From the NCBI GenBank assembly GCA_023249375.1, contig JAHFCT010000024.1, positions 1-50,286 of the forward strand: DNA of 50,286 bases, written 5' to 3'. The notes below the pieces were generated by a model that saw only the letters and a program-made list of their open reading frames with translations, did not search any database and had not been told where the DNA came from. The DNA is from Gemmatimonadota bacterium (GTDB lineage Bacteria > Gemmatimonadota > Gemmatimonadetes > Gemmatimonadales > Gemmatimonadaceae). The translations under genes and the position numbers were made by a program. Of this stretch, positions 1 through 50,286 are shown one piece after another; within the stretch, counting starts at the first letter, position 1; the number at the start of each line of letters is the position of its first letter.

Positions 1-1542
1 ATCGAGGCCTTTCGTGCCGCGTTGTCGACGAATCCGGGCTTTGCCAAGGCGCGGCTGAACCTCGCGTTGCTGCTCGCCAAGGCGAAGCGCGCGCAGCTCG
101 CGCTCGAGGCGTACCGCCAAGTGCTCGTCACCGAGAGCGAGCATCCCGTGGCGTGGAACGGCATCGGTCTGGTGCTCGCCGACCTGCGCAAGTTCGAGGA
201 CGCCCGCAACGCGTTTGCCCGTGCCATCCAGTCGAATCCCGATTCGGCCGAAGCGCACTACAACATGAGCTTTGCGCTGTCCAACCTCGGCGACTTCGAC
301 GGCGCGCTGCGCGAAACGAAGCGCGCCCTCGAGCTGGATCCGTACTACGTGCCGCAGAAGTTCGCGCTCGCCATCGACCTCGAGTACGAGGACCCGGATC
401 TTTCGGTGGTCCCCGAGCTCGGCGGCGAGCAGCGGATGACCAGCGAAGTGGGACAGTTCGCCTTTGATCCGTCGCTGCTCGAGACGTTGTTCCAGCAACT
501 CGCGCCCCCGCCCGCGCCGGAACCGACGGTGGTGATGGAGGCCGATCCCTTTGCGATGGCGGCCGACTATCTCTCGAAGGGGCTGTACGATCGCGCCACC
601 GCCGAGACGAGCCGCGCCATCGCGCGCGGTGCGGATCAGGCGGAGGGCTACGCGCTGCTGGGCGATGTGCTGTATCGACAGGGCGCGTACGGCGACGCGC
701 TGGAGCGGTTCCGCGCGGCGCGCCAGGCGCGCCCGTCGCTGGTGCGGGCGATGCGCGGTGAAGCGCAGGCGCTGATGATGCTCGGTCGCGGCGCCGAGGC
801 GCGCCTGGTGGCGGAGCAGATTCTCACGGCGTCGCCCGAGGACGTGGACGCGCTGATGCTTGCCGCGTCGTCGCGCTTTGAAGCGGGCGATCCCGCGGCG
901 GCGCTCGAGGCGCTCGACCTCGCGCGTCGCCTGGCCCCGCAGCGCGCCGAGGTGCTGCGCTGGATCGGCAACATCGCGCGCTCGGTGGGCGACCTCGAAG
1001 GCGCCATCGCGGCGTACCGCCACGCGCTCTCGCTCGACAAGGACTTTGCCGCGGTGCGCTTTGAGCTGGCGCGGCTGCTCGTCCGCAAGTCGGCGTGGGA
1101 AGAAGCGGAGCGCGAGCTGCTCACCGCACTCGACACCGTGCCCACGTACGCCGAAGCGACGCTCGAACTCGCGAGTCTCAAGCGGGTGACGGGACGGCCG
1201 CGTGATGCGGTCAACCTGCTGGTCGACCTGCTGCAGCGCGATCCGTACAACTTCGAGGCGCTGATTGCGCTGGGCGAAACGCTGCTGACGATGGGGCGCG
1301 GCGGCGACGCGCGCACCGCGTTCACGCGCGTGCTGCGATTTGATCCGACGCACGTCGGCGCCATTTTCTATGACGGCGTGCTGGCGGCGGGCGAGAAGCA
1401 GTACCGCGACGCGATCGCTCGCTGGCAGCGCGTCATCGACCTCGAACCGGCGGGCGAGTTCGCGCGCCGCGCGCGCCGCGAGATGCGCACCGCGCAGGAC
1501 CTGCTGCAGGTGTTCGGCCGGCGCGCGACGGTGGCGGTCTAA
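1..1542 (+). CDS. TPR-repeat protein, 5' end outside window
   Basis: The frame is open from base 1, and the first possible start inside the window (TTG at 22) falls in the middle of a TPR helix, so the gene very likely begins upstream. About 513 residues are visible. They form an N-terminal block of roughly three TPR units, a Pro-rich acidic linker near residues 125-185 (PPPAPEP), then about nine more TPR units with the usual A/G/Y-P spacing. There is no signal peptide or membrane segment in the visible part, so a cytoplasmic scaffold is likely. Its stop overlaps the next start (TAATG), which places it in the operon with the PATAN, roadblock and MglA-like genes. TPR arrays mediate protein-protein contacts; the partner is unknown. 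Confidence 0.85.
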   Translation: MEAFRAALSTNPGFAKARLNLALLLAKAKRAQLALEAYRQVLVTESEHPVAWNGIGLVLADLRKFEDARNAFARAIQSNPDSAEAHYNMSFALSNLGDFDGALRETKRALELDPYYVPQKFALAIDLEYEDPDLSVVPELGGEQRMTSEVGQFAFDPSLLETLFQQLAPPPAPEPTVVMEADPFAMAADYLSKGLYDRATAETSRAIARGADQAEGYALLGDVLYRQGAYGDALERFRAARQARPSLVRAMRGEAQALMMLGRGAEARLVAEQILTASPEDVDALMLAASSRFEAGDPAAALEALDLARRLAPQRAEVLRWIGNIARSVGDLEGAIAAYRHALSLDKDFAAVRFELARLLVRKSAWEEAERELLTALDTVPTYAEATLELASLKRVTGRPRDAVNLLVDLLQRDPYNFEALIALGETLLTMGRGGDARTAFTRVLRFDPTHVGAIFYDGVLAAGEKQYRDAIARWQRVIDLEPAGEFARRARREMRTAQDLLQVFGRRATVAV

Positions 1543-2510
1543 TGGCAATCGAAGGCCCGCTGCGCGAACTCGGCATTCACGACGTCTTCCAGCTCCTCGA
1601 CCTGAGCCGGAAGACGGGCGTGCTGCGCGTCACGTCCGAGCTGCGGGACAACGAAGGCGTGGTGGCGTTCCACGCGGGGCGCATCGCGTACGCCTCCATT
1701 CGGAGCAATCCGCACCCGATCGGCGAGATGCTGCTGAAGGCGAACAAGATTGCCGAGAGCGATCTCACGTCGGCGCGCGCCCGGCAGACCGAGCACGGCG
1801 ACCGGCGCCGCATCGGCGAGATCCTCATCGAGATGGGCGCGGTGTCGGCGCGCGACGTCGAGCAGTACGTGCGCCGCCAAGCCGAGGCGGTGGTGTTCGA
1901 GCTCATGAGCTGGCGCGAAGGGAACTTCCGGTTCGAGGAGTCGAATCCGGAGGAGCTTCCCGAGAATCCGTCGGTCGCCGTCTCCACCGAGTCGGTGCTG
2001 ATGGAAGCGGCGCGGCGCATCGACGAGTGGTCGCGCATTGCCGACCGCGTGCCCAGCCTGGCGGCGATTCCCGATTTTGCCGACGTCTCCGATGGGCATC
2101 ACGGCGGCCAGCTGGACCTGCTGCCGAGCGAGTGGGAAGTGCTGACGATGATCGACGGCCAGCGCGACCTGCGGCGCATCGCACTCGAACTGGCGCGCAG
2201 CGACTTTGACGTGGCCAAGGTCGTCTACGGTCTGGTGAGCACCGGCGTGGTCTCGCTGCGCCAGCCCGACCGGCGCTCCAAGCCGGTGGAGATCAGCTCC
2301 GACGAGGACGCCGAGCGTCGGGCGGCGGCCCGTGCGCTCGTGTTACAGGGCCTCGCGTCGGCGCAGGGCGGGCGGCTGGACGACGCGGTGCGCCTCTGGA
2401 AGCAGTACCTCCTGCTGCATGCGGCGGACAGGGACGCGCCCGCGGTGCGTGATGGGCTCGCGGCGGCGGAGCGATTGGCAAAGTCGCTGGAGGTGCTGCG
2501 TGGCGAATGA
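1542..2510 (+). CDS. DUF4388 (PATAN-type) domain protein
   Basis: The 322-residue product opens with MAIEGPLRELGIHDVFQLL and continues GVLRV...VVAFHAGRIAYA, the pattern of DUF4388/PATAN domains, which occur in bacterial signalling proteins together with response regulators and MglA-like GTPases. The segment around residues 60-130 (IGEMLLKANKI, IGEILIEMGAVS) is the repeated ILxxxGxI helical element typical of this family. The C-terminal 60 residues look like a single TPR-like helical pair. ATG at 1542 overlaps the upstream stop by one base. It is a clear paralogue of the N-terminal half of the product at 6729-8351. No catalytic residues are seen; an adaptor role is inferred. Confidence 0.85.
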   Translation: MAIEGPLRELGIHDVFQLLDLSRKTGVLRVTSELRDNEGVVAFHAGRIAYASIRSNPHPIGEMLLKANKIAESDLTSARARQTEHGDRRRIGEILIEMGAVSARDVEQYVRRQAEAVVFELMSWREGNFRFEESNPEELPENPSVAVSTESVLMEAARRIDEWSRIADRVPSLAAIPDFADVSDGHHGGQLDLLPSEWEVLTMIDGQRDLRRIALELARSDFDVAKVVYGLVSTGVVSLRQPDRRSKPVEISSDEDAERRAAARALVLQGLASAQGGRLDDAVRLWKQYLLLHAADRDAPAVRDGLAAAERLAKSLEVLRGE

Positions 2511-3426
2511 CGATATCCGCGCGCTGAGCGAAGAACTCGCCGCCGATCCGACCAGCCTGGCCTTCATTCCGCTGGGCGAGGCGCTGCGGCGCCGCGGCGA
2601 TCTCGAAGTGGCGATGCGCGTGGCGATGCGCGGCGCCGAGCGGCATCCCATGCGACCAGACGCGCACGATTTGGTGGCGCGCGTCTCGGCCGACCGCGGC
2701 GAACTCGACCGCGCGATTTCCGAATGGGAGACGGTGCTGCAGCTCGCGCCTTCACACGGTGGCGCCCGCAAGGGACTTGGCTTCGTCTGCTTCCAGCTTG
2801 GGCGGCTGGAGGACGCGGCCGCGCATCTTGGCGCGGCGCTCGCGATTGATCCCGACGACGGCTCGCTCGCGGCGGCGCTGCAGACGGTGCGCCACGCCCT
2901 TGACCGACAGGCCGACGCGGATCGCGCCACCGTGGCGGTGCGTCGCGTGGCGGCGACCGGCGAGTCGGAATCGGCGCATCCGCCGCGCGGCGCGCAATAC
3001 ACCGAAGCGCTCGCCACGCGCCCGACGATTGCGCTGCCGAGTGATCTGCAGGATCCCGAGGCCGATGCCGGCGCGCTCTTCGACGATTTGCTCGAGGGGC
3101 AGCGGAGCGCGGCGATGCTGCTGGATGCCGATGGACTGGTGCTGGCGGGGCGCTATGTCGCGGTCGACGGCCGCGATCTCGCGGCCGACATCGGCGCGCA
3201 GCTCTCGGGGGTGAGTGACGAAGCCAGTCGCGCGATGCGCCATCTGGGCCTTGGGGCGTGGCGGCAGATTGTCTTTGAGACCGAAGCGGCGTCGGTGGCG
3301 ATGGCGCCGCTGCAGGAGGGCGTGGTCCTGGTGGCCGCCGCGCGGCCAATTCCTCTCGGCTTCGTGCGGCGCGTGCTCGAGCGCGCCGTGCACCGCGCGA
3401 TCGCGTGGCTCGAGGGCTCGCGATGA
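2500..3426 (+). CDS. TPR protein with C-terminal roadblock/LC7 domain
   Basis: GTG at 2500 was chosen because the preceding in-frame codons lie inside the upstream gene and do not resemble a protein, whereas residues from VANDDIRALSEELAADP onward are TPR-like. The product is 308 residues. Residues 1-130 hold about three TPR units. A disordered Arg/Ala-rich linker follows. Residues 185-305 form a roadblock/LC7 domain (SAAMLLDADGLVLAGRY followed by a second strand VAMAPLQEGVVLVAAA). Roadblock domains bind small GTPases; MglB, the GAP of MglA, is the bacterial prototype. It overlaps both neighbours (11 nt with the upstream gene, 4 nt downstream). It is probably a partner of the GTPase at 4272, by inference from linkage. 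Confidence 0.8.
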   Translation: MANDDIRALSEELAADPTSLAFIPLGEALRRRGDLEVAMRVAMRGAERHPMRPDAHDLVARVSADRGELDRAISEWETVLQLAPSHGGARKGLGFVCFQLGRLEDAAAHLGAALAIDPDDGSLAAALQTVRHALDRQADADRATVAVRRVAATGESESAHPPRGAQYTEALATRPTIALPSDLQDPEADAGALFDDLLEGQRSAAMLLDADGLVLAGRYVAVDGRDLAADIGAQLSGVSDEASRAMRHLGLGAWRQIVFETEAASVAMAPLQEGVVLVAAARPIPLGFVRRVLERAVHRAIAWLEGSR

Positions 3427-3770
3427 CCTCGCCGTTTGCGCACGTCACCGAGTCGCTCATCCGGCACCGCGGCGTGCTGGGGGCGATGGTCGTCGGTCTC
3501 GACGACGGCCTCATCGTGGACTCCACGCTGCAGATTGGCGTCAATGGCAACGCGTTTGCGGCGCTCACCGCGTCGCTCTATCGCAAGGCGCGGCGCTCGG
3601 CCAAGGCGGCGGGGTTTGGCGCGACGACGTTCCTGGAACTCGCCGCGGAGCAGGGGCGCGTGTGCACGGCCGGCGGGCGCGAGCTCGTGCTCGTAGTGGT
3701 GTGCGAGTCGCGGGTGAACGTCGGCTTGCTGCGCGTCGAGCTGCTGCGCGCGGCGGAGCAGCTGCCATGA
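3423..3770 (+). CDS. Small roadblock/LC7 protein
   Basis: This 115-residue protein is almost entirely one roadblock/LC7 domain: an N-terminal helix (TESLIRHRGVLGAMVVGLDDGLIVD), a central helix, and a C-terminal strand pair (RELVLVVVCESRVNVGLLRVEL). ATG at 3423 overlaps the preceding stop as ATGA, and its own stop overlaps the next start the same way, so translation is probably coupled through all three roadblock genes. The length fits MglB-like proteins, which act as homodimeric GAPs or scaffolds for MglA-type GTPases. Which of the three roadblock proteins is the GAP cannot be told from sequence. Confidence 0.8.
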   Translation: MTSPFAHVTESLIRHRGVLGAMVVGLDDGLIVDSTLQIGVNGNAFAALTASLYRKARRSAKAAGFGATTFLELAAEQGRVCTAGGRELVLVVVCESRVNVGLLRVELLRAAEQLP

Positions 3771-4240
3771 AGTTCTCCGTCGTTGCCGGCTGGGTGGAGA
3801 CGCCCCTCAAGCAGTTCGTGGATGATGCCCGCGTGGAGATTGCGGTGCTGATGCATCCGAGCGGCCAGGTGCTCGGGCAATACGGATTTGCGCGCTCGGT
3901 GGACGTGATGACCGCCTGCGCGCTGGCGTCGGCCATTCACGTGTCGTCGGCCGAACTCGGCCGGCAGCTGGAAGGCAAGCCCTTCGCCGCCTTGCACTAT
4001 ACGGGGCGGGACCGACAAATCTTCCTAGGGGCGATTCCGGCGCACGGACAGACGCTGGTGCTGCTGGCCGTGTTCGACGCCGAGAGTTCGCTGGGACTGG
4101 TGCAGTTGTTCCTGGAGGAGTTCAAAGCCCGGGTGGCGGCGGCCGCGCCGCCTCCCGTCGCCGATCAAGCCCCGGCGATGGCCGAGCATTTCGAGCGCGA
4201 CCTCAACCGCAACCTGGCCCAGCTGTTCGGGCGAGCGTAA
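3767..4240 (+). CDS. Roadblock/LC7-like protein with C-terminal helix
   Basis: The product is 157 residues. Residues 1-125 read as a roadblock-type fold (VEIAVLMHPSGQVLGQYGF, then QIFLGAIPAHGQTLVLLAVFD). After a Pro/Ala linker, the last 20 residues (AEHFERDLNRNLAQLFGRA) form a predicted amphipathic helix that could be a docking peptide. It starts with ATG in an ATGA overlap. It ends 31 bases before the MglA-like GTPase, so it is the roadblock protein closest to the GTPase gene, the position MglB occupies in characterised mglBA operons. That makes it the best MglB candidate, though the family match is looser than for its neighbour. Confidence 0.7.
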   Translation: MKFSVVAGWVETPLKQFVDDARVEIAVLMHPSGQVLGQYGFARSVDVMTACALASAIHVSSAELGRQLEGKPFAALHYTGRDRQIFLGAIPAHGQTLVLLAVFDAESSLGLVQLFLEEFKARVAAAAPPPVADQAPAMAEHFERDLNRNLAQLFGRA

Positions 4241-4271
4241 TCACCGTGACTCAAGCCGCTGCCCAACTCCC

Positions 4272-4874
4272 GTGAGCCTCGTCAACTACGCGACGCGCGA
4301 AATCACCTGCAAGATCGTCTACTACGGGCCAGGCCGGTCCGGAAAGACGACCAACTTGCATTACATTTACGGGCAGGTGCCTTCCGACCGCAAAGGGCAG
4401 ATGGTATCGCTCGCCACGCAGACCGACCGGACGCTGTTCTTCGATTTTCTGCCGCTCGACCTCGGGACGATTTCAGGCTTCACCACGCGCTTCCAGCTCT
4501 ACACCGTGCCGGGCCAGGTCTACTACGCGACGACGCGGCGGCTCGTGCTTCAAGGCGCCGACGGCGTGGTGTTTGTGGCCGACAGCCAGTCGCGGCAGCT
4601 CGACGAGAATATCGAAAGCCTGCAGGACCTGCACGCGAACCTGGCGGAACACGGCGTGGACGCGCGCGCCATTCCGCTGGTGCTGCAGTACAACAAGCGC
4701 GATTTGCCAACTGACCTGCTGCTTCCCGTGCCGACCCTCGAGGACCGTCTCAATTTCCGCGGCGTACCGTCGTTCGAAGCCGATGCACTGCACGGCACGG
4801 GCGTCTTTGAAACGCTGCGCGCGATTTCCGAACTCGTGCTGCGCCGGCTCAGCACGTCGGGAGGGTCGGCCTAG
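4272..4874 (+). CDS. mglA: MglA-family small Ras-like GTPase
   Basis: The 200-residue product matches MglA of gliding bacteria along its whole length. The P-loop is GPGRSGKT (residues 19-26). The family-specific block TDRTLFFDFLPLDLG follows (51-65). Switch II has PGQ at 80-82 instead of the eukaryotic DxxG, and the base-recognition motif is NKRD at 141-144. MglA-GTP marks the leading cell pole and sets the direction of gliding or type IV pilus movement in myxobacteria; related proteins are widespread with roadblock partners. The start is GTG at 4272, immediately before SLVNYATREI, which aligns with the known N-terminus. It abuts the following gene (stop at 4872-4874, GTG at 4875). The exact output in this organism is unknown. 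Confidence 0.93.
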   Translation: MSLVNYATREITCKIVYYGPGRSGKTTNLHYIYGQVPSDRKGQMVSLATQTDRTLFFDFLPLDLGTISGFTTRFQLYTVPGQVYYATTRRLVLQGADGVVFVADSQSRQLDENIESLQDLHANLAEHGVDARAIPLVLQYNKRDLPTDLLLPVPTLEDRLNFRGVPSFEADALHGTGVFETLRAISELVLRRLSTSGGSA

Positions 4875-6728
4875 GTGAACGCGCCGCGCGAGACGTTCGA
4901 GCGATTTGTCGTGGGGGCCAACAACCGCCTCGCCGCCGCCGCGGCGCGCGCGGTGGCGGAGTCGCCCGGCTCGACCTACAACCCCCTCTTCATCTATGGC
5001 GCGCACGGGCTGGGCAAGTCGCACTTGCTCACCTCGGTGGCGGAGCTGACCGCGTCGCTCTGGCCCGAGATCGAAGTGCGGCGCGAGGATGGCGCGCACT
5101 TTGTGGCCGGTCACGCCGCATCGCAGGCCGCCGGCGAGACCGAGGCGTTTCTCGCGTCGTACGAGCGCGCCGGCATGCTGCTGCTCGACGACGTGCACGC
5201 GCTCTCCGGTCATCCGCTGGCGCAGACGGATCTCGCGAGCGTCATTGACGCGCTGGTGGAGCACGGCCACCAGGTGGTGCTCGCGGCCGACCGCCTGCCG
5301 AACGCCATCGCGCAGGTGGATGAGGCGCTCGTCCAGACGCTGTCGCAGGGGCTGCTCGTGGACGTCTCGCCGCCGGACTACGAGACGCGCGCCGCCATCC
5401 TGCAGCGCATGGCATCGGAAGAGGGACTCGAACTCACCCCCGACGTCATTCAGGACCTCGCCGCGCGCGAGTATCGCGACATCGAGGAACTGCGCACCGC
5501 GCTCGCGCCGATCGCGGCCAAGCAGGCCAAGCCCGCGCCGCTGCTCGACGCCGGCGAGTTCGAGAGCTTCCTCAGCGACGTGCAGGTCGTGGTGCAGCAG
5601 CACGTGGAGTCGTGGCGCGGCCGATTGGCCGAAGCGATCGCGTTCTGGCAGAGCGAAGGATTCCGCACGGCGGTGCTGGAACGCGCGCTGGATTTGCCGC
5701 GCGCCCCCGACGTGGCGGGGCTGACCGCAACGTTTACGGCGGCTGTGGAGCACCTGCGCAATCTCGAAAGGCAGGCGCGGCAGGTGGATCCGTCGCTCGT
5801 GGGACACGCGGTCTTCCGTGATCCCGAGCGGATGATCGAAGCCGAAGATCTCGTGGAGCGGGCGCTCGCCGGCGAGTCGCCGGCGAAAGGGCCGAGCCCG
5901 GCCTTTGCGCGCAACACCTTCGAGGTGGGCGCATCCAACCAGCTCGCGGTGCACGCCGCGGACGCCGTGGTGGCAGAGCCGGCGCGGCGATACAACCCGC
6001 TGGTCTTCTACGGACCGAGCGGCGTGGGCAAGACGCACCTCGCCAACGCTATCGGCAATGCGCTCCTGGAGCGCGGCGGCGCCTCCGCGGTGGTGGCGTG
6101 CATCAACGCGCAGCAGCTCGTGGACGAACTCATCGCGGCGGTGCAGGACGGCAGCGTCGAGCGCTGGCGCGCGCGCTACCGCACGACGTCGGCCCTGATT
6201 GTCGACGACATTCAGTTCCTCGGCGGCAAGGAACGCACGCAGGAAGAGTTCTTCGGCATCTTCAACGCGCTCATCGACGGCGGACAGCAGGTGGTGCTCA
6301 CGAGCGACCGCGTCCCGGCCGACATCACCGATCTCGAGGCGCGGCTGCGCTCGCGGTTCGAGGGCGGGCTCGTCGTGCCCATTCAGTCGCCGGACCGCGA
6401 GCTGCGCGAGCGGCTCTTCGCGCGCTTCCTCGCCGATGCCAAGCATCCGGTCGGTGAAGACGTGCTCCACGCGCTGGGCGATCATCCCGTGCAGAGCGTG
6501 CGCGAGATTATCGGCGTCGTCACGCGCCTTGGCGCGGCCGCCGAGGTCGGCGGGCAGCCGCTGACGGTGGAGTTCGTGCGGTCGGAGCTTGGCGTGCAGG
6601 CGGCGACGCCGGTGCTCCCGCGAATTTCGCTGTCCATTCCCGCGGCTGGCGAACCGTTTCTTGATCGCGAGAAGGTCGTGTTCGACTGGCCCGATGCCGG
6701 CGCGCGGCTCATCGAGGAGCTCCGCTAA
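4875..6728 (+). CDS. Protein with two tandem DnaA-type AAA+ ATPase domains
   Basis: The 617-residue product holds two copies of the DnaA ATPase region. Copy 1 (residues 6-225) has box I (RETFERFVVGANNRLA), Walker A GAHGLGKSH (42-50) and Walker B LLLDDVH (102-108). Copy 2 (345-590) has NTFEVGASNQLA, Walker A GPSGVGKTH (380-388), Walker B LIVDDIQFLGGKERTQEEFF and the arginine-finger region LEARLRSRFEGGL (487-499). In copy 1 the equivalent of that region reads EALVQTLSQGL, so the finger arginine is missing. A helical linker (230-345) separates them. The DnaA domain IV, with its helix-turn-helix for origin binding, is absent from the C-terminus, so this is not the replication initiator. It lies between the GTPase and a PATAN-TPR gene with no gaps. 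Its role is unknown; it may be an Hda/DnaA-like oligomerising ATPase working in this signalling system. Confidence 0.85.
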   Translation: MNAPRETFERFVVGANNRLAAAAARAVAESPGSTYNPLFIYGAHGLGKSHLLTSVAELTASLWPEIEVRREDGAHFVAGHAASQAAGETEAFLASYERAGMLLLDDVHALSGHPLAQTDLASVIDALVEHGHQVVLAADRLPNAIAQVDEALVQTLSQGLLVDVSPPDYETRAAILQRMASEEGLELTPDVIQDLAAREYRDIEELRTALAPIAAKQAKPAPLLDAGEFESFLSDVQVVVQQHVESWRGRLAEAIAFWQSEGFRTAVLERALDLPRAPDVAGLTATFTAAVEHLRNLERQARQVDPSLVGHAVFRDPERMIEAEDLVERALAGESPAKGPSPAFARNTFEVGASNQLAVHAADAVVAEPARRYNPLVFYGPSGVGKTHLANAIGNALLERGGASAVVACINAQQLVDELIAAVQDGSVERWRARYRTTSALIVDDIQFLGGKERTQEEFFGIFNALIDGGQQVVLTSDRVPADITDLEARLRSRFEGGLVVPIQSPDRELRERLFARFLADAKHPVGEDVLHALGDHPVQSVREIIGVVTRLGAAAEVGGQPLTVEFVRSELGVQAATPVLPRISLSIPAAGEPFLDREKVVFDWPDAGARLIEELR

Positions 6729-8351
6729 ATGGCCATTCGCGGAAGCCTCAAGGAAGCGAGCCTCCCCGACGTGTTGCAGCTGCTCGCCATGGGCAAGAAG
6801 TCCGGCTGCCTGTCGGTAACGCACCGCAACAACTTCGGCTCGATCTACTTCGACAAAGGCAAGATTTCGTACGCGGCCATCGTGAACCGCCGCGACCGGC
6901 TGGGCGACATTCTCGTGAAGAGCGGCGTCATTTCGCAGGAGCAGCTCGACGAAGGCATCGCCGCGCAGGCGCATGAGCGCGACAAGCGGCTCGGCGAGAT
7001 CCTCGTCGACCGGCAGATCATCTCCCGCGAGGAGCTGCACCGGCAGATCCGACTGCAGATCGAGGAAGCGGTCTACTTCCTGTTCACGTGGACGCAGGGA
7101 ACGTTCAACTTCGAAGCCGAGATCCGGCCCGAGGAACAGGACTTCCTGGTCTCCATCAACCCCGAGTCGCTGCTGCTCGAGGGCGCGCGCCGCGTGGACG
7201 AATGGAGCCTGATCGAGAAGAAGATCCCGGGCTTCGACATCGTCTTCGAACTCGACCGCCGGCGCCTCGCCGACAGCGGTGTCGCGCTGACCGCGGAGCA
7301 GGAAACGGTGGTGCCGCTCATCGACGGGCGGCGCGACGTCGCGACGCTCGTTGATGAAACGGGCATGGTGGAGTTCGAGGTGGGCAAGGCGCTGTACGGC
7401 CTCGTCACCGCGGGCTTCCTGCATCGCGTGGGCAAGACAACCAAGGCCCCCGAGGTCGGCGCGCCCGATGCACGGGTGGAGGAACACCGCAACCTCGGCG
7501 TTGCCTTCTACAAGGCGGGCATGCTCGACGAGAGCGTGCGCGAGTTCCGCCGTGTCCTTGACCTGCGCCCGAGCGACGCGTCGGCGCGCTTCTACATGGG
7601 GCTCGTCCACGTGCGGCAGGGCAAGCACGCCGAGGCCGTCGGCGACTATCAGGAGATTGCGGCGTCTCGCATGGCGAAGCCCGCCGTGTTCCATAATCTC
7701 GCGCTCGCGCTCGAGCAGCTGGGGCAGTTCGACGACGCGCGGCGCGCGCTGGACGAAGCAGTGAATCGAGGCGGCGGATCGGATCCGCGCATCCTGCTGG
7801 CGCTCGGCGTGCTGCATCTGCGCGCTGGCGACGCCGCCGAGGCCGACGCCGTGCTGATGACGGCGCGACCGCTGTACGGACAGCGCGCGCCATCGCCGGT
7901 CTGGTTCCACTACGCCGCGATTGCCGCGGCCCTCGGCGGCCATCTCGACAAGTCCATCTCGCTGCTCACGGAAGGGACGCAAGCGCATCCGCACGCGGCG
8001 ACGCTGTACAACAATCTTGCGGTCGCGCTGGAAGCCAAGGGCCGGCACGACGAGGCGAAGGCGGCGGCAGACAAGGGGACGCACGAGGACGCCGGCCTGC
8101 CGCAGCTGCACAAGAACCTGGGCGACCTCGCGTACCGCGGCGGACAGCTCGACGACGCGCTCGAAGCCTATCAACGTGCGGTGAAGTTCAACGAGCACCT
8201 GGGCGCGGACGTGTGGCGCAAGCTCGGCAACATCCGGCTCAAGCGGAGCGAGCGCGACGAGGCGATTCGCTGCTGGGAAGCCGCGCTGGCCATCGATCCG
8301 GGCGATGCACGCCTGCAGGCGAACCTCGAGACTGTTCGGGCGCAGACGTGA
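6729..8351 (+). CDS. DUF4388 (PATAN-type) and TPR protein
   Basis: The product has 540 residues. Residues 1-230 form a DUF4388/PATAN region closely parallel to the gene at 1542: MAIRGSLKEASLPDVLQLL, then IYFDKGKISYA, two ILVxxxxIS helical elements, and LLEGARRVDEWSLIEKKIP. Residues 240-540 contain about eight TPR units (for example VAFYKAGMLDESVREFRRVL and GDLAYRGGQLDDALEAYQRA). ATG at 6729 directly follows the TAA of the DnaA-like gene, and the stop overlaps cheR by 4 bases. PATAN proteins are generally adaptors in two-component and gliding systems. The duplication of this domain on either side of the GTPase and ATPase genes suggests two alternative or paired scaffolds. Confidence 0.85.
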   Translation: MAIRGSLKEASLPDVLQLLAMGKKSGCLSVTHRNNFGSIYFDKGKISYAAIVNRRDRLGDILVKSGVISQEQLDEGIAAQAHERDKRLGEILVDRQIISREELHRQIRLQIEEAVYFLFTWTQGTFNFEAEIRPEEQDFLVSINPESLLLEGARRVDEWSLIEKKIPGFDIVFELDRRRLADSGVALTAEQETVVPLIDGRRDVATLVDETGMVEFEVGKALYGLVTAGFLHRVGKTTKAPEVGAPDARVEEHRNLGVAFYKAGMLDESVREFRRVLDLRPSDASARFYMGLVHVRQGKHAEAVGDYQEIAASRMAKPAVFHNLALALEQLGQFDDARRALDEAVNRGGGSDPRILLALGVLHLRAGDAAEADAVLMTARPLYGQRAPSPVWFHYAAIAAALGGHLDKSISLLTEGTQAHPHAATLYNNLAVALEAKGRHDEAKAAADKGTHEDAGLPQLHKNLGDLAYRGGQLDDALEAYQRAVKFNEHLGADVWRKLGNIRLKRSERDEAIRCWEAALAIDPGDARLQANLETVRAQT

Positions 8352-9169
8352 CAACCGCGGCCGCCGATGACGCGGCATTCTCGGCGCTGACGGCCAAGAT
8401 CGCCCGCGAGCGCGGATTTGGCGCGGGCAGCTATCGCGACGGCTGCCTGCGCCGCCGCATCGCGGTGCGCATGCGGGCGCGCGGCGTCCTGAACTTCGAA
8501 GCGTACAGCCACCTGCTTGACGCCGACCCCGCCGAATGGGAGCCGCTGCTCGACGCGCTGACCATCAACGTCACCAAGCTCTTCCGCGACCGCGATGTGT
8601 ACGAGGTGCTCGCGCGCGACGTCATCCCCGCGGTGTGGGCGATGCCGGCACCGCATCTGCGCGTCTGGAGCGCGGGGTGCGCCTCGGGCGAGGAGCCGTA
8701 TTCGCTTGGGGCGCTCTTCCATCGGCACGCCACGGCGCGGAGCCAGGCGGACCGCCTGTCGCACCTGCACGTGATTGGCAGCGACATCGACCGCGCTTCG
8801 CTCGACCGCGCGCGGCGCGCGTCGTATCCCGAGAGCGCGTTCGGCGACACGCCGGACGACCTGCGGCATCGCTACTTCACGCGCGAGATGCCGGCCAGCG
8901 TCCTTCCCGACGTGCGCGCACTCGTCACGTTTGAACGCCGTGACCTGCTCAAGGACGCGACGCCGCGCGGCCCGCTGCAGCTCATCACGTGCCGCAACGT
9001 GGTCATCTACTTTGACACGGCTTCGCAACAGGCGCTTTTTCAGCGCTTCCACGACGCGCTGCAGCCGGGCGGCTATCTGGTGCTCGGCAAGGTCGAGACG
9101 CTGCTCGGCGCGGCGCGCCGCCTGTTTGAGGCGGTGGATCATCGTCACCGCATCTTCCGCCGTCCGTGA
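8348..9169 (+). CDS. cheR: Chemotaxis protein methyltransferase CheR
   Basis: The 273-residue product is a complete CheR. The N-terminal all-helical domain ends with the family signature TINVTKLFRD (72-81). The SAM-binding glycine-rich motif is SAGCASGEEPYS (108-119), and LITCRNVVIYFD near 215-226 is the usual post-motif. CheR methylates glutamates of chemoreceptors using S-adenosylmethionine, setting adaptation. The chosen start is GTG at 8348 in a GTGA overlap with the upstream stop, because upstream in-frame sequence is shadow coding. Its presence implies receptors (MCPs) elsewhere, since none is in the window. There is no fused TPR at the C-terminus, unlike some gliding-system CheRs. Confidence 0.96.
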   Translation: MTTAAADDAAFSALTAKIARERGFGAGSYRDGCLRRRIAVRMRARGVLNFEAYSHLLDADPAEWEPLLDALTINVTKLFRDRDVYEVLARDVIPAVWAMPAPHLRVWSAGCASGEEPYSLGALFHRHATARSQADRLSHLHVIGSDIDRASLDRARRASYPESAFGDTPDDLRHRYFTREMPASVLPDVRALVTFERRDLLKDATPRGPLQLITCRNVVIYFDTASQQALFQRFHDALQPGGYLVLGKVETLLGAARRLFEAVDHRHRIFRRP

Positions 9170-9648
9170 CGGAGCATCGCGTGAAGATCGCCGAGTACGC
9201 CGTCGCGGCCGCTCCCGCCCTGCTCGTCACCATCGGGCTGGGGAGCTGCGTCGCCATCGTGCTGCACGACGCCAAGACGCGCGTCGGCGCGCTGGCGCAC
9301 GTGCTGCTGCCGGCGCCGACGGCCACGCTGGGCGCGGCGGATCAGCCGGGCCGCTTTCCGTCGTCGGCGGTGCCGCGTATGCTCGACGAGATGCGCGCGC
9401 TCGGTTCGAGCGGCACCGTCACCGCGCGGCTCGTCGGCGGGGCCAGCCTGTTTGGCCCGCTGCTCACCACGGATGGCGCGAGCGTGGGCACGCGCAACAT
9501 CGCGGCGGCCCGCGCGGCGCTCGCCGAGGCCAAGGTGCGGGTGATCGGCGAAGTGGTCGGTGGCAACGCCGGGCGTTCCGTGTTCTTCGAAGTCGCGTCG
9601 GGCCGCGTCGACGTGCGTTCCATGCGGGAGGGCGACCGTGTCCTCTAG
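9166..9648 (+). CDS. cheD: Chemoreceptor glutamine deamidase CheD
   Basis: The 160-residue product has the CheD catalytic cysteine in GLGSCVAIVLHD (Cys28), the catalytic histidine in GALAHVLLP (His45), and the late motif EVVGGNAGRSVFFEVASG. CheD deamidates specific glutamines of chemoreceptors to glutamates, creating methylation sites for CheR, and in several phyla also interacts with the phosphatase CheC. GTG at 9166 lies in a GTGA overlap with cheR; a second GTG five codons later is also possible. The 3' end overlaps cheB by 11 bases. No CheC is visible in the window. Confidence 0.93.
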   Translation: MTEHRVKIAEYAVAAAPALLVTIGLGSCVAIVLHDAKTRVGALAHVLLPAPTATLGAADQPGRFPSSAVPRMLDEMRALGSSGTVTARLVGGASLFGPLLTTDGASVGTRNIAAARAALAEAKVRVIGEVVGGNAGRSVFFEVASGRVDVRSMREGDRVL

Positions 9649-10714
9649 GCGCTGGTCGGTGCTCGTCGTGGATGACAGCGCGTTCATGCGTACCGTCATC
9701 AGCGACCTCGTGGCGTCGTTCCCCGAGTTCACGGTGATCGGCACGGCGCGTGACGGACAGGACGCGCTGGAGAAGACGCACGCCCTCGATCCCGACGTCG
9801 TCACGCTGGACATCGAGATGCCGGTGCTCGACGGCCTCGCCGCGCTCGGCTACATCATGAGCGAAGTGCCGCGTCCCGTCGTGATGCTGAGCGCCGTCGA
9901 CGCGCGCGGCGACGTGGACCTGACCATTCGCGCCCTTGAGCTCGGGGCGGTGGAGTTCGTGCGCAAACCGCGCGACTCACGCGTTGACTTGGGGCGTGTG
10001 AAGGAACGGCTGCACGAGGCGCTGCAGGCCGCCGTGTCGGTGAACCTGCGCGCGGCGCCCGTGCTGGCGCGGCCGCGGCGTGCCATCGCGCGCAGCGTGC
10101 CAGCGGTGGAGCAGGCGCACGTGGTGGTGGCGATTGCCGCGAGCACGGGCGGCCCGCGCGCGCTCGCGGAAGTGCTGCCGGCGCTATCCTCGACGCTCGG
10201 CGCGGCGGTGATCGTGGTGCAGCACATGCCGCCGGGCTTCACCGAAGGACTCGCGCGGCGTCTCGACGAACTCTGTGCGCTTCCGGTCACGGAAATCACC
10301 GACGGCGAACCGCTGCGCGCCAACCACATCTATCTCGCGCCGGGCGGTCGGCACGCGCGTCTCGTTGCAGTGGCGGGTGTGCCCGTGTTCGTGCTCGACG
10401 AAGCGCCCACGATGCACGGCGTTCGTCCCGCGGCCGATCCGTTGTTTGGCAGCGTGGCGGAGATGGCGGGAGCGCACGCGGTGGGCGTCGTGCTCACCGG
10501 CATGGGCCGCGACGGCGCCGCCGGGCTGGCCGCGATTCGCGCCGCGGGCGGGCGCGTGATCGTGCAGAATCAGGCGACGTCCACCATCTACGGCATGCCG
10601 CGCGAAGCCAAGGCCGCGTGCGGCATCGTTGACGCCGAGGTGGCGCTGGGCGACGTCGCCGCGGCGGTGCACGCGCAGGTGGCGCAGGTGCTCGCGCGGT
10701 CGGCGAGCACGTGA
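9638..10714 (+). CDS. cheB: Protein-glutamate methylesterase CheB
   Basis: The 358-residue product has a receiver domain at residues 6-125 with the phosphoacceptor Asp58 in LDIEMPVLDG, followed by a linker and the methylesterase domain. The catalytic triad is visible as Ser169 (AASTGGP), His196 (VVQHMPPGF) and Asp292 (GMGRDGAAG). CheB removes methyl groups from chemoreceptors when phosphorylated, normally by CheA. GTG at 9638 is the only start that leaves the receiver domain intact without a long unrelated extension; it overlaps cheD by 11 bases. An intact phosphoacceptor implies a histidine kinase partner, which must be encoded outside the window. Confidence 0.96.
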   Translation: MSSRRWSVLVVDDSAFMRTVISDLVASFPEFTVIGTARDGQDALEKTHALDPDVVTLDIEMPVLDGLAALGYIMSEVPRPVVMLSAVDARGDVDLTIRALELGAVEFVRKPRDSRVDLGRVKERLHEALQAAVSVNLRAAPVLARPRRAIARSVPAVEQAHVVVAIAASTGGPRALAEVLPALSSTLGAAVIVVQHMPPGFTEGLARRLDELCALPVTEITDGEPLRANHIYLAPGGRHARLVAVAGVPVFVLDEAPTMHGVRPAADPLFGSVAEMAGAHAVGVVLTGMGRDGAAGLAAIRAAGGRVIVQNQATSTIYGMPREAKAACGIVDAEVALGDVAAAVHAQVAQVLARSAST

Positions 10715-11145
10715 GCGCGCATCTGCTGGCCCGCGTCGGTCACGAACGCTTTGCGTTTGCGCTGGGCCGCGTCATCGAGGCGCTCGATGCGCCGACGCTG
10801 CACCATCCGCCGCGGCGTCCCGACGGCATGCTGGGCACGATGCGGCATCGCGGGCAGACGCTGCCCGTGTGGGACGGCGCGCGCGCGTTCGGCATCTCGC
10901 GCGACGCCGGCGAGGGTACGGCGCTCGTGATCGGCGACGATGAACGGCACCTCGCGCTGCTCGTGGACGATGCGGTGGACATCGTGGAGATCGCCAGCGA
11001 CGCGCTGCGAACGGCGCCGGCCGGCACCGATGGCGAAGGGATGCTCGCGGGCGTCGTGCGCGACGACGACGGACTCGTGGGCGTGGTGCGCGTGGACGTG
11101 TTGGTGTCGCGCCTCGTGTCGTGGGGCGCACGGAGACCGGAATGA
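10711..11145 (+). CDS. Divergent CheW-like coupling protein
   Basis: The 144-residue product follows the CheW fold pattern: an N-terminal strand pair (LLARVGHERFAFALGRVIEAL), MLGTMRHRGQTLPVWD in place of the usual GVInLRGxVIPViD, then LALLVDDAVDIVEI. It is a clear but divergent family member; the signature glycine and arginine spacing around the first beta-barrel is changed. CheW links receptors to CheA. It starts with GTG in a GTGA overlap with cheB and ends in an ATGA overlap with a more canonical cheW. The two adjacent CheW-like proteins could serve different receptor or kinase partners, or this one could act as an adaptor of another kind. Confidence 0.78.
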   Translation: MSAHLLARVGHERFAFALGRVIEALDAPTLHHPPRRPDGMLGTMRHRGQTLPVWDGARAFGISRDAGEGTALVIGDDERHLALLVDDAVDIVEIASDALRTAPAGTDGEGMLAGVVRDDDGLVGVVRVDVLVSRLVSWGARRPE

Positions 11146-11615
11146 GCACGGGTAAGACGCAGCTTGTCACGTTCCGCCTCGGCGAGGATCAGTTCGCGGC
11201 GGACATCTTCTCGGTGGAGCGCGTGCTGCGCTACACCAAACCGCGGCCCGTGCCCGACCTCCCACCGTGGATGGAAGGCGTGCTCGACTACTCCGGTCGC
11301 GTGGTTCCGGTGATTGATCTGCGCGCGCGGTTTGGCGCAGCGGGCGAGCGGCCGGCGGGCGCGCGCATCGTGGTGTGCGAGGCCGACGGCGACTGGATTG
11401 CAATGACTGTGGATTCGGTGCAGGAAGTCACCGCCATCGACGCCTCGCAAGTTGAGCCGCCGCCGCCCGTCTTTCGCGGGCTGACCAAGGAGTACCTGAC
11501 GGGGATGGTGCGCCGCGCGGGCGGCGTGCTCGTCGTGCTGAACGTCCGCCACCTGCTGACGTCGCAGGAGCGGCTGCAACTGGAGCGCGCCGTGGGCGCT
11601 GAGGTGGTGCCATGA
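11142..11615 (+). CDS. cheW: Chemotaxis coupling protein CheW
   Basis: The 157-residue product is a canonical CheW. It has QLVTFRLGEDQFAADIFSVERVL at the N-terminus, PPWMEGVLDYSGRVVPVIDLRARFG in the middle, and WIAMTVDSVQEVTAID plus GVLVVLNVRHLL later. CheW bridges chemoreceptor tips to the CheA P5 domain within signalling arrays at the membrane. ATG at 11142 (ATGA) was chosen over an in-frame start 21 bases upstream that lies inside the preceding gene. It is translationally coupled on both sides. The canonical sequence suggests that a true CheA is encoded elsewhere, most simply upstream of base 1. Confidence 0.93.
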   Translation: MSTGKTQLVTFRLGEDQFAADIFSVERVLRYTKPRPVPDLPPWMEGVLDYSGRVVPVIDLRARFGAAGERPAGARIVVCEADGDWIAMTVDSVQEVTAIDASQVEPPPPVFRGLTKEYLTGMVRRAGGVLVVLNVRHLLTSQERLQLERAVGAEVVP

Positions 11616-12490
11616 CCCTGCCGGCGATGGACACGCTCGTTGCCACGTACCATGCGATCGAGCAGAAACTCGACGCCGGGCTCGCGGCCAATGAACGCGA
11701 CGACACGAAGAAAGCGATCATTGGCCTCTTCCGCACGCTCGAGCAGGGGATCGCCGATCTGCAGGCGACCGTGACCGAAATGACGACGCTCAAGGACGAG
11801 GTCAAACGGCTCGTCGACAAGTTCAAGTCGCAACAGGCCGAGGCCACCACCGCGCCCGAGTTCAGCGCCGAGCGGCCCGTAGTGCACGCCGACCACATTG
11901 GCGCGTCGACGTTCATCGAGAAGGGATGGAGCCGCCTGTCGCTTGGCGACTACGAGGCGGCAGAGGCGGCGCTGAACCGCGCGCTCGAACTCTCGCCCAA
12001 CGATCCGCAAAGTGAAGCGCTGCTCGGCTGGGCGCAGATGCTGCAGGAGAAATACGACGAAGCGCTGATGAACTTCCAGAAGGTGCTCATGAAGCAGCCC
12101 GCCAATGCGCTGGCGCGCATCAACGTCGGCTACATCTGCCTCAAGAAGAACATTTTTGGCGAGGCCATTGAGCATTTGTCGAAGGCCATTCGTCTCGACA
12201 ATGACAAGAAGGCGACGCTGTACGCGCACTTCTACCTCGGACTGGTGTACCTCGAACGCGAGATGTACGAAGACGCGCAGTCGTTCTTCCGCAAGACGCT
12301 GACGCTCGGGCCCAACCTCATCGAGGCGTATTACGAGATGGGACGCGCGCACTGGTTCAACGGCGAGTTCGACGAGGCCAAGCAGGCGTGGGCCAGCGGG
12401 CACGCGGCCAACAAGTTCAATCCGTGGGGCAAACGGTGCGCCGAGATGCTGCAGACGGTCGAGGCGGGCGGGGAGCCGCCCAAGGTCTGA
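11612..12490 (+). CDS. Coiled-coil and TPR protein
   Basis: The 292-residue product has an N-terminal helical segment with heptad-like spacing (residues 5-75, LEQGIADLQATVTEMTTLKDEVKRL), a short linker, then about five TPR units from residue 100 to 285, including SRLSLGDYEAAEAALNRALELSP and NVGYICLKKNIFGEAIEHLSKAI. There is no signal peptide. ATG at 11612 is in an ATGA overlap with cheW, and the stop lies 4 bases before the next gene. The coiled coil suggests self-association; it is probably a scaffold for the chemosensory proteins. It carries no enzyme motif, and the family is not one I can name. Confidence 0.82.
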   Translation: MTLPAMDTLVATYHAIEQKLDAGLAANERDDTKKAIIGLFRTLEQGIADLQATVTEMTTLKDEVKRLVDKFKSQQAEATTAPEFSAERPVVHADHIGASTFIEKGWSRLSLGDYEAAEAALNRALELSPNDPQSEALLGWAQMLQEKYDEALMNFQKVLMKQPANALARINVGYICLKKNIFGEAIEHLSKAIRLDNDKKATLYAHFYLGLVYLEREMYEDAQSFFRKTLTLGPNLIEAYYEMGRAHWFNGEFDEAKQAWASGHAANKFNPWGKRCAEMLQTVEAGGEPPKV

Positions 12491-12494
12491 CGCG

Positions 12495-13517
12495 ATGAGC
12501 GCGCGGCGGCTCGCGCGCGACGCCCGCGGCTGGTCGCTCCTCCGCGCGGCGCGACGTGCGGCGACGGTGGCCGTGCTGCTCGTGGCCGTCGCACTGCGCG
12601 TTGCCGCGCAGGACGACGCGGGCGGCACGCTGCGATCGTTCGACCGCGGCCGCTTTCACCTCATCTACGGGCCAGGTGATGCACGGCTCGCGCTCTCGTT
12701 CGCCGATTCGGCCATCGCCCGCGACACGTTTCCGGGGCTTGAGCGCCCAAAGGCGCGCGTGGAAATCATCGTCGCGCCCGACGCGGCCGCCTTTCGGCGC
12801 TGGGCCGGCGAGGGCGCGCCGGAGTGGGGGCAGGCGTTTGCCTTCCCCGCCGATCGTCGAGTGCTGATTCACGGCCACTCGGGCGGGGGCAACGGCGGCT
12901 CGCCGTTCGAGGTGCTGCGCCACGAGCTGGCGCACCTCGCGCTGTACGAATCGCTGGGCGACCTGCCGCCGCGCTGGTTTGACGAAGGCTACGCGTCGTA
13001 CGCGGCGGGGGAGTGGGGGCGTGACGAGGTGCTGGCCACCAACTTCTCGCTGGCCATCGCCTTTGGCCGGCTCCCGTCGCTGGCGCGGCTCGACTCGTCC
13101 TTCCTGGGAGGAACGACCGCGGCGCAGGCGGCGTACGCGTTCTCGTATCGGGCGGTGGCCGAGATGGCGGCGTTGGACCGCACGCGCGGCCTGACGCTGT
13201 TCTTTGCGTACTGGCGGCAGGAGCGCTCGCTCGAACGCGCCGTGCGACAGGCGTACGGCCTCACGCTCGGCGGCTTCGAGGAGCACTGGCAGCAGGCCAC
13301 GCGGCGGCGTTACGGCGGGCTGGCGCTGGTCACCGACGTCAGTGCCGGGGCGATCGTGCTACTGGTGATGGTCGGACCGCTCTGGTTCCTTCGCCTGCGC
13401 CGGCTCCAGCGCCGGCTCGACGCCATGCGGATCGCCGACGCCGCGCAGGCCGAACGGGAGCGGGCGAGCGCGCTCGCCGCGCTGCTCGGCGAGGAGCCAG
13501 GGGCGGGGGAGCATTAG
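12495..13517 (+). CDS. Exported peptidase MA-like metallopeptidase
   Basis: The 340-residue product has an N-terminal hydrophobic segment (residues 22-38, AATVAVLLVAVALRVAA) that looks like a signal peptide or anchor. A gluzincin zinc site follows, RHELAHLAL with His143 and His147 as ligands and Glu144 as catalytic base, and a downstream glutamate in WFDEGYASYAAGEW (Glu164), the peptidase MA pattern. A C-terminal membrane span (AGAIVLLVMVGPLWFL, near 286-301) is followed by a basic cytosolic tail. It would therefore be membrane-anchored with the catalytic domain outside the cytoplasm. It is the last gene of the operon, ending before a terminator-like hairpin. The substrate is unknown. Confidence 0.82.
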   Translation: MSARRLARDARGWSLLRAARRAATVAVLLVAVALRVAAQDDAGGTLRSFDRGRFHLIYGPGDARLALSFADSAIARDTFPGLERPKARVEIIVAPDAAAFRRWAGEGAPEWGQAFAFPADRRVLIHGHSGGGNGGSPFEVLRHELAHLALYESLGDLPPRWFDEGYASYAAGEWGRDEVLATNFSLAIAFGRLPSLARLDSSFLGGTTAAQAAYAFSYRAVAEMAALDRTRGLTLFFAYWRQERSLERAVRQAYGLTLGGFEEHWQQATRRRYGGLALVTDVSAGAIVLLVMVGPLWFLRLRRLQRRLDAMRIADAAQAERERASALAALLGEEPGAGEH

Positions 13518-13534
13518 GATTCGATTACGGTGCG

Positions 13535-13556
13535 GGGCGCATCCGCGCCCTTGCTT
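13535..13556 (+). terminator. Possible terminator after the chemosensory operon
   Basis: A hairpin with a perfect 6-bp stem, GGGCGC-ATCC-GCGCCC (13535-13550), is followed by TTGCTT. It lies 18 bases after the stop of the metallopeptidase gene. The stem is short and the T tract imperfect, so termination may be partial. Confidence 0.45.
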
Positions 13557-13583
13557 GACACCATCGCCCAACTGGAATAGTCT
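13555..13583 (+). promoter_or_regulatory. Putative sigma-70-type promoter
   Basis: TTGACA (13555-13560) is a perfect -35 consensus. After a 17-base spacer, TAGTCT (13578-13583) matches three of six -10 positions. It would drive the small membrane ORF at 13593 and the tRNA-Val gene. A start of transcription near 13590 would leave almost no leader for the ORF. Confidence 0.45.
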
Positions 13584-13592
13584 CAATCGCTT

Positions 13593-13766
13593 ATGGCAAA
13601 CGCACAGGACCGGCAGACGGGTGGCGCGGTGATGTGGTGGGGCGCGGCGTTGCTGACGCTCGCGCTTGGCTACGCGGATCTCGCGCGCGGAGGCGATACG
13701 GTGGCTCCAATCCTGCTGGTGCTGGGCTACTGCGTGCTGGTGCCGCGGGCAATCCTGGCAAGATAG
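13593..13766 (+). CDS. Small hydrophobic protein, 57 residues, unknown
   Basis: ATG at 13593 opens a 57-codon frame ending in TAG. The product has a polar N-terminus (MANAQDRQTGG) and two hydrophobic stretches, residues 12-25 (AVMWWGAALLTLAL) and 37-54 (VAPILLVLGYCVLVP), separated by a short loop with Asp and Arg. This fits a two-span membrane hairpin. It lies between a promoter-like sequence and the tRNA-Val gene. There is no strong Shine-Dalgarno sequence. I do not recognise the family. The hydrophobic pattern and codon positions rich in G/C support coding, but the short length leaves doubt. Confidence 0.55.
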   Translation: MANAQDRQTGGAVMWWGAALLTLALGYADLARGGDTVAPILLVLGYCVLVPRAILAR

Positions 13767-13790
13767 CGGTACAGAGGGGCGGAGTGCTCC

Positions 13791-13864
13791 GGGCGAATAG
13801 CTCAGCTGGTTAGAGCACCTGCCTTACACGCAGGGAGTCGGGGGTTCGAGTCCCTCTTCGCCCA
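13791..13864 (+). tRNA. tRNA-Val (anticodon UAC)
   Basis: The 74-base sequence folds as a full cloverleaf. The acceptor stem GGGCGAA pairs with TTCGCCC; the D-arm is GCTC...GAGC; the anticodon stem is CCTGC/GCAGG with loop CTTACAC and anticodon TAC at 13825-13827. The T-arm is GGGGG-TTCGAGT-CCCTC with one G-U pair. The discriminator base is A (13864). The 3' CCA is not encoded, since TCT follows. Confidence 0.97.
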
Positions 13865-13872
13865 TCTATAAT
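13845..13872 (+). promoter_or_regulatory. Possible promoter for the secreted TPR gene
   Basis: TATAAT (13867-13872), a perfect -10 consensus, begins three bases after the tRNA-Val gene. The only -35 candidate at suitable distance is TTCGAG (13845-13850, 16-base spacer), inside the tRNA T-arm, and it is weak. The next gene starts at 13951. The rarity of AT-rich hexamers in this genome makes the -10 worth noting. Confidence 0.35.
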
Positions 13873-13950
13873 GATGGTTTCACGACGTCCGGCGCGGATC
13901 GCAGCACGACCGTGCCGGGTAGAAGGATTCAACGTTCGGAGGAGATGACT

Positions 13951-15744
13951 GTGAAGTCTTGGCTTGGCCTCGCTCGTTCAATGGTTGCGACAACGGTCCT
14001 GGCGGTCAGCGTGGCGCCGGTGGCGCTGCTGGCACAGCCGACGCGCACCGTGAATCCGAATGCCCCGCGACTGGTGGTCGGCACCCTGCGCAGCAACGAC
14101 AAGAAGCTCTCGGTGAATGCGTCCGAAGAGCTCCGCAGCCGGCTGAGCGCGGACATTCCGTTCCGCCTGCTGACGGTACTCTCGTCCTCGGATTACAAGC
14201 AGGTCGTCGAGCAGTCCGGCTATCCGTACGACGAAGCGCTGTCGTCCGGCGACCTGGCCAGCCTCGCGAAGCTGCTCCGCACCGACGAGTTCATGGAAGG
14301 GACGGTCGAGAAGACGGCCACGGGCTGGGTCGTCAATGCGCAGCTCGTGCTGACGCGCGACCTGACGCTGACGCAGCCGCTGCCGCCCGCCGATGGCGAC
14401 AAGCTCTCCCGTGTGGCGTCGGTGCTGTCGAAGAACGTGCAGGACGCGCGCAAGCAGATGGACTTCGAGAAGAAGTGCATCATGCAGGGGCGCGAAGGCA
14501 AGCCGAACGACGCGATTGCCACCGCGCGCCTCGGCGTTGCCGCGTATCCGCAGGCGACGCTGGTGCGCCTGTGCGAGCTGCAGGTGCGTGTGGGCAACAA
14601 GCAGGCGCCGGACTCGATCATCAATATCGCGACCGAGATCCTGAAGATTGATCCCAAGAGCAAGGTGGCGCTGACCAGCGCGGCGCAGGCGTACAAGGAC
14701 AAGGGTGATCAGGACCGCTCGACGGCGATGCTCGTGCAGCTGCTCGCCACCGACCCGACCAACACGCGCCTCGTCGACGACGTCGTGAACGCGCTGGCCG
14801 CGAGCGGCAAGTCCGACATGGCCAAGCCCATCATCGCCCAGGCCATCAAGGACAATCCGGGCGACGTGCGGCTGATGAAGCTCGGCTTCCTCATCTATCT
14901 GGCCGCCAAGGATTCGAAGAACGGCACGGCGCTCGGCGAAGAGATGGTCAAGATCGACACGTCGCTGGCCGACACGACGTACTTCAGCAAGATGATCGGC
15001 GCGTATGACGGCGACAGCGCCTTTGCCAAGGGCGCCGAGCTGGCGGCTCGCGGCGTGGCCAAGTTCCCGACGAACATCGCGATCCTGTCGGCGCTCGGCT
15101 CTGAGCAGCGGAAGACGGGCCAGCTACAACAGGCGATCGCGACGTTCCGCAAGATTCTCGCGATCGAGCCCAAGGCCCCGAATATCCGCATGGTGATCGC
15201 GCGTGCGTACGACGAAATGCTTCAGCCCGACAGCACGCTGGTGGTCTTGCGCGAGGCCAAGGCGGCGGGTGAAGATGCTCAAGCCGTCGGCGGCTACGCG
15301 CTGACGATCGGCAACCGTCTTTTCAAGGACGGCCAGACGGCGTTCAGCAAGGCGCAGACGGGCAAGTCGGTGGACGACTACAAGAACGCCATCGACGTGA
15401 ACGGCAAGGTGCTGCCGTGGGTGATCTTTGCTGACTCGACGCTGACGGCGGCGGACAGCAAGAACACGGCGGGCTTCCTGATGGCGGTGTCGTCGTTCAA
15501 CATCGCGCTCTCGGCGGTGCAGTGGGCGCAGATGGAGGCGCCCAAGCAGGTGGCCGGCAAGCCGATGCCGCCGGCACCGAAGTCGTGCGAACTCGCCAAG
15601 GTGGCGCAGGACAAGATCATGATCTCGCAGATGAACGTGGCGCGCGGCGGCAAGGTCTCGCCGCAGGCCGTGGGTCAGCTGATGGGTGTGATCCCGCAGA
15701 TCATGTCGGGCGCGGACCAGATGGTGAAAGTCTACTGTCACTGA
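13951..15744 (+). CDS. Secreted TPR-repeat protein
   Basis: The 597-residue product begins with a signal peptide (MKSWLGLARSMVATTVLAV... with likely cleavage near ALLAQP, residues 24-30). An N-terminal region (about 35-160: LVVGTLRSNDKKLSVNASEELRSRLSAD, LLTVLSSSDYKQVVEQSGYP) resembles a periplasmic adaptor fold. About nine TPR-like units follow (170-480), then a Lys-rich helical C-terminus. GTG at 13951 is preferred over ATG at 13945 because GGAGGAG (13938-13944) then has a normal 6-base spacing; from the ATG it would be zero. It is monocistronic, with its own terminator 13 bases downstream. The role is unknown; cell-envelope scaffolding is inferred. The family seems lineage-specific. Confidence 0.83.
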   Translation: MKSWLGLARSMVATTVLAVSVAPVALLAQPTRTVNPNAPRLVVGTLRSNDKKLSVNASEELRSRLSADIPFRLLTVLSSSDYKQVVEQSGYPYDEALSSGDLASLAKLLRTDEFMEGTVEKTATGWVVNAQLVLTRDLTLTQPLPPADGDKLSRVASVLSKNVQDARKQMDFEKKCIMQGREGKPNDAIATARLGVAAYPQATLVRLCELQVRVGNKQAPDSIINIATEILKIDPKSKVALTSAAQAYKDKGDQDRSTAMLVQLLATDPTNTRLVDDVVNALAASGKSDMAKPIIAQAIKDNPGDVRLMKLGFLIYLAAKDSKNGTALGEEMVKIDTSLADTTYFSKMIGAYDGDSAFAKGAELAARGVAKFPTNIAILSALGSEQRKTGQLQQAIATFRKILAIEPKAPNIRMVIARAYDEMLQPDSTLVVLREAKAAGEDAQAVGGYALTIGNRLFKDGQTAFSKAQTGKSVDDYKNAIDVNGKVLPWVIFADSTLTAADSKNTAGFLMAVSSFNIALSAVQWAQMEAPKQVAGKPMPPAPKSCELAKVAQDKIMISQMNVARGGKVSPQAVGQLMGVIPQIMSGADQMVKVYCH

Positions 15745-15757
15745 CGGATCGGGTCTC

Positions 15758-15790
15758 GCAAAACGGGCGGCCTTTGGCCGCCCGTTTTGC
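15758..15790 (+). terminator. Strong stem-loop terminator
   Basis: A perfect 15-bp stem (15758-15772 with 15776-15790) closes a TTT loop. The stem carries AAAA on the left arm and TTTT on the right, so it can terminate in either direction. It begins 13 bases after the stop of the secreted TPR gene. Confidence 0.9.
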
Positions 15791-15795
15791 ATTAA

Positions 15796-15929
15796 GGACC
15801 GGGATCACGGATTGCGATTCAGGATTCTGATGGCGGAGCTGGATGGCGATCATCCGGCTCGGCGAGACTGGGCCATCGCGATCCAATTCCGGAATCAGTA
15901 TCCTGAATCGCAATCCGTGATCCCTGTCC
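15796..15929. repeat. Large imperfect inverted repeat upstream of rsmH
   Basis: Arms of 49 bases (15796-15844 and 15881-15929) are inverted copies. The outer 35 bases or so differ at only about two positions, and the inner part is less well matched. Partial pairing continues inward, leaving a loop of under 36 bases. The right arm recurs in altered form directly upstream of ftsY (47778-47838). It resembles a palindromic intergenic repeat element rather than a terminator; a normal terminator sits just before it. Confidence 0.85.
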
Positions 15930-15941
15930 TGAATCGCTCCC
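15881..15941 (+). repeat. Dispersed repeat, copy A (13-bp periodic)
   Basis: This 61-base stretch aligns without gaps to 47778-47838, with about eight mismatches over the first 58 bases. Both copies show a degenerate 13-base period built on units such as AATCAGTATCCTG, AATCGCAATCCGT and GATCCCTGTCCTG. Copy A ends 37 bases before the rsmH start codon. It also forms the right arm of the inverted repeat at 15796-15929. Confidence 0.8.
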
Positions 15942-15978
15942 TGCGTTTCGCCCGTCGCAACCAACTCGTCTTTACACC

Positions 15979-16911
15979 GTGACTTCGCGTTTCGACTCGC
16001 CCTACCACGCGCCGGTGCTCGTCGAGGAAATCCTCGGCCTGTTTGGCGGTGCGCGCCGTGCGCTCGACTGCACGCTGGGTGGTGGCGGACATAGCGCGGC
16101 ACTGCTCGACGCCGGCATGGACGTGACGGGCATCGACCGCGATCCGGCGGCGATCGCCGAGGCGTCGCACCGGCTTCGCGACGAGGCGGCCGCGGGGCGA
16201 TTCCGCACGCTGCGCGGCAATTACGCGGACGCCGATGCGCTGCTCCCGCCGGGAGAGACCTTCGATGCGATTCTGCTCGACCTCGGCGTCTCCTCGCACC
16301 AGATCGACGATGACGCGCGCGGGTTTTCGTTTCGGGAGGGAGCGCCGCTGGGCGGGGCGATGGATGCGAGCGCGGAAGCGGGGACGGCCGCCGACTTCCT
16401 CAACTTCGCCGAACTCGCCGAGCTGACGCGGGCGTTCAAGGAGTTTGGCGACGAGCCCAAGGGGGCAAGGCTGGCGCGCGAAGTGCTGCACCGCAGAGAG
16501 CACCGCCCGTTTGCCATCAGCGACGATTTCGTCGGCGCCATTCGCGCCGTGCTCGGGCCGCGCAGCGGGCCGGGCGATTTCGCGCGGCTCTTTCAGGCGG
16601 TCCGCATCGCGGTCAACGACGAGCTGGACGGACTCGCGCGCGCGCTGCCGGCGCTGCGTGACCGACTGGCCCCGCAGGGCGTCCTCGCAGTGATAGCGTA
16701 TCACTCGGGAGAAGACCGGCTGGCGAAGCTGGCCTTTCGCGAGTGGGCGTCGTCGTGTGTCTGTCCGCCCAAGCAACCCATGTGCACCTGCCGAGGCCGT
16801 CCGCTGGGCACCCTGCTGACCCGCAAACCGATCACCGCGGCCGACGCCGAGGTGGCGCGCAACGTGCGCGCCCGCAGCGCGCATCTGCGCGCGTTCCGGC
16901 GCGGGGACTGA
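15979..16911 (+). CDS. rsmH: 16S rRNA (cytosine1402-N4)-methyltransferase RsmH
   Basis: The 310-residue product matches RsmH (MraW) along its length: YHAPVLVEEIL at the N-terminus, SAM-binding DCTLGGGGHSAALL, then LLDLGVSSHQIDDDARGFSF, and the C-terminal VIAYHSGEDRLAK and CPPKQPMCTC. It methylates C1402 of 16S rRNA at N4 in the ribosomal P site. It is the first gene of the dcw cluster here; the usual upstream mraZ is missing. The start is GTG at 15979 just before TSRFDSPYHAPV, and no convincing Shine-Dalgarno is seen. Transcription probably starts inside or next to the repeat element immediately upstream. Confidence 0.96.
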   Translation: MTSRFDSPYHAPVLVEEILGLFGGARRALDCTLGGGGHSAALLDAGMDVTGIDRDPAAIAEASHRLRDEAAAGRFRTLRGNYADADALLPPGETFDAILLDLGVSSHQIDDDARGFSFREGAPLGGAMDASAEAGTAADFLNFAELAELTRAFKEFGDEPKGARLAREVLHRREHRPFAISDDFVGAIRAVLGPRSGPGDFARLFQAVRIAVNDELDGLARALPALRDRLAPQGVLAVIAYHSGEDRLAKLAFREWASSCVCPPKQPMCTCRGRPLGTLLTRKPITAADAEVARNVRARSAHLRAFRRGD

Positions 16912-16912
16912 G

Positions 16913-17200
16913 ATGCGGGGCCGCAGCGTGGTCTTCCTGTCGCTCATCGGCTTCGTGGTGCTCGCCACGGGCGTGATCTGGCGGCGCAGCCTGGGCGTGA
17001 CGCGGGCGCGCGCCATCGAGACGCTCGAGACGCGCCGCGCCGCGCTGGCCGCACAGCGCGCCAAGCTCGACGGTGAGATCCGCACCGCGGTGAGCATGGA
17101 CAAGCTGGGGCGCGTGGCCGAGGAGCACCTGCACATGCGCGTCCCGGGCGACTCGCTCGTCGTCACGCTGACGCGCTCGCCCCGTGTCGCTGTTCGCTGA
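16913..17200 (+). CDS. ftsL: Cell division protein FtsL-like
   Basis: The 95-residue product has a short basic N-terminus, one membrane span (VVFLSLIGFVVLATGVIW, residues 6-23) and a helical region with coiled-coil character (TRARAIETLETRRAALAAQRAKLDGEI, 30-56), ending in a short strand region. This topology, length and position between rsmH and ftsI are those of FtsL, which joins FtsB and FtsQ in the divisome and activates FtsWI. FtsL is poorly conserved, so position carries much of the weight. ATG at 16913 follows the rsmH stop by one base; the 3' end overlaps ftsI by 17 bases. Confidence 0.85.
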   Translation: MRGRSVVFLSLIGFVVLATGVIWRRSLGVTRARAIETLETRRAALAAQRAKLDGEIRTAVSMDKLGRVAEEHLHMRVPGDSLVVTLTRSPRVAVR

Positions 17201-19148
17201 CCGCCCGCGGCTAATCCACGTGTCGCTGGCGCTCTTTGCGCTGGCGGTGGTGGGCCGCGCGGCCAAGGTGCAGCTGCTCGACGCGGATCACTGGCGCGAA
17301 CGCGCGCGCTATCAGCAGGTGGCGGCGTCGCCGCTGCCGGCGCCGCGCGGCGCGGTGCGCGATGCGAGCGGCGACGTGCTGGTGGAGAGCCGCGAGATGG
17401 TGCGGCTGCGCGTGGCGCCGCGCGAGGTGAAGAACGTTCCGCAGCTGGGCAAGCTGCTGTCGCGCGCCGGAGTTGCGGCCGAGTGGGTGTCGCGGGTGAG
17501 CGACACGACCAACAAATGGGTGGAGATTCCCGGACTCTTCCTGCCGACCGATGTGGCGCTGATCACGGCCACGCGCGGTGTGCATCCGGAGCCCGTGCTG
17601 AATCGGGTGGCGCCGCCGTCCGAGGGACTGCGCCGCATCATCGGCCGCACGGCCGACGGCGGCGCGCCGGTGGACGGCGTGGAACTCGCGCTCGATGCGC
17701 TGCTGCGTGGCGAAGCGGGGCACGAGGCGCTGCTGCGCGACAGCAAGGGCCGGCTCTTTGCGTCGCCGTCCGTGGATGGCGCCGCCGCGCGGCCCGGACA
17801 CACGGTCACGCTGACCATCAACGCGGGGCTGCAGGACATCGCGGAGCGTTCGCTGGGTGATGCGGTGACGCGGCTCGGTGCGAAAGGCGGCGACATCGTG
17901 ATTCTCGATGCGCAGTCGGGCGAGATCCGCGCGCTGGCGAGCAAGCGCGCCGACCCGCGTTCGACGGCGGCGACGGCGCTCACCGAGGCCTATGAGCCGG
18001 GTTCGACGCTCAAGCCGTTTACGGCGGCGTGGCTGCTCGATCATCACCGCGCGCGCCCCGACGAAGTGATGAACACGTACGGCGGCCGCTGGCTGTACAA
18101 CGGGCGCCTGATCGAAGACGACCACAAGGCCGGCTCGTACACGCTGGCGGACGTCATCCGCTATTCGAGCAACATCGGCATCATCCAGTTTGCGCAGCGC
18201 ATGACCGCGCGCGAACAGTTCGAGCTGATGCGCGACGTTGGCTTTGGCACGCCGACGGGGACCACGTATCCGTCGGAATCGCAGGGTCGGCTGGCGCCGC
18301 CCGCGCAGTGGTCGCAGCAGACGGCGGCGTCGGTGGCGATGGGCTACGAGATCATGGTGACGCCACTGCAGCTGGCGACGGCATACGCCGCCATCGCCAA
18401 CGGCGGAGAACTGCTGCAGCCCTCGCTCGTCAAGGAACTGCGCTCGCCCGACGGCCGCGTGGTCTACACGCACGAGCGCCGCGTGGTGCGCCGCGTGATG
18501 ACGGCCGACGCGGCGCGGACGATGCGCGGCATGCTGAAGGGCGTGGTGGACGGTGGCACGGCGGCGGGCTCGTCGCTGGCCACGTTTGACGTCGCGGGCA
18601 AGACGGGCACCGCCAAGGTGGTGCGCAACCGGCATTACGTGCAGGGCGAATACACGGCGAGCTTCGTTGGCATGTTCCCCGCTGAGGCACCGCAGATCGT
18701 GATTCTCGTGAAGCTCGACAGCCCGACGAAAGAGAAGTTTGGCGGCAAGGCGGCCGCACCGGTGTCAAAGACGATTCTCGAGGCGGCCATTGCGGCGCGT
18801 GATGCGGCGCTCGACCGTCGCGGCTTGGCGAACACGCCGCAGCGCGTCGCGGCCGCCCCGCCGGCCGGCGAGCCGGTGCGCGACGCCGCGGAATCGCTGT
18901 TCGTGCGGGAAAGCAGCGGCAGCGTTCCGTACGAAGTGTCGCTCGGCCAGCCGGCGCGCTCGGCGCGTGTGGTGGCGGGCGCGCGTGCCGTCCCCTCGGT
19001 GCACGGGATGACTCGTCGTGCCGCGGCGCGCGAGCTGCACCGCGCCGGCTTCCGCGTGGCCTTCACGCACGGCGAGGGCGCGCAGTGGCCGGCGGCAGGC
19101 ACGATGGCGGCGTCGGGCAGCCGTGTGACCGTGGCGGTGTCGCCGTGA
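17184..19148 (+). CDS. ftsI: Septal peptidoglycan transpeptidase FtsI (PBP3) with PASTA domain
   Basis: The 654-residue product is a class B penicillin-binding protein. It has a membrane anchor at residues 10-26, a PBP dimerisation domain (55-190, LPAPRGAVRDASGDVLVES), and a transpeptidase domain with catalytic Ser274 in STLK, SSN at 328-330 and KTGT at 473-476. The last 50 residues (VPSVHGMTRRAAARELHRAGFRV) form one PASTA domain, which binds peptidoglycan or muropeptides. PASTA-bearing division PBPs (Spo VD/PBP2x type) are common outside Proteobacteria. It crosslinks septal wall together with FtsW. The start is GTG at 17184, overlapping ftsL by 17 bases. Confidence 0.95.
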   Translation: MSLFADRPRLIHVSLALFALAVVGRAAKVQLLDADHWRERARYQQVAASPLPAPRGAVRDASGDVLVESREMVRLRVAPREVKNVPQLGKLLSRAGVAAEWVSRVSDTTNKWVEIPGLFLPTDVALITATRGVHPEPVLNRVAPPSEGLRRIIGRTADGGAPVDGVELALDALLRGEAGHEALLRDSKGRLFASPSVDGAAARPGHTVTLTINAGLQDIAERSLGDAVTRLGAKGGDIVILDAQSGEIRALASKRADPRSTAATALTEAYEPGSTLKPFTAAWLLDHHRARPDEVMNTYGGRWLYNGRLIEDDHKAGSYTLADVIRYSSNIGIIQFAQRMTAREQFELMRDVGFGTPTGTTYPSESQGRLAPPAQWSQQTAASVAMGYEIMVTPLQLATAYAAIANGGELLQPSLVKELRSPDGRVVYTHERRVVRRVMTADAARTMRGMLKGVVDGGTAAGSSLATFDVAGKTGTAKVVRNRHYVQGEYTASFVGMFPAEAPQIVILVKLDSPTKEKFGGKAAAPVSKTILEAAIAARDAALDRRGLANTPQRVAAAPPAGEPVRDAAESLFVRESSGSVPYEVSLGQPARSARVVAGARAVPSVHGMTRRAAARELHRAGFRVAFTHGEGAQWPAAGTMAASGSRVTVAVSP

Positions 19149-20617
19149 GCCGCAGCGTGTCGGTGGCGGCCGTCGCGCAGGCACTCGAAGATGCGGGACT
19201 GCTCGCCGGACGCCGCGGCGCGCTGCCCGATCGCATCCTCGGCATCACCGATGACTCGCGCGCGATCACGCGCGGCGGCGCCTTTGTGGCGGTGCGAGGC
19301 ACACAGCGTGACGGACACGCGTTCTTGGGTGGAGCCGATGGCGCCGGGGCCGCGCTCGCAGTGGTCGAGGACGCTTCGGCCACGTCGCTCCCCGCGCTGA
19401 TCGTGCACGACGGACGTCGTGCTGCGGCGGTGGCCGCTGCCACGTACTACGCGGCGCCGGCCTCGTTTCTGCGGATGGCTGCCGTGACCGGAACCAACGG
19501 CAAGACGACGACCGTCGGCATGCTGCGCCATCTGCTCGACGCGCCAGGCGCGCGTGCGGCGAGCATCGGCACACTCGGCGTGCTCGTGGGAAGCGCGGGC
19601 GACCCGCTGCCGGGCGGCGGTGGGCTCACCACGCCGGGGCCCATCGAGCTGCAGCGCGTGCTGCGCGCGCTCGTTGACGCCGGCGTGCGCAACGTGGCGA
19701 TGGAGACATCGTCGCACGCGCTCGATCAGGGGCGGGTGGAGGGACTTCGCTTTGCCGCGGCGGTGTTCACCAATCTCACGCGCGATCATCTCGACTACCA
19801 CGGCACGTTCGAGGCCTACTTCTGGGCCAAGGCGATGCTCATCGGCTATCTCTTGCCGGATGGCACCGCCGTGTCGAATGCGGACGACACGGCGTGGGCG
19901 GAACTGCCGGATGCGCCGCGACGCCTGAGCTTCGGCGTGACGGCCGAGGGGGCCGACGTGCGCGCCGAGTCGGTCGTGTTCGCGCCGCGCGGGAGCCAGT
20001 GGACGCTGGTGCACCGCCATGTGCGCGCCGACGTCACGCTGCCGCTGATTGGCGATTTCAACGTGGCCAACGCTCTTGGCGCGGCGGCGGCGGCGATCGC
20101 AATGGGCCTTGATGTGCCAACCGTCGCGTCGCGGCTGAGCACCCTGCCGCAGGTGCCCGGCCGGCTCGAGATCCTCAGCGAGCACCCGACCGTGCTTCGC
20201 GACTACGCGCACACCCCTGACGCACTCGAGCGCGCGCTGATGGCGCTGCGTCCGTTCACGCCCGGGCGGCTGATCGTCCTCTTCGGCTGCGGCGGCGACC
20301 GCGACAAGGGCAAGCGCCCCATGATGGCGGACGCGGCGCATCGGCTGGCCGACGCCGTGGTAGTGACGAGCGACAATCCGCGCACCGAGGATCCCGAGCG
20401 CATCCTCGACGACATCTGCGCCGTGCTCCCCGCGGGGAGCTACGAGCGCATCGAAGACCGTCGCACGGCCATTGCCGCCGCCATCGCGATGGCCGATCCG
20501 GCGCGCGACGTCGTGCTGCTCGCCGGCAAGGGACACGAGACGTACCAGATTCGCGGGACGACCTCGTATCCGTTTGATGAAGCCGCCATCGTACGCGGCC
20601 TGCTCGGGGCGGAGTAG
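19145..20617 (+). CDS. murE: UDP-MurNAc-L-Ala-D-Glu:meso-DAP ligase MurE
   Basis: The 490-residue product has the three Mur ligase domains: N-terminal UDP-binding (ITDDSRAITRGGAFVAVRG), central ATPase with P-loop VTGTNGKTTT near residues 114-123 and TRDHLDYHG, and C-terminal domain with SDNPRTEDP. The DNPR motif is the mark of enzymes that add meso-diaminopimelate, so the wall should be of the DAP type. The reaction is cytoplasmic and ATP-dependent, making the tripeptide precursor. GTG at 19145 lies in a GTGA overlap with ftsI; longer in-frame extensions lie inside ftsI. Confidence 0.96.
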   Translation: MSRSVSVAAVAQALEDAGLLAGRRGALPDRILGITDDSRAITRGGAFVAVRGTQRDGHAFLGGADGAGAALAVVEDASATSLPALIVHDGRRAAAVAAATYYAAPASFLRMAAVTGTNGKTTTVGMLRHLLDAPGARAASIGTLGVLVGSAGDPLPGGGGLTTPGPIELQRVLRALVDAGVRNVAMETSSHALDQGRVEGLRFAAAVFTNLTRDHLDYHGTFEAYFWAKAMLIGYLLPDGTAVSNADDTAWAELPDAPRRLSFGVTAEGADVRAESVVFAPRGSQWTLVHRHVRADVTLPLIGDFNVANALGAAAAAIAMGLDVPTVASRLSTLPQVPGRLEILSEHPTVLRDYAHTPDALERALMALRPFTPGRLIVLFGCGGDRDKGKRPMMADAAHRLADAVVVTSDNPRTEDPERILDDICAVLPAGSYERIEDRRTAIAAAIAMADPARDVVLLAGKGHETYQIRGTTSYPFDEAAIVRGLLGAE

Positions 20618-20620
20618 ACG

Positions 20621-21982
20621 GTGCCGACGGCGTTCTGGACGCTATCACGCGCGGCGCGCGCACTGGGCTTGCCGAGGTTTGGCGGCGAGGATCGTCCATT
20701 GCGCGCCGTCGCCACCGATACGCGCGCCCTGCAGCCGGGCGATCTGTTTGTCGCGCTGAAGGGCGAGCGCTTTGACGCGCACGACTTCCTGCGCGAGGCA
20801 GTTGCGAGCGGCGCCTCCGCTCTCGTGGTGAGCGACGCGACGCGCGCCGGCGGACTGGGCGTGCCGGTTTTTGCCGTGGAAGACACGCTGCACGCGCTCG
20901 GCGCGCTTGGTCATTTCTATCGCGCCGCGTGGACGCTGCCGGTGGTCGCCGTCGGCGGCTCGAATGGCAAGACGTCCACCAAGGAATTGCTCAAGGCCGC
21001 GCTCGGCGCGCGCTTTGCCGTGCATGCCACGACCGGCAATCTCAACAACCAAGTGGGTGCGCCGCTGACGCTGCTCTCGCTGCCGATGGGGGCCGACTGC
21101 GCCGTGGTTGAAGTGGGGACGAACATCCCCGGCGAGATCACCCTGCTGCGCGCCATCGTCGATCCGACCATTGCAGTCGTGACGTGCGTGCAGGAAGAAC
21201 ACCTCGAGGGCTTTGGCGATCTTGCGGGCGTGCTTGCCGAGGAGTCGGATCTGTTCGACGACGTGGAGCTGGCGATCGTCCCCGCGAATGAAACGGGCTT
21301 GATCGCCGAGGCGACGCGCCGCGCGCGGCGCGTGGTGACGGCGGGACTCGGCGCCGGCGATCTGTGCGCGAGCTCGCACGGCGTGAACGCTGACGGCAGT
21401 GGTTGGCTTGACCTCGGCGGCGTACGCGTCGAGGTTCCGCTGCGCGGCGTGCACAACCTGCGAAATGCGATGCTGGCGCTGGCGACCGCGCACGAACTTG
21501 GCATTCCCGTGGCCGACGCCGCGGGTGGATTTGCGGCGATGCCGCAGCCTTCGATGCGTTCCGCCGTCGAGCCGCTGGGCGCGGCGCTGCTGATCAACGA
21601 CGCGTACAACGCCAATCCGGGGTCTGCCCGAGCGGCCATCGAACTGCTCACGGCGGTGGGTGGCGGCCGCCAGCGCGTGATCGTGCTCGGGACCATGCGC
21701 GAACTTGGCCCGACGGCCGCGGAGCTGCATCGCGACATCGCGCGCCGGGCACTGGCCAGCGGGGCCGACGTGGTAGCGGGCATCGGCGAATTCCGGGCCG
21801 CGCTGGAAGCGGAAGGGGCGGGCGACGCGCGCGTGGTCACCGGCGGTGACGTCGATGACCTATGGCCCGTCCTCCAGCAGAGGCTCCAGCCGAACGCCGC
21901 GATCCTGCTCAAGGCATCGCGCGGCGTGCGGCTGGAGCGACTGCTTCCCCATCTTCACGCCTGGGCCACGCCCACCGCCTGA
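20621..21982 (+). CDS. murF: UDP-MurNAc-tripeptide:D-Ala-D-Ala ligase MurF
   Basis: The 453-residue product shows the MurF layout: N-terminal TDTRALQPGDLFVALKGERFDAHDF, P-loop VGGSNGKTSTKELL near residues 108-121, the NLNNQVGAPLTLL motif that distinguishes MurF, and EVGTNIPGEI. The C-terminal domain carries DAYNANPGSARAAI and LGTMRELGPTAAELH. It adds D-Ala-D-Ala to complete the pentapeptide in the cytoplasm. The start is GTG at 20621, three bases after murE. The stop overlaps mraY by one base (TGATG). Ddl, which makes its substrate D-Ala-D-Ala, is not in the window. Confidence 0.96.
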   Translation: MPTAFWTLSRAARALGLPRFGGEDRPLRAVATDTRALQPGDLFVALKGERFDAHDFLREAVASGASALVVSDATRAGGLGVPVFAVEDTLHALGALGHFYRAAWTLPVVAVGGSNGKTSTKELLKAALGARFAVHATTGNLNNQVGAPLTLLSLPMGADCAVVEVGTNIPGEITLLRAIVDPTIAVVTCVQEEHLEGFGDLAGVLAEESDLFDDVELAIVPANETGLIAEATRRARRVVTAGLGAGDLCASSHGVNADGSGWLDLGGVRVEVPLRGVHNLRNAMLALATAHELGIPVADAAGGFAAMPQPSMRSAVEPLGAALLINDAYNANPGSARAAIELLTAVGGGRQRVIVLGTMRELGPTAAELHRDIARRALASGADVVAGIGEFRAALEAEGAGDARVVTGGDVDDLWPVLQQRLQPNAAILLKASRGVRLERLLPHLHAWATPTA

Positions 21983-23115
21983 TGCTCTACGAGCTGCTCT
22001 ACCCGCTGCGCGATCATTTCGGGCCGCTGAACATCTTCCGCTACATCTCGGTGCGGGCGGCCGGCGCGGCGGTGACGGCGCTGCTCGTGTCGTTCGTGTT
22101 TGGGCCGATCATCATCGACCGGCTCAAGCACATGGCGCTGCATCAGGTAGTGCGCGAGGGGACGCCTGATTCGCACGCCGGCAAGGGCACGACGCCGACG
22201 ATGGGCGGCCTGATCATTCTGGTGGCGACGCTGCTGCCCACGCTGCTGTGGATGCGGCTGAACAACAAGTACGTCTGGATCGCGCTGGCGGTGACGCTCT
22301 GGATGGGCGGCATCGGATTTCTCGACGACTATCTCAAGCTGAAGCAGAAGCGCGAGGGGAAGGAAAACACCGGGCTGGTGGAGCGCTACAAGCTCGCGGG
22401 GCAGATCACCATTGGCTTTCTGCTTGGCATGTACCTGTGGAAGTTCCCCATCAACACACTGCCCGGCGCGTCGACGACGCTGCCGTTTTACAAGTACGTG
22501 CTGATCGTACCAGCGTTCGGCCTGCTGTACGTCGCCTTCGTCACGTTCGTGATGACCGGCTTCAGCAACGCGGTGAACCTGACCGACGGGCTCGATGGAC
22601 TGGCCACGGGGCTGATGGCGATTGCGATGGCGACGCTCGCGATCTTCGCGTACGTGATGGGACGCTACGACACCAGCCAGGCACTGCTGGTATTCTACCT
22701 GCGCGGATCGGGCGAACTCACCGTCTTCTGCTCTGCCGTCTTCGGGGCGTGCGTCGGCTTCCTGTGGTACAACTCGTATCCGGCGCTCGTCTTCATGGGT
22801 GACACGGGCTCGCTGGCGCTCGGCGGCGCGCTGAGTGCCGTGACGATCCTGCTGAAGAGCGAGTTTCTCGTGCTCATCATCGGCGGCGTGTTTGTCGCCG
22901 AGACCACGTCGGTCTTCCTGCAGCGGGCGGTGTTCAAGTACCGCAAGCGGCGATACGGCGTCGAGTTTGCGCGCGCCAACCGCCTGTTCCGGCGCGCACC
23001 GGTGCATCATCACTTCGAGCTGTCCGGCTGGCCGGAGACGCAGGTGGTGGTGCGATTCTGGATTCTCGGCATTCTGTGCGCCTTCCTGGCGCTGAGCACG
23101 CTGAAGCTGCGGTGA
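21982..23115 (+). CDS. mraY: Phospho-MurNAc-pentapeptide transferase MraY
   Basis: The 377-residue, about ten-span membrane protein catalyses transfer of phospho-MurNAc-pentapeptide to undecaprenyl phosphate, forming lipid I. Family motifs are KGTTPTMGGLIIL, the catalytic aspartate pair in IGFLDDYLK, NLTDGLDGLATG, VFMGDTGSLALGG and PVHHHFELSGWPE. ATG at 21982 in a TGATG overlap aligns with the usual MLYELLYPL start; longer in-frame sequence belongs to the murF region. Unlike E. coli MraY (360 residues), it has a slightly longer loop after the second span (KLKQKREGKENTGLVERY). Confidence 0.97.
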   Translation: MLYELLYPLRDHFGPLNIFRYISVRAAGAAVTALLVSFVFGPIIIDRLKHMALHQVVREGTPDSHAGKGTTPTMGGLIILVATLLPTLLWMRLNNKYVWIALAVTLWMGGIGFLDDYLKLKQKREGKENTGLVERYKLAGQITIGFLLGMYLWKFPINTLPGASTTLPFYKYVLIVPAFGLLYVAFVTFVMTGFSNAVNLTDGLDGLATGLMAIAMATLAIFAYVMGRYDTSQALLVFYLRGSGELTVFCSAVFGACVGFLWYNSYPALVFMGDTGSLALGGALSAVTILLKSEFLVLIIGGVFVAETTSVFLQRAVFKYRKRRYGVEFARANRLFRRAPVHHHFELSGWPETQVVVRFWILGILCAFLALSTLKLR

Positions 23116-24485
23116 TCGACGAAGCGAGAGCACGCGGCGAAATCGCCGTCATCGGGCTGGGCCGCAGCGGCATGGCTGCCGCCCGGCTCCTCGCGCGCGA
23201 AGGGGCGCGCGTCTATGCCTCCGACGCGGGGCAGGGCGACGCCGTGTCGCGCGCGGCGGCCGAGCTGATGGCCGAAGGGATCGCCGCCGACGGCGGAGTG
23301 CACGATATGGCGCGCATTCGCGCGGCGGCACTCGTGGTGGTGAGCCCGGGAGTTCCGCCAGAGGCGCTGCCGCTCGCGACCGCCCGCGAAGCGGGTGTCC
23401 CCGTGGTGGGCGAGATGGAGGTCGCGCTGCACGCGCTGCGCGGCGTGCCGTACATCGCCGTCACCGGCACCAACGGCAAGAGCACGGTCACGGCGCTGAT
23501 CGCGCACCTGCTCACGGCGCTTGGGTATGACGCCGTCGCCGGCGGCAACATCGGCCGCGCGCTGAGCGACGTGGCGCTGCAGGGTGAACGGCCACAGTGG
23601 ATTGCGCTCGAAGTGTCGTCGTTCCAGTTGCACGACACGCCGAGCATCGCACCGACGGTTGGCGTGCTCACGAACCTGAGTCCCGATCACCTGGACCGGT
23701 ATCCGTCGGTGGAGGCGTACTACGCGGACAAGGCGCTGCTGTATCGAAACGCCACGGCGTGGTCTCGCTGGGTGGTGAACGCCGACGACCAGACGGCGCT
23801 CGACCTGGCGCTGCAGCATCCGGGCACGCGTTCGGCGTTTTCGCGCCGCGACGAGCACGCGGCGGCGCACTATGAGGCGGCGCGCGATGCGCTCATCCTC
23901 TTTGACCGGCCGCTGCTCGCCCGCGGCCTGCTGCCACTGCTCGGTTGGCACAATGTCGATAATGTGCTCGCCGCACTGCTCGCGGTGATGGTGGCCGACG
24001 CGTCGCACCAGACCGATGCGGCCCGCGCCGCGCTGGCGCGTGCGGTGCAGTCGTTCGTTGGCTTGCCACACCGGCTCGAAGTGGTCTCCGACAGCGGAGG
24101 CGTGCGCTGGATCAATGATTCCAAGGCGACCAACGTGTCGTCGGCGAAGGTGGCCATCGAGGCGATGACGCAGCCGACCATCGTGCTGCTGGGCGGCAAG
24201 CACAAGGGCGAGCCGTACACGGCGCTGCTTGAGCCGCTGCGCGCGCACGCCAAGCTTGTGCTCGCCTATGGCGAGGCCGAGTCGTTGATCGTTGCCGACC
24301 TCGAGGGCCACGTGCCGCTCGAACGGTGCGGGTCGTCCTTTGAGGAAGTGATGCAACGCGCACGCGCGGCGGCCACGCCGGGCGACGCGGTGCTGCTCGC
24401 TCCCGCCTGCTCAAGTTTTGACATGTTCACCAACTACGAAGCGCGCGGCATGGCCTTTCGACTGCTCGCACGGCAGGGCGCGTGA
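23112..24485 (+). CDS. murD: UDP-MurNAc-L-alanine:D-glutamate ligase MurD
   Basis: The 457-residue product has the N-terminal Rossmann-like glycine motif AVIGLGRSGMAAARLL, the ATPase P-loop VTGTNGKSTVTALI near residues 115-128, NLSPDHLDRY, and C-terminal WINDSKATNVSS and LLGGKHKG. It adds D-glutamate to UDP-MurNAc-L-Ala in the cytoplasm. The start is GTG at 23112 in a GTGA overlap with mraY. The late motif LLAPACSSFDMFTNYEARG near the C-terminus is the conserved MurD C-terminal signature, so the gene is complete. Confidence 0.96.
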   Translation: MIDEARARGEIAVIGLGRSGMAAARLLAREGARVYASDAGQGDAVSRAAAELMAEGIAADGGVHDMARIRAAALVVVSPGVPPEALPLATAREAGVPVVGEMEVALHALRGVPYIAVTGTNGKSTVTALIAHLLTALGYDAVAGGNIGRALSDVALQGERPQWIALEVSSFQLHDTPSIAPTVGVLTNLSPDHLDRYPSVEAYYADKALLYRNATAWSRWVVNADDQTALDLALQHPGTRSAFSRRDEHAAAHYEAARDALILFDRPLLARGLLPLLGWHNVDNVLAALLAVMVADASHQTDAARAALARAVQSFVGLPHRLEVVSDSGGVRWINDSKATNVSSAKVAIEAMTQPTIVLLGGKHKGEPYTALLEPLRAHAKLVLAYGEAESLIVADLEGHVPLERCGSSFEEVMQRARAAATPGDAVLLAPACSSFDMFTNYEARGMAFRLLARQGA

Positions 24486-25684
24486 GCGCCGGCGCCGCCC
24501 TGGCGGGGATGCGCGACCGCTGGCGTACGAGCGTCGAAGCGCGCGCGCTCATCATGCTCACGGCCACGTTGCTCGCCTTTGGGCTCGCCACGCTCTACAG
24601 CGCCAGCGCGATGGTCGCCATGCAGTCGGGCTTTGGCAGCACGCACTTCCTGCTGCGCCAGCTCAGCGGCATCGTCGTCGGCGCGGTGCTGTTCGTGCTC
24701 GCCGCCAAGCAGGACGCCGAGTGGTGGCGCGACATCGCGTGGCCGCTGATGTTCGGCGCGATCGCGCTGATGCTGCTGTGCGTGCTGCCGTTCACGCGGA
24801 GCATCGCGCCCAGCATTCACGGTTCGCGGCGCTTCCTGTTTGGCGGGTCGATCCAACCGTCGGAGTACGCCAAGCTCGCCGTCATCGCGTGGACCGCGAT
24901 GCTGACGGTAAAGAAGGGTGACCAGCTGCGTCGGCTCACCAAAGGCCTGCTCCCGATTCTCCTTGTCGTTGGCACACTGGCGGTCCTTGCCGCACTCGAA
25001 CCGGATCTCTCCATCGCCGTCTACTATGTGCTGCTGATGGGCGTCATCCTCTTTGCGGGCGGTGTGCGCATTGGGCACTTCGTCTTTCTCGGCGTTGTCT
25101 CCGTGCCCATCGTCTGGAGCCAGGTGCAGCGCCTGCAGTACGTGCTCGAACGCTTGCTCGGCTTCACCGATGCCGGCGCCGTGCATCGCGAAGTGAACTT
25201 CCAGTTGCAGCAGTCGCTGATCGCCGTGGGGTCGGGGGGACTGTTCGGCGTCGGCTACGGGGAAGGGCGTCAGCAGTACGGCTTTCTCCCGCTGCCGTAC
25301 AACGACTTCATCGGCGGCAATATCGGTGAGGAGTGGGGCTTCATCGGCATTGCCGGCGTGACGCTGCTCTTTGCGGCGTACTGCTGGCTTGGCTTTCGCA
25401 TTGCGGCGCAGGCACGCACGCCGTTTCAGCGCCTGCTGGCCATCGGCATCACGTTCACGATGGTGACCACCGCCTACCTGCACCTCGGCGTCGCGATTGG
25501 GCTGCTGCCCACGACGGGCCTGACGCTGCCATTCATCTCGTACGGCCGATCCAACCTGCTGCTCTCGCTCCTGATGACGGGGATCCTGGTGAACATCGGG
25601 AGTTCGCGCGAGCGGGTGCACGGCGAGCCGGCCACCGATCCCACGCGCGCCGCGCCCGGAATGGCGGCGGGCAGCGCGTACTGA
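24482..25684 (+). CDS. ftsW: Septal glycan polymerase FtsW (SEDS family)
   Basis: The 400-residue product is a SEDS-family integral membrane protein with about ten spans. Landmarks are LYSASAMVAM in the first span, IHGSRRFLFGGSIQPSEYAKLA, LAALEPDLSIAVYY with the conserved acidic residue, and GVGYGEGRQQYGFLPLPYNDFIGGNIGEEWGF cut by loop 7. It ends with GLLPTTGLTLPFISYGRSNL. FtsW polymerises lipid II glycan strands at the septum with FtsI. The PYNDFI and dcw context distinguish it from the elongation homologue RodA. The start is GTG at 24482 in a GTGA overlap with murD; the first 15 residues are a cytosolic tail. Confidence 0.95.
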   Translation: MSAGAALAGMRDRWRTSVEARALIMLTATLLAFGLATLYSASAMVAMQSGFGSTHFLLRQLSGIVVGAVLFVLAAKQDAEWWRDIAWPLMFGAIALMLLCVLPFTRSIAPSIHGSRRFLFGGSIQPSEYAKLAVIAWTAMLTVKKGDQLRRLTKGLLPILLVVGTLAVLAALEPDLSIAVYYVLLMGVILFAGGVRIGHFVFLGVVSVPIVWSQVQRLQYVLERLLGFTDAGAVHREVNFQLQQSLIAVGSGGLFGVGYGEGRQQYGFLPLPYNDFIGGNIGEEWGFIGIAGVTLLFAAYCWLGFRIAAQARTPFQRLLAIGITFTMVTTAYLHLGVAIGLLPTTGLTLPFISYGRSNLLLSLLMTGILVNIGSSRERVHGEPATDPTRAAPGMAAGSAY

Positions 25685-26790
25685 TGACCACGCGCACGAC
25701 CGTCTGGTTCTCCGGTGGCGGCACGGGCGGACATCTGTACCCTGGGCTCGCCATTGCGAGAGCACTCGTCCGCCTTCGTCCGAGCGTGGCGCCGCACTTC
25801 ATCGGCGCGTTGCGGGGCATCGAGCGCGATGTACTGCCCACCACCGAGTTCCCGTACACGCTGCTCGACCTGCATCCGCTGTACCGGCCGCAGCTGTGGA
25901 AGAATTGGCGCACGTTGCGCGGTGCGCTCGGCGCGTGGCGCGCGCTCGCGCAGCTCGGCCGCGTGCAACGTCCGCAGCTCGTAGTTGGCACCGGCGGGTA
26001 CGCGTCGGGACTGACGATGCTCTGGGGATGGCGGCACGGTGTTCGCGTGGTACAGCATATGGGCGACGCGTATCCCGGCATCACGGCGCGCCTGAGCGCG
26101 CGTTTCACCTCGCAGGCATACCTCGGCTTTCCCGAGGCGGCCGCAACGCTGCCGACGGGAACGTGCGAGTACATCGACACCGGCAATCCCATTGAGCCGC
26201 CGCCCGACATTCATCCGGATGCACGGATGGCGCGAGCCAAGTGGGGGTTCCCATCGAGCGCGCGCGTGCTGCTGGTCTTCGGCGGCAGCCAAGGCGCGCG
26301 CGCGCTCAACAAGGTGGTGGCGGCGTGGATTGACGCGGGCATCCCGCGCGAACTCTGCGTCATCTGGGCCACGGGCAAGGGGCAGCACGAGGCCTTTGCG
26401 AACTACGATCGCCCCGACGTGCGCGTGGTGCCGTATCTCGCGCCGATTGCCGAGGCGTATGCGGCGAGCGATCTGGCGCTGGTACGCGCGGGGATGATGG
26501 GCACCAGCGAACTGTCGGCGTGGGGAATCCCGATGATTCTCGTGCCGCTGCCCACCGCCGCGTACGACCATCAAACGAAGAACGCCGAGGTCGTCTCGCG
26601 CGGCGGAGCAGGCGTGCATCTGCCGCAGGCCGAGCTCACGACCGAGCGGCTCGATGCCACGGTGCGCGGATTGCTGGGCGATCCCGCGCGGCTCGGCGCG
26701 ATGGCCAGCGCGGCGCGCGCGCGCGGACGGCCGCACGCGGCCGAAGAGATCGCGCGGCGCATCACTACGCTGCTCGACGCGGCCATCTGA
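25684..26790 (+). CDS. murG: Lipid II synthase MurG (GlcNAc transferase)
   Basis: The 368-residue product has the GT28 signature of MurG: N-terminal SGGGTGGHLYPGLAIARAL (the GGTGGH loop), VGTGGYASG, VFGGSQGARALN in the middle, and RAGMMGTSELSAWGIPMILVPLP near residues 270-290 for UDP-GlcNAc binding. It transfers GlcNAc to lipid I on the cytoplasmic membrane face. ATG at 25684 overlaps the ftsW stop by one base. A divergence worth noting is RAGMMGTSE where E. coli has RSGALTVSE, within normal variation. Confidence 0.95.
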   Translation: MTTRTTVWFSGGGTGGHLYPGLAIARALVRLRPSVAPHFIGALRGIERDVLPTTEFPYTLLDLHPLYRPQLWKNWRTLRGALGAWRALAQLGRVQRPQLVVGTGGYASGLTMLWGWRHGVRVVQHMGDAYPGITARLSARFTSQAYLGFPEAAATLPTGTCEYIDTGNPIEPPPDIHPDARMARAKWGFPSSARVLLVFGGSQGARALNKVVAAWIDAGIPRELCVIWATGKGQHEAFANYDRPDVRVVPYLAPIAEAYAASDLALVRAGMMGTSELSAWGIPMILVPLPTAAYDHQTKNAEVVSRGGAGVHLPQAELTTERLDATVRGLLGDPARLGAMASAARARGRPHAAEEIARRITTLLDAAI

Positions 26791-26827
26791 CTTCCGTTCG
26801 CGCCGCCGCTCACCCACCATTCAGCGC

Positions 26828-28204
26828 ATGCCACTGATCGACCGCACCGACAAGCGCCCCGTCCACTTCATTGGCGTCGCTGGCGCCGGCATGAGCGCGC
26901 TTGCTGAGCTGCTCGTTCGTCGCGGCATGCACGTGACCGGCTGCGACCAAAACGCCACGGCGGTCGCGGACTTGGAGAAGGCGGGCGTGCACGTCATCGC
27001 TGGCCACGATCCGTCGCATCTCGACGGCGCACGAGCGGCCGTATACACGAGTGCAATGCCCAAGGACCATCCCGAGCTTGCGCGCGCGCGCGCGGCGGGC
27101 GTGCCGCTGGTGCGGCGCGCCGAGGCGCTGGCCGAGTGCTGTGCGGGCGGCACGCTGGTGGGCATCGCCGGCACGCACGGCAAGAGCACCACCACCGTGA
27201 TGGTCACCGAAGCGCTCGATGCCGCGGGCATGTCGCCCACGGGCATCGTCGGCGCGCGCGTCACGGCGTGGGGCGGCAATCTCAAGTACGGCGGCGAGTC
27301 GATGTTCGTCGTCGAGGCCGACGAGTACGATCGCTCCTTCCTCGCGCTCTGGCCGCAGGTGGCGGTGGTCACCAACGTTGAAGCAGATCATCTGGACATC
27401 TACGCCGATCTTGCCGACATCATGCGCACTTTCGCCGAGTTCGTAAGCCGTGCGCGCTGGGTCGTACTGTGTGCCGACGATCCCGGCGCCAATGCGTTGC
27501 CGTCGCCCGCTACGTCCGAGGTGATCCGCTACGGCATCACGAGCCCGGACGCGCGCCTCCGCGCGGTCAACCTGCGGGCGATGGACGGCGGCACGACGTT
27601 CGACGTGGAGTTCGACGGCAAGGGCATCGGCACAGTCGCGCTGCCGCTGCCGGGCGAGCACAATGTGCGCAATGCACTCGCGGCGCTCGCGGTGGGCATT
27701 GGCACCTATGGTCTCAAGGTCGCCAAGATGGCGCACGGGCTGGCGTCGATCGAGGGCGCCGAACGCCGTTTCCAGCGGTTGGGCAGCCTGCAAGACGTCG
27801 AACTGATCGACGACTACGCGCATCATCCCACGGAGATCCGCGCAACGCTCGCCGCGGCGAGGGCCGCGTTCGCCGGTCGCCGCATCGTGGTGTGCTTCCA
27901 ACCGCACCTGTTTAGCCGCACGCGCGACTTCGCGCGCGAGTTTGGTGAGGCGCTGGCGATGGCCGACGCGCTCTTCCTCTGCGACATCTATCCGGCGCGC
28001 GAGCAACCGCTGCCGGGCGTGACCTCGGCGCTCATCGCCGAGCACGCGACCGCCGCGGGGCGCGCGCCCGACTGGATGGGTCCGCGGTCGGCGGCCGCGG
28101 AAGCGCTAGCGGACTTCGTGGAGTTTGGCGACGTGGTGCTGACGATCGGGGCGGGTGATATCACGAAGACGGGGCCGGAGCTCAAGGAACGGCTCGGCGG
28201 GTAG
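26828..28204 (+). CDS. murC: UDP-MurNAc:L-alanine ligase MurC
   Basis: The 458-residue product begins with VHFIGVAGAGMSALAELL (Rossmann-type nucleotide sugar binding), then P-loop GIAGTHGKSTTTVMV near residues 111-125, VVEADEYDRSFL, NVEADHLDIY, and the C-terminal DDYAHHPTEIRATL and FQPHLFSRTRDF. It adds L-alanine to UDP-MurNAc, the first amino acid of the stem peptide. ATG at 26828 lies 37 bases after murG; the longer in-frame reading lies inside murG. murB, which often follows or fuses to murC, is not present; the next gene is ftsQ. Confidence 0.97.
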   Translation: MPLIDRTDKRPVHFIGVAGAGMSALAELLVRRGMHVTGCDQNATAVADLEKAGVHVIAGHDPSHLDGARAAVYTSAMPKDHPELARARAAGVPLVRRAEALAECCAGGTLVGIAGTHGKSTTTVMVTEALDAAGMSPTGIVGARVTAWGGNLKYGGESMFVVEADEYDRSFLALWPQVAVVTNVEADHLDIYADLADIMRTFAEFVSRARWVVLCADDPGANALPSPATSEVIRYGITSPDARLRAVNLRAMDGGTTFDVEFDGKGIGTVALPLPGEHNVRNALAALAVGIGTYGLKVAKMAHGLASIEGAERRFQRLGSLQDVELIDDYAHHPTEIRATLAAARAAFAGRRIVVCFQPHLFSRTRDFAREFGEALAMADALFLCDIYPAREQPLPGVTSALIAEHATAAGRAPDWMGPRSAAAEALADFVEFGDVVLTIGAGDITKTGPELKERLGG

Positions 28205-28306
28205 CGCGGTCGGCCGGCGCGGCGCATGGGCCACACCGGCGGCGAGGAGCGCAAGCGCGAGCCCCCTCATTTTCCGTTTCTCGGCGTCAGTCGTCTATTG
28301 GTTGTC

Positions 28307-29017
28307 ATGGACGGCACCACCCAGGCCCCTTCGAAGCTGCGCGTCTACGCGCGGCGCGCCCTGCTCATTGCCGGGGGGCTGGCCGTCGTCGTTGCCCCGT
28401 TTGCGCTCCGCGAGGGCGCGCGGCGCATGGCGTTCTTCCGTGCCCGAAAGATCGAGATCGACGGCGCGCGTTACATCGCCCCCGATCAGATCGTTTCGCG
28501 CATGAAGATCGACACCACGGCGTCCATCTGGGACGACGCGGATTCGTGGGAGCAGCGGATCGGCACGCATCCGCAGGTGCGCGACGTGCGCATCTCGCGG
28601 CGGCTGCCCGGCACGCTGGTGGTGCACATCACCGAGGTGCCGCCGGTCGCGCTGGTACCGACCGCCACGGGGCTCGCGCCGTACGACGCGTCGGGCCACG
28701 CGTTGCCGATCGATCCCACCGCCGTTGACCTCGACCTTCCCGTGGTCGCCGCTCGCGATGTCGCGGCGCTGCAGTTGCTGGGCGATCTGCGCAAGGAGAT
28801 GCCGCAGTTGTTCGCGCGCATCAGCGACGTGCGTCGGCTGCCGCGCGGTGATTTGGAGTTGCAGGTCGATTCACTGAACGTGCTCGGCGCCCGCGACCTT
28901 ACCGCGGCGCGCCTGCAAGACATCCTGCCGGTCGAACGCGACCTCGCGCGCCGTGGACGGCGCGCCGTCGAGCTCGACCTGCGTTACCGTGACCAGGTCA
29001 TCGCCAGACTCCCATGA
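28307..29017 (+). CDS. ftsQ: Cell division protein FtsQ/DivIB-like
   Basis: The 236-residue product has a basic cytosolic tail, one membrane span (ALLIAGGLAVVVAPFAL, near residues 17-33), then a POTRA-type domain (FRARKIEIDGARYIAPDQI ... WEQRIGTHPQVRDVRISRRLPGTLVVHITE) and a beta-rich FtsQ domain. FtsQ recruits FtsL and FtsB to the divisome. ATG at 28307 is preferred; an in-frame ATG at 28226 would add 27 polar residues with no similarity. The 102-base gap before it is the longest in this cluster apart from the one before ftsZ. It overlaps ftsA as ATGA. Confidence 0.9.
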   Translation: MDGTTQAPSKLRVYARRALLIAGGLAVVVAPFALREGARRMAFFRARKIEIDGARYIAPDQIVSRMKIDTTASIWDDADSWEQRIGTHPQVRDVRISRRLPGTLVVHITEVPPVALVPTATGLAPYDASGHALPIDPTAVDLDLPVVAARDVAALQLLGDLRKEMPQLFARISDVRRLPRGDLELQVDSLNVLGARDLTAARLQDILPVERDLARRGRRAVELDLRYRDQVIARLP

Positions 29018-30279
29018 ACCTCGACCGCCTCGTCGCCGGACTCGACATCGGCTCGGCCAAGACCACCGCGATCATTGCGGAAGTCGTGGGCGACCTGCCC
29101 AAGCATCCGACCGTCAACATCCTCGGCGTCGGCCAGGCGCGCACCACCGGCATGCGGCGCGGTGTGGTGGCCGACATCGAAGAAACGATGCGCTGCATCA
29201 ACAAGGCGCTCGCCGACGCCGAGCAGATGGCCGGCGCCAAGGTGGACAATGTCTTCTGCGGCATCGCCGGCGAACATGTGCAGGCGGTAACGAGCAAGGG
29301 GATTGCCAGCATCACCGGCGCGGAAATCACGCGCAGCGACGTGGAGCGCGCCAACGCCGTGGCGCGAGCGCAGCCCATCGCGCAGGACCGCGAGCTCATT
29401 CATGCGATCCCGCAGGAGTACACGGTCGACCGGAACCTTGGCATTCGCGATCCCATCGGCATGATCGGCACGCGGCTCGAGACCGAGATGTATCTCGTGA
29501 CCATTGGCTCGTCGCCGGCGATGAACCTGCGAAAGAGCGTGGAACGCGCGGGCTACAAAGTGCAGGAACTTGTGCTCGAGCCGCTCGCGGCGGCGCTGAG
29601 CGTGCTGACCGAAGACGAAAAGGAACTCGGCGTGGCGCTGGTTGAAGTCGGAGCCGGCACCACCGACCTCGCCGTATTTCACGAGGGGAAGATCCGCCAT
29701 CTCGGCACCATCGGGTACGGCGGCAACAACGTGTCGAGCGACATCGTGCATGGCTTGGGTGTCACGCAGACCGACGCCGAGCGCCTGAAGGAAGCGTACG
29801 GCTGCGCGTATGAGCCCATGGTGCAACACGGTGAAGTGATCCGACTGCCAAGTACGGTGGCCCAGGGCGATCGCCAGATTCCGCGCGAGCTGCTGGCGCA
29901 CATCATCCATCAGCGGACGAGCGAGATCTACGAACTCGCGGTGCGCGATATCGAGCAGGCGGGATATCTCAAGCGGCTCGCGGCCGGCGTCGTCGTGACC
30001 GGCGGTGTGGGCGCGATGCCTGGCATGGCCGAGTTGGCGAACGAGGTGTTCGGCATCGGCGCGCGCATCGGGTTGCCCGGTGAGTTCCTGGGCGGATTGG
30101 CCGACAGCGTGCAGGCGCCGCGGTTTGCGACGGCGGTCGGGCTGGTGCAGTACGCCGCTGGCCGCGTGGCGCAGGGGGCGCTGAGCGGGAAGGGGAAGCG
30201 GCTCTCGATGAGCGACGCGGCGCCGACGTTTGCGGGGCTGGCGGGGCGGTTCAAGACGTACTTGCAGGATTTCTTCTAG
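29014..30279 (+). CDS. ftsA: Cell division protein FtsA
   Basis: The 421-residue actin-like ATPase shows VAGLDIGSAKTTAIIAEV at the N-terminus (phosphate 1 loop), the FtsA-specific 1C subdomain (near residues 85-165, TGAEITRSDVERANAVARA), VEVGAGTTDLAVFHEGK (phosphate 2) and GVVVTGGVGAMPGMAELA (adenosine motif). The C-terminus KGKRLSMSDAAPTFAGLAGRFKTYLQDFF ends in an amphipathic helix, the membrane-targeting sequence that tethers FtsZ filaments. The helix is rich in aromatic residues, as usual. ATG at 29014 overlaps ftsQ (ATGA). Confidence 0.96.
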   Translation: MNLDRLVAGLDIGSAKTTAIIAEVVGDLPKHPTVNILGVGQARTTGMRRGVVADIEETMRCINKALADAEQMAGAKVDNVFCGIAGEHVQAVTSKGIASITGAEITRSDVERANAVARAQPIAQDRELIHAIPQEYTVDRNLGIRDPIGMIGTRLETEMYLVTIGSSPAMNLRKSVERAGYKVQELVLEPLAAALSVLTEDEKELGVALVEVGAGTTDLAVFHEGKIRHLGTIGYGGNNVSSDIVHGLGVTQTDAERLKEAYGCAYEPMVQHGEVIRLPSTVAQGDRQIPRELLAHIIHQRTSEIYELAVRDIEQAGYLKRLAAGVVVTGGVGAMPGMAELANEVFGIGARIGLPGEFLGGLADSVQAPRFATAVGLVQYAAGRVAQGALSGKGKRLSMSDAAPTFAGLAGRFKTYLQDFF

Positions 30280-30405
30280 ACGATCGAAGGTCCGCAAGAC
30301 GGCATGTGGCCGCGCGGATGCGCGCGCAACATCACAAATCTTACGGGGCGATCCACCGAGTGGATTCGCCTCGTTTGCCTTTTGCGCACATCGCTCGTCC
30401 ACTCA

Positions 30406-30434
30406 TTGGTGCGACACGCGCCGACGCGTATATT
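30406..30434 (+). promoter_or_regulatory. Putative ftsZ promoter in the ftsA-ftsZ gap
   Basis: TTGGTG (30406-30411) and TATATT (30429-30434) are separated by exactly 17 bases, in the 206-base ftsA-ftsZ gap. This gap is unusual in an otherwise tightly packed cluster. It would start transcripts about 45 bases before the ftsZ ATG and allow FtsZ to be made in excess over FtsA. Confidence 0.5.
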
Positions 30435-30485
30435 TCCGCGTCCGAACTTGCGCCCCCTGAACATCGCGACGGAGCTTGCCTCGCT

Positions 30486-31676
30486 ATGGCCCTGAACTTC
30501 GAACTCGAGCAGAGCACGCCGGTCAGCGGCGCCCGCATGAAAGTCGTGGGCGTCGGCGGCGGCGGCGGCAACGCGGTCAACCGCATGATCGAGGAACTGC
30601 TCGAGGGCGTGGAGTTCATCTCGGTGAACACCGACAACCAGGCGCTGCTCAACTCGAAGTCCGGCGTCAAGATCCAGATCGGCAAAAAGCTCACGCGCGG
30701 ACTCGGCGCCGGGGCACGACCCGAGATCGGCCGCCAAGCAATAGAGGAGAACCGTGACGAGGTCGCGCGTGTGATGCAGAACAGCGACCTCGTCTTCGTC
30801 ACCTGCGGCATGGGCGGCGGCACGGGCACCGGCGCGGCGCCCGTAGTGGCTGAGCTCGCGCGCGAGGCGGGCTCGCTCGTCGTCGGCATCGTCACCAAGC
30901 CGTTCCTCTTTGAAGGCCGTAAGCGCATGCGCCAGGCCGAAGAGGGCATTGAAGAGCTCCGCAAATACGTCGACACGATGATCGTCGTCCCCAACGAGCG
31001 CCTGCTCGCGGTGGTCGGCAAGAATATTCCCTTCCAGGACGCGTTGAAAAAGGCCGATGAAGTGCTGCTGCGCGCCACGGAAGGCATTTCGGGCCTCGTG
31101 ACCAAGTGCGGCATCATCAACGTCGACTTTGCCGACGTGCGCACGGTCATGAAGGACGGCGGTGCGGCCATCATGGGCACCGGCGTCGGCTCGGGTGAAA
31201 ATCGCGCGGTCGAGGCGGCGCAGATTGCCCTCTCGAGCCCGCTGCTCGACAACGTCTCCATCGCTGGCGCCACCGGCGTGCTGGTGAATATCACGGGCGG
31301 CGACGGCGAACTCAGCTTTACGGACTTCACGACCGTCGGCCAGATCGTGCAGGAGGCGGTGGGGGAAGAAGCCAACATCATCATCGGCGCCGGTGTCGAA
31401 CCCGCCATGGTCGGCCAGGTGCGCGTCACCGTGGTCGCCACGGGCTTCGAGAAGGCCGCCGCACAGCGCGGCACCGGCCAGCACCGCGGCAGCGGCGCCA
31501 CACCCGTCATTCCCATCACCGAAGCGGGCGCACGCGTGCGTCCGGTGATCGGCGCGGCCTATCAGGGCGGCGCGGCGGTGCCTGCGCAGCGTCCGCGCCC
31601 GGCCGCCGAGCCGCGCCGCATGGAAGATCTGAGCGACATGGAGATTCCGACCTTCATTCGGAGACAGATGGATTGA
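30486..31676 (+). CDS. ftsZ: Cell division GTPase FtsZ
   Basis: The 396-residue tubulin homologue has VVGVGGGGGNAVNRMI (T1), NTDNQALLNS, the tubulin signature CGMGGGTGTGAAPVVAELA (T4), and DNVSIAGATGVLVNITGG. After a short Pro/Arg-rich linker, the tail PTFIRRQMD is the conserved C-terminal peptide that binds FtsA and other partners. FtsZ forms the cytokinetic ring. ATG at 30486 precedes ALNFELEQ; upstream in-frame sequence lies in the promoter-bearing gap and is not conserved. The linker is only about 50 residues. Its stop codon overlaps the next gene's TTG start. Confidence 0.97.
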   Translation: MALNFELEQSTPVSGARMKVVGVGGGGGNAVNRMIEELLEGVEFISVNTDNQALLNSKSGVKIQIGKKLTRGLGAGARPEIGRQAIEENRDEVARVMQNSDLVFVTCGMGGGTGTGAAPVVAELAREAGSLVVGIVTKPFLFEGRKRMRQAEEGIEELRKYVDTMIVVPNERLLAVVGKNIPFQDALKKADEVLLRATEGISGLVTKCGIINVDFADVRTVMKDGGAAIMGTGVGSGENRAVEAAQIALSSPLLDNVSIAGATGVLVNITGGDGELSFTDFTTVGQIVQEAVGEEANIIIGAGVEPAMVGQVRVTVVATGFEKAAAQRGTGQHRGSGATPVIPITEAGARVRPVIGAAYQGGAAVPAQRPRPAAEPRRMEDLSDMEIPTFIRRQMD

Positions 31677-32944
31677 CGCGCTCCGCGCGGCGCGCCGCCA
31701 TGCTGGTGGTGGCGCTCGGCGGCGCCGCCGTAGTGCTGAAGATGCCGTGGCCATCGCTGCCAGCGCACACGCCGGCGGCACGGTTGGGCCTCGAACGATG
31801 GCATGCGAGCGACACCCTCGGTCGAGGGGAGTCGCTCGCGGCGCTCTTGGGCCGCCGCGGACTCACTGAGATTGATGCGGCCGCCGCTATTCAATCGCTC
31901 GGCGGGCTCATCGACGACCGCCGAATCCCGGCCGGCATGCAAGTGGAAGTGCACGGGGACTCCGCCAGCCAGCGCGCGACCGACGTCGTGCTACGGCTCT
32001 CGCCGGATAAGGTCCTGCGCCTGCGCCGGCAAGGCGACCAGTGGACGGCCACGGAAGAAACGATCCCCTGGGTCACGGACACCGTGCTCGTGCGCGGCGT
32101 GGTGCACTCCACGCTCTACGACGCGCTCGACGCCGGCGGCGCGGAGTATCTGAGCAAGGGCGCACGCACCGAACTTGCATGGGAACTGGCCGATATCTAC
32201 GAGTACCGCGTGGATATGTCGCGCGACTTGCAGGACGGCGACAGCGTGCGCGTCGTCTTCGAACGATCGACCAATCCGGCGAACACCAACCGCATTGGCC
32301 GCATTCTCGTGGCCGGTCTCGAACGCGGCGGTCGCGAGGTCCAAGCCGTGCGTTTTGTGCACGCCGACGGCAAAGCCGAGTATTTCGACGCCAGTGGGAA
32401 GTCGCTTCGCGACAGTTTCTTGCGTGCGCCGCTCTCGTTCCGGCGCATCTCGAGCGTCTTCGGCCGTCGATTTCACCCCGTCCTTGGCATCTGGCGCTCG
32501 CACAAGGGCACCGACTACGCGGCGAACGCCGGCACGCCGGTGCGCGCCATCGGTGACGGCGTGGTGATCTTCGCCGGCCGCAAGGGCGGCTACGGCAACT
32601 GCCTCGAGATCCGTCACCGCAACGGCTACGTGTCTCGCTACGGCCATCTGCGCGGCTTCGCGTCCGGCATCCGAGACGGGCACGCCGTGTCGCAGGGCGA
32701 AACCGTGGCCTACGTGGGCTCCACGGGTCTCGCTACCGGACCGCATCTGCATTTCGAGTTGCTGGTGAACGGCGTGCAGCGCGACCCGCGGTACGCACTG
32801 CGCCAGTCGGCAGGCGTCGCGCTCACGGGAGCTGAGCGCCGTCAGTTCGACGAAATCGGCCGCGTGGCGCTTGTGGCGCTTGATCATGCGTCGGGTCCGT
32901 TGCGCACCGCGGCACCCAGCGCGCCGGCGGCCCCCGTTCACTGA
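31673..32944 (+). CDS. M23-family murein endopeptidase
   Basis: The 423-residue product has an N-terminal hydrophobic segment (AAMLVVALGGAAVVLKM, near residues 8-24), a middle region resembling the OapA/LysM-like domain found before many M23 domains, and a C-terminal LytM/M23 peptidase domain (270-400). Zinc ligands are visible in FHPVLGIWRSHKGTDYA and in GPHLHFELL, with YGHLRGF between. Such enzymes cut peptidoglycan cross-bridges or stems in the periplasm and often act at the division septum. TTG at 31673 overlaps the ftsZ TGA; ATG at 31700 is an alternative that would remove the basic N-region. Coupling to ftsZ suggests a division role, by inference. Confidence 0.88.
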   Translation: MTRSARRAAMLVVALGGAAVVLKMPWPSLPAHTPAARLGLERWHASDTLGRGESLAALLGRRGLTEIDAAAAIQSLGGLIDDRRIPAGMQVEVHGDSASQRATDVVLRLSPDKVLRLRRQGDQWTATEETIPWVTDTVLVRGVVHSTLYDALDAGGAEYLSKGARTELAWELADIYEYRVDMSRDLQDGDSVRVVFERSTNPANTNRIGRILVAGLERGGREVQAVRFVHADGKAEYFDASGKSLRDSFLRAPLSFRRISSVFGRRFHPVLGIWRSHKGTDYAANAGTPVRAIGDGVVIFAGRKGGYGNCLEIRHRNGYVSRYGHLRGFASGIRDGHAVSQGETVAYVGSTGLATGPHLHFELLVNGVQRDPRYALRQSAGVALTGAERRQFDEIGRVALVALDHASGPLRTAAPSAPAAPVH

Positions 32945-32975
32945 GCGGTTCGCGCGCTCGCTACGTTTATCATCG

Positions 32976-34772
32976 ATGATTCCCTGGCTACTCGCTGTCG
33001 CGGCCGGCGCGGCCGCCGCCGTCGGGCTGTACGGCCGCCGTCTGCCGCAGGACGCGTATCTCCGCTCCCTGATGGCGCTGCGCGGCGTCGCCGTGCTGCT
33101 GGCCGTTGCGCTGCTGTTCGATGCGCCGCTCGGCGCGCGCCGGCGTGCCACGCCGCTCGTCGCGCTGGACGTGTCGGCAAGCTGGCGGCAGGTCGGGGCG
33201 GGGCGTTTCGCCGAGGCGGCCGCTCGCGCACAGGGCGCGACAGGCGATCTGCTGCTCTTTGGTGACTCGCTGCGCAGCGGCACCGCGCCGAGCGTGCCCA
33301 CGGATGGCGCGTCTCGCGTGGCGCCCGCGGTGGATCGGGCCGCCGCGCTTGGCCGCCCGCTCACCGTGCTCACCGACGGCCAACTCGATGATGCCGAGTC
33401 GTTGGAGGGACTGCCGGCGGGTTCCAAGGTGGACGTCATCTCCGCACCGCTGGTGGCCGACGTTGCGGTGCGCTCGCTGGAGCTGCCCGCGGTGGCGTCG
33501 CCCGGCGATTCCGTGGAGCTGCGCGCGCTCGTCGTCACGGCGGGCGCGCCCGTGCCGTCGGTGACGGTGGCCGCGCGGCTCGCCGATGGATCAACGCTCG
33601 CGGCCGCCACGCTCGGTGCGCTGGATGCGTGGAGCGAACGCGAGTGGCGCGTGCGCATTCGCGTGCCGGACCGCCGTGATGCGCAGCTCGTGAAGATCGT
33701 GGCGAGCGCGCCCTCGGACACGGAGCATCGCAACGACACGCTGAGCACGGTGCTCGACGTGCGCGGCGGGCCGACTGCGGTGTTCGTCTCCACCGCGCCG
33801 GATGAAGACGCGCGCTTTGCGCTGGACCTGATGCGCGGCGCGATGGCGTACGGCGTGCGCGGCTTCGTGCGTGTGGCGCCGGGGCAGTGGCGTGAGGAGG
33901 GCACGCTGGCCCGCATCGAAGAATCCGCGGTGCGCGACGTACTCGCGCGCGCTCCGGTGGCGGTGCTGCACGGCGACACGGCGCTTTTTGGCGCGCCGCG
34001 GTCGTTCACGCGAGGCGCGTTGGCGCTCGTGGTACCGCCGCGTGACGACGACGGCGAGTACTTCATGGAACGTGCCGGTGCGTCGCCGCTTGCGCCGGCG
34101 CTCGCCGGCGTGCCGTGGGACTCGCTGCCGCCAGTTGCCGTGGGTCCAGCGCCGCTCGGGACGTCGTGGAGCGCTCTGAGCGCGCGCCGCGGGCGTCGCT
34201 TCGATGATCGCGTGGTGGTCGCGGGCTATGACGAGCCGCGGCGCATTGCGGTGCTCCCCGTGCGCGGTCTGTGGCGCTGGAAGTTTCGCGGCGGGCGCTC
34301 GGCCGATGCCTTTGCCGCCGTCTGGGGCGGAGTGCTCGACTGGCTGGCGCAGGGCGACACGGATGATCGCGCGGCGCGGGTCGCGTCGGCGTGGCTGCGA
34401 GAGGGTGAGCCGGTGCTGTGGCGCCGCGGCGCCGGTCGCGACTCGGTGGTGCAGGTGCGGCTGCACCGTGATGGGACAACCGCGGACGTCAGTCTCACGG
34501 TGCATTTCGGCGGGGGTGCGACGACCGCGACATCGTCACCGCTCGCCGCCGGCGTCTGGCGCGCCGCCGTCACCGGCGGCGTCTCGGCGTTCGTCGTCAA
34601 TCCCTCCGCCGAGTGGGTGCCGCGGCGGCCCATTATCTCGCGCGCCGCCGTGGCGGGCACGCCGGCCGCTGGCGCGGCGCGCAACCTGCGCAGCGGTTGG
34701 TGGTGGTATGCGCTGGTGCTCGTGCTGCTCTGCGCCGAATGGTGGATGCGCCGCCGCATCGGGCTGCGGTAG
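32976..34772 (+). CDS. Membrane protein with VWA-like domain
   Basis: The 598-residue product has two N-terminal membrane spans (IPWLLAVAAGAAAAVGLY and LRGVAVLLAVALLF, within residues 2-50) and a VWA-like domain starting at residue 60. The metal-site motif DVSAS (65-69) and a later LTDGQLDD match the MIDAS pattern. Beta-rich Ig/CARDB-like segments follow (SVELRALVVTAGAPVPSVTV), with a C-terminal span (WWWYALVLVLLCAEWW). This is the layout of BatA/BatB-like or glutamine-amidotransferase-like membrane proteins with large extracytoplasmic parts. ATG at 32976 was chosen because upstream in-frame residues fall in the preceding gene. It lies 31 bases after the M23 gene. Its function is unknown. Confidence 0.7.
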   Translation: MIPWLLAVAAGAAAAVGLYGRRLPQDAYLRSLMALRGVAVLLAVALLFDAPLGARRRATPLVALDVSASWRQVGAGRFAEAAARAQGATGDLLLFGDSLRSGTAPSVPTDGASRVAPAVDRAAALGRPLTVLTDGQLDDAESLEGLPAGSKVDVISAPLVADVAVRSLELPAVASPGDSVELRALVVTAGAPVPSVTVAARLADGSTLAAATLGALDAWSEREWRVRIRVPDRRDAQLVKIVASAPSDTEHRNDTLSTVLDVRGGPTAVFVSTAPDEDARFALDLMRGAMAYGVRGFVRVAPGQWREEGTLARIEESAVRDVLARAPVAVLHGDTALFGAPRSFTRGALALVVPPRDDDGEYFMERAGASPLAPALAGVPWDSLPPVAVGPAPLGTSWSALSARRGRRFDDRVVVAGYDEPRRIAVLPVRGLWRWKFRGGRSADAFAAVWGGVLDWLAQGDTDDRAARVASAWLREGEPVLWRRGAGRDSVVQVRLHRDGTTADVSLTVHFGGGATTATSSPLAAGVWRAAVTGGVSAFVVNPSAEWVPRRPIISRAAVAGTPAAGAARNLRSGWWWYALVLVLLCAEWWMRRRIGLR

Positions 34773-34827
34773 CGCCGGAGGCTGTTGCCGTCTCGACGCC
34801 GTGTCTCGCGCGGTTGCGCCGCGGCAC

Positions 34828-35979
34828 TCACCGCCCGGTGCGTCCTCGCGTGTACTTGTCGAAGACGTTGATGACGGGCAGCGCGTTCCCCGCATCGTCG
34901 AACATCCCGCGCGAGCGCAGTGACGACGGACCGACGGCCGGTTCCCACCACATCACGCCTTTGCCCAAGCCATAGGGCGTGGCGAGCACCGCGTCATTGA
35001 CCGCCTCGAGGAACTCGCGCTGGCCATCCGGCGTCTCCGCGTACGGCGCGAGCTTGCCGATGTACTCAGACGGCCGCCAGTTGTACGCCACTTCGACGAG
35101 CACGATGTCCTTGTGATACGTCTCGGCCATGAAGGCGAGATTCTCGCGCAGGTCGAGCAATGTCCCGTGCCACCACGGGTAGTACGACTGGCCGATGACG
35201 TCGAACTGCACGCCGTGCTGCAGCAGGTTGTCAAAGAACCACTTGGTGGTCGCTTTGTCGCCGCCCTTGTCGATATGGATCATGATGAGCGGTCGCGCGG
35301 CGCTGCCGCGCCCCGCATCGACGCCGCGAATGCCGGCCTTCACCAGGTCGGCGAACGTATCCCAGTGCTCCGGCAGATGTCCCACCGGCCAGAGCATGCC
35401 GGGCGTGATCTCGTTGCCGATTTGCACCATGTCGGGCATGGCGCCGCCGTCGCGCAGCGCGGCAATGGTCAGTTGAGTGTACTCCTGCACGGCGTCGACA
35501 AGTTCTGCCGCGCTCTTGCCTTCCCACGCCTTGGGCATCGTTTGCTTCTGCGGATCGGCCCAGGTGTCGGAGTAGTGGAGATCGAGCAGGAACTTGTATC
35601 CCATGGTCTTCGCCTGCTTGGCCAGCGCCAGCGTGTAGGGCAGATCGTTGGGGAGCGGCCAGGGCGAGTTGGCGACCGTGTGAAAGAGCCGCAGGCGAAT
35701 CCAGTTGTAGCCGTGGTCGCGGAAGAGCTGCAATCCCGGCTTCTCCACGCCGCCGTCCTTGAAGCGCGTGCCGCTTGCCTCAGCTTGCGCGAGGAACGAA
35801 AGATCGGCGCCGATAGCGTACGCCAAGCCGGTCGCGGCGGTGCTCGGCGATTTCGGCGTGGGATCGCTGGCCGGATCGTGCGGAGCGGTGGTTGCGCATG
35901 CGGCAAGCACCGTCAGGAGCGTGACGGCGCGCAGGGCGACAGCGGCCATGAAGCGTGGTCGCGCGGGCAGGCTATGCAT
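34828..35979 (-). CDS. GH53 endo-beta-1,4-galactanase lipoprotein
   Basis: The 383-residue product has a lipoprotein signal (AVTLLTVLAAC with lipidated Cys28), a Pro/Ser/Thr-rich spacer, and a GH53 catalytic domain from about residue 52: YAIGADLSFLAQAEASG, FRDHGYNWIRLRLF, LLDLHYSDTWADP. The acid/base Glu190 is in QIGNEITPGMLWP and the nucleophile Glu296 in VLVEVAYNWRP. GH53 enzymes cut beta-1,4-galactan side chains of pectin or arabinogalactan. Start at 35979; an internal ATG ten codons later also gives a good signal peptide. It is transcribed towards the VWA-like gene and divergently from the hydrogenase operon. No other polysaccharide genes are near. Confidence 0.92.
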   Translation of the reverse strand: MHSLPARPRFMAAVALRAVTLLTVLAACATTAPHDPASDPTPKSPSTAATGLAYAIGADLSFLAQAEASGTRFKDGGVEKPGLQLFRDHGYNWIRLRLFHTVANSPWPLPNDLPYTLALAKQAKTMGYKFLLDLHYSDTWADPQKQTMPKAWEGKSAAELVDAVQEYTQLTIAALRDGGAMPDMVQIGNEITPGMLWPVGHLPEHWDTFADLVKAGIRGVDAGRGSAARPLIMIHIDKGGDKATTKWFFDNLLQHGVQFDVIGQSYYPWWHGTLLDLRENLAFMAETYHKDIVLVEVAYNWRPSEYIGKLAPYAETPDGQREFLEAVNDAVLATPYGLGKGVMWWEPAVGPSSLRSRGMFDDAGNALPVINVFDKYTRGRTGR

Positions 35980-36205
35980 AGGTCGGAAGATGACAAGAAG
36001 TCTCGGGCGCGGCTGCAACGGCGCAACTCGTGTCCTGCCATACGCTAGCGACGTTGCTGTCGGGTAGCCACTCCGCGGTCGTCCTAGGTTGGTGGACTCA
36101 AGATGCGGAAGCACCCGACACTCTGAGCGCGGCCCGATCCCTAGCTTGACGATACCGGCACCCCCAGTGCGGGGGGGCATTGGCCGAATGGCCAGGGAGT
36201 CGTCC
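35980..36205. promoter_or_regulatory. Divergent intergenic region, GH53 and hox operon
   Basis: This 226-base gap must hold promoters for both directions. On the + strand, TTGACG (36146-36151) resembles a -35 box, but no good -10 follows at 16-18 bases. A C5/G7 hairpin (CCCCCAGTGCGGGGG, around 36161) and a TGGCC-GAA-TGGCC direct repeat (near 36182-36194) lie just before the hoxF Shine-Dalgarno AGGGAG (36194-36199). Confidence 0.4.
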
Positions 36206-38068
36206 ATGATTCGCGCGGTGTCAACCCCCGCGATCGAGCCTGTTAGCCTGATCCTGCAGCACTACGAGCGGGATCCCGGCGAACTGCTCCAGATCCTCAT
36301 CGAAGTCCAGCACGCGCTGCATTGGGTGCCAGAGGAGGCGGTGGCCCTCGTTGCGGCCCACCTTGGCGTGACGCGGGCACACGTGCGCGGCGTCGTTGGC
36401 TTCTACTCGTTCCTCAGCGATGCGTACCTCGGCGAGTACGTCATCTACGTCAGCGACAACATCACCGACCGGATGCAGGGCAGCGAGGGCTTTGCCAAGT
36501 ATCTCTGCAGCCGGCTGGGCGTGCCGCTGGGGCAGACGCGCGCCGACGGCCGTGTGAGCGTGCACTTCACGTCGTGCACGGGAATGTGCGACCAGGGCCC
36601 CGCGCTCCTCGTGAACACGCTGCCAGTGACGCGCGTCACCCGCGAGCGGCTGGATAAGATCATGGAGCTGATCACGGCCCGCACGCCGGTCGCGGACTGG
36701 CCAGCCGAGTACTTCGAGGTGTCGGACAATTTCCGCCGGTCGGACGTGCTGTTCCGGCGTGTCTTCGAGCCGGGTGAGGCACTGCAGGCCGCGATGCGGC
36801 GCGCCGGCGATGACACGCTCAAGAGCATTCGCTTCGAGGAGTCCGTCGATCCCGCCTCGGGCGTGTCGTGGAAGCGCGGCGCCGACGAGACGCTCAAGGA
36901 GCTGTACCGCTCCGACCTCCGCGGCCGCGGCGGCGCCGGCTTCAAGGCGGCCATCAAGTGGGAAACGTGCCGCGACATTCCGTCGCCGGAGCGCTTCGTC
37001 GTTTGCAATGCCGACGAAGGCGAGCCGGGCACGTTCAAGGACCGCGTGCTCCTCAGCAGCTACGCCGACATGGTGTTCGAGGGCATGACCATCTGCGGGT
37101 ACGTGGTCGGCTCGTCACAGGGCATCCTCTACATCCGCCAGGAATACTGGTTTCTCAAGCAGGCGCTCGAGGCCGTCCTGCAGCGGCGCCGTGAAGCGCA
37201 GCTGCTCGGGGAGAACATCCTCGGCACCGGGTTCCGATTTGACATTCGCATCCACTGGGGAGCGGGCGCGTATATCTGCGGCATGGAGACCGCGCTCATC
37301 GAGTCGGTGGAAGGGCGTCGGGGCAAGCCGCGCAAGCGCTGGCCGCTGCCCGTCGTGGCCGGTGTCGAGCGGCGGCCGACGGTGGTGAATAACGTCGAGA
37401 CCTTTGCCGCCGCCGCGATGATCGCGCTCAAGGGCGGTGCGTGGTTCGCCGGTCACGGCACGCAGCACTCCACGGGCACCAAGCTGTTCTGCGTCTCCGG
37501 CGACTGCGAACGCCCCGGCATCTATGAATACCCGTTCGGCGTGAGCGTGCGCGAGGTGCTGCGTGACTGCGGCGGACTCGACGCCCAGGCCGTGCAGGTC
37601 AGCGGTCCGTCGGGGACCACCATCACGCGTCCCGAGTTCCGCCGCGTCTTCGCGTACGAGGATCTCTCCACCGTGGGCACGGTGATGGTGTTCGGCCCGA
37701 AGCGCGACATGTTCGACATGGTGCGGTGCTACACGCACTTCTTCAAGCACGAGAGCTGCGGGCTATGCACGCCATGCCGCGTGGGGACGAGCCTGCTCGC
37801 CGGGCTGGTCGACAAGGTCGCCGAGGGGAAGGGAAGCCCGATGGACCTTGAGGACATCCAGCACATCTCCCAGCTGATGACGACGACGGCGCACTGCGGG
37901 CTCGGCCAGACGGCGCCCAATCATCTGATGGACAGCCTCGTGAAGTTCCGCGGCGACTGGGACAAGCGAATGATGGTCGCGGAGTTCGCGCCCGCCTTCG
38001 ACCTCGACGCGTCGCTCGCGGAGGCCCGGCAGCTGACCGGGCGCGACGACGCCGCCGCACACCTATGA
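36206..38068 (+). CDS. hoxF: NAD-reducing hydrogenase diaphorase subunit HoxF (NuoE-NuoF fusion)
   Basis: The 620-residue product joins a NuoE/HoxE-like thioredoxin-fold domain (residues 10-165) to a NuoF-like domain. FMN and NADH binding motifs are LRGRGGAGFKAAIKW (238-252), CNADEGEPGTFKDR (267-280) and GAGAYICGMETAL (352-364). The N3 [4Fe-4S] ligands are Cys518, 521, 524 and 564. In the NuoE part, the second cysteine pair is present (Cys124, Cys128), but the first pair is replaced (YVSDNITDRM). HoxF oxidises or reduces NAD(H) in soluble [NiFe]-hydrogenases. The chosen ATG at 36206 has AGGGAG six bases upstream. HoxU follows after 12 bases. Confidence 0.93.
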   Translation: MIRAVSTPAIEPVSLILQHYERDPGELLQILIEVQHALHWVPEEAVALVAAHLGVTRAHVRGVVGFYSFLSDAYLGEYVIYVSDNITDRMQGSEGFAKYLCSRLGVPLGQTRADGRVSVHFTSCTGMCDQGPALLVNTLPVTRVTRERLDKIMELITARTPVADWPAEYFEVSDNFRRSDVLFRRVFEPGEALQAAMRRAGDDTLKSIRFEESVDPASGVSWKRGADETLKELYRSDLRGRGGAGFKAAIKWETCRDIPSPERFVVCNADEGEPGTFKDRVLLSSYADMVFEGMTICGYVVGSSQGILYIRQEYWFLKQALEAVLQRRREAQLLGENILGTGFRFDIRIHWGAGAYICGMETALIESVEGRRGKPRKRWPLPVVAGVERRPTVVNNVETFAAAAMIALKGGAWFAGHGTQHSTGTKLFCVSGDCERPGIYEYPFGVSVREVLRDCGGLDAQAVQVSGPSGTTITRPEFRRVFAYEDLSTVGTVMVFGPKRDMFDMVRCYTHFFKHESCGLCTPCRVGTSLLAGLVDKVAEGKGSPMDLEDIQHISQLMTTTAHCGLGQTAPNHLMDSLVKFRGDWDKRMMVAEFAPAFDLDASLAEARQLTGRDDAAAHL

Positions 38069-38080
38069 GGCGCGCACGCC

Positions 38081-38818
38081 ATGCCTGATTCCAAGAAGAC
38101 CTTCCAGCTCGACGACCGCGAGGTCCCCTTTCGCGAGGGGCAGACGATCTTCGACGCCGCAATGGCCGCGGGCATCTTCATCCCGCATCTCTGCCACAAT
38201 CCCGACTTCGAACCGCACAGCAGCTGTCGGCTCTGCACGGTGATCGTCAACGGCAGGCCCTTTGCATCGTGCACGCAGCCGGCCGTCGCCGGACAGATGG
38301 TGCAGAGCAACACCCCAGAGTTGCGCGACATGCGGCGGATGCTCACGCAGATGCTGTTCGTCGAGGGAAACCACAACTGCCCGGGCTGCATCAAGAGCGG
38401 CCACTGTCGCCTGCAGGCGACGGCGTACGAGCTGGGCATCCCCGACAACCACTATCAGCAGTTCTTCCCGCTGCGCGAGGTCGATGCCTCGCATCCCGGC
38501 ATCATACTCGACCGCGACCGCTGCATCCTCTGCGGGCTGTGCGTGCGCATCAGCCGGAGCGTCGACAAGAAGAACGTCTTCGCCATGACGGGGCGCGGCA
38601 TCGACACGACGATCGTCGTCGACTCGCCCTCGGGGCTGCTCGTCGACAGCACCGTCTCCGTGGATGACCAGGCCGTGCTCAACTGCCCCGTGGGCGCGCT
38701 GATGCTCAAGCGCATGGCCTTCGACGTGCCGTTTGGCGACCGCACCTACGACCAGGCCCTGTACTCCGAGGACAGCGTCGCCCGCTTCCAGGCGACGGAG
38801 GCGAATCGCCATGGCTGA
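38081..38818 (+). CDS. hoxU: NAD-reducing hydrogenase iron-sulfur subunit HoxU
   Basis: The 245-residue product is a short NuoG-like electron-transfer subunit. It carries an N-terminal [2Fe-2S] ferredoxin domain with Cys38, 49, 52 and 64. The His/Cys-ligated [4Fe-4S] site is GNHNCPGCIKSGHC (His98, Cys100, 103, 109). A further [4Fe-4S] site has Cys148, 151, 154 and 202 (CILCGLCVRISRSVD and NCPVGAL). Only one ferredoxin-like cluster is present in the last part, as in other HoxU proteins, unlike long NuoG. It passes electrons between HoxF and the HoxYH module. ATG at 38081; the 3' end overlaps hoxY by 8 bases. Confidence 0.94.
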   Translation: MPDSKKTFQLDDREVPFREGQTIFDAAMAAGIFIPHLCHNPDFEPHSSCRLCTVIVNGRPFASCTQPAVAGQMVQSNTPELRDMRRMLTQMLFVEGNHNCPGCIKSGHCRLQATAYELGIPDNHYQQFFPLREVDASHPGIILDRDRCILCGLCVRISRSVDKKNVFAMTGRGIDTTIVVDSPSGLLVDSTVSVDDQAVLNCPVGALMLKRMAFDVPFGDRTYDQALYSEDSVARFQATEANRHG

Positions 38819-39362
38819 CGCCAAGAAGAAGGTGACGGTCGCCACGTGTTCGCTGGCCGGCTGCTTCGGCTGTCACATGTCGCTGCTGGACATCGACGAG
38901 CGCCTCATCGCGCTGCTTGAGCTGGTGGAGTTCGACCGCTCACCCATCAACGACATCAAGGAGATCTCGCCCTCGGTCGACGTGGGACTCATCGAAGGTG
39001 GGGTGTGCAACGCGGAGAACGTGCATGTGCTCCGGCAGTTCCGCGCCAGCTGCCGCGTGCTCGTGGCCGTGGGCGAGTGTGCGGCCACCGGCGGCGTGCC
39101 GGCGATGCGCAACCACTACACCCTGAAGGAGTGCCTGCAGGAAGCGTACGTGCGCGGCATCGGCGTGGCAGGCGCCGAGATCCCGAGTGATCCCGAACTG
39201 CCGCTCCTGCTCGACAAGGTGCAGCCGCTGCACCACGTCGTGAAGGTGGACTACACACTGCCTGGATGTCCGCCGTCCGCGGACGTGTTCTGGATGTTCC
39301 TCACCGACCTCATCGCCGGGCGCGATCCCGTTCTGCCGCCCAGCCTGATCCGTTACGACTGA
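38811..39362 (+). CDS. hoxY: [NiFe]-hydrogenase small subunit HoxY
   Basis: The 183-residue product is a short, group 3-type small subunit lacking the twin-arginine leader and the extra clusters of membrane uptake enzymes, so the enzyme is cytoplasmic. The proximal [4Fe-4S] cluster ligands are Cys18 and Cys21 (LAGCFGCHMSLLD), Cys90 (VGECAATGGVPAMRN) and Cys153 (LPGCPPSAD). ATG at 38811 overlaps the hoxU stop by 8 bases. With HoxH it forms the hydrogen-activating module. Length and motif spacing match HoxY of bidirectional NAD-linked enzymes. Confidence 0.94.
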   Translation: MADAKKKVTVATCSLAGCFGCHMSLLDIDERLIALLELVEFDRSPINDIKEISPSVDVGLIEGGVCNAENVHVLRQFRASCRVLVAVGECAATGGVPAMRNHYTLKECLQEAYVRGIGVAGAEIPSDPELPLLLDKVQPLHHVVKVDYTLPGCPPSADVFWMFLTDLIAGRDPVLPPSLIRYD

Positions 39363-39376
39363 CCGCGAGAAATGCC

Positions 39377-40867
39377 GTGAGTCCTTTCCTGGAAACCGCC
39401 GCCAATCCCCGTTCCCTTCGCCGCGTCGTGATCGAACCGGTCACGCGTGTGGAAGGGCACGGCAAGGTCACCCTGCTGCTCGACGATGAGGGCCGCGTGC
39501 GGCAGGCCCGGTTGCACATCGTGGAGTTCCGCGGCTTCGAGAAGTTCATTCAAGGCCGCCCGTACTGGGAGGTGCCGGTCCTCGTGCAGCGGCTCTGCGG
39601 CATCTGTCCGGTCAGCCATCACCTGGCCGCGGGCAAGGCCGTCGACATGCTCGTGGGCGCGCGCCGGCTCACGCCCACCGCCGAGAAACTGCGCCGCCTG
39701 CTGCACGCGGGACAGATCGTGCAGTCGCATGCCCTGCATTTCTTCCACTTGGCCAGCCCCGACCTGCTCTTCGGCTTCGACTCCGAGCGTGACCGGCGCA
39801 ACATCGTCGGCGTGATCGGGGCCGAGCCTGAACTCGCCCGCAAGGGCGTGCTCCTGCGGAAGTACGGGCAGGAGGTCATTCGCCACATCACCGGCAAGCG
39901 CGTGCACGGCAAGGCGGTCGTGCCGGGTGGCATGAACAAGGAACTGACCCAGAGCGCACGCGATGAAATGCGGCGCGGCATTGGCGAGATCATCGGCTGG
40001 AGCCGCGAAGCGGTCGCGATTGGGCGCCGCCTCTTCGAGTCGAGTGAGCAGAGCGCGCAGTTCGCTGTGTTCCCCTCCAACTACATGGGACTCGTGGCTC
40101 CGAACGGCGAGTCCGATCTGTACGACGGGGTGCTGCGCGCCAAGGACGCGGCGGGCAAGATCATCTTCGATCAGGTGGATTACACGAAGTACAACCGGTT
40201 CCTCCGCGAGGAGGTGAAACCGTGGACGTACATGAAGTTCCCCTTCATCGTCTCGCTGGGTGAGGAGGAGGGATGGTATCGCGTCGGGCCGCTCGCCCGC
40301 CTGAACGTCGCCGACCGACTGGGGACGCCGCTCGCCGAGGCCGAACGCCAGGCCTTCCGCGCCGCCGCCGGCGGCGGCATGCAGCACGCCACGCTCGCCT
40401 ACCACTGGGCGCGGCTCATCGAGATGCTGCACGCGGCAGAGCGCATCGAGCGCCTGCTCGACGATCCGGACATCCTCGGCGCTGATCTCGTGACCAGCGG
40501 TGAGCGCGCGTTCGAAGGCGTGGGCGTGGTGGAAGCGCCGCGCGGCACATTGTTCCACCACTACAAGGTCGATGAGAACGACCTCGTCGTGCGGGCCAAC
40601 CTCATCGTCAGCACCACGCACAACAACCAGGCGATGAACGAGTCGGTGCGCAGTGTCGCGGCGCGCTACCTCGACGGCAAGGAACTCACCGAAGGGCTGC
40701 TGAACCACATCGAGGTGGCCATCCGCGCGTACGATCCCTGCTTGTCGTGCGCCACGCACGCGCTGGGACGCATGCCCCTGCAGGTGGAGCTGGTCGACGC
40801 CGGCGGGAGCGTCATCAGCCGGATGGTGAAAGGCAGCGACGGACGCGTCACCGACGGAGAGGGGTAG
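39377..40867 (+). CDS. hoxH: [NiFe]-hydrogenase large subunit HoxH
   Basis: The 496-residue catalytic subunit binds the Ni-Fe(CN)2CO centre. The N-terminal L1 motif is RLCGICPVSHH (Cys74, Cys77) and the C-terminal L2 motif is DPCLSCATH (Cys455, Cys458). After His461 a 35-residue tail remains, to be removed by the maturation protease. The L1/L2 form and the subunit set assign it to the group 3d bidirectional NAD-coupled hydrogenases. The start is GTG at 39377; upstream in-frame sequence lies within hoxY. A gap of 14 bases separates it from hoxY. No hyp genes for metal-centre assembly are in the window. Confidence 0.95.
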   Translation: MSPFLETAANPRSLRRVVIEPVTRVEGHGKVTLLLDDEGRVRQARLHIVEFRGFEKFIQGRPYWEVPVLVQRLCGICPVSHHLAAGKAVDMLVGARRLTPTAEKLRRLLHAGQIVQSHALHFFHLASPDLLFGFDSERDRRNIVGVIGAEPELARKGVLLRKYGQEVIRHITGKRVHGKAVVPGGMNKELTQSARDEMRRGIGEIIGWSREAVAIGRRLFESSEQSAQFAVFPSNYMGLVAPNGESDLYDGVLRAKDAAGKIIFDQVDYTKYNRFLREEVKPWTYMKFPFIVSLGEEEGWYRVGPLARLNVADRLGTPLAEAERQAFRAAAGGGMQHATLAYHWARLIEMLHAAERIERLLDDPDILGADLVTSGERAFEGVGVVEAPRGTLFHHYKVDENDLVVRANLIVSTTHNNQAMNESVRSVAARYLDGKELTEGLLNHIEVAIRAYDPCLSCATHALGRMPLQVELVDAGGSVISRMVKGSDGRVTDGEG

Positions 40868-40872
40868 CGGCC

Positions 40873-41394
40873 GTGCTGCCGCGCATCGTGGTCTTCGGGT
40901 GCGGCAATCCGAGCCGCGGCGACGACGCGCTAGGCTCGCTGCTGCTCGAGCGCGTCGAAGCCTGGCGCGCCGAGCGGCCGGACCTCGACGTACGCTGCGT
41001 GGCGGACTTTCAGCTGCAGATTGAACACGCGCTCGACCTCTCCGACCGCGACCTCGCACTCTTCGTCGACGCCGATGCCTCGTGCGCGCCGCCGTTCGTG
41101 CTGCGTCGCGTCGCGCCCGTCGCCGGCACCAGCCACAGCACGCACGCGCTCAGCCCGGGTGCGGTGCTGCACGTCTACCGCACCGCCACCGGCGAAACGC
41201 CGCCTCCGGCGTGGGTGCTGGGTGTGCGCGGTGACGAGTTTGAACTCGGCGATCCTCTGAGCCCAACGGCGGCGGGATACCTCGAGGCCGCATGGCTCGA
41301 GATGCGCGCGATGCTGCAGCGCCCGGACGCCGAGGCGTGGGACGCGCGCCTCCACGCGGCGCGTACGACGAAGGTGGCGCTGCAAGCGCCCTGA
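40873..41394 (+). CDS. hoxW: HoxH maturation protease HoxW
   Basis: The 173-residue product is a HycI/HoxW-type endopeptidase: IVVFGCGNPSRGDDALGSLL at the N-terminus, DLALFVDADAS for the second acidic ligand, and SHSTHALSP for the histidine. It removes the HoxH C-terminal tail after nickel insertion, closing the active site. GTG at 40873 follows the hoxH stop by five bases, with GAGAGGGG as Shine-Dalgarno inside hoxH. Tight linkage to hoxH and the retained tail there agree with a specific protease-substrate pair. Confidence 0.9.
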   Translation: MLPRIVVFGCGNPSRGDDALGSLLLERVEAWRAERPDLDVRCVADFQLQIEHALDLSDRDLALFVDADASCAPPFVLRRVAPVAGTSHSTHALSPGAVLHVYRTATGETPPPAWVLGVRGDEFELGDPLSPTAAGYLEAAWLEMRAMLQRPDAEAWDARLHAARTTKVALQAP

Positions 41395-41420
41395 CGAGCG
41401 CTCGGATTTCTGCGCAGATT

Positions 41421-41447
41421 TTCGGCGGATTGTCGACCTCCGCCGAA
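41421..41447 (+). terminator. Hairpin between hoxW and the M14 peptidase gene
   Basis: A perfect 9-bp stem (TTCGGCGGA, 41421-41429, with TCCGCCGAA, 41439-41447) closes a 9-base loop. No T tract follows on the + strand. It lies 26 bases after hoxW and just before the AGGAG (41452-41456) of the next gene, so it may terminate the hox transcript or fold in the peptidase leader. Confidence 0.45.
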
Positions 41448-41464
41448 TCACAGGAGTCCCGCCG

Positions 41465-44335
41465 ATGCTGCGCCGCCTCGCCGCCGCCTTGCTCGCCGTG
41501 CCCGTCGTACTCGTCGCGGCCAGCGCCGCCGCCCAGTCGAAGATCACGACACCCAAGGAACAGTTCGGCCACAATGTGGGCGACGACTACTTCCTGGCGA
41601 ACTACACGCAAATCTCGGCGTACTGGCGAAGGCTCGCGCAACAGACGCCGCGCGTGAAAGTCGTCGAGATCGGCAAGACCGCCGAAGGGCGGCCGCACCT
41701 GATGGCGATCATCACGAGCGCCGAGAACCAGAAGAATCTCGCCAAGTACAAGGCCATCAGCGCGCGCCTGGCGCACGCCGAGGACCTCACCGACGCCCAG
41801 GCCCGCGGGCTCGCCAAGCAGGGCAAGACGGTCGTCTGGATTGACGGCGGCCTGCACGCCACCGAGGTGGTGGGGTCGCAGCAGCTCGCCGAGATCGCGT
41901 ACCAGCTCGCGAGCGGCACCGACGAAGAAACCGCGCGGCTGCTCAACGACTGCATCCTGCTGCTCGTGCACGCCAACCCCGACGGCAACGAGCTCGTCGC
42001 CAACTGGTACATGCGCAACGCGGTGCCCGAGCAGCGGACGATGGCCGGGCTGCCTCGCCTGTACCAGAAGTACATCGGCCACGACAACAACCGCGAGTTC
42101 TTCACCTCCACGCAGGCGGAGACGGAGAACATGAATCGCGTGCTCTACCACGAGTGGTTCCCGCAGCTGCTGTACAATCATCACCAGAGCGGGCCGGCCG
42201 GCACCGTGCTGTATTCGCCGCCCTTCCGCGATCCGTACAACTACAATCTCGATCCGGCCATGCTCCTGGGCCTCAGCGCGCTCGGGACGGCGATGCACAC
42301 GCGGCTCGTCATCGAGGGGAAGCCGGGCGCGACCATGCGCTCGGGCGGCCCGTACGACGGCTGGTGGAACGGCGGCATTCGCAACACGGCGACCTTTCAC
42401 AACATCATCGCCGTGCTCACCGAAATCATCGGCAGTCCGACGCCGATGCGCATTCCGCTCGTCGCCGACCGGCAGATTCCGCGCGGCGACCTCGCGATGC
42501 CCATCGCGCCGCAGGAGTGGCACTTTCGGCAGTCCATCGACTATTCGATGTCGCTCGATCGCGCCGTGCTTGACCACGCGTCGCGCCTGCGCGAGGAGCT
42601 GCTCTTCAACTTCTACAGGATGGGGAAGAACTCCATCGAGCGCGGCAACCGCGACACGTGGACGCCCAATCCTCGGCGCGATGCGGAGGTCGCCGCGCGC
42701 ATGACGGGAGCCGCGTCAGGCGGTGGGGCCGCGGCTGGTGGAGCGGCTGGTGGTGCGGCTGGTGGAGCGGCTGGTGGTGCGGCTGGTGGTGCAGCTGCCG
42801 CGGGAGGAGCGGCGCGCGCCGGCGCGCGCGGCGCCGCCGACAACGGCGAGCAGGACATGGCCATCTGGAAGGCGCAGCACGCGCCGGAGTTCCGCGATCC
42901 GCGCGGGTGGATCATTCCCAGCTCGCAGGCGGACTTTCCCACAGCCACGCGCTTCGTCAACGCGCTGCGCGAAACCGGCATTACCGTGCATCGCGCCACG
43001 CAGGCCTTTGCGGTGGCGGGCAAGCAATATCCGGCAAACTCGTACGTCGTCTTTGCCGCGCAGGCCTTTCGCCCGCACGTGATGGACATGTTCGAACCGC
43101 AGGTGCACCCCGACGTCTTCCCGTATCCCGGCTCGCCACCGACGCCGCCCTACGACAACGCCGGTTGGACGCTCGCGCTGCAGATGGGCGTGCAGTTCGA
43201 TCGCATCCTCGACGCATTCACCGGGCCGTTCACGCGCGTGACCGCGTGGAACGACGCGCCGCTGCCGGGCACGGTGCTCGCCGCCGACGGCGCCGCCGGA
43301 TTTGTCACGAGTCCTCGCACCAACGATTCGTACATCGCGCTCAACCGCCTGCTCAAGGCCGGCGAGAGCGTGTCGCGTTTGCCAAGCGCGACGACGATCA
43401 ACGGCACCAGGTATCCCGCTGGTGCGCTCTACGTGCGTACCAAGAGCACAACACGCGCGTCGCTCGACAAGCTCGCAACGCAGCTCGGCATCAGCTTCGA
43501 AGGCACACGCGCCGCGCCCGCGGCCGATGCCAAACCGCTCCGCACGCCGCGCGTCGGACTCTGGGACAGCTACGGCGGGTCGATGCCGTCAGGATGGACG
43601 CGCTGGCTGCTCGAACAGTGGGAGTTCCCGTTCGAGCGCGTCTTCGCCCCGGCGCTCGACGCCGGCAATCTGAACGACAAGTTTGACGTGCTGATCTTCG
43701 TGACCGGCGCGATTCCTGGCGGGAGCGGCCGCGGCGCGCGCGGTGGCGGCGGCGGGTTCGATGCCGAGGAGCCCGCGAATCTCCCCGCCGAGTATCGCGC
43801 GCAGTTCGGCCGCATCTCGCTCGACAAGACGATCCCGAAGCTGCGCGAGTTCGCCGAGCGCGGCGGCACCATCATCGCCATCGGCACGTCAGCGGCGAAT
43901 CTCGCGGCGGCGTTGAAGCTGCCGATCGAGAATCACCTCACCGCCAACGGCGCGCCGTTGCCGCGCGAGAAGTTCTATGTCCCGGGTTCAATCCTCACCG
44001 CCAAGGTGGACAACACGGAACTGGTTGGCGCGGGTCTCACGGAGCACACCGACTTCTTTTTCGATGACAGCCCCGTATTCAAGCTTGGACCGGGCGCCGA
44101 GGCGGCCGGCGTGAAGCGCATCGCCTGGTTTGACAGCAAGACGCCGCTGCACAGCGGCTGGGCGTGGGGCCAGGCCGCGCTCGAAAACGGCGTCATCGCG
44201 GCCGAGGCGCCCGTGGGGCAGGGCAAGGTGCTGCTCTTTGGTCCGGAGATTCTTCAGCGCGCGCAGCCGCACGGCACGTTCAAGTTCCTGTTCAACGGCA
44301 TCTACTCGGCATCGACGCGGGGCGTGACGCCCTGA
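41465..44335 (+). CDS. Large secreted M14-family zinc carboxypeptidase
   Basis: The 956-residue product has a signal peptide (MLRRLAAALLAVPVVLVAAS then AAAQ, cleavage near residue 24). Its M14 peptidase domain contains the zinc motif GGLHATEVVGS (His131, Glu134) and later NPDGNELVANWYMRN and LLYNHHQSGPAG. A Gly-Ala low-complexity stretch (residues 415-460) splits it from a C-terminal half with beta-rich and GATase-like segments (VGLWDSYGGSMPSGWTRWLL, GGTIIAIGTSAANL). ATG at 41465 has AGGAG eight bases upstream. It probably degrades peptides outside the cytoplasm. Such very long M14 proteins are common in Gemmatimonadota and Bacteroidota-type peptidase sets. It ends at a large hairpin, convergent with another peptidase. 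Confidence 0.9.
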   Translation: MLRRLAAALLAVPVVLVAASAAAQSKITTPKEQFGHNVGDDYFLANYTQISAYWRRLAQQTPRVKVVEIGKTAEGRPHLMAIITSAENQKNLAKYKAISARLAHAEDLTDAQARGLAKQGKTVVWIDGGLHATEVVGSQQLAEIAYQLASGTDEETARLLNDCILLLVHANPDGNELVANWYMRNAVPEQRTMAGLPRLYQKYIGHDNNREFFTSTQAETENMNRVLYHEWFPQLLYNHHQSGPAGTVLYSPPFRDPYNYNLDPAMLLGLSALGTAMHTRLVIEGKPGATMRSGGPYDGWWNGGIRNTATFHNIIAVLTEIIGSPTPMRIPLVADRQIPRGDLAMPIAPQEWHFRQSIDYSMSLDRAVLDHASRLREELLFNFYRMGKNSIERGNRDTWTPNPRRDAEVAARMTGAASGGGAAAGGAAGGAAGGAAGGAAGGAAAAGGAARAGARGAADNGEQDMAIWKAQHAPEFRDPRGWIIPSSQADFPTATRFVNALRETGITVHRATQAFAVAGKQYPANSYVVFAAQAFRPHVMDMFEPQVHPDVFPYPGSPPTPPYDNAGWTLALQMGVQFDRILDAFTGPFTRVTAWNDAPLPGTVLAADGAAGFVTSPRTNDSYIALNRLLKAGESVSRLPSATTINGTRYPAGALYVRTKSTTRASLDKLATQLGISFEGTRAAPAADAKPLRTPRVGLWDSYGGSMPSGWTRWLLEQWEFPFERVFAPALDAGNLNDKFDVLIFVTGAIPGGSGRGARGGGGGFDAEEPANLPAEYRAQFGRISLDKTIPKLREFAERGGTIIAIGTSAANLAAALKLPIENHLTANGAPLPREKFYVPGSILTAKVDNTELVGAGLTEHTDFFFDDSPVFKLGPGAEAAGVKRIAWFDSKTPLHSGWAWGQAALENGVIAAEAPVGQGKVLLFGPEILQRAQPHGTFKFLFNGIYSASTRGVTP
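42731..42790 (+). repeat. In-frame 12-bp tandem repeat (Ala-Ala-Gly-Gly)
   Basis: Five consecutive copies of GCGGCTGGTGGW lie in the M14 gene, each coding Ala-Ala-Gly-Gly. The last base alternates A,T,A,T,T, which hints at a 24-bp higher-order unit. Flanking codons extend the Gly-Ala composition on both sides. The length can change by slippage without a frameshift. Confidence 0.9.
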
Positions 44336-44362
44336 GCGGGTGCACGGCCGCGGACGCTGGGT

Positions 44363-44431
44363 GAACGCCGGCGGGGTCGCTCCACACGCTTATGGGTCAT
44401 GGAAGCGTGTGGAGCGACCCCGCCGGCGTTC
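44363..44431. terminator. Perfect 29-bp inverted repeat between convergent genes
   Basis: The arms 44363-44391 and 44403-44431 are perfect inverted copies with an 11-base loop (44392-44402). It lies 27 bases after the M14 stop and 15 bases after the S10 stop on the other strand, so it can act as a shared bidirectional terminator. It is unusually long for a terminator and has no T tract on either side. Confidence 0.75.
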
Positions 44432-44446
44432 GCCGCGCGCCAACCG

Positions 44447-46060
44447 CTACTTGGCCGGCACGGCCTCGTCGATGAACTTGCGTAGATCCGCGCGCAACTT
44501 CTTCATCGACGCCGCGTCGATGTACATCATGTGGCCGGCCGTGAAGTGGTCGGTGTGGATGCGCGACTTTCGGATGTTCGGCTCCACCGCCATGTGGTCG
44601 AGCGTGTACTGCACCGCCCAATACGGCGTCGCCATGTCGTAATAGCCCATCGCGACAAACAGGTGCATGTCGGGGTTCTTCGCGAACGCGCGCTCCAGAC
44701 TCGGCACGACGTTGGGATACTGCCCCTCGTCGTAGCGCCAGCGGCCGACGCCCCCGCCGAGAATGTAATAGAGGTTTTCATTCTTGTAGCCCAGCTCGCG
44801 GCGCACGTAGTCGTTGAGCACCGGCGTGAACGAGTTGCGAATGCTCGCGTCGCTCGGGTCAAAGTTGGTGCGGCCGCCCAGCGGGTCCGTCATGTACGCC
44901 GTCAGCCGGCTGTCGAGCCGTCCGCTCATCCGCCGCTGGTCGCGCAGCAGTTCCGTGCTGAAGCGGCCCAGCTCGATGCGCAGGTCGGAGTCGCTCACCA
45001 TCTGCTCCGTCATCCCCGTGAAGCGCGCGATCTTCGTGACAATTGCCTTGCGCTCGGCGGCCGTCAGCGACTCGCCTTTCATGAGCGCCGCCGAGTACTC
45101 GCCGCTCGCAAACTGCTCGGCGGCGTGCGAGAACTCCTCCACCGACAGCTTCTGCAGGTCAGGGGCGACCTTCTTGTGGTAGTACGCCGTCATCGCATAC
45201 GATGGGAAGAAACCGACGTAGGCGATGTCGTTGCCGCGCGCCGTGCGCGAGTTCTCGAAGTTGAGCACCGCGCTCAGCAGGATCACGCCGTTGAGCGCGA
45301 TGCCGTTGTCGGTGAGATACCCCGAGAGGTGTGCCGCGCGCGTCGTGCCGTAGCTCTCGCCGCCAATGAACTTGGGGCTCGTCCACCGCTCGCTGCGCGT
45401 CAGGTACATGCGGATGAACTCGGCCACCGACCGCATGTCTTCGTCGAGGCCCCAGAATTTCGGGCCGTTCGCCGTCGACGTTGCGCGGCTATAGCCCGTG
45501 CCGACCGGGTCGAGGAAGACGAGATCGGTCTGGTCGAGCAGCGTGTTGGGATTGTCGACGTAACTCGCGGGCGGCGGCGGATTGGTGCCGTCGGCGTTGA
45601 GCTTCACCATCTTCGGGCCAAACGCGCCCATGTGCAGCCAGACCGTGGCCGAGCCCGGGCCGCCGTTGAAGATGAACGAGATGGGACGCGCCCCCGGCTC
45701 GGCGCCATCCTTGGTGTAGGCGACGTAGAAAATATTTCCTTCGGTCTCCCCGCTCTGTTCGTTCCGGATCGGCATCATCGCGGCGGTGGCCGTGTAACGG
45801 AAGTCGCCGTTGCCCTTGAGCGTGTGGTGCGTGACGACGGGCGCTTCGTCGTCCGTGCGCCGGGTCGCGGGCGCCGAGCCGGTGCGCGCGGTGCCAGAGT
45901 CCGAGCGCGCCGCGGCGCCGGGTGCGGCGGCCGTAGTGGCGCCTGTCGCCGGCGCCGCGCCTGCTGCGCCGCCGCGCGCACCGCCGCGTCCTCCACCCGG
46001 TGGACCGCCTTGCGCGAACAAGGGAGCCGCGATCAACAGGAGCATCGGGACGTGACGCAT
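44447..46060 (-). CDS. Secreted S10-family serine carboxypeptidase
   Basis: The 537-residue product has a signal peptide (MRHVPMLLLIAAPLFAQ) and a Gly/Ala/Thr-rich spacer (residues 18-80), followed by the S10 catalytic domain. Oxyanion-hole motif FNGGPGSATVWLHMGAFGP, nucleophile motif GGESYGTTRAAHL, aspartate in YDMATPY and histidine in TDHFTAGHMMY give the Ser-Asp-His triad. S10 enzymes remove C-terminal residues from peptides at acidic pH. Start at 46060 follows GAGAGG on the minus strand; in-frame codons further upstream lack a signal peptide. It is convergent with the M14 carboxypeptidase gene, and both are exopeptidases of the same specificity class. Confidence 0.93.
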   Translation of the reverse strand: MRHVPMLLLIAAPLFAQGGPPGGGRGGARGGAAGAAPATGATTAAAPGAAARSDSGTARTGSAPATRRTDDEAPVVTHHTLKGNGDFRYTATAAMMPIRNEQSGETEGNIFYVAYTKDGAEPGARPISFIFNGGPGSATVWLHMGAFGPKMVKLNADGTNPPPPASYVDNPNTLLDQTDLVFLDPVGTGYSRATSTANGPKFWGLDEDMRSVAEFIRMYLTRSERWTSPKFIGGESYGTTRAAHLSGYLTDNGIALNGVILLSAVLNFENSRTARGNDIAYVGFFPSYAMTAYYHKKVAPDLQKLSVEEFSHAAEQFASGEYSAALMKGESLTAAERKAIVTKIARFTGMTEQMVSDSDLRIELGRFSTELLRDQRRMSGRLDSRLTAYMTDPLGGRTNFDPSDASIRNSFTPVLNDYVRRELGYKNENLYYILGGGVGRWRYDEGQYPNVVPSLERAFAKNPDMHLFVAMGYYDMATPYWAVQYTLDHMAVEPNIRKSRIHTDHFTAGHMMYIDAASMKKLRADLRKFIDEAVPAK

Positions 46061-46174
46061 GGGAGCAAGCCTCTCGGGTAGGGGATCGTGCGCGCCGCCC
46101 GTGAGCGGGCGGGGACTGCGATGCACAAGACTACGAAGACGGTCGAGGGCGCGTTGAACCGCGCCACGAGTGCA

Positions 46175-46228
46175 TCACGCCTCTCACGCCTCTCACGGCT
46201 CTCACGCCCATCGCGCCCATCGCGCCAT
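46175..46228 (+). repeat. 9-bp tandem repeat in the leader of the transporter gene
   Basis: Six degenerate 9-bp units (TCACGCCTC, TCACGCCTC, TCACGGCTC, TCACGCCCA, TCGCGCCCA, TCGCGCCAT) lie in the 285-base divergent gap between the S10 gene and the transporter. The unit drifts steadily from one end to the other. It is open in the transporter's frame (Ser-Arg-Leu/Pro repeats), but the true start lies well downstream. Confidence 0.8.
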
Positions 46229-46241
46229 CCGGCGGCGGCTG

Positions 46242-46247
46242 TATATT
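46242..46247 (+). promoter_or_regulatory. Possible -10 element for the transporter gene
   Basis: TATATT occurs in the context GTATATTCTCCGG, close to the GTATATTTCCGCG of the putative ftsZ promoter. No matching -35 box is found at 16-18 bases, where the 9-bp repeat array ends. The start codon is 99 bases downstream. Confidence 0.25.
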
Positions 46248-46345
46248 CTCCGGCTTCGCGCGCTTTGCGCGCGAGATCGCACACGCCAGCCAACATCGCG
46301 ATACGCCTTCGCCTCTCGCCGGCCCACGACCAACATCCTCATCTC

Positions 46346-47593
46346 ATGAGCATCAAGCTGCGCCTCACCATCATGAACTTCCTGCAGTTCTTCCTGTGGG
46401 GAGCGTGGCTCATCTCGCTCGGCGGCTACATGATCGTCACGCTGCACTTCACCGGCGGTGAAGTCGGCAGTGTCTACGCGACGATGGGCATCGCGTCGCT
46501 CTTCATGCCCGGCCTGCTCGGCATTGTCGCCGACCGCTGGCTGAACGCCGAGCGCGTCTACGGAATCTGTCACCTCATTGGCGCCGGGCTGCTTATCTGG
46601 GCGTCGACGGTCACGGACTTCAAGACGCTGTACATGATCATGCTGCTCAACGCGATGGTCTACATGCCGACCATCGCCCTTGCCAACACCGTCTCGTACA
46701 AGGTGCTGGAGCAGAAGGGACTGGACGTCATCACGACCTTCCCGCCCATCCGCGTCTGGGGGACCGTCGGCTTTATCGTCGCCATGTGGATGGTGGACTT
46801 CGCCGGCTGGACCAAGAGTCCATTCCAGCTCTACATCAGTGCGGCAGCGGCACTGGCGCTCGGGCTGTATGCGTTCACGATGCCGGCGTGCCCGCCGTCA
46901 AAGGGCGAGCGCAAGCAGTCGATGCTCTCGGCGCTTGGTCTCGACGCCTTTGCGCTGCTGAAGCGCCCGCAGACCGCGGTGTTCTTTATCTACGCGATGC
47001 TCCTCGGTGCCGCGCTGCAGATCACCAACGCCTTCGGCGGCGCCTTCCTCGATGATTTCAAGACGGCGTATCCCGGCACGTTCGGCGTGGCACACCCCAA
47101 CCTGCTGCTCTCCATCTCGCAGATCTCCGAGACGCTGTTCATTCTCACCATTCCGTTCTTCCTGCGCCGCTTCGGCATCAAGGCCGTGATGCTCATCAGC
47201 ATGCTGGCGTGGGTCTTCCGGTTCGGACTGTTCGCCGTGGGTGATCCCGGTGCCGGCCTCTGGATGCTCGTGCTCAGCATGATCATCTACGGCATGGCCT
47301 TTGACTTCTTCAATATCTCGGGCTCGCTGTACGTGGACCGCGAATCGGACAGCAGCATACGCGCCAGCGCGCAGGGCCTGTTCATGATCATGACCAACGG
47401 ACTCGGCGCGTTCATCGGCGGCACGGCGAGCGGCTGGGTGGTGGACCACTACACCGCCGGCGGCGTCAAGGATTGGCGGAGCATCTGGTTCGCCTTTGCC
47501 GGCTACGCGCTGGTGCTCTCGCTCACGTTCCCGTTCGTCTTCAAGTACAAGCATTCGACGGGAGAGTCGCTGCCGGCGCATGGCCATCACTAG
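46346..47593 (+). CDS. Nucleoside:H+ symporter-type MFS transporter
   Basis: The 415-residue membrane protein has about twelve spans and matches the NupG/XapB nucleoside-proton symporter family: KLRLTIMNFLQFFLWGAWLISLGGYM at the start, SLFMPGLLGIVADRW after span 2, and FPPIRVWGTVGFIVAMWMV with the conserved R-WGT motif in span 5. LISMLAWVFRFGLFA and IIYGMAFDFFNISGSLYV follow, then SAQGLFMIMTNGLGAFIGG. It would import nucleosides across the inner membrane. ATG at 46346 is chosen because upstream in-frame codons are the 9-bp repeats. The His-rich end (PAHGHH) is unusual but short. Confidence 0.9.
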   Translation: MSIKLRLTIMNFLQFFLWGAWLISLGGYMIVTLHFTGGEVGSVYATMGIASLFMPGLLGIVADRWLNAERVYGICHLIGAGLLIWASTVTDFKTLYMIMLLNAMVYMPTIALANTVSYKVLEQKGLDVITTFPPIRVWGTVGFIVAMWMVDFAGWTKSPFQLYISAAAALALGLYAFTMPACPPSKGERKQSMLSALGLDAFALLKRPQTAVFFIYAMLLGAALQITNAFGGAFLDDFKTAYPGTFGVAHPNLLLSISQISETLFILTIPFFLRRFGIKAVMLISMLAWVFRFGLFAVGDPGAGLWMLVLSMIIYGMAFDFFNISGSLYVDRESDSSIRASAQGLFMIMTNGLGAFIGGTASGWVVDHYTAGGVKDWRSIWFAFAGYALVLSLTFPFVFKYKHSTGESLPAHGHH

Positions 47594-47690
47594 ACGAGGA
47601 CAACCGGTACCGCGAACTCCGGCGTGACCGGCATCCTCGGCGCGATGCGCACGTCCGGTCCACCTCGCCCGAACCATTCGCCGCATGCAC

Positions 47691-47721
47691 ACGAAGCCTC
47701 GGCCCGCAGCCGAGGCTTCGT
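47691..47721. terminator. Hairpin downstream of the transporter gene
   Basis: A perfect 13-bp stem (47691-47703 with 47709-47721) closes the loop CCGCA. It lies 97 bases after the transporter stop. There is no T tract, so it may act as a terminator or an RNA 3'-end stabiliser. Confidence 0.55.
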
Positions 47722-47777
47722 CGCTGCTGCAATCCCGCGCTACAGCAGATCGCGTCCGTCGCGGTAGATTCATCGTC

Positions 47778-47838
47778 ATCCAATTCCGAAATCAGAATCC
47801 TCAATCGGAATCCGTGATCTATGTCCTCAATCGCCCCT
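47778..47838 (+). repeat. Dispersed repeat, copy B, directly before ftsY
   Basis: It is the second copy of the 13-bp-periodic element at 15881-15941, with about eight substitutions and no gaps over the first 58 bases. The units read AATCAGAATCCTC, AATCGGAATCCGT and GATCTATGTCCTC. It ends one base before the ftsY ATG, so it occupies the leader and ribosome-binding region. No inverted partner arm is visible beside this copy. Confidence 0.8.
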
Positions 47839-47839
47839 C

Positions 47840-48754
47840 ATGCCCCTCTTCAAGCCGAAACGCAGTCTCTGGCAACGCCTGAAGGATGTCGCGCTTCTCG
47901 ACGTCGGCGTCATCGCGCGCGGCGGCGTCGACGCGGGTTCGATTGAACAGCTCGAAACGCTGCTCCTCGAGAGCGATTTCGGCGTGCCTGTTACCACGCG
48001 GCTCATCGCCGCCATCGAGCAGCAGGCCAAGCGCGGCGCCATCAAGACCGAAGCGGAGTTTCTCGGCGCGCTCCGCGACGGACTTGTCGCCGCGCTGAGC
48101 GCGGGCAACGGCGATCCGGCGTTCGTGCTGCCCAGCGAGAGACCTGCCGTCGTGCTCGTCCTCGGCGTCAATGGGGCGGGCAAGACGACGTTCATTGGCA
48201 AGCTTGCGTCGCGCCTCAAGCGCGAAGGGAAGAGCGTGATGCTTGCTGCCGGCGACACCTTTCGCGCCGGCGCCATCGACCAGCTGCGCGTCTGGGCGGA
48301 ACGCAGCGGCGCCATCTTCGTCGGCGCGCAGGCGGGCGGTGATCCGGCCGCCGTCGCGTTTAGCGCCATCGATTCTGCGGTGACGCGCGGCGTGGACGTC
48401 GTCATCATCGACACCGCCGGCCGCCTGCACACGAGCGACAGCTTGATGGACGAACTGCGCAAGGTCGCGCGTGTCATCGCCAAGCGGCTGCCCGGCGCGC
48501 CGCACGAGTCGCTGCTTGTGCTCGACGGCACCATCGGCCAGAACGCCGTGCAGCAGGCCAAGACCTTCGCCGCCGCCGTCCCCGTCACCGGTCTCGTCGT
48601 CACCAAACTGGACGGCACGGCCCGCGGCGGCGTCGTGGTGGCGGTGCACGAGGCCATCGACGTGCCGGTGAAGTTCGTCGGCGTCGGCGAGCAGGCCGCC
48701 GACCTCGCGCCGTTCGACGCCGACGCGTTCGCGCGAGACCTCGTGGAGGGGTGA
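47840..48754 (+). CDS. ftsY: Signal recognition particle receptor FtsY
   Basis: The 304-residue product has the NG domain of the SRP receptor: helical N domain (residues 10-90), P-loop LGVNGAGKTTFIGKLA, AAGDTFRAGAIDQLRVWAERSGA (the G2 box region), IIDTAGRLHT (G3), VTKLDGTARGG (G4) and FVGVGEQAADLAPFD. FtsY receives ribosome-nascent chain complexes from Ffh at the membrane. The acidic A domain of E. coli FtsY is absent; the short basic start MPLFKPKRSLWQRLK could serve for membrane contact. ATG at 47840 has no clear Shine-Dalgarno because the dispersed repeat reaches it. recG starts in its stop codon (GTGA). Confidence 0.96.
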   Translation: MPLFKPKRSLWQRLKDVALLDVGVIARGGVDAGSIEQLETLLLESDFGVPVTTRLIAAIEQQAKRGAIKTEAEFLGALRDGLVAALSAGNGDPAFVLPSERPAVVLVLGVNGAGKTTFIGKLASRLKREGKSVMLAAGDTFRAGAIDQLRVWAERSGAIFVGAQAGGDPAAVAFSAIDSAVTRGVDVVIIDTAGRLHTSDSLMDELRKVARVIAKRLPGAPHESLLVLDGTIGQNAVQQAKTFAAAVPVTGLVVTKLDGTARGGVVVAVHEAIDVPVKFVGVGEQAADLAPFDADAFARDLVEG

Positions 48755-50286
48755 CGTCCGCCGAACGCGCTCCCGCGCGGGTGCTCGACACCCCGATCAC
48801 CTTCCTCAAGGGAGTGGGGGAGCGGCGCGCCGAAGGCTTCCGGCGACTTGGCGTGCTCAACGCGCGGGACCTGCTCTTTCACATTCCGCACCGCTACGAA
48901 GACGCGTCCACGGTGCGCAGCATCAACTCGCTGCGCATTGGCGAGGACGCCACCGTCATCGGCACCGTCATCAGCAAGGGCGTGCTCCCCACGCGCAAAG
49001 GGCTTCGCATTTTCCAAGCCGTGGTGCAGGACGCCAGTGGGTTGATTGAAGCGTCGTGGCCAGGCCAGCCGTTCCTCGACCGCTCCATCAACAAGGGCGA
49101 CGTGCTGTTGCTCAGCGGCACCGTGCGTTTCTACCACGGCCGCCAACTGATGCCGCGCGAGTTCGTGAACCTCGGCGCTGATGACTCCAGCACCGCCGAG
49201 GGACGCGTGCTCGCCGTCTATCCAGCCACGGAAGGGCTGAGCTTCAAGCAGATTCGCGCGATCATAGACAAACATCTCGACACGCTGATTCCCGCGTTCG
49301 AGGAGTATCTCCCCGCCGCCATCCTGCGCGAGACAGGCTTGCCCGGCATTCAGGACGCCCTGCGCCGCGTGCATCGCCCGACGAGCGTGGCGGAAGCGCT
49401 TAGCGGGCGCGCGCGCCTGGCGTATGACGAACTGCTCTGCGTGCATCTGCTGCAGCGTCGCGCCAACGCCATCGCGCGGCAGGCACGTGCCGGCATCACC
49501 TTCACCAACAAACGCGATCTCACCACGCGCCTCAAAGCCGCGTTGCCGTGGGAACTCACGGGCGCGCAGGTGCGCGCCACGCGCGAAATCGTCGCCGACA
49601 TGACGAGTCCGCTGCGCATGCACCGCCTGCTGCAGGGCGACGTGGGCAGCGGCAAGACCATCGTCGCGCTCTTCGCGTGTTGTCTCGCGCTAGAGAACGG
49701 CTATCAGGCGGCGGTGATGGCGCCCACTGAGCTGCTCGCCGAGCAGCACTTCCGCACGTTCAGCACACTCCTCGCGTCGCTCGGCATCGAGCCAGTGCTT
49801 GTCACCGGATCGCTGAGTGCCAAGGCGCGCCGCGCCGCCGCCGCGCGACTGGCGGAAGCGGGGCCGGTGCTCGTCGTCGGCACGCACGCGCTCGTGCAGG
49901 AGGGAACGCAGTTCGCCAACCTCGGCCTTGCCGTCATCGATGAGCAGCACCGCTTTGGCGTGGAGCAGCGCGCGACGCTCGGTGAGAAAGGCACGTCCCC
50001 CGACATCCTGCTGATGTCGGCAACGCCGATCCCGCGTTCGCTCGCGCTCACGCTCTATGGAGACCTCGACGTCAGCGTGCTCGACGAACGCCCGCCCGGC
50101 CGCCAGCCGGTGACCACCGCGCTGCGCCCCGAGACCGGCCGTGATCGCGTGCTGGAGTTCGTCGAGCTGCAGCTCGCGGCGGGGCGTCAGGCGTACATCG
50201 TGTATCCGATCATCGAGGAGTCGGACAAGATCGCGCTCAAGGCCGCGACCACTGCGTTCGAGCATCTCGCGCAGGGGCCGTTTGCG
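48751..50286 (+). CDS. recG: ATP-dependent DNA helicase RecG, 3' end outside window
   Basis: The visible 512 residues begin with GTG at 48751 in a GTGA overlap with ftsY and run to the last base without a stop; RecG is usually about 700 residues. The N-terminal wedge/OB-fold domain is seen in TPITFLKGVGERRAEGFRRLG and LLFHIPHRYEDAS. Helicase motifs are QGDVGSGKTIVAL (Walker A, near residue 296), MAPTELLAEQHF (Ia), VIDEQHRFGVEQR (II) and LMSATPIPRSLALTLYGDLD (III). VYPIIEESDK lies at the start of the second RecA-like domain. RecG remodels stalled replication forks and Holliday junctions. The ftsY-recG coupling has no known functional reason. Confidence 0.95.
   Translation, partial: MTSAERAPARVLDTPITFLKGVGERRAEGFRRLGVLNARDLLFHIPHRYEDASTVRSINSLRIGEDATVIGTVISKGVLPTRKGLRIFQAVVQDASGLIEASWPGQPFLDRSINKGDVLLLSGTVRFYHGRQLMPREFVNLGADDSSTAEGRVLAVYPATEGLSFKQIRAIIDKHLDTLIPAFEEYLPAAILRETGLPGIQDALRRVHRPTSVAEALSGRARLAYDELLCVHLLQRRANAIARQARAGITFTNKRDLTTRLKAALPWELTGAQVRATREIVADMTSPLRMHRLLQGDVGSGKTIVALFACCLALENGYQAAVMAPTELLAEQHFRTFSTLLASLGIEPVLVTGSLSAKARRAAAARLAEAGPVLVVGTHALVQEGTQFANLGLAVIDEQHRFGVEQRATLGEKGTSPDILLMSATPIPRSLALTLYGDLDVSVLDERPPGRQPVTTALRPETGRDRVLEFVELQLAAGRQAYIVYPIIEESDKIALKAATTAFEHLAQGPFA

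Follow-up and report, generated by a model that had tools for sequence, protein, structure and literature searches.

The window analysed here, a stretch of 50,286 nucleotides from a member of the Gemmatimonadota, encodes a protein with two DnaA-type AAA+ domains in one chain, for which we coin the name DnaA2. Its gene belongs to a conserved operon that also contains MglA, roadblock and PATAN genes. Most of what is known of DnaA-type AAA+ domains concerns the start of replication and its control. We propose, tentatively and with slightly less than even confidence, that DnaA2 is a DnaA-derived, non-replicative ATP switch of an MglA/roadblock/PATAN polarity or surface-motility module in Gemmatimonadota. 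The more specific idea that the initiator ATPase was duplicated into a one-chain ATP switch, whose AAA1 pocket is read by the AAA2 finger and which adds a nucleotide switch to that of a Ras-like GTPase in polarity control, is possible but doubtful. If the proposal is true, a class-wide DnaA-derived family in a Ras-GTPase operon would show that an initiator ATPase can take on a role in cell polarity, and its lineages would supply a ready-made series, with decay in one half or the other of a composite ATPase site.

DnaA2 and its operon

The operon genes identified in the window are, in order:

1542–2510, + strand: DUF4388 (PATAN) protein (Pfam, 2.3e-33)
2332–3426, + strand: TPR-roadblock protein (Pfam; the real start lies further inside the ORF)
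3405–3770, + strand: roadblock (Robl_LC7) protein (Pfam, 3.2e-7)
4272–4874, + strand: MglA, Ras-like GTPase (6.3e-75 to the MglA of PDB 5ymx, 1e-67 to 3t12)
4875–6728, + strand: DnaA2, tandem DnaA-type AAA+ protein (GTG start, 617 residues, two Bac_DnaA stretches)
6729–8351, + strand: PATAN (DUF4388)-TPR protein (Pfam; next gene in 74/75 loci)
8348–11615, + strand: CheR-CheD-CheB-CheW-CheW cassette (Pfam; optional, missing in several operons)

Within DnaA2 we distinguish:

4884–5525, + strand: AAA1 (residues 4–217), Walker A and B kept, finger and sensor-2 arginines lost (A151, T155, E204)
4998–5021, + strand: AAA1 Walker A, GAHGLGKS (K48; lysine in 67/67 aligned tandem AAA1 copies)
5319–5354, + strand: AAA1 box VII region, DEALVQTLSQGL (arginines absent in 9/9 genus members, present in nearly all other lineages)
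5550–5882, + strand: MID, helical (residues ~226–336), without a Pfam match at the curated cut-off (dN/dS 0.086)
5886–6599, + strand: AAA2 (residues 338–575), a complete DnaA-type ATPase in the window's genus
6012–6035, + strand: AAA2 Walker A, GPSGVGKT (K386)
6342–6359, + strand: AAA2 box VII, RLRSRF (R490, finger R494; finger in 66/68 tandem AAA2 copies)
6666–6725, + strand: C-terminal tail, consensus SREKxVWxWPDxxxRxIEExR (predicted disordered, conserved in f1–f3)

The sequence-only reading had described two DnaA ATPase regions in one chain and no domain IV. Both statements hold. In a Pfam profile search Bac_DnaA (PF00308) matches DnaA2 twice (2.8e-90, 301 bits overall), and both copies pass the curated cut-off of 23 (172.7 and 135.2 bits). 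Pfam found neither Bac_DnaA_C (domain IV), by which a replication initiator would be recognized, nor the N-terminal domain I of DnaA; AAA1 begins at residue 4. The genome holds only two Bac_DnaA genes, DnaA2 and a normal dnaA at G000:C73. The latter clusters with the DnaA of the phylum in our tree, thus DnaA2 is not the cell's dnaA. DnaA2 nevertheless scores 423.7 against the DnaA equivalog model of NCBIfam (TIGR00362, cut-off 343.9) through the sum of its two domains; automatic annotation may therefore mislabel it 'DnaA'.

Hda/HdaA, the regulatory inactivator of DnaA, is likewise a DnaA-type AAA+ protein without a DNA-binding domain. As an Hda-like regulator, DnaA2 would dock its AAA2 finger on DnaA-ATP, promote hydrolysis and so couple surface signalling to replication timing. 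That no separate Hda was seen in the genome (its Bac_DnaA matches being dnaA and DnaA2 only), that the AAA2 finger is kept even where AAA2 has lost its own ATP site, and that the operon adjoins the division and cell-wall (dcw) cluster would all fit. However, DnaA2 is tandem, falls below the cut-off of the Hda model TIGR03420 (168.8 versus 194.8), is missing from part of the class (see below) and has polarity genes as neighbours. A pattern search for the β-clamp-binding motif, which in an Hda-like protein would be expected at the N-terminus, gave no match anywhere in the window's DnaA2, and its matches in relatives sit within the AAA+ domains, nearly all of them in AAA2. We regard Hda-like regulation as unlikely.

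DnaA2 also matches IstB_IS21 above the Pfam cut-off (67.4 versus 24.1 bits), as might be expected of an IstB/DnaC-like AAA+ loader or remodeller that assembles or disassembles a complex of the operon partners, with MID binding the substrate. MID is indeed the most constrained part of the protein, but the match to DnaA is far stronger than that to IstB_IS21, and no helicase or transposase is among the identified operon genes. The tree places both copies beside DnaA; since IstB/DnaC were not included among its sequences, this placement is no test of a loader function, which we consider improbable.

The genes around DnaA2 are tightly packed. DnaA2 starts at the base after the end of mglA, and PATAN-TPR at the base after the end of DnaA2. 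A TPR gene also lies upstream, alongside the DUF4388, TPR-roadblock and roadblock genes. A conserved ORF (3767–4240) in the interval from the roadblock gene to mglA resembles roadblock proteins by eye and gave no match in a Pfam search. The locus had been described from its letters as a GTPase-chemosensory operon. The first half of this description stands, the GTPase being a true MglA; the second does not characterize the operon, as the chemotaxis genes are optional. Several related operons that keep the core lack the Che cassette or have it in reduced form (e.g. L060, L061, L066, L068, L069), and beside the cassette no CheA, CheY or receptor genes were identified in the window's operon. Past the cassette follow a TPR gene, a peptidase-MA-like gene, another TPR gene and, beginning with rsmH and running to ftsZ, the dcw cluster. 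This cluster (15979–31676, same strand as the operon) comprises rsmH, PBP, murE, murF, mraY, murD, ftsW, murC, ftsA and ftsZ, and several related loci whose fetched sequence extends that far also have rsmH downstream. The genome contains eight above-cut-off matches to T2SSE (PilB/PilT-type), which makes the presence of type IV pilus-type ATPases likely. Ten Hpt matches lie outside the operon.

The closest known counterpart of the operon is the MglA/MglB polarity module of Myxococcus and Thermus, with which the window shares a true MglA, roadblock proteins and TPR and PATAN partners. PATAN proteins close to MglA/MglB have been recorded before (PMC4316618). M. xanthus MglA exerts its effect on type IV pili via the TPR protein SgmX, and PATAN proteins are among the candidate SgmX partners (PMC11580455). 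What sets the Gemmatimonadota operon apart is the DnaA-type ATPase, which we did not find for those modules in the open-access papers searched; nor is the family described in the open-access literature that we searched on DnaA with MglA, roadblock or Gemmatimonadota, on DnaA paralogues and on PATAN with MglA.

Distribution and gene neighbourhood of the family

Family searches covered 60 relatives and then 297 genomes of Gemmatimonadota. The family, defined by MID, occurs in 175 of the 297 genomes and is spread through one class of the phylum, many members of which lack it. Its proteins come in several architectures. In f1–f3 the order is AAA1-MID-AAA2 followed by the tail; f4 and f5 have AAA1-MID-AAA2 without lid 2 and without the tail; f6, f9 and a few f1 genomes have AAA1-MID only, and a single AAA+ domain is also found in g17. 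At L176 (7766–8776) the DnaA2 slot holds a 337-residue ORF with MID present and no AAA+ domain detected by Pfam. Because the architecture recurs at the same locus in most relatives, a chance arrangement is excluded.

Among 75 fetched loci, PATAN-TPR lies directly downstream of DnaA2 in 74 and MglA directly upstream in 60, a neighbourhood that spans at least six family-level groups. The fixed partner gene of DnaA2 is thus PATAN-TPR, and adjacency to MglA is less constant: in f5 DnaA2 adjoins PATAN-TPR while MglA is encoded elsewhere in the genome, and in one genus DnaA2 is present with MglA not adjacent. That the setting is one of signalling rather than replication, as the sequence-only reading had supposed, is borne out by all 75 loci, which have MglA and/or PATAN-TPR as neighbours and no replication genes; a location mainly beside replication genes had been named in advance as counter-evidence. 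Counting MglA as close at E ≤ 1e-70, we found that 160 of the 297 genomes have both MID and close MglA, 15 have MID without it, 18 have close MglA without MID and 104 have neither (Fisher p 8e-44, although the genomes are related and so not independent). Genera g5 and g7 (L174, L175, L190, L191) keep MglA and PATAN-TPR with DnaA2 gone from between them, and DnaA2 is therefore dispensable for the module. In the window's order, most genomes with DnaA2 also encode another, more distant MglA paralogue.

Searches outside the phylum with AAA1 (0/149 genomes of the phylum of the Acidobacteria locus) and with MID (0/40 genomes around L095) gave no match. One MID match in 198 genomes around L085 was rejected, as it proved on reading to be a repetitive coiled-coil protein. 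In a broader contig search ordinary DnaA took up the matches listed, which leaves other phyla thinly sampled.

Motif conservation and the composite site

In the window's genus AAA2 retains the motifs claimed for the second copy from the letters, namely Walker A (K386), Walker B (D444/D445) and the arginine finger (R490/R494), as well as sensor 1 and the sensor-2 arginine R543. AAA1 has an intact Walker B (LLLDD, D105/D106) but carries A151, T155 and E204 at the positions of DnaA R281 (box VII), R285 (finger) and R334 (sensor 2), whose functional roles are set out in PMC5742627. The first copy had been called degenerate for want of its finger. The loss is real and extends to sensor 2, which had gone unnoted, but we reject degeneracy as a trait of the family (motif counts leave out L010 and L014, alignment rows on the opposite strand). 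It is specific to the window's genus, where 9/9 members have lost the equivalents of R281 and R285 along with the sensor-2 arginine, and 3/9 have a changed second Walker B aspartate. Elsewhere AAA1 is canonical: the other f1–f3 lineages keep the finger in 38/42 and the sensor-2 arginine in 40/42 proteins, and f4/f5 have a complete AAA1 in 16/16. Lacking finger and sensor 2, the AAA1 of the genus probably holds nucleotide with little turnover, AAA2 being the better-equipped ATPase.

AAA2 has decayed in other lineages. The remaining f1–f3 proteins keep its Walker A (42/43) and finger (41/43) with sensor 1 eroded. In f4/f5, 13/16 proteins lack the AAA2 Walker A lysine, most lack Walker B and the lid is gone, whereas both box VII arginines are kept in 16/16.

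Two uses of the tandem arrangement had been suggested beforehand: either ATP is bound by one copy and the second copy supplies the rest of the active site, or the pair seeds a filament. The comparison favours the first. The AAA1 pocket and the AAA2 finger are both intact in 64/66 tandem proteins, the AAA2 pocket and the AAA1 finger in 40/66; discordant proteins stand 25:1 for the former pair, a figure inflated by shared descent. On a quick tree the AAA1-pocket/AAA2-finger pair was lost twice and the reverse pair eight times, and the AAA1 pocket itself was lost 0 times. The 2 versus 8 loss events alone are suggestive, being neither significant nor conclusive. AAA1's own finger is kept in most lineages, f4/f5 included, although a purely AAA1-pocket/AAA2-finger model does not need it.

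An alternative is that DnaA2 is a head-to-tail polymer, a filament or cluster that scaffolds MglA and PATAN proteins at a pole. DnaA domain III self-assembles head-to-tail via ATP and Arg285 (PMC5742627), both copies of DnaA2 are predicted to have two helices between Walker A and Walker B, and both composite sites are intact in 39/66 proteins, as a polymer would require. The contact between molecules (AAA2 pocket with AAA1 finger) is repeatedly broken, however, both in the genus of the window and for most f4/f5 proteins, which weakens the filament, and some families have a single AAA+ domain. We judge a polymer to be rather unlikely.

Returning to the ATP switch, we envisage that the AAA2 arginine finger, in the same chain or in a partner chain, would detect ATP held by the AAA1 pocket; ATP would bring the two AAA+ domains together and hydrolysis would let them part. 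MID and the conserved tail, whose SREKxVWxWPD portion is a candidate docking motif, may relay this state to PATAN-TPR and, where present, to MglA and the roadblock proteins. The relayed state could then set where or when type IV pili act, a pilus link that we infer for the window's organism.

Selection, phylogeny and structure

Median dN/dS values within the genus (NG86) are 0.21 for AAA1, 0.086 for MID, 0.18 for AAA2 and 0.37 for the tail. AAA1, MID and AAA2 are under purifying selection, strongest on MID, and with a value of 0.21 AAA1 is not simply decaying. In the tree, AAA1 groups with the single copies (100/99), AAA2 forms a clade of its own (100/97) and DnaA stands apart as a third group; the branch of the AAA1 from the window's genus is long (1.13). 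The single-domain proteins of f9 are nested inside tandem ones, which indicates loss of AAA2 in f9. A derivation of the tandem form from a single-domain form is unsupported, as this nesting points the opposite way.

A further reading makes MID the functional part of the protein and the AAA+ copies mere scaffolds that hold nucleotide and disappear from one lineage after another. In f6, f9 and g17 MID is found with a single AAA+ domain and at L176 without a Pfam-detectable one, and the long branch of the genus AAA1 could be read in the same way. Yet every tandem protein retains the AAA1 Walker A lysine and Walker B aspartate, and dN/dS is ∼ 0.2; we find this reading very improbable.

The AlphaFold2 model of DnaA2 (pLDDT 86.5, pTM 0.47) contains two AAA+ domains, a helical MID and a disordered tail. 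Because the pTM is low, the model does not fix the placement of AAA1 relative to AAA2. A C-terminal DNA-binding fold, named in advance as evidence against a signalling role, was looked for in the model, which has the predicted disordered tail at this position. The best Foldseek matches are to DnaA domain III (E 3.9e-19, target TM 0.92, 37% identity). With DnaA domain III (PDB 8bv3, 8btg, 2z4r) DnaA2 has the AAA+ fold and motifs in common, including box VII and finger in AAA2. It differs from DnaA in its two copies per chain, the inserted MID, the lack of domains I and IV, its place in a signalling operon of a genome with a separate dnaA, and the separation of the AAA1 and AAA2 clades from DnaA. 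p97/Cdc48 also has two AAA+ domains per chain, but those of DnaA2 are DnaA-type and the full chains superpose poorly (Foldseek TM ∼ 0.3, rmsd near 19).

Folded alone, MID gives a pLDDT of 86.8 and a pTM of 0.70. The best Pfam match of the window's MID (E 0.012) is under the cut-off. ABC_tran_CTD, the commonest Pfam match (14/55 members, best 1.5e-4), was rejected because it looks like helical-hairpin similarity. A search of PDB sequences gave nothing convincing, Foldseek returned no match under E 2.5 and VIA gave Z ≤ 4.4, low for a helical bundle. The predicted MID thus appears to be without a convincing structural match, which is not proof of a new fold.

On the minus strand a frame of 1301 residues (4473–8378) spans mglA, DnaA2 and PATAN-TPR, and in two relatives the antisense strand over DnaA2 is likewise stop-free. 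This frame is probably a stop-free by-product of high GC.
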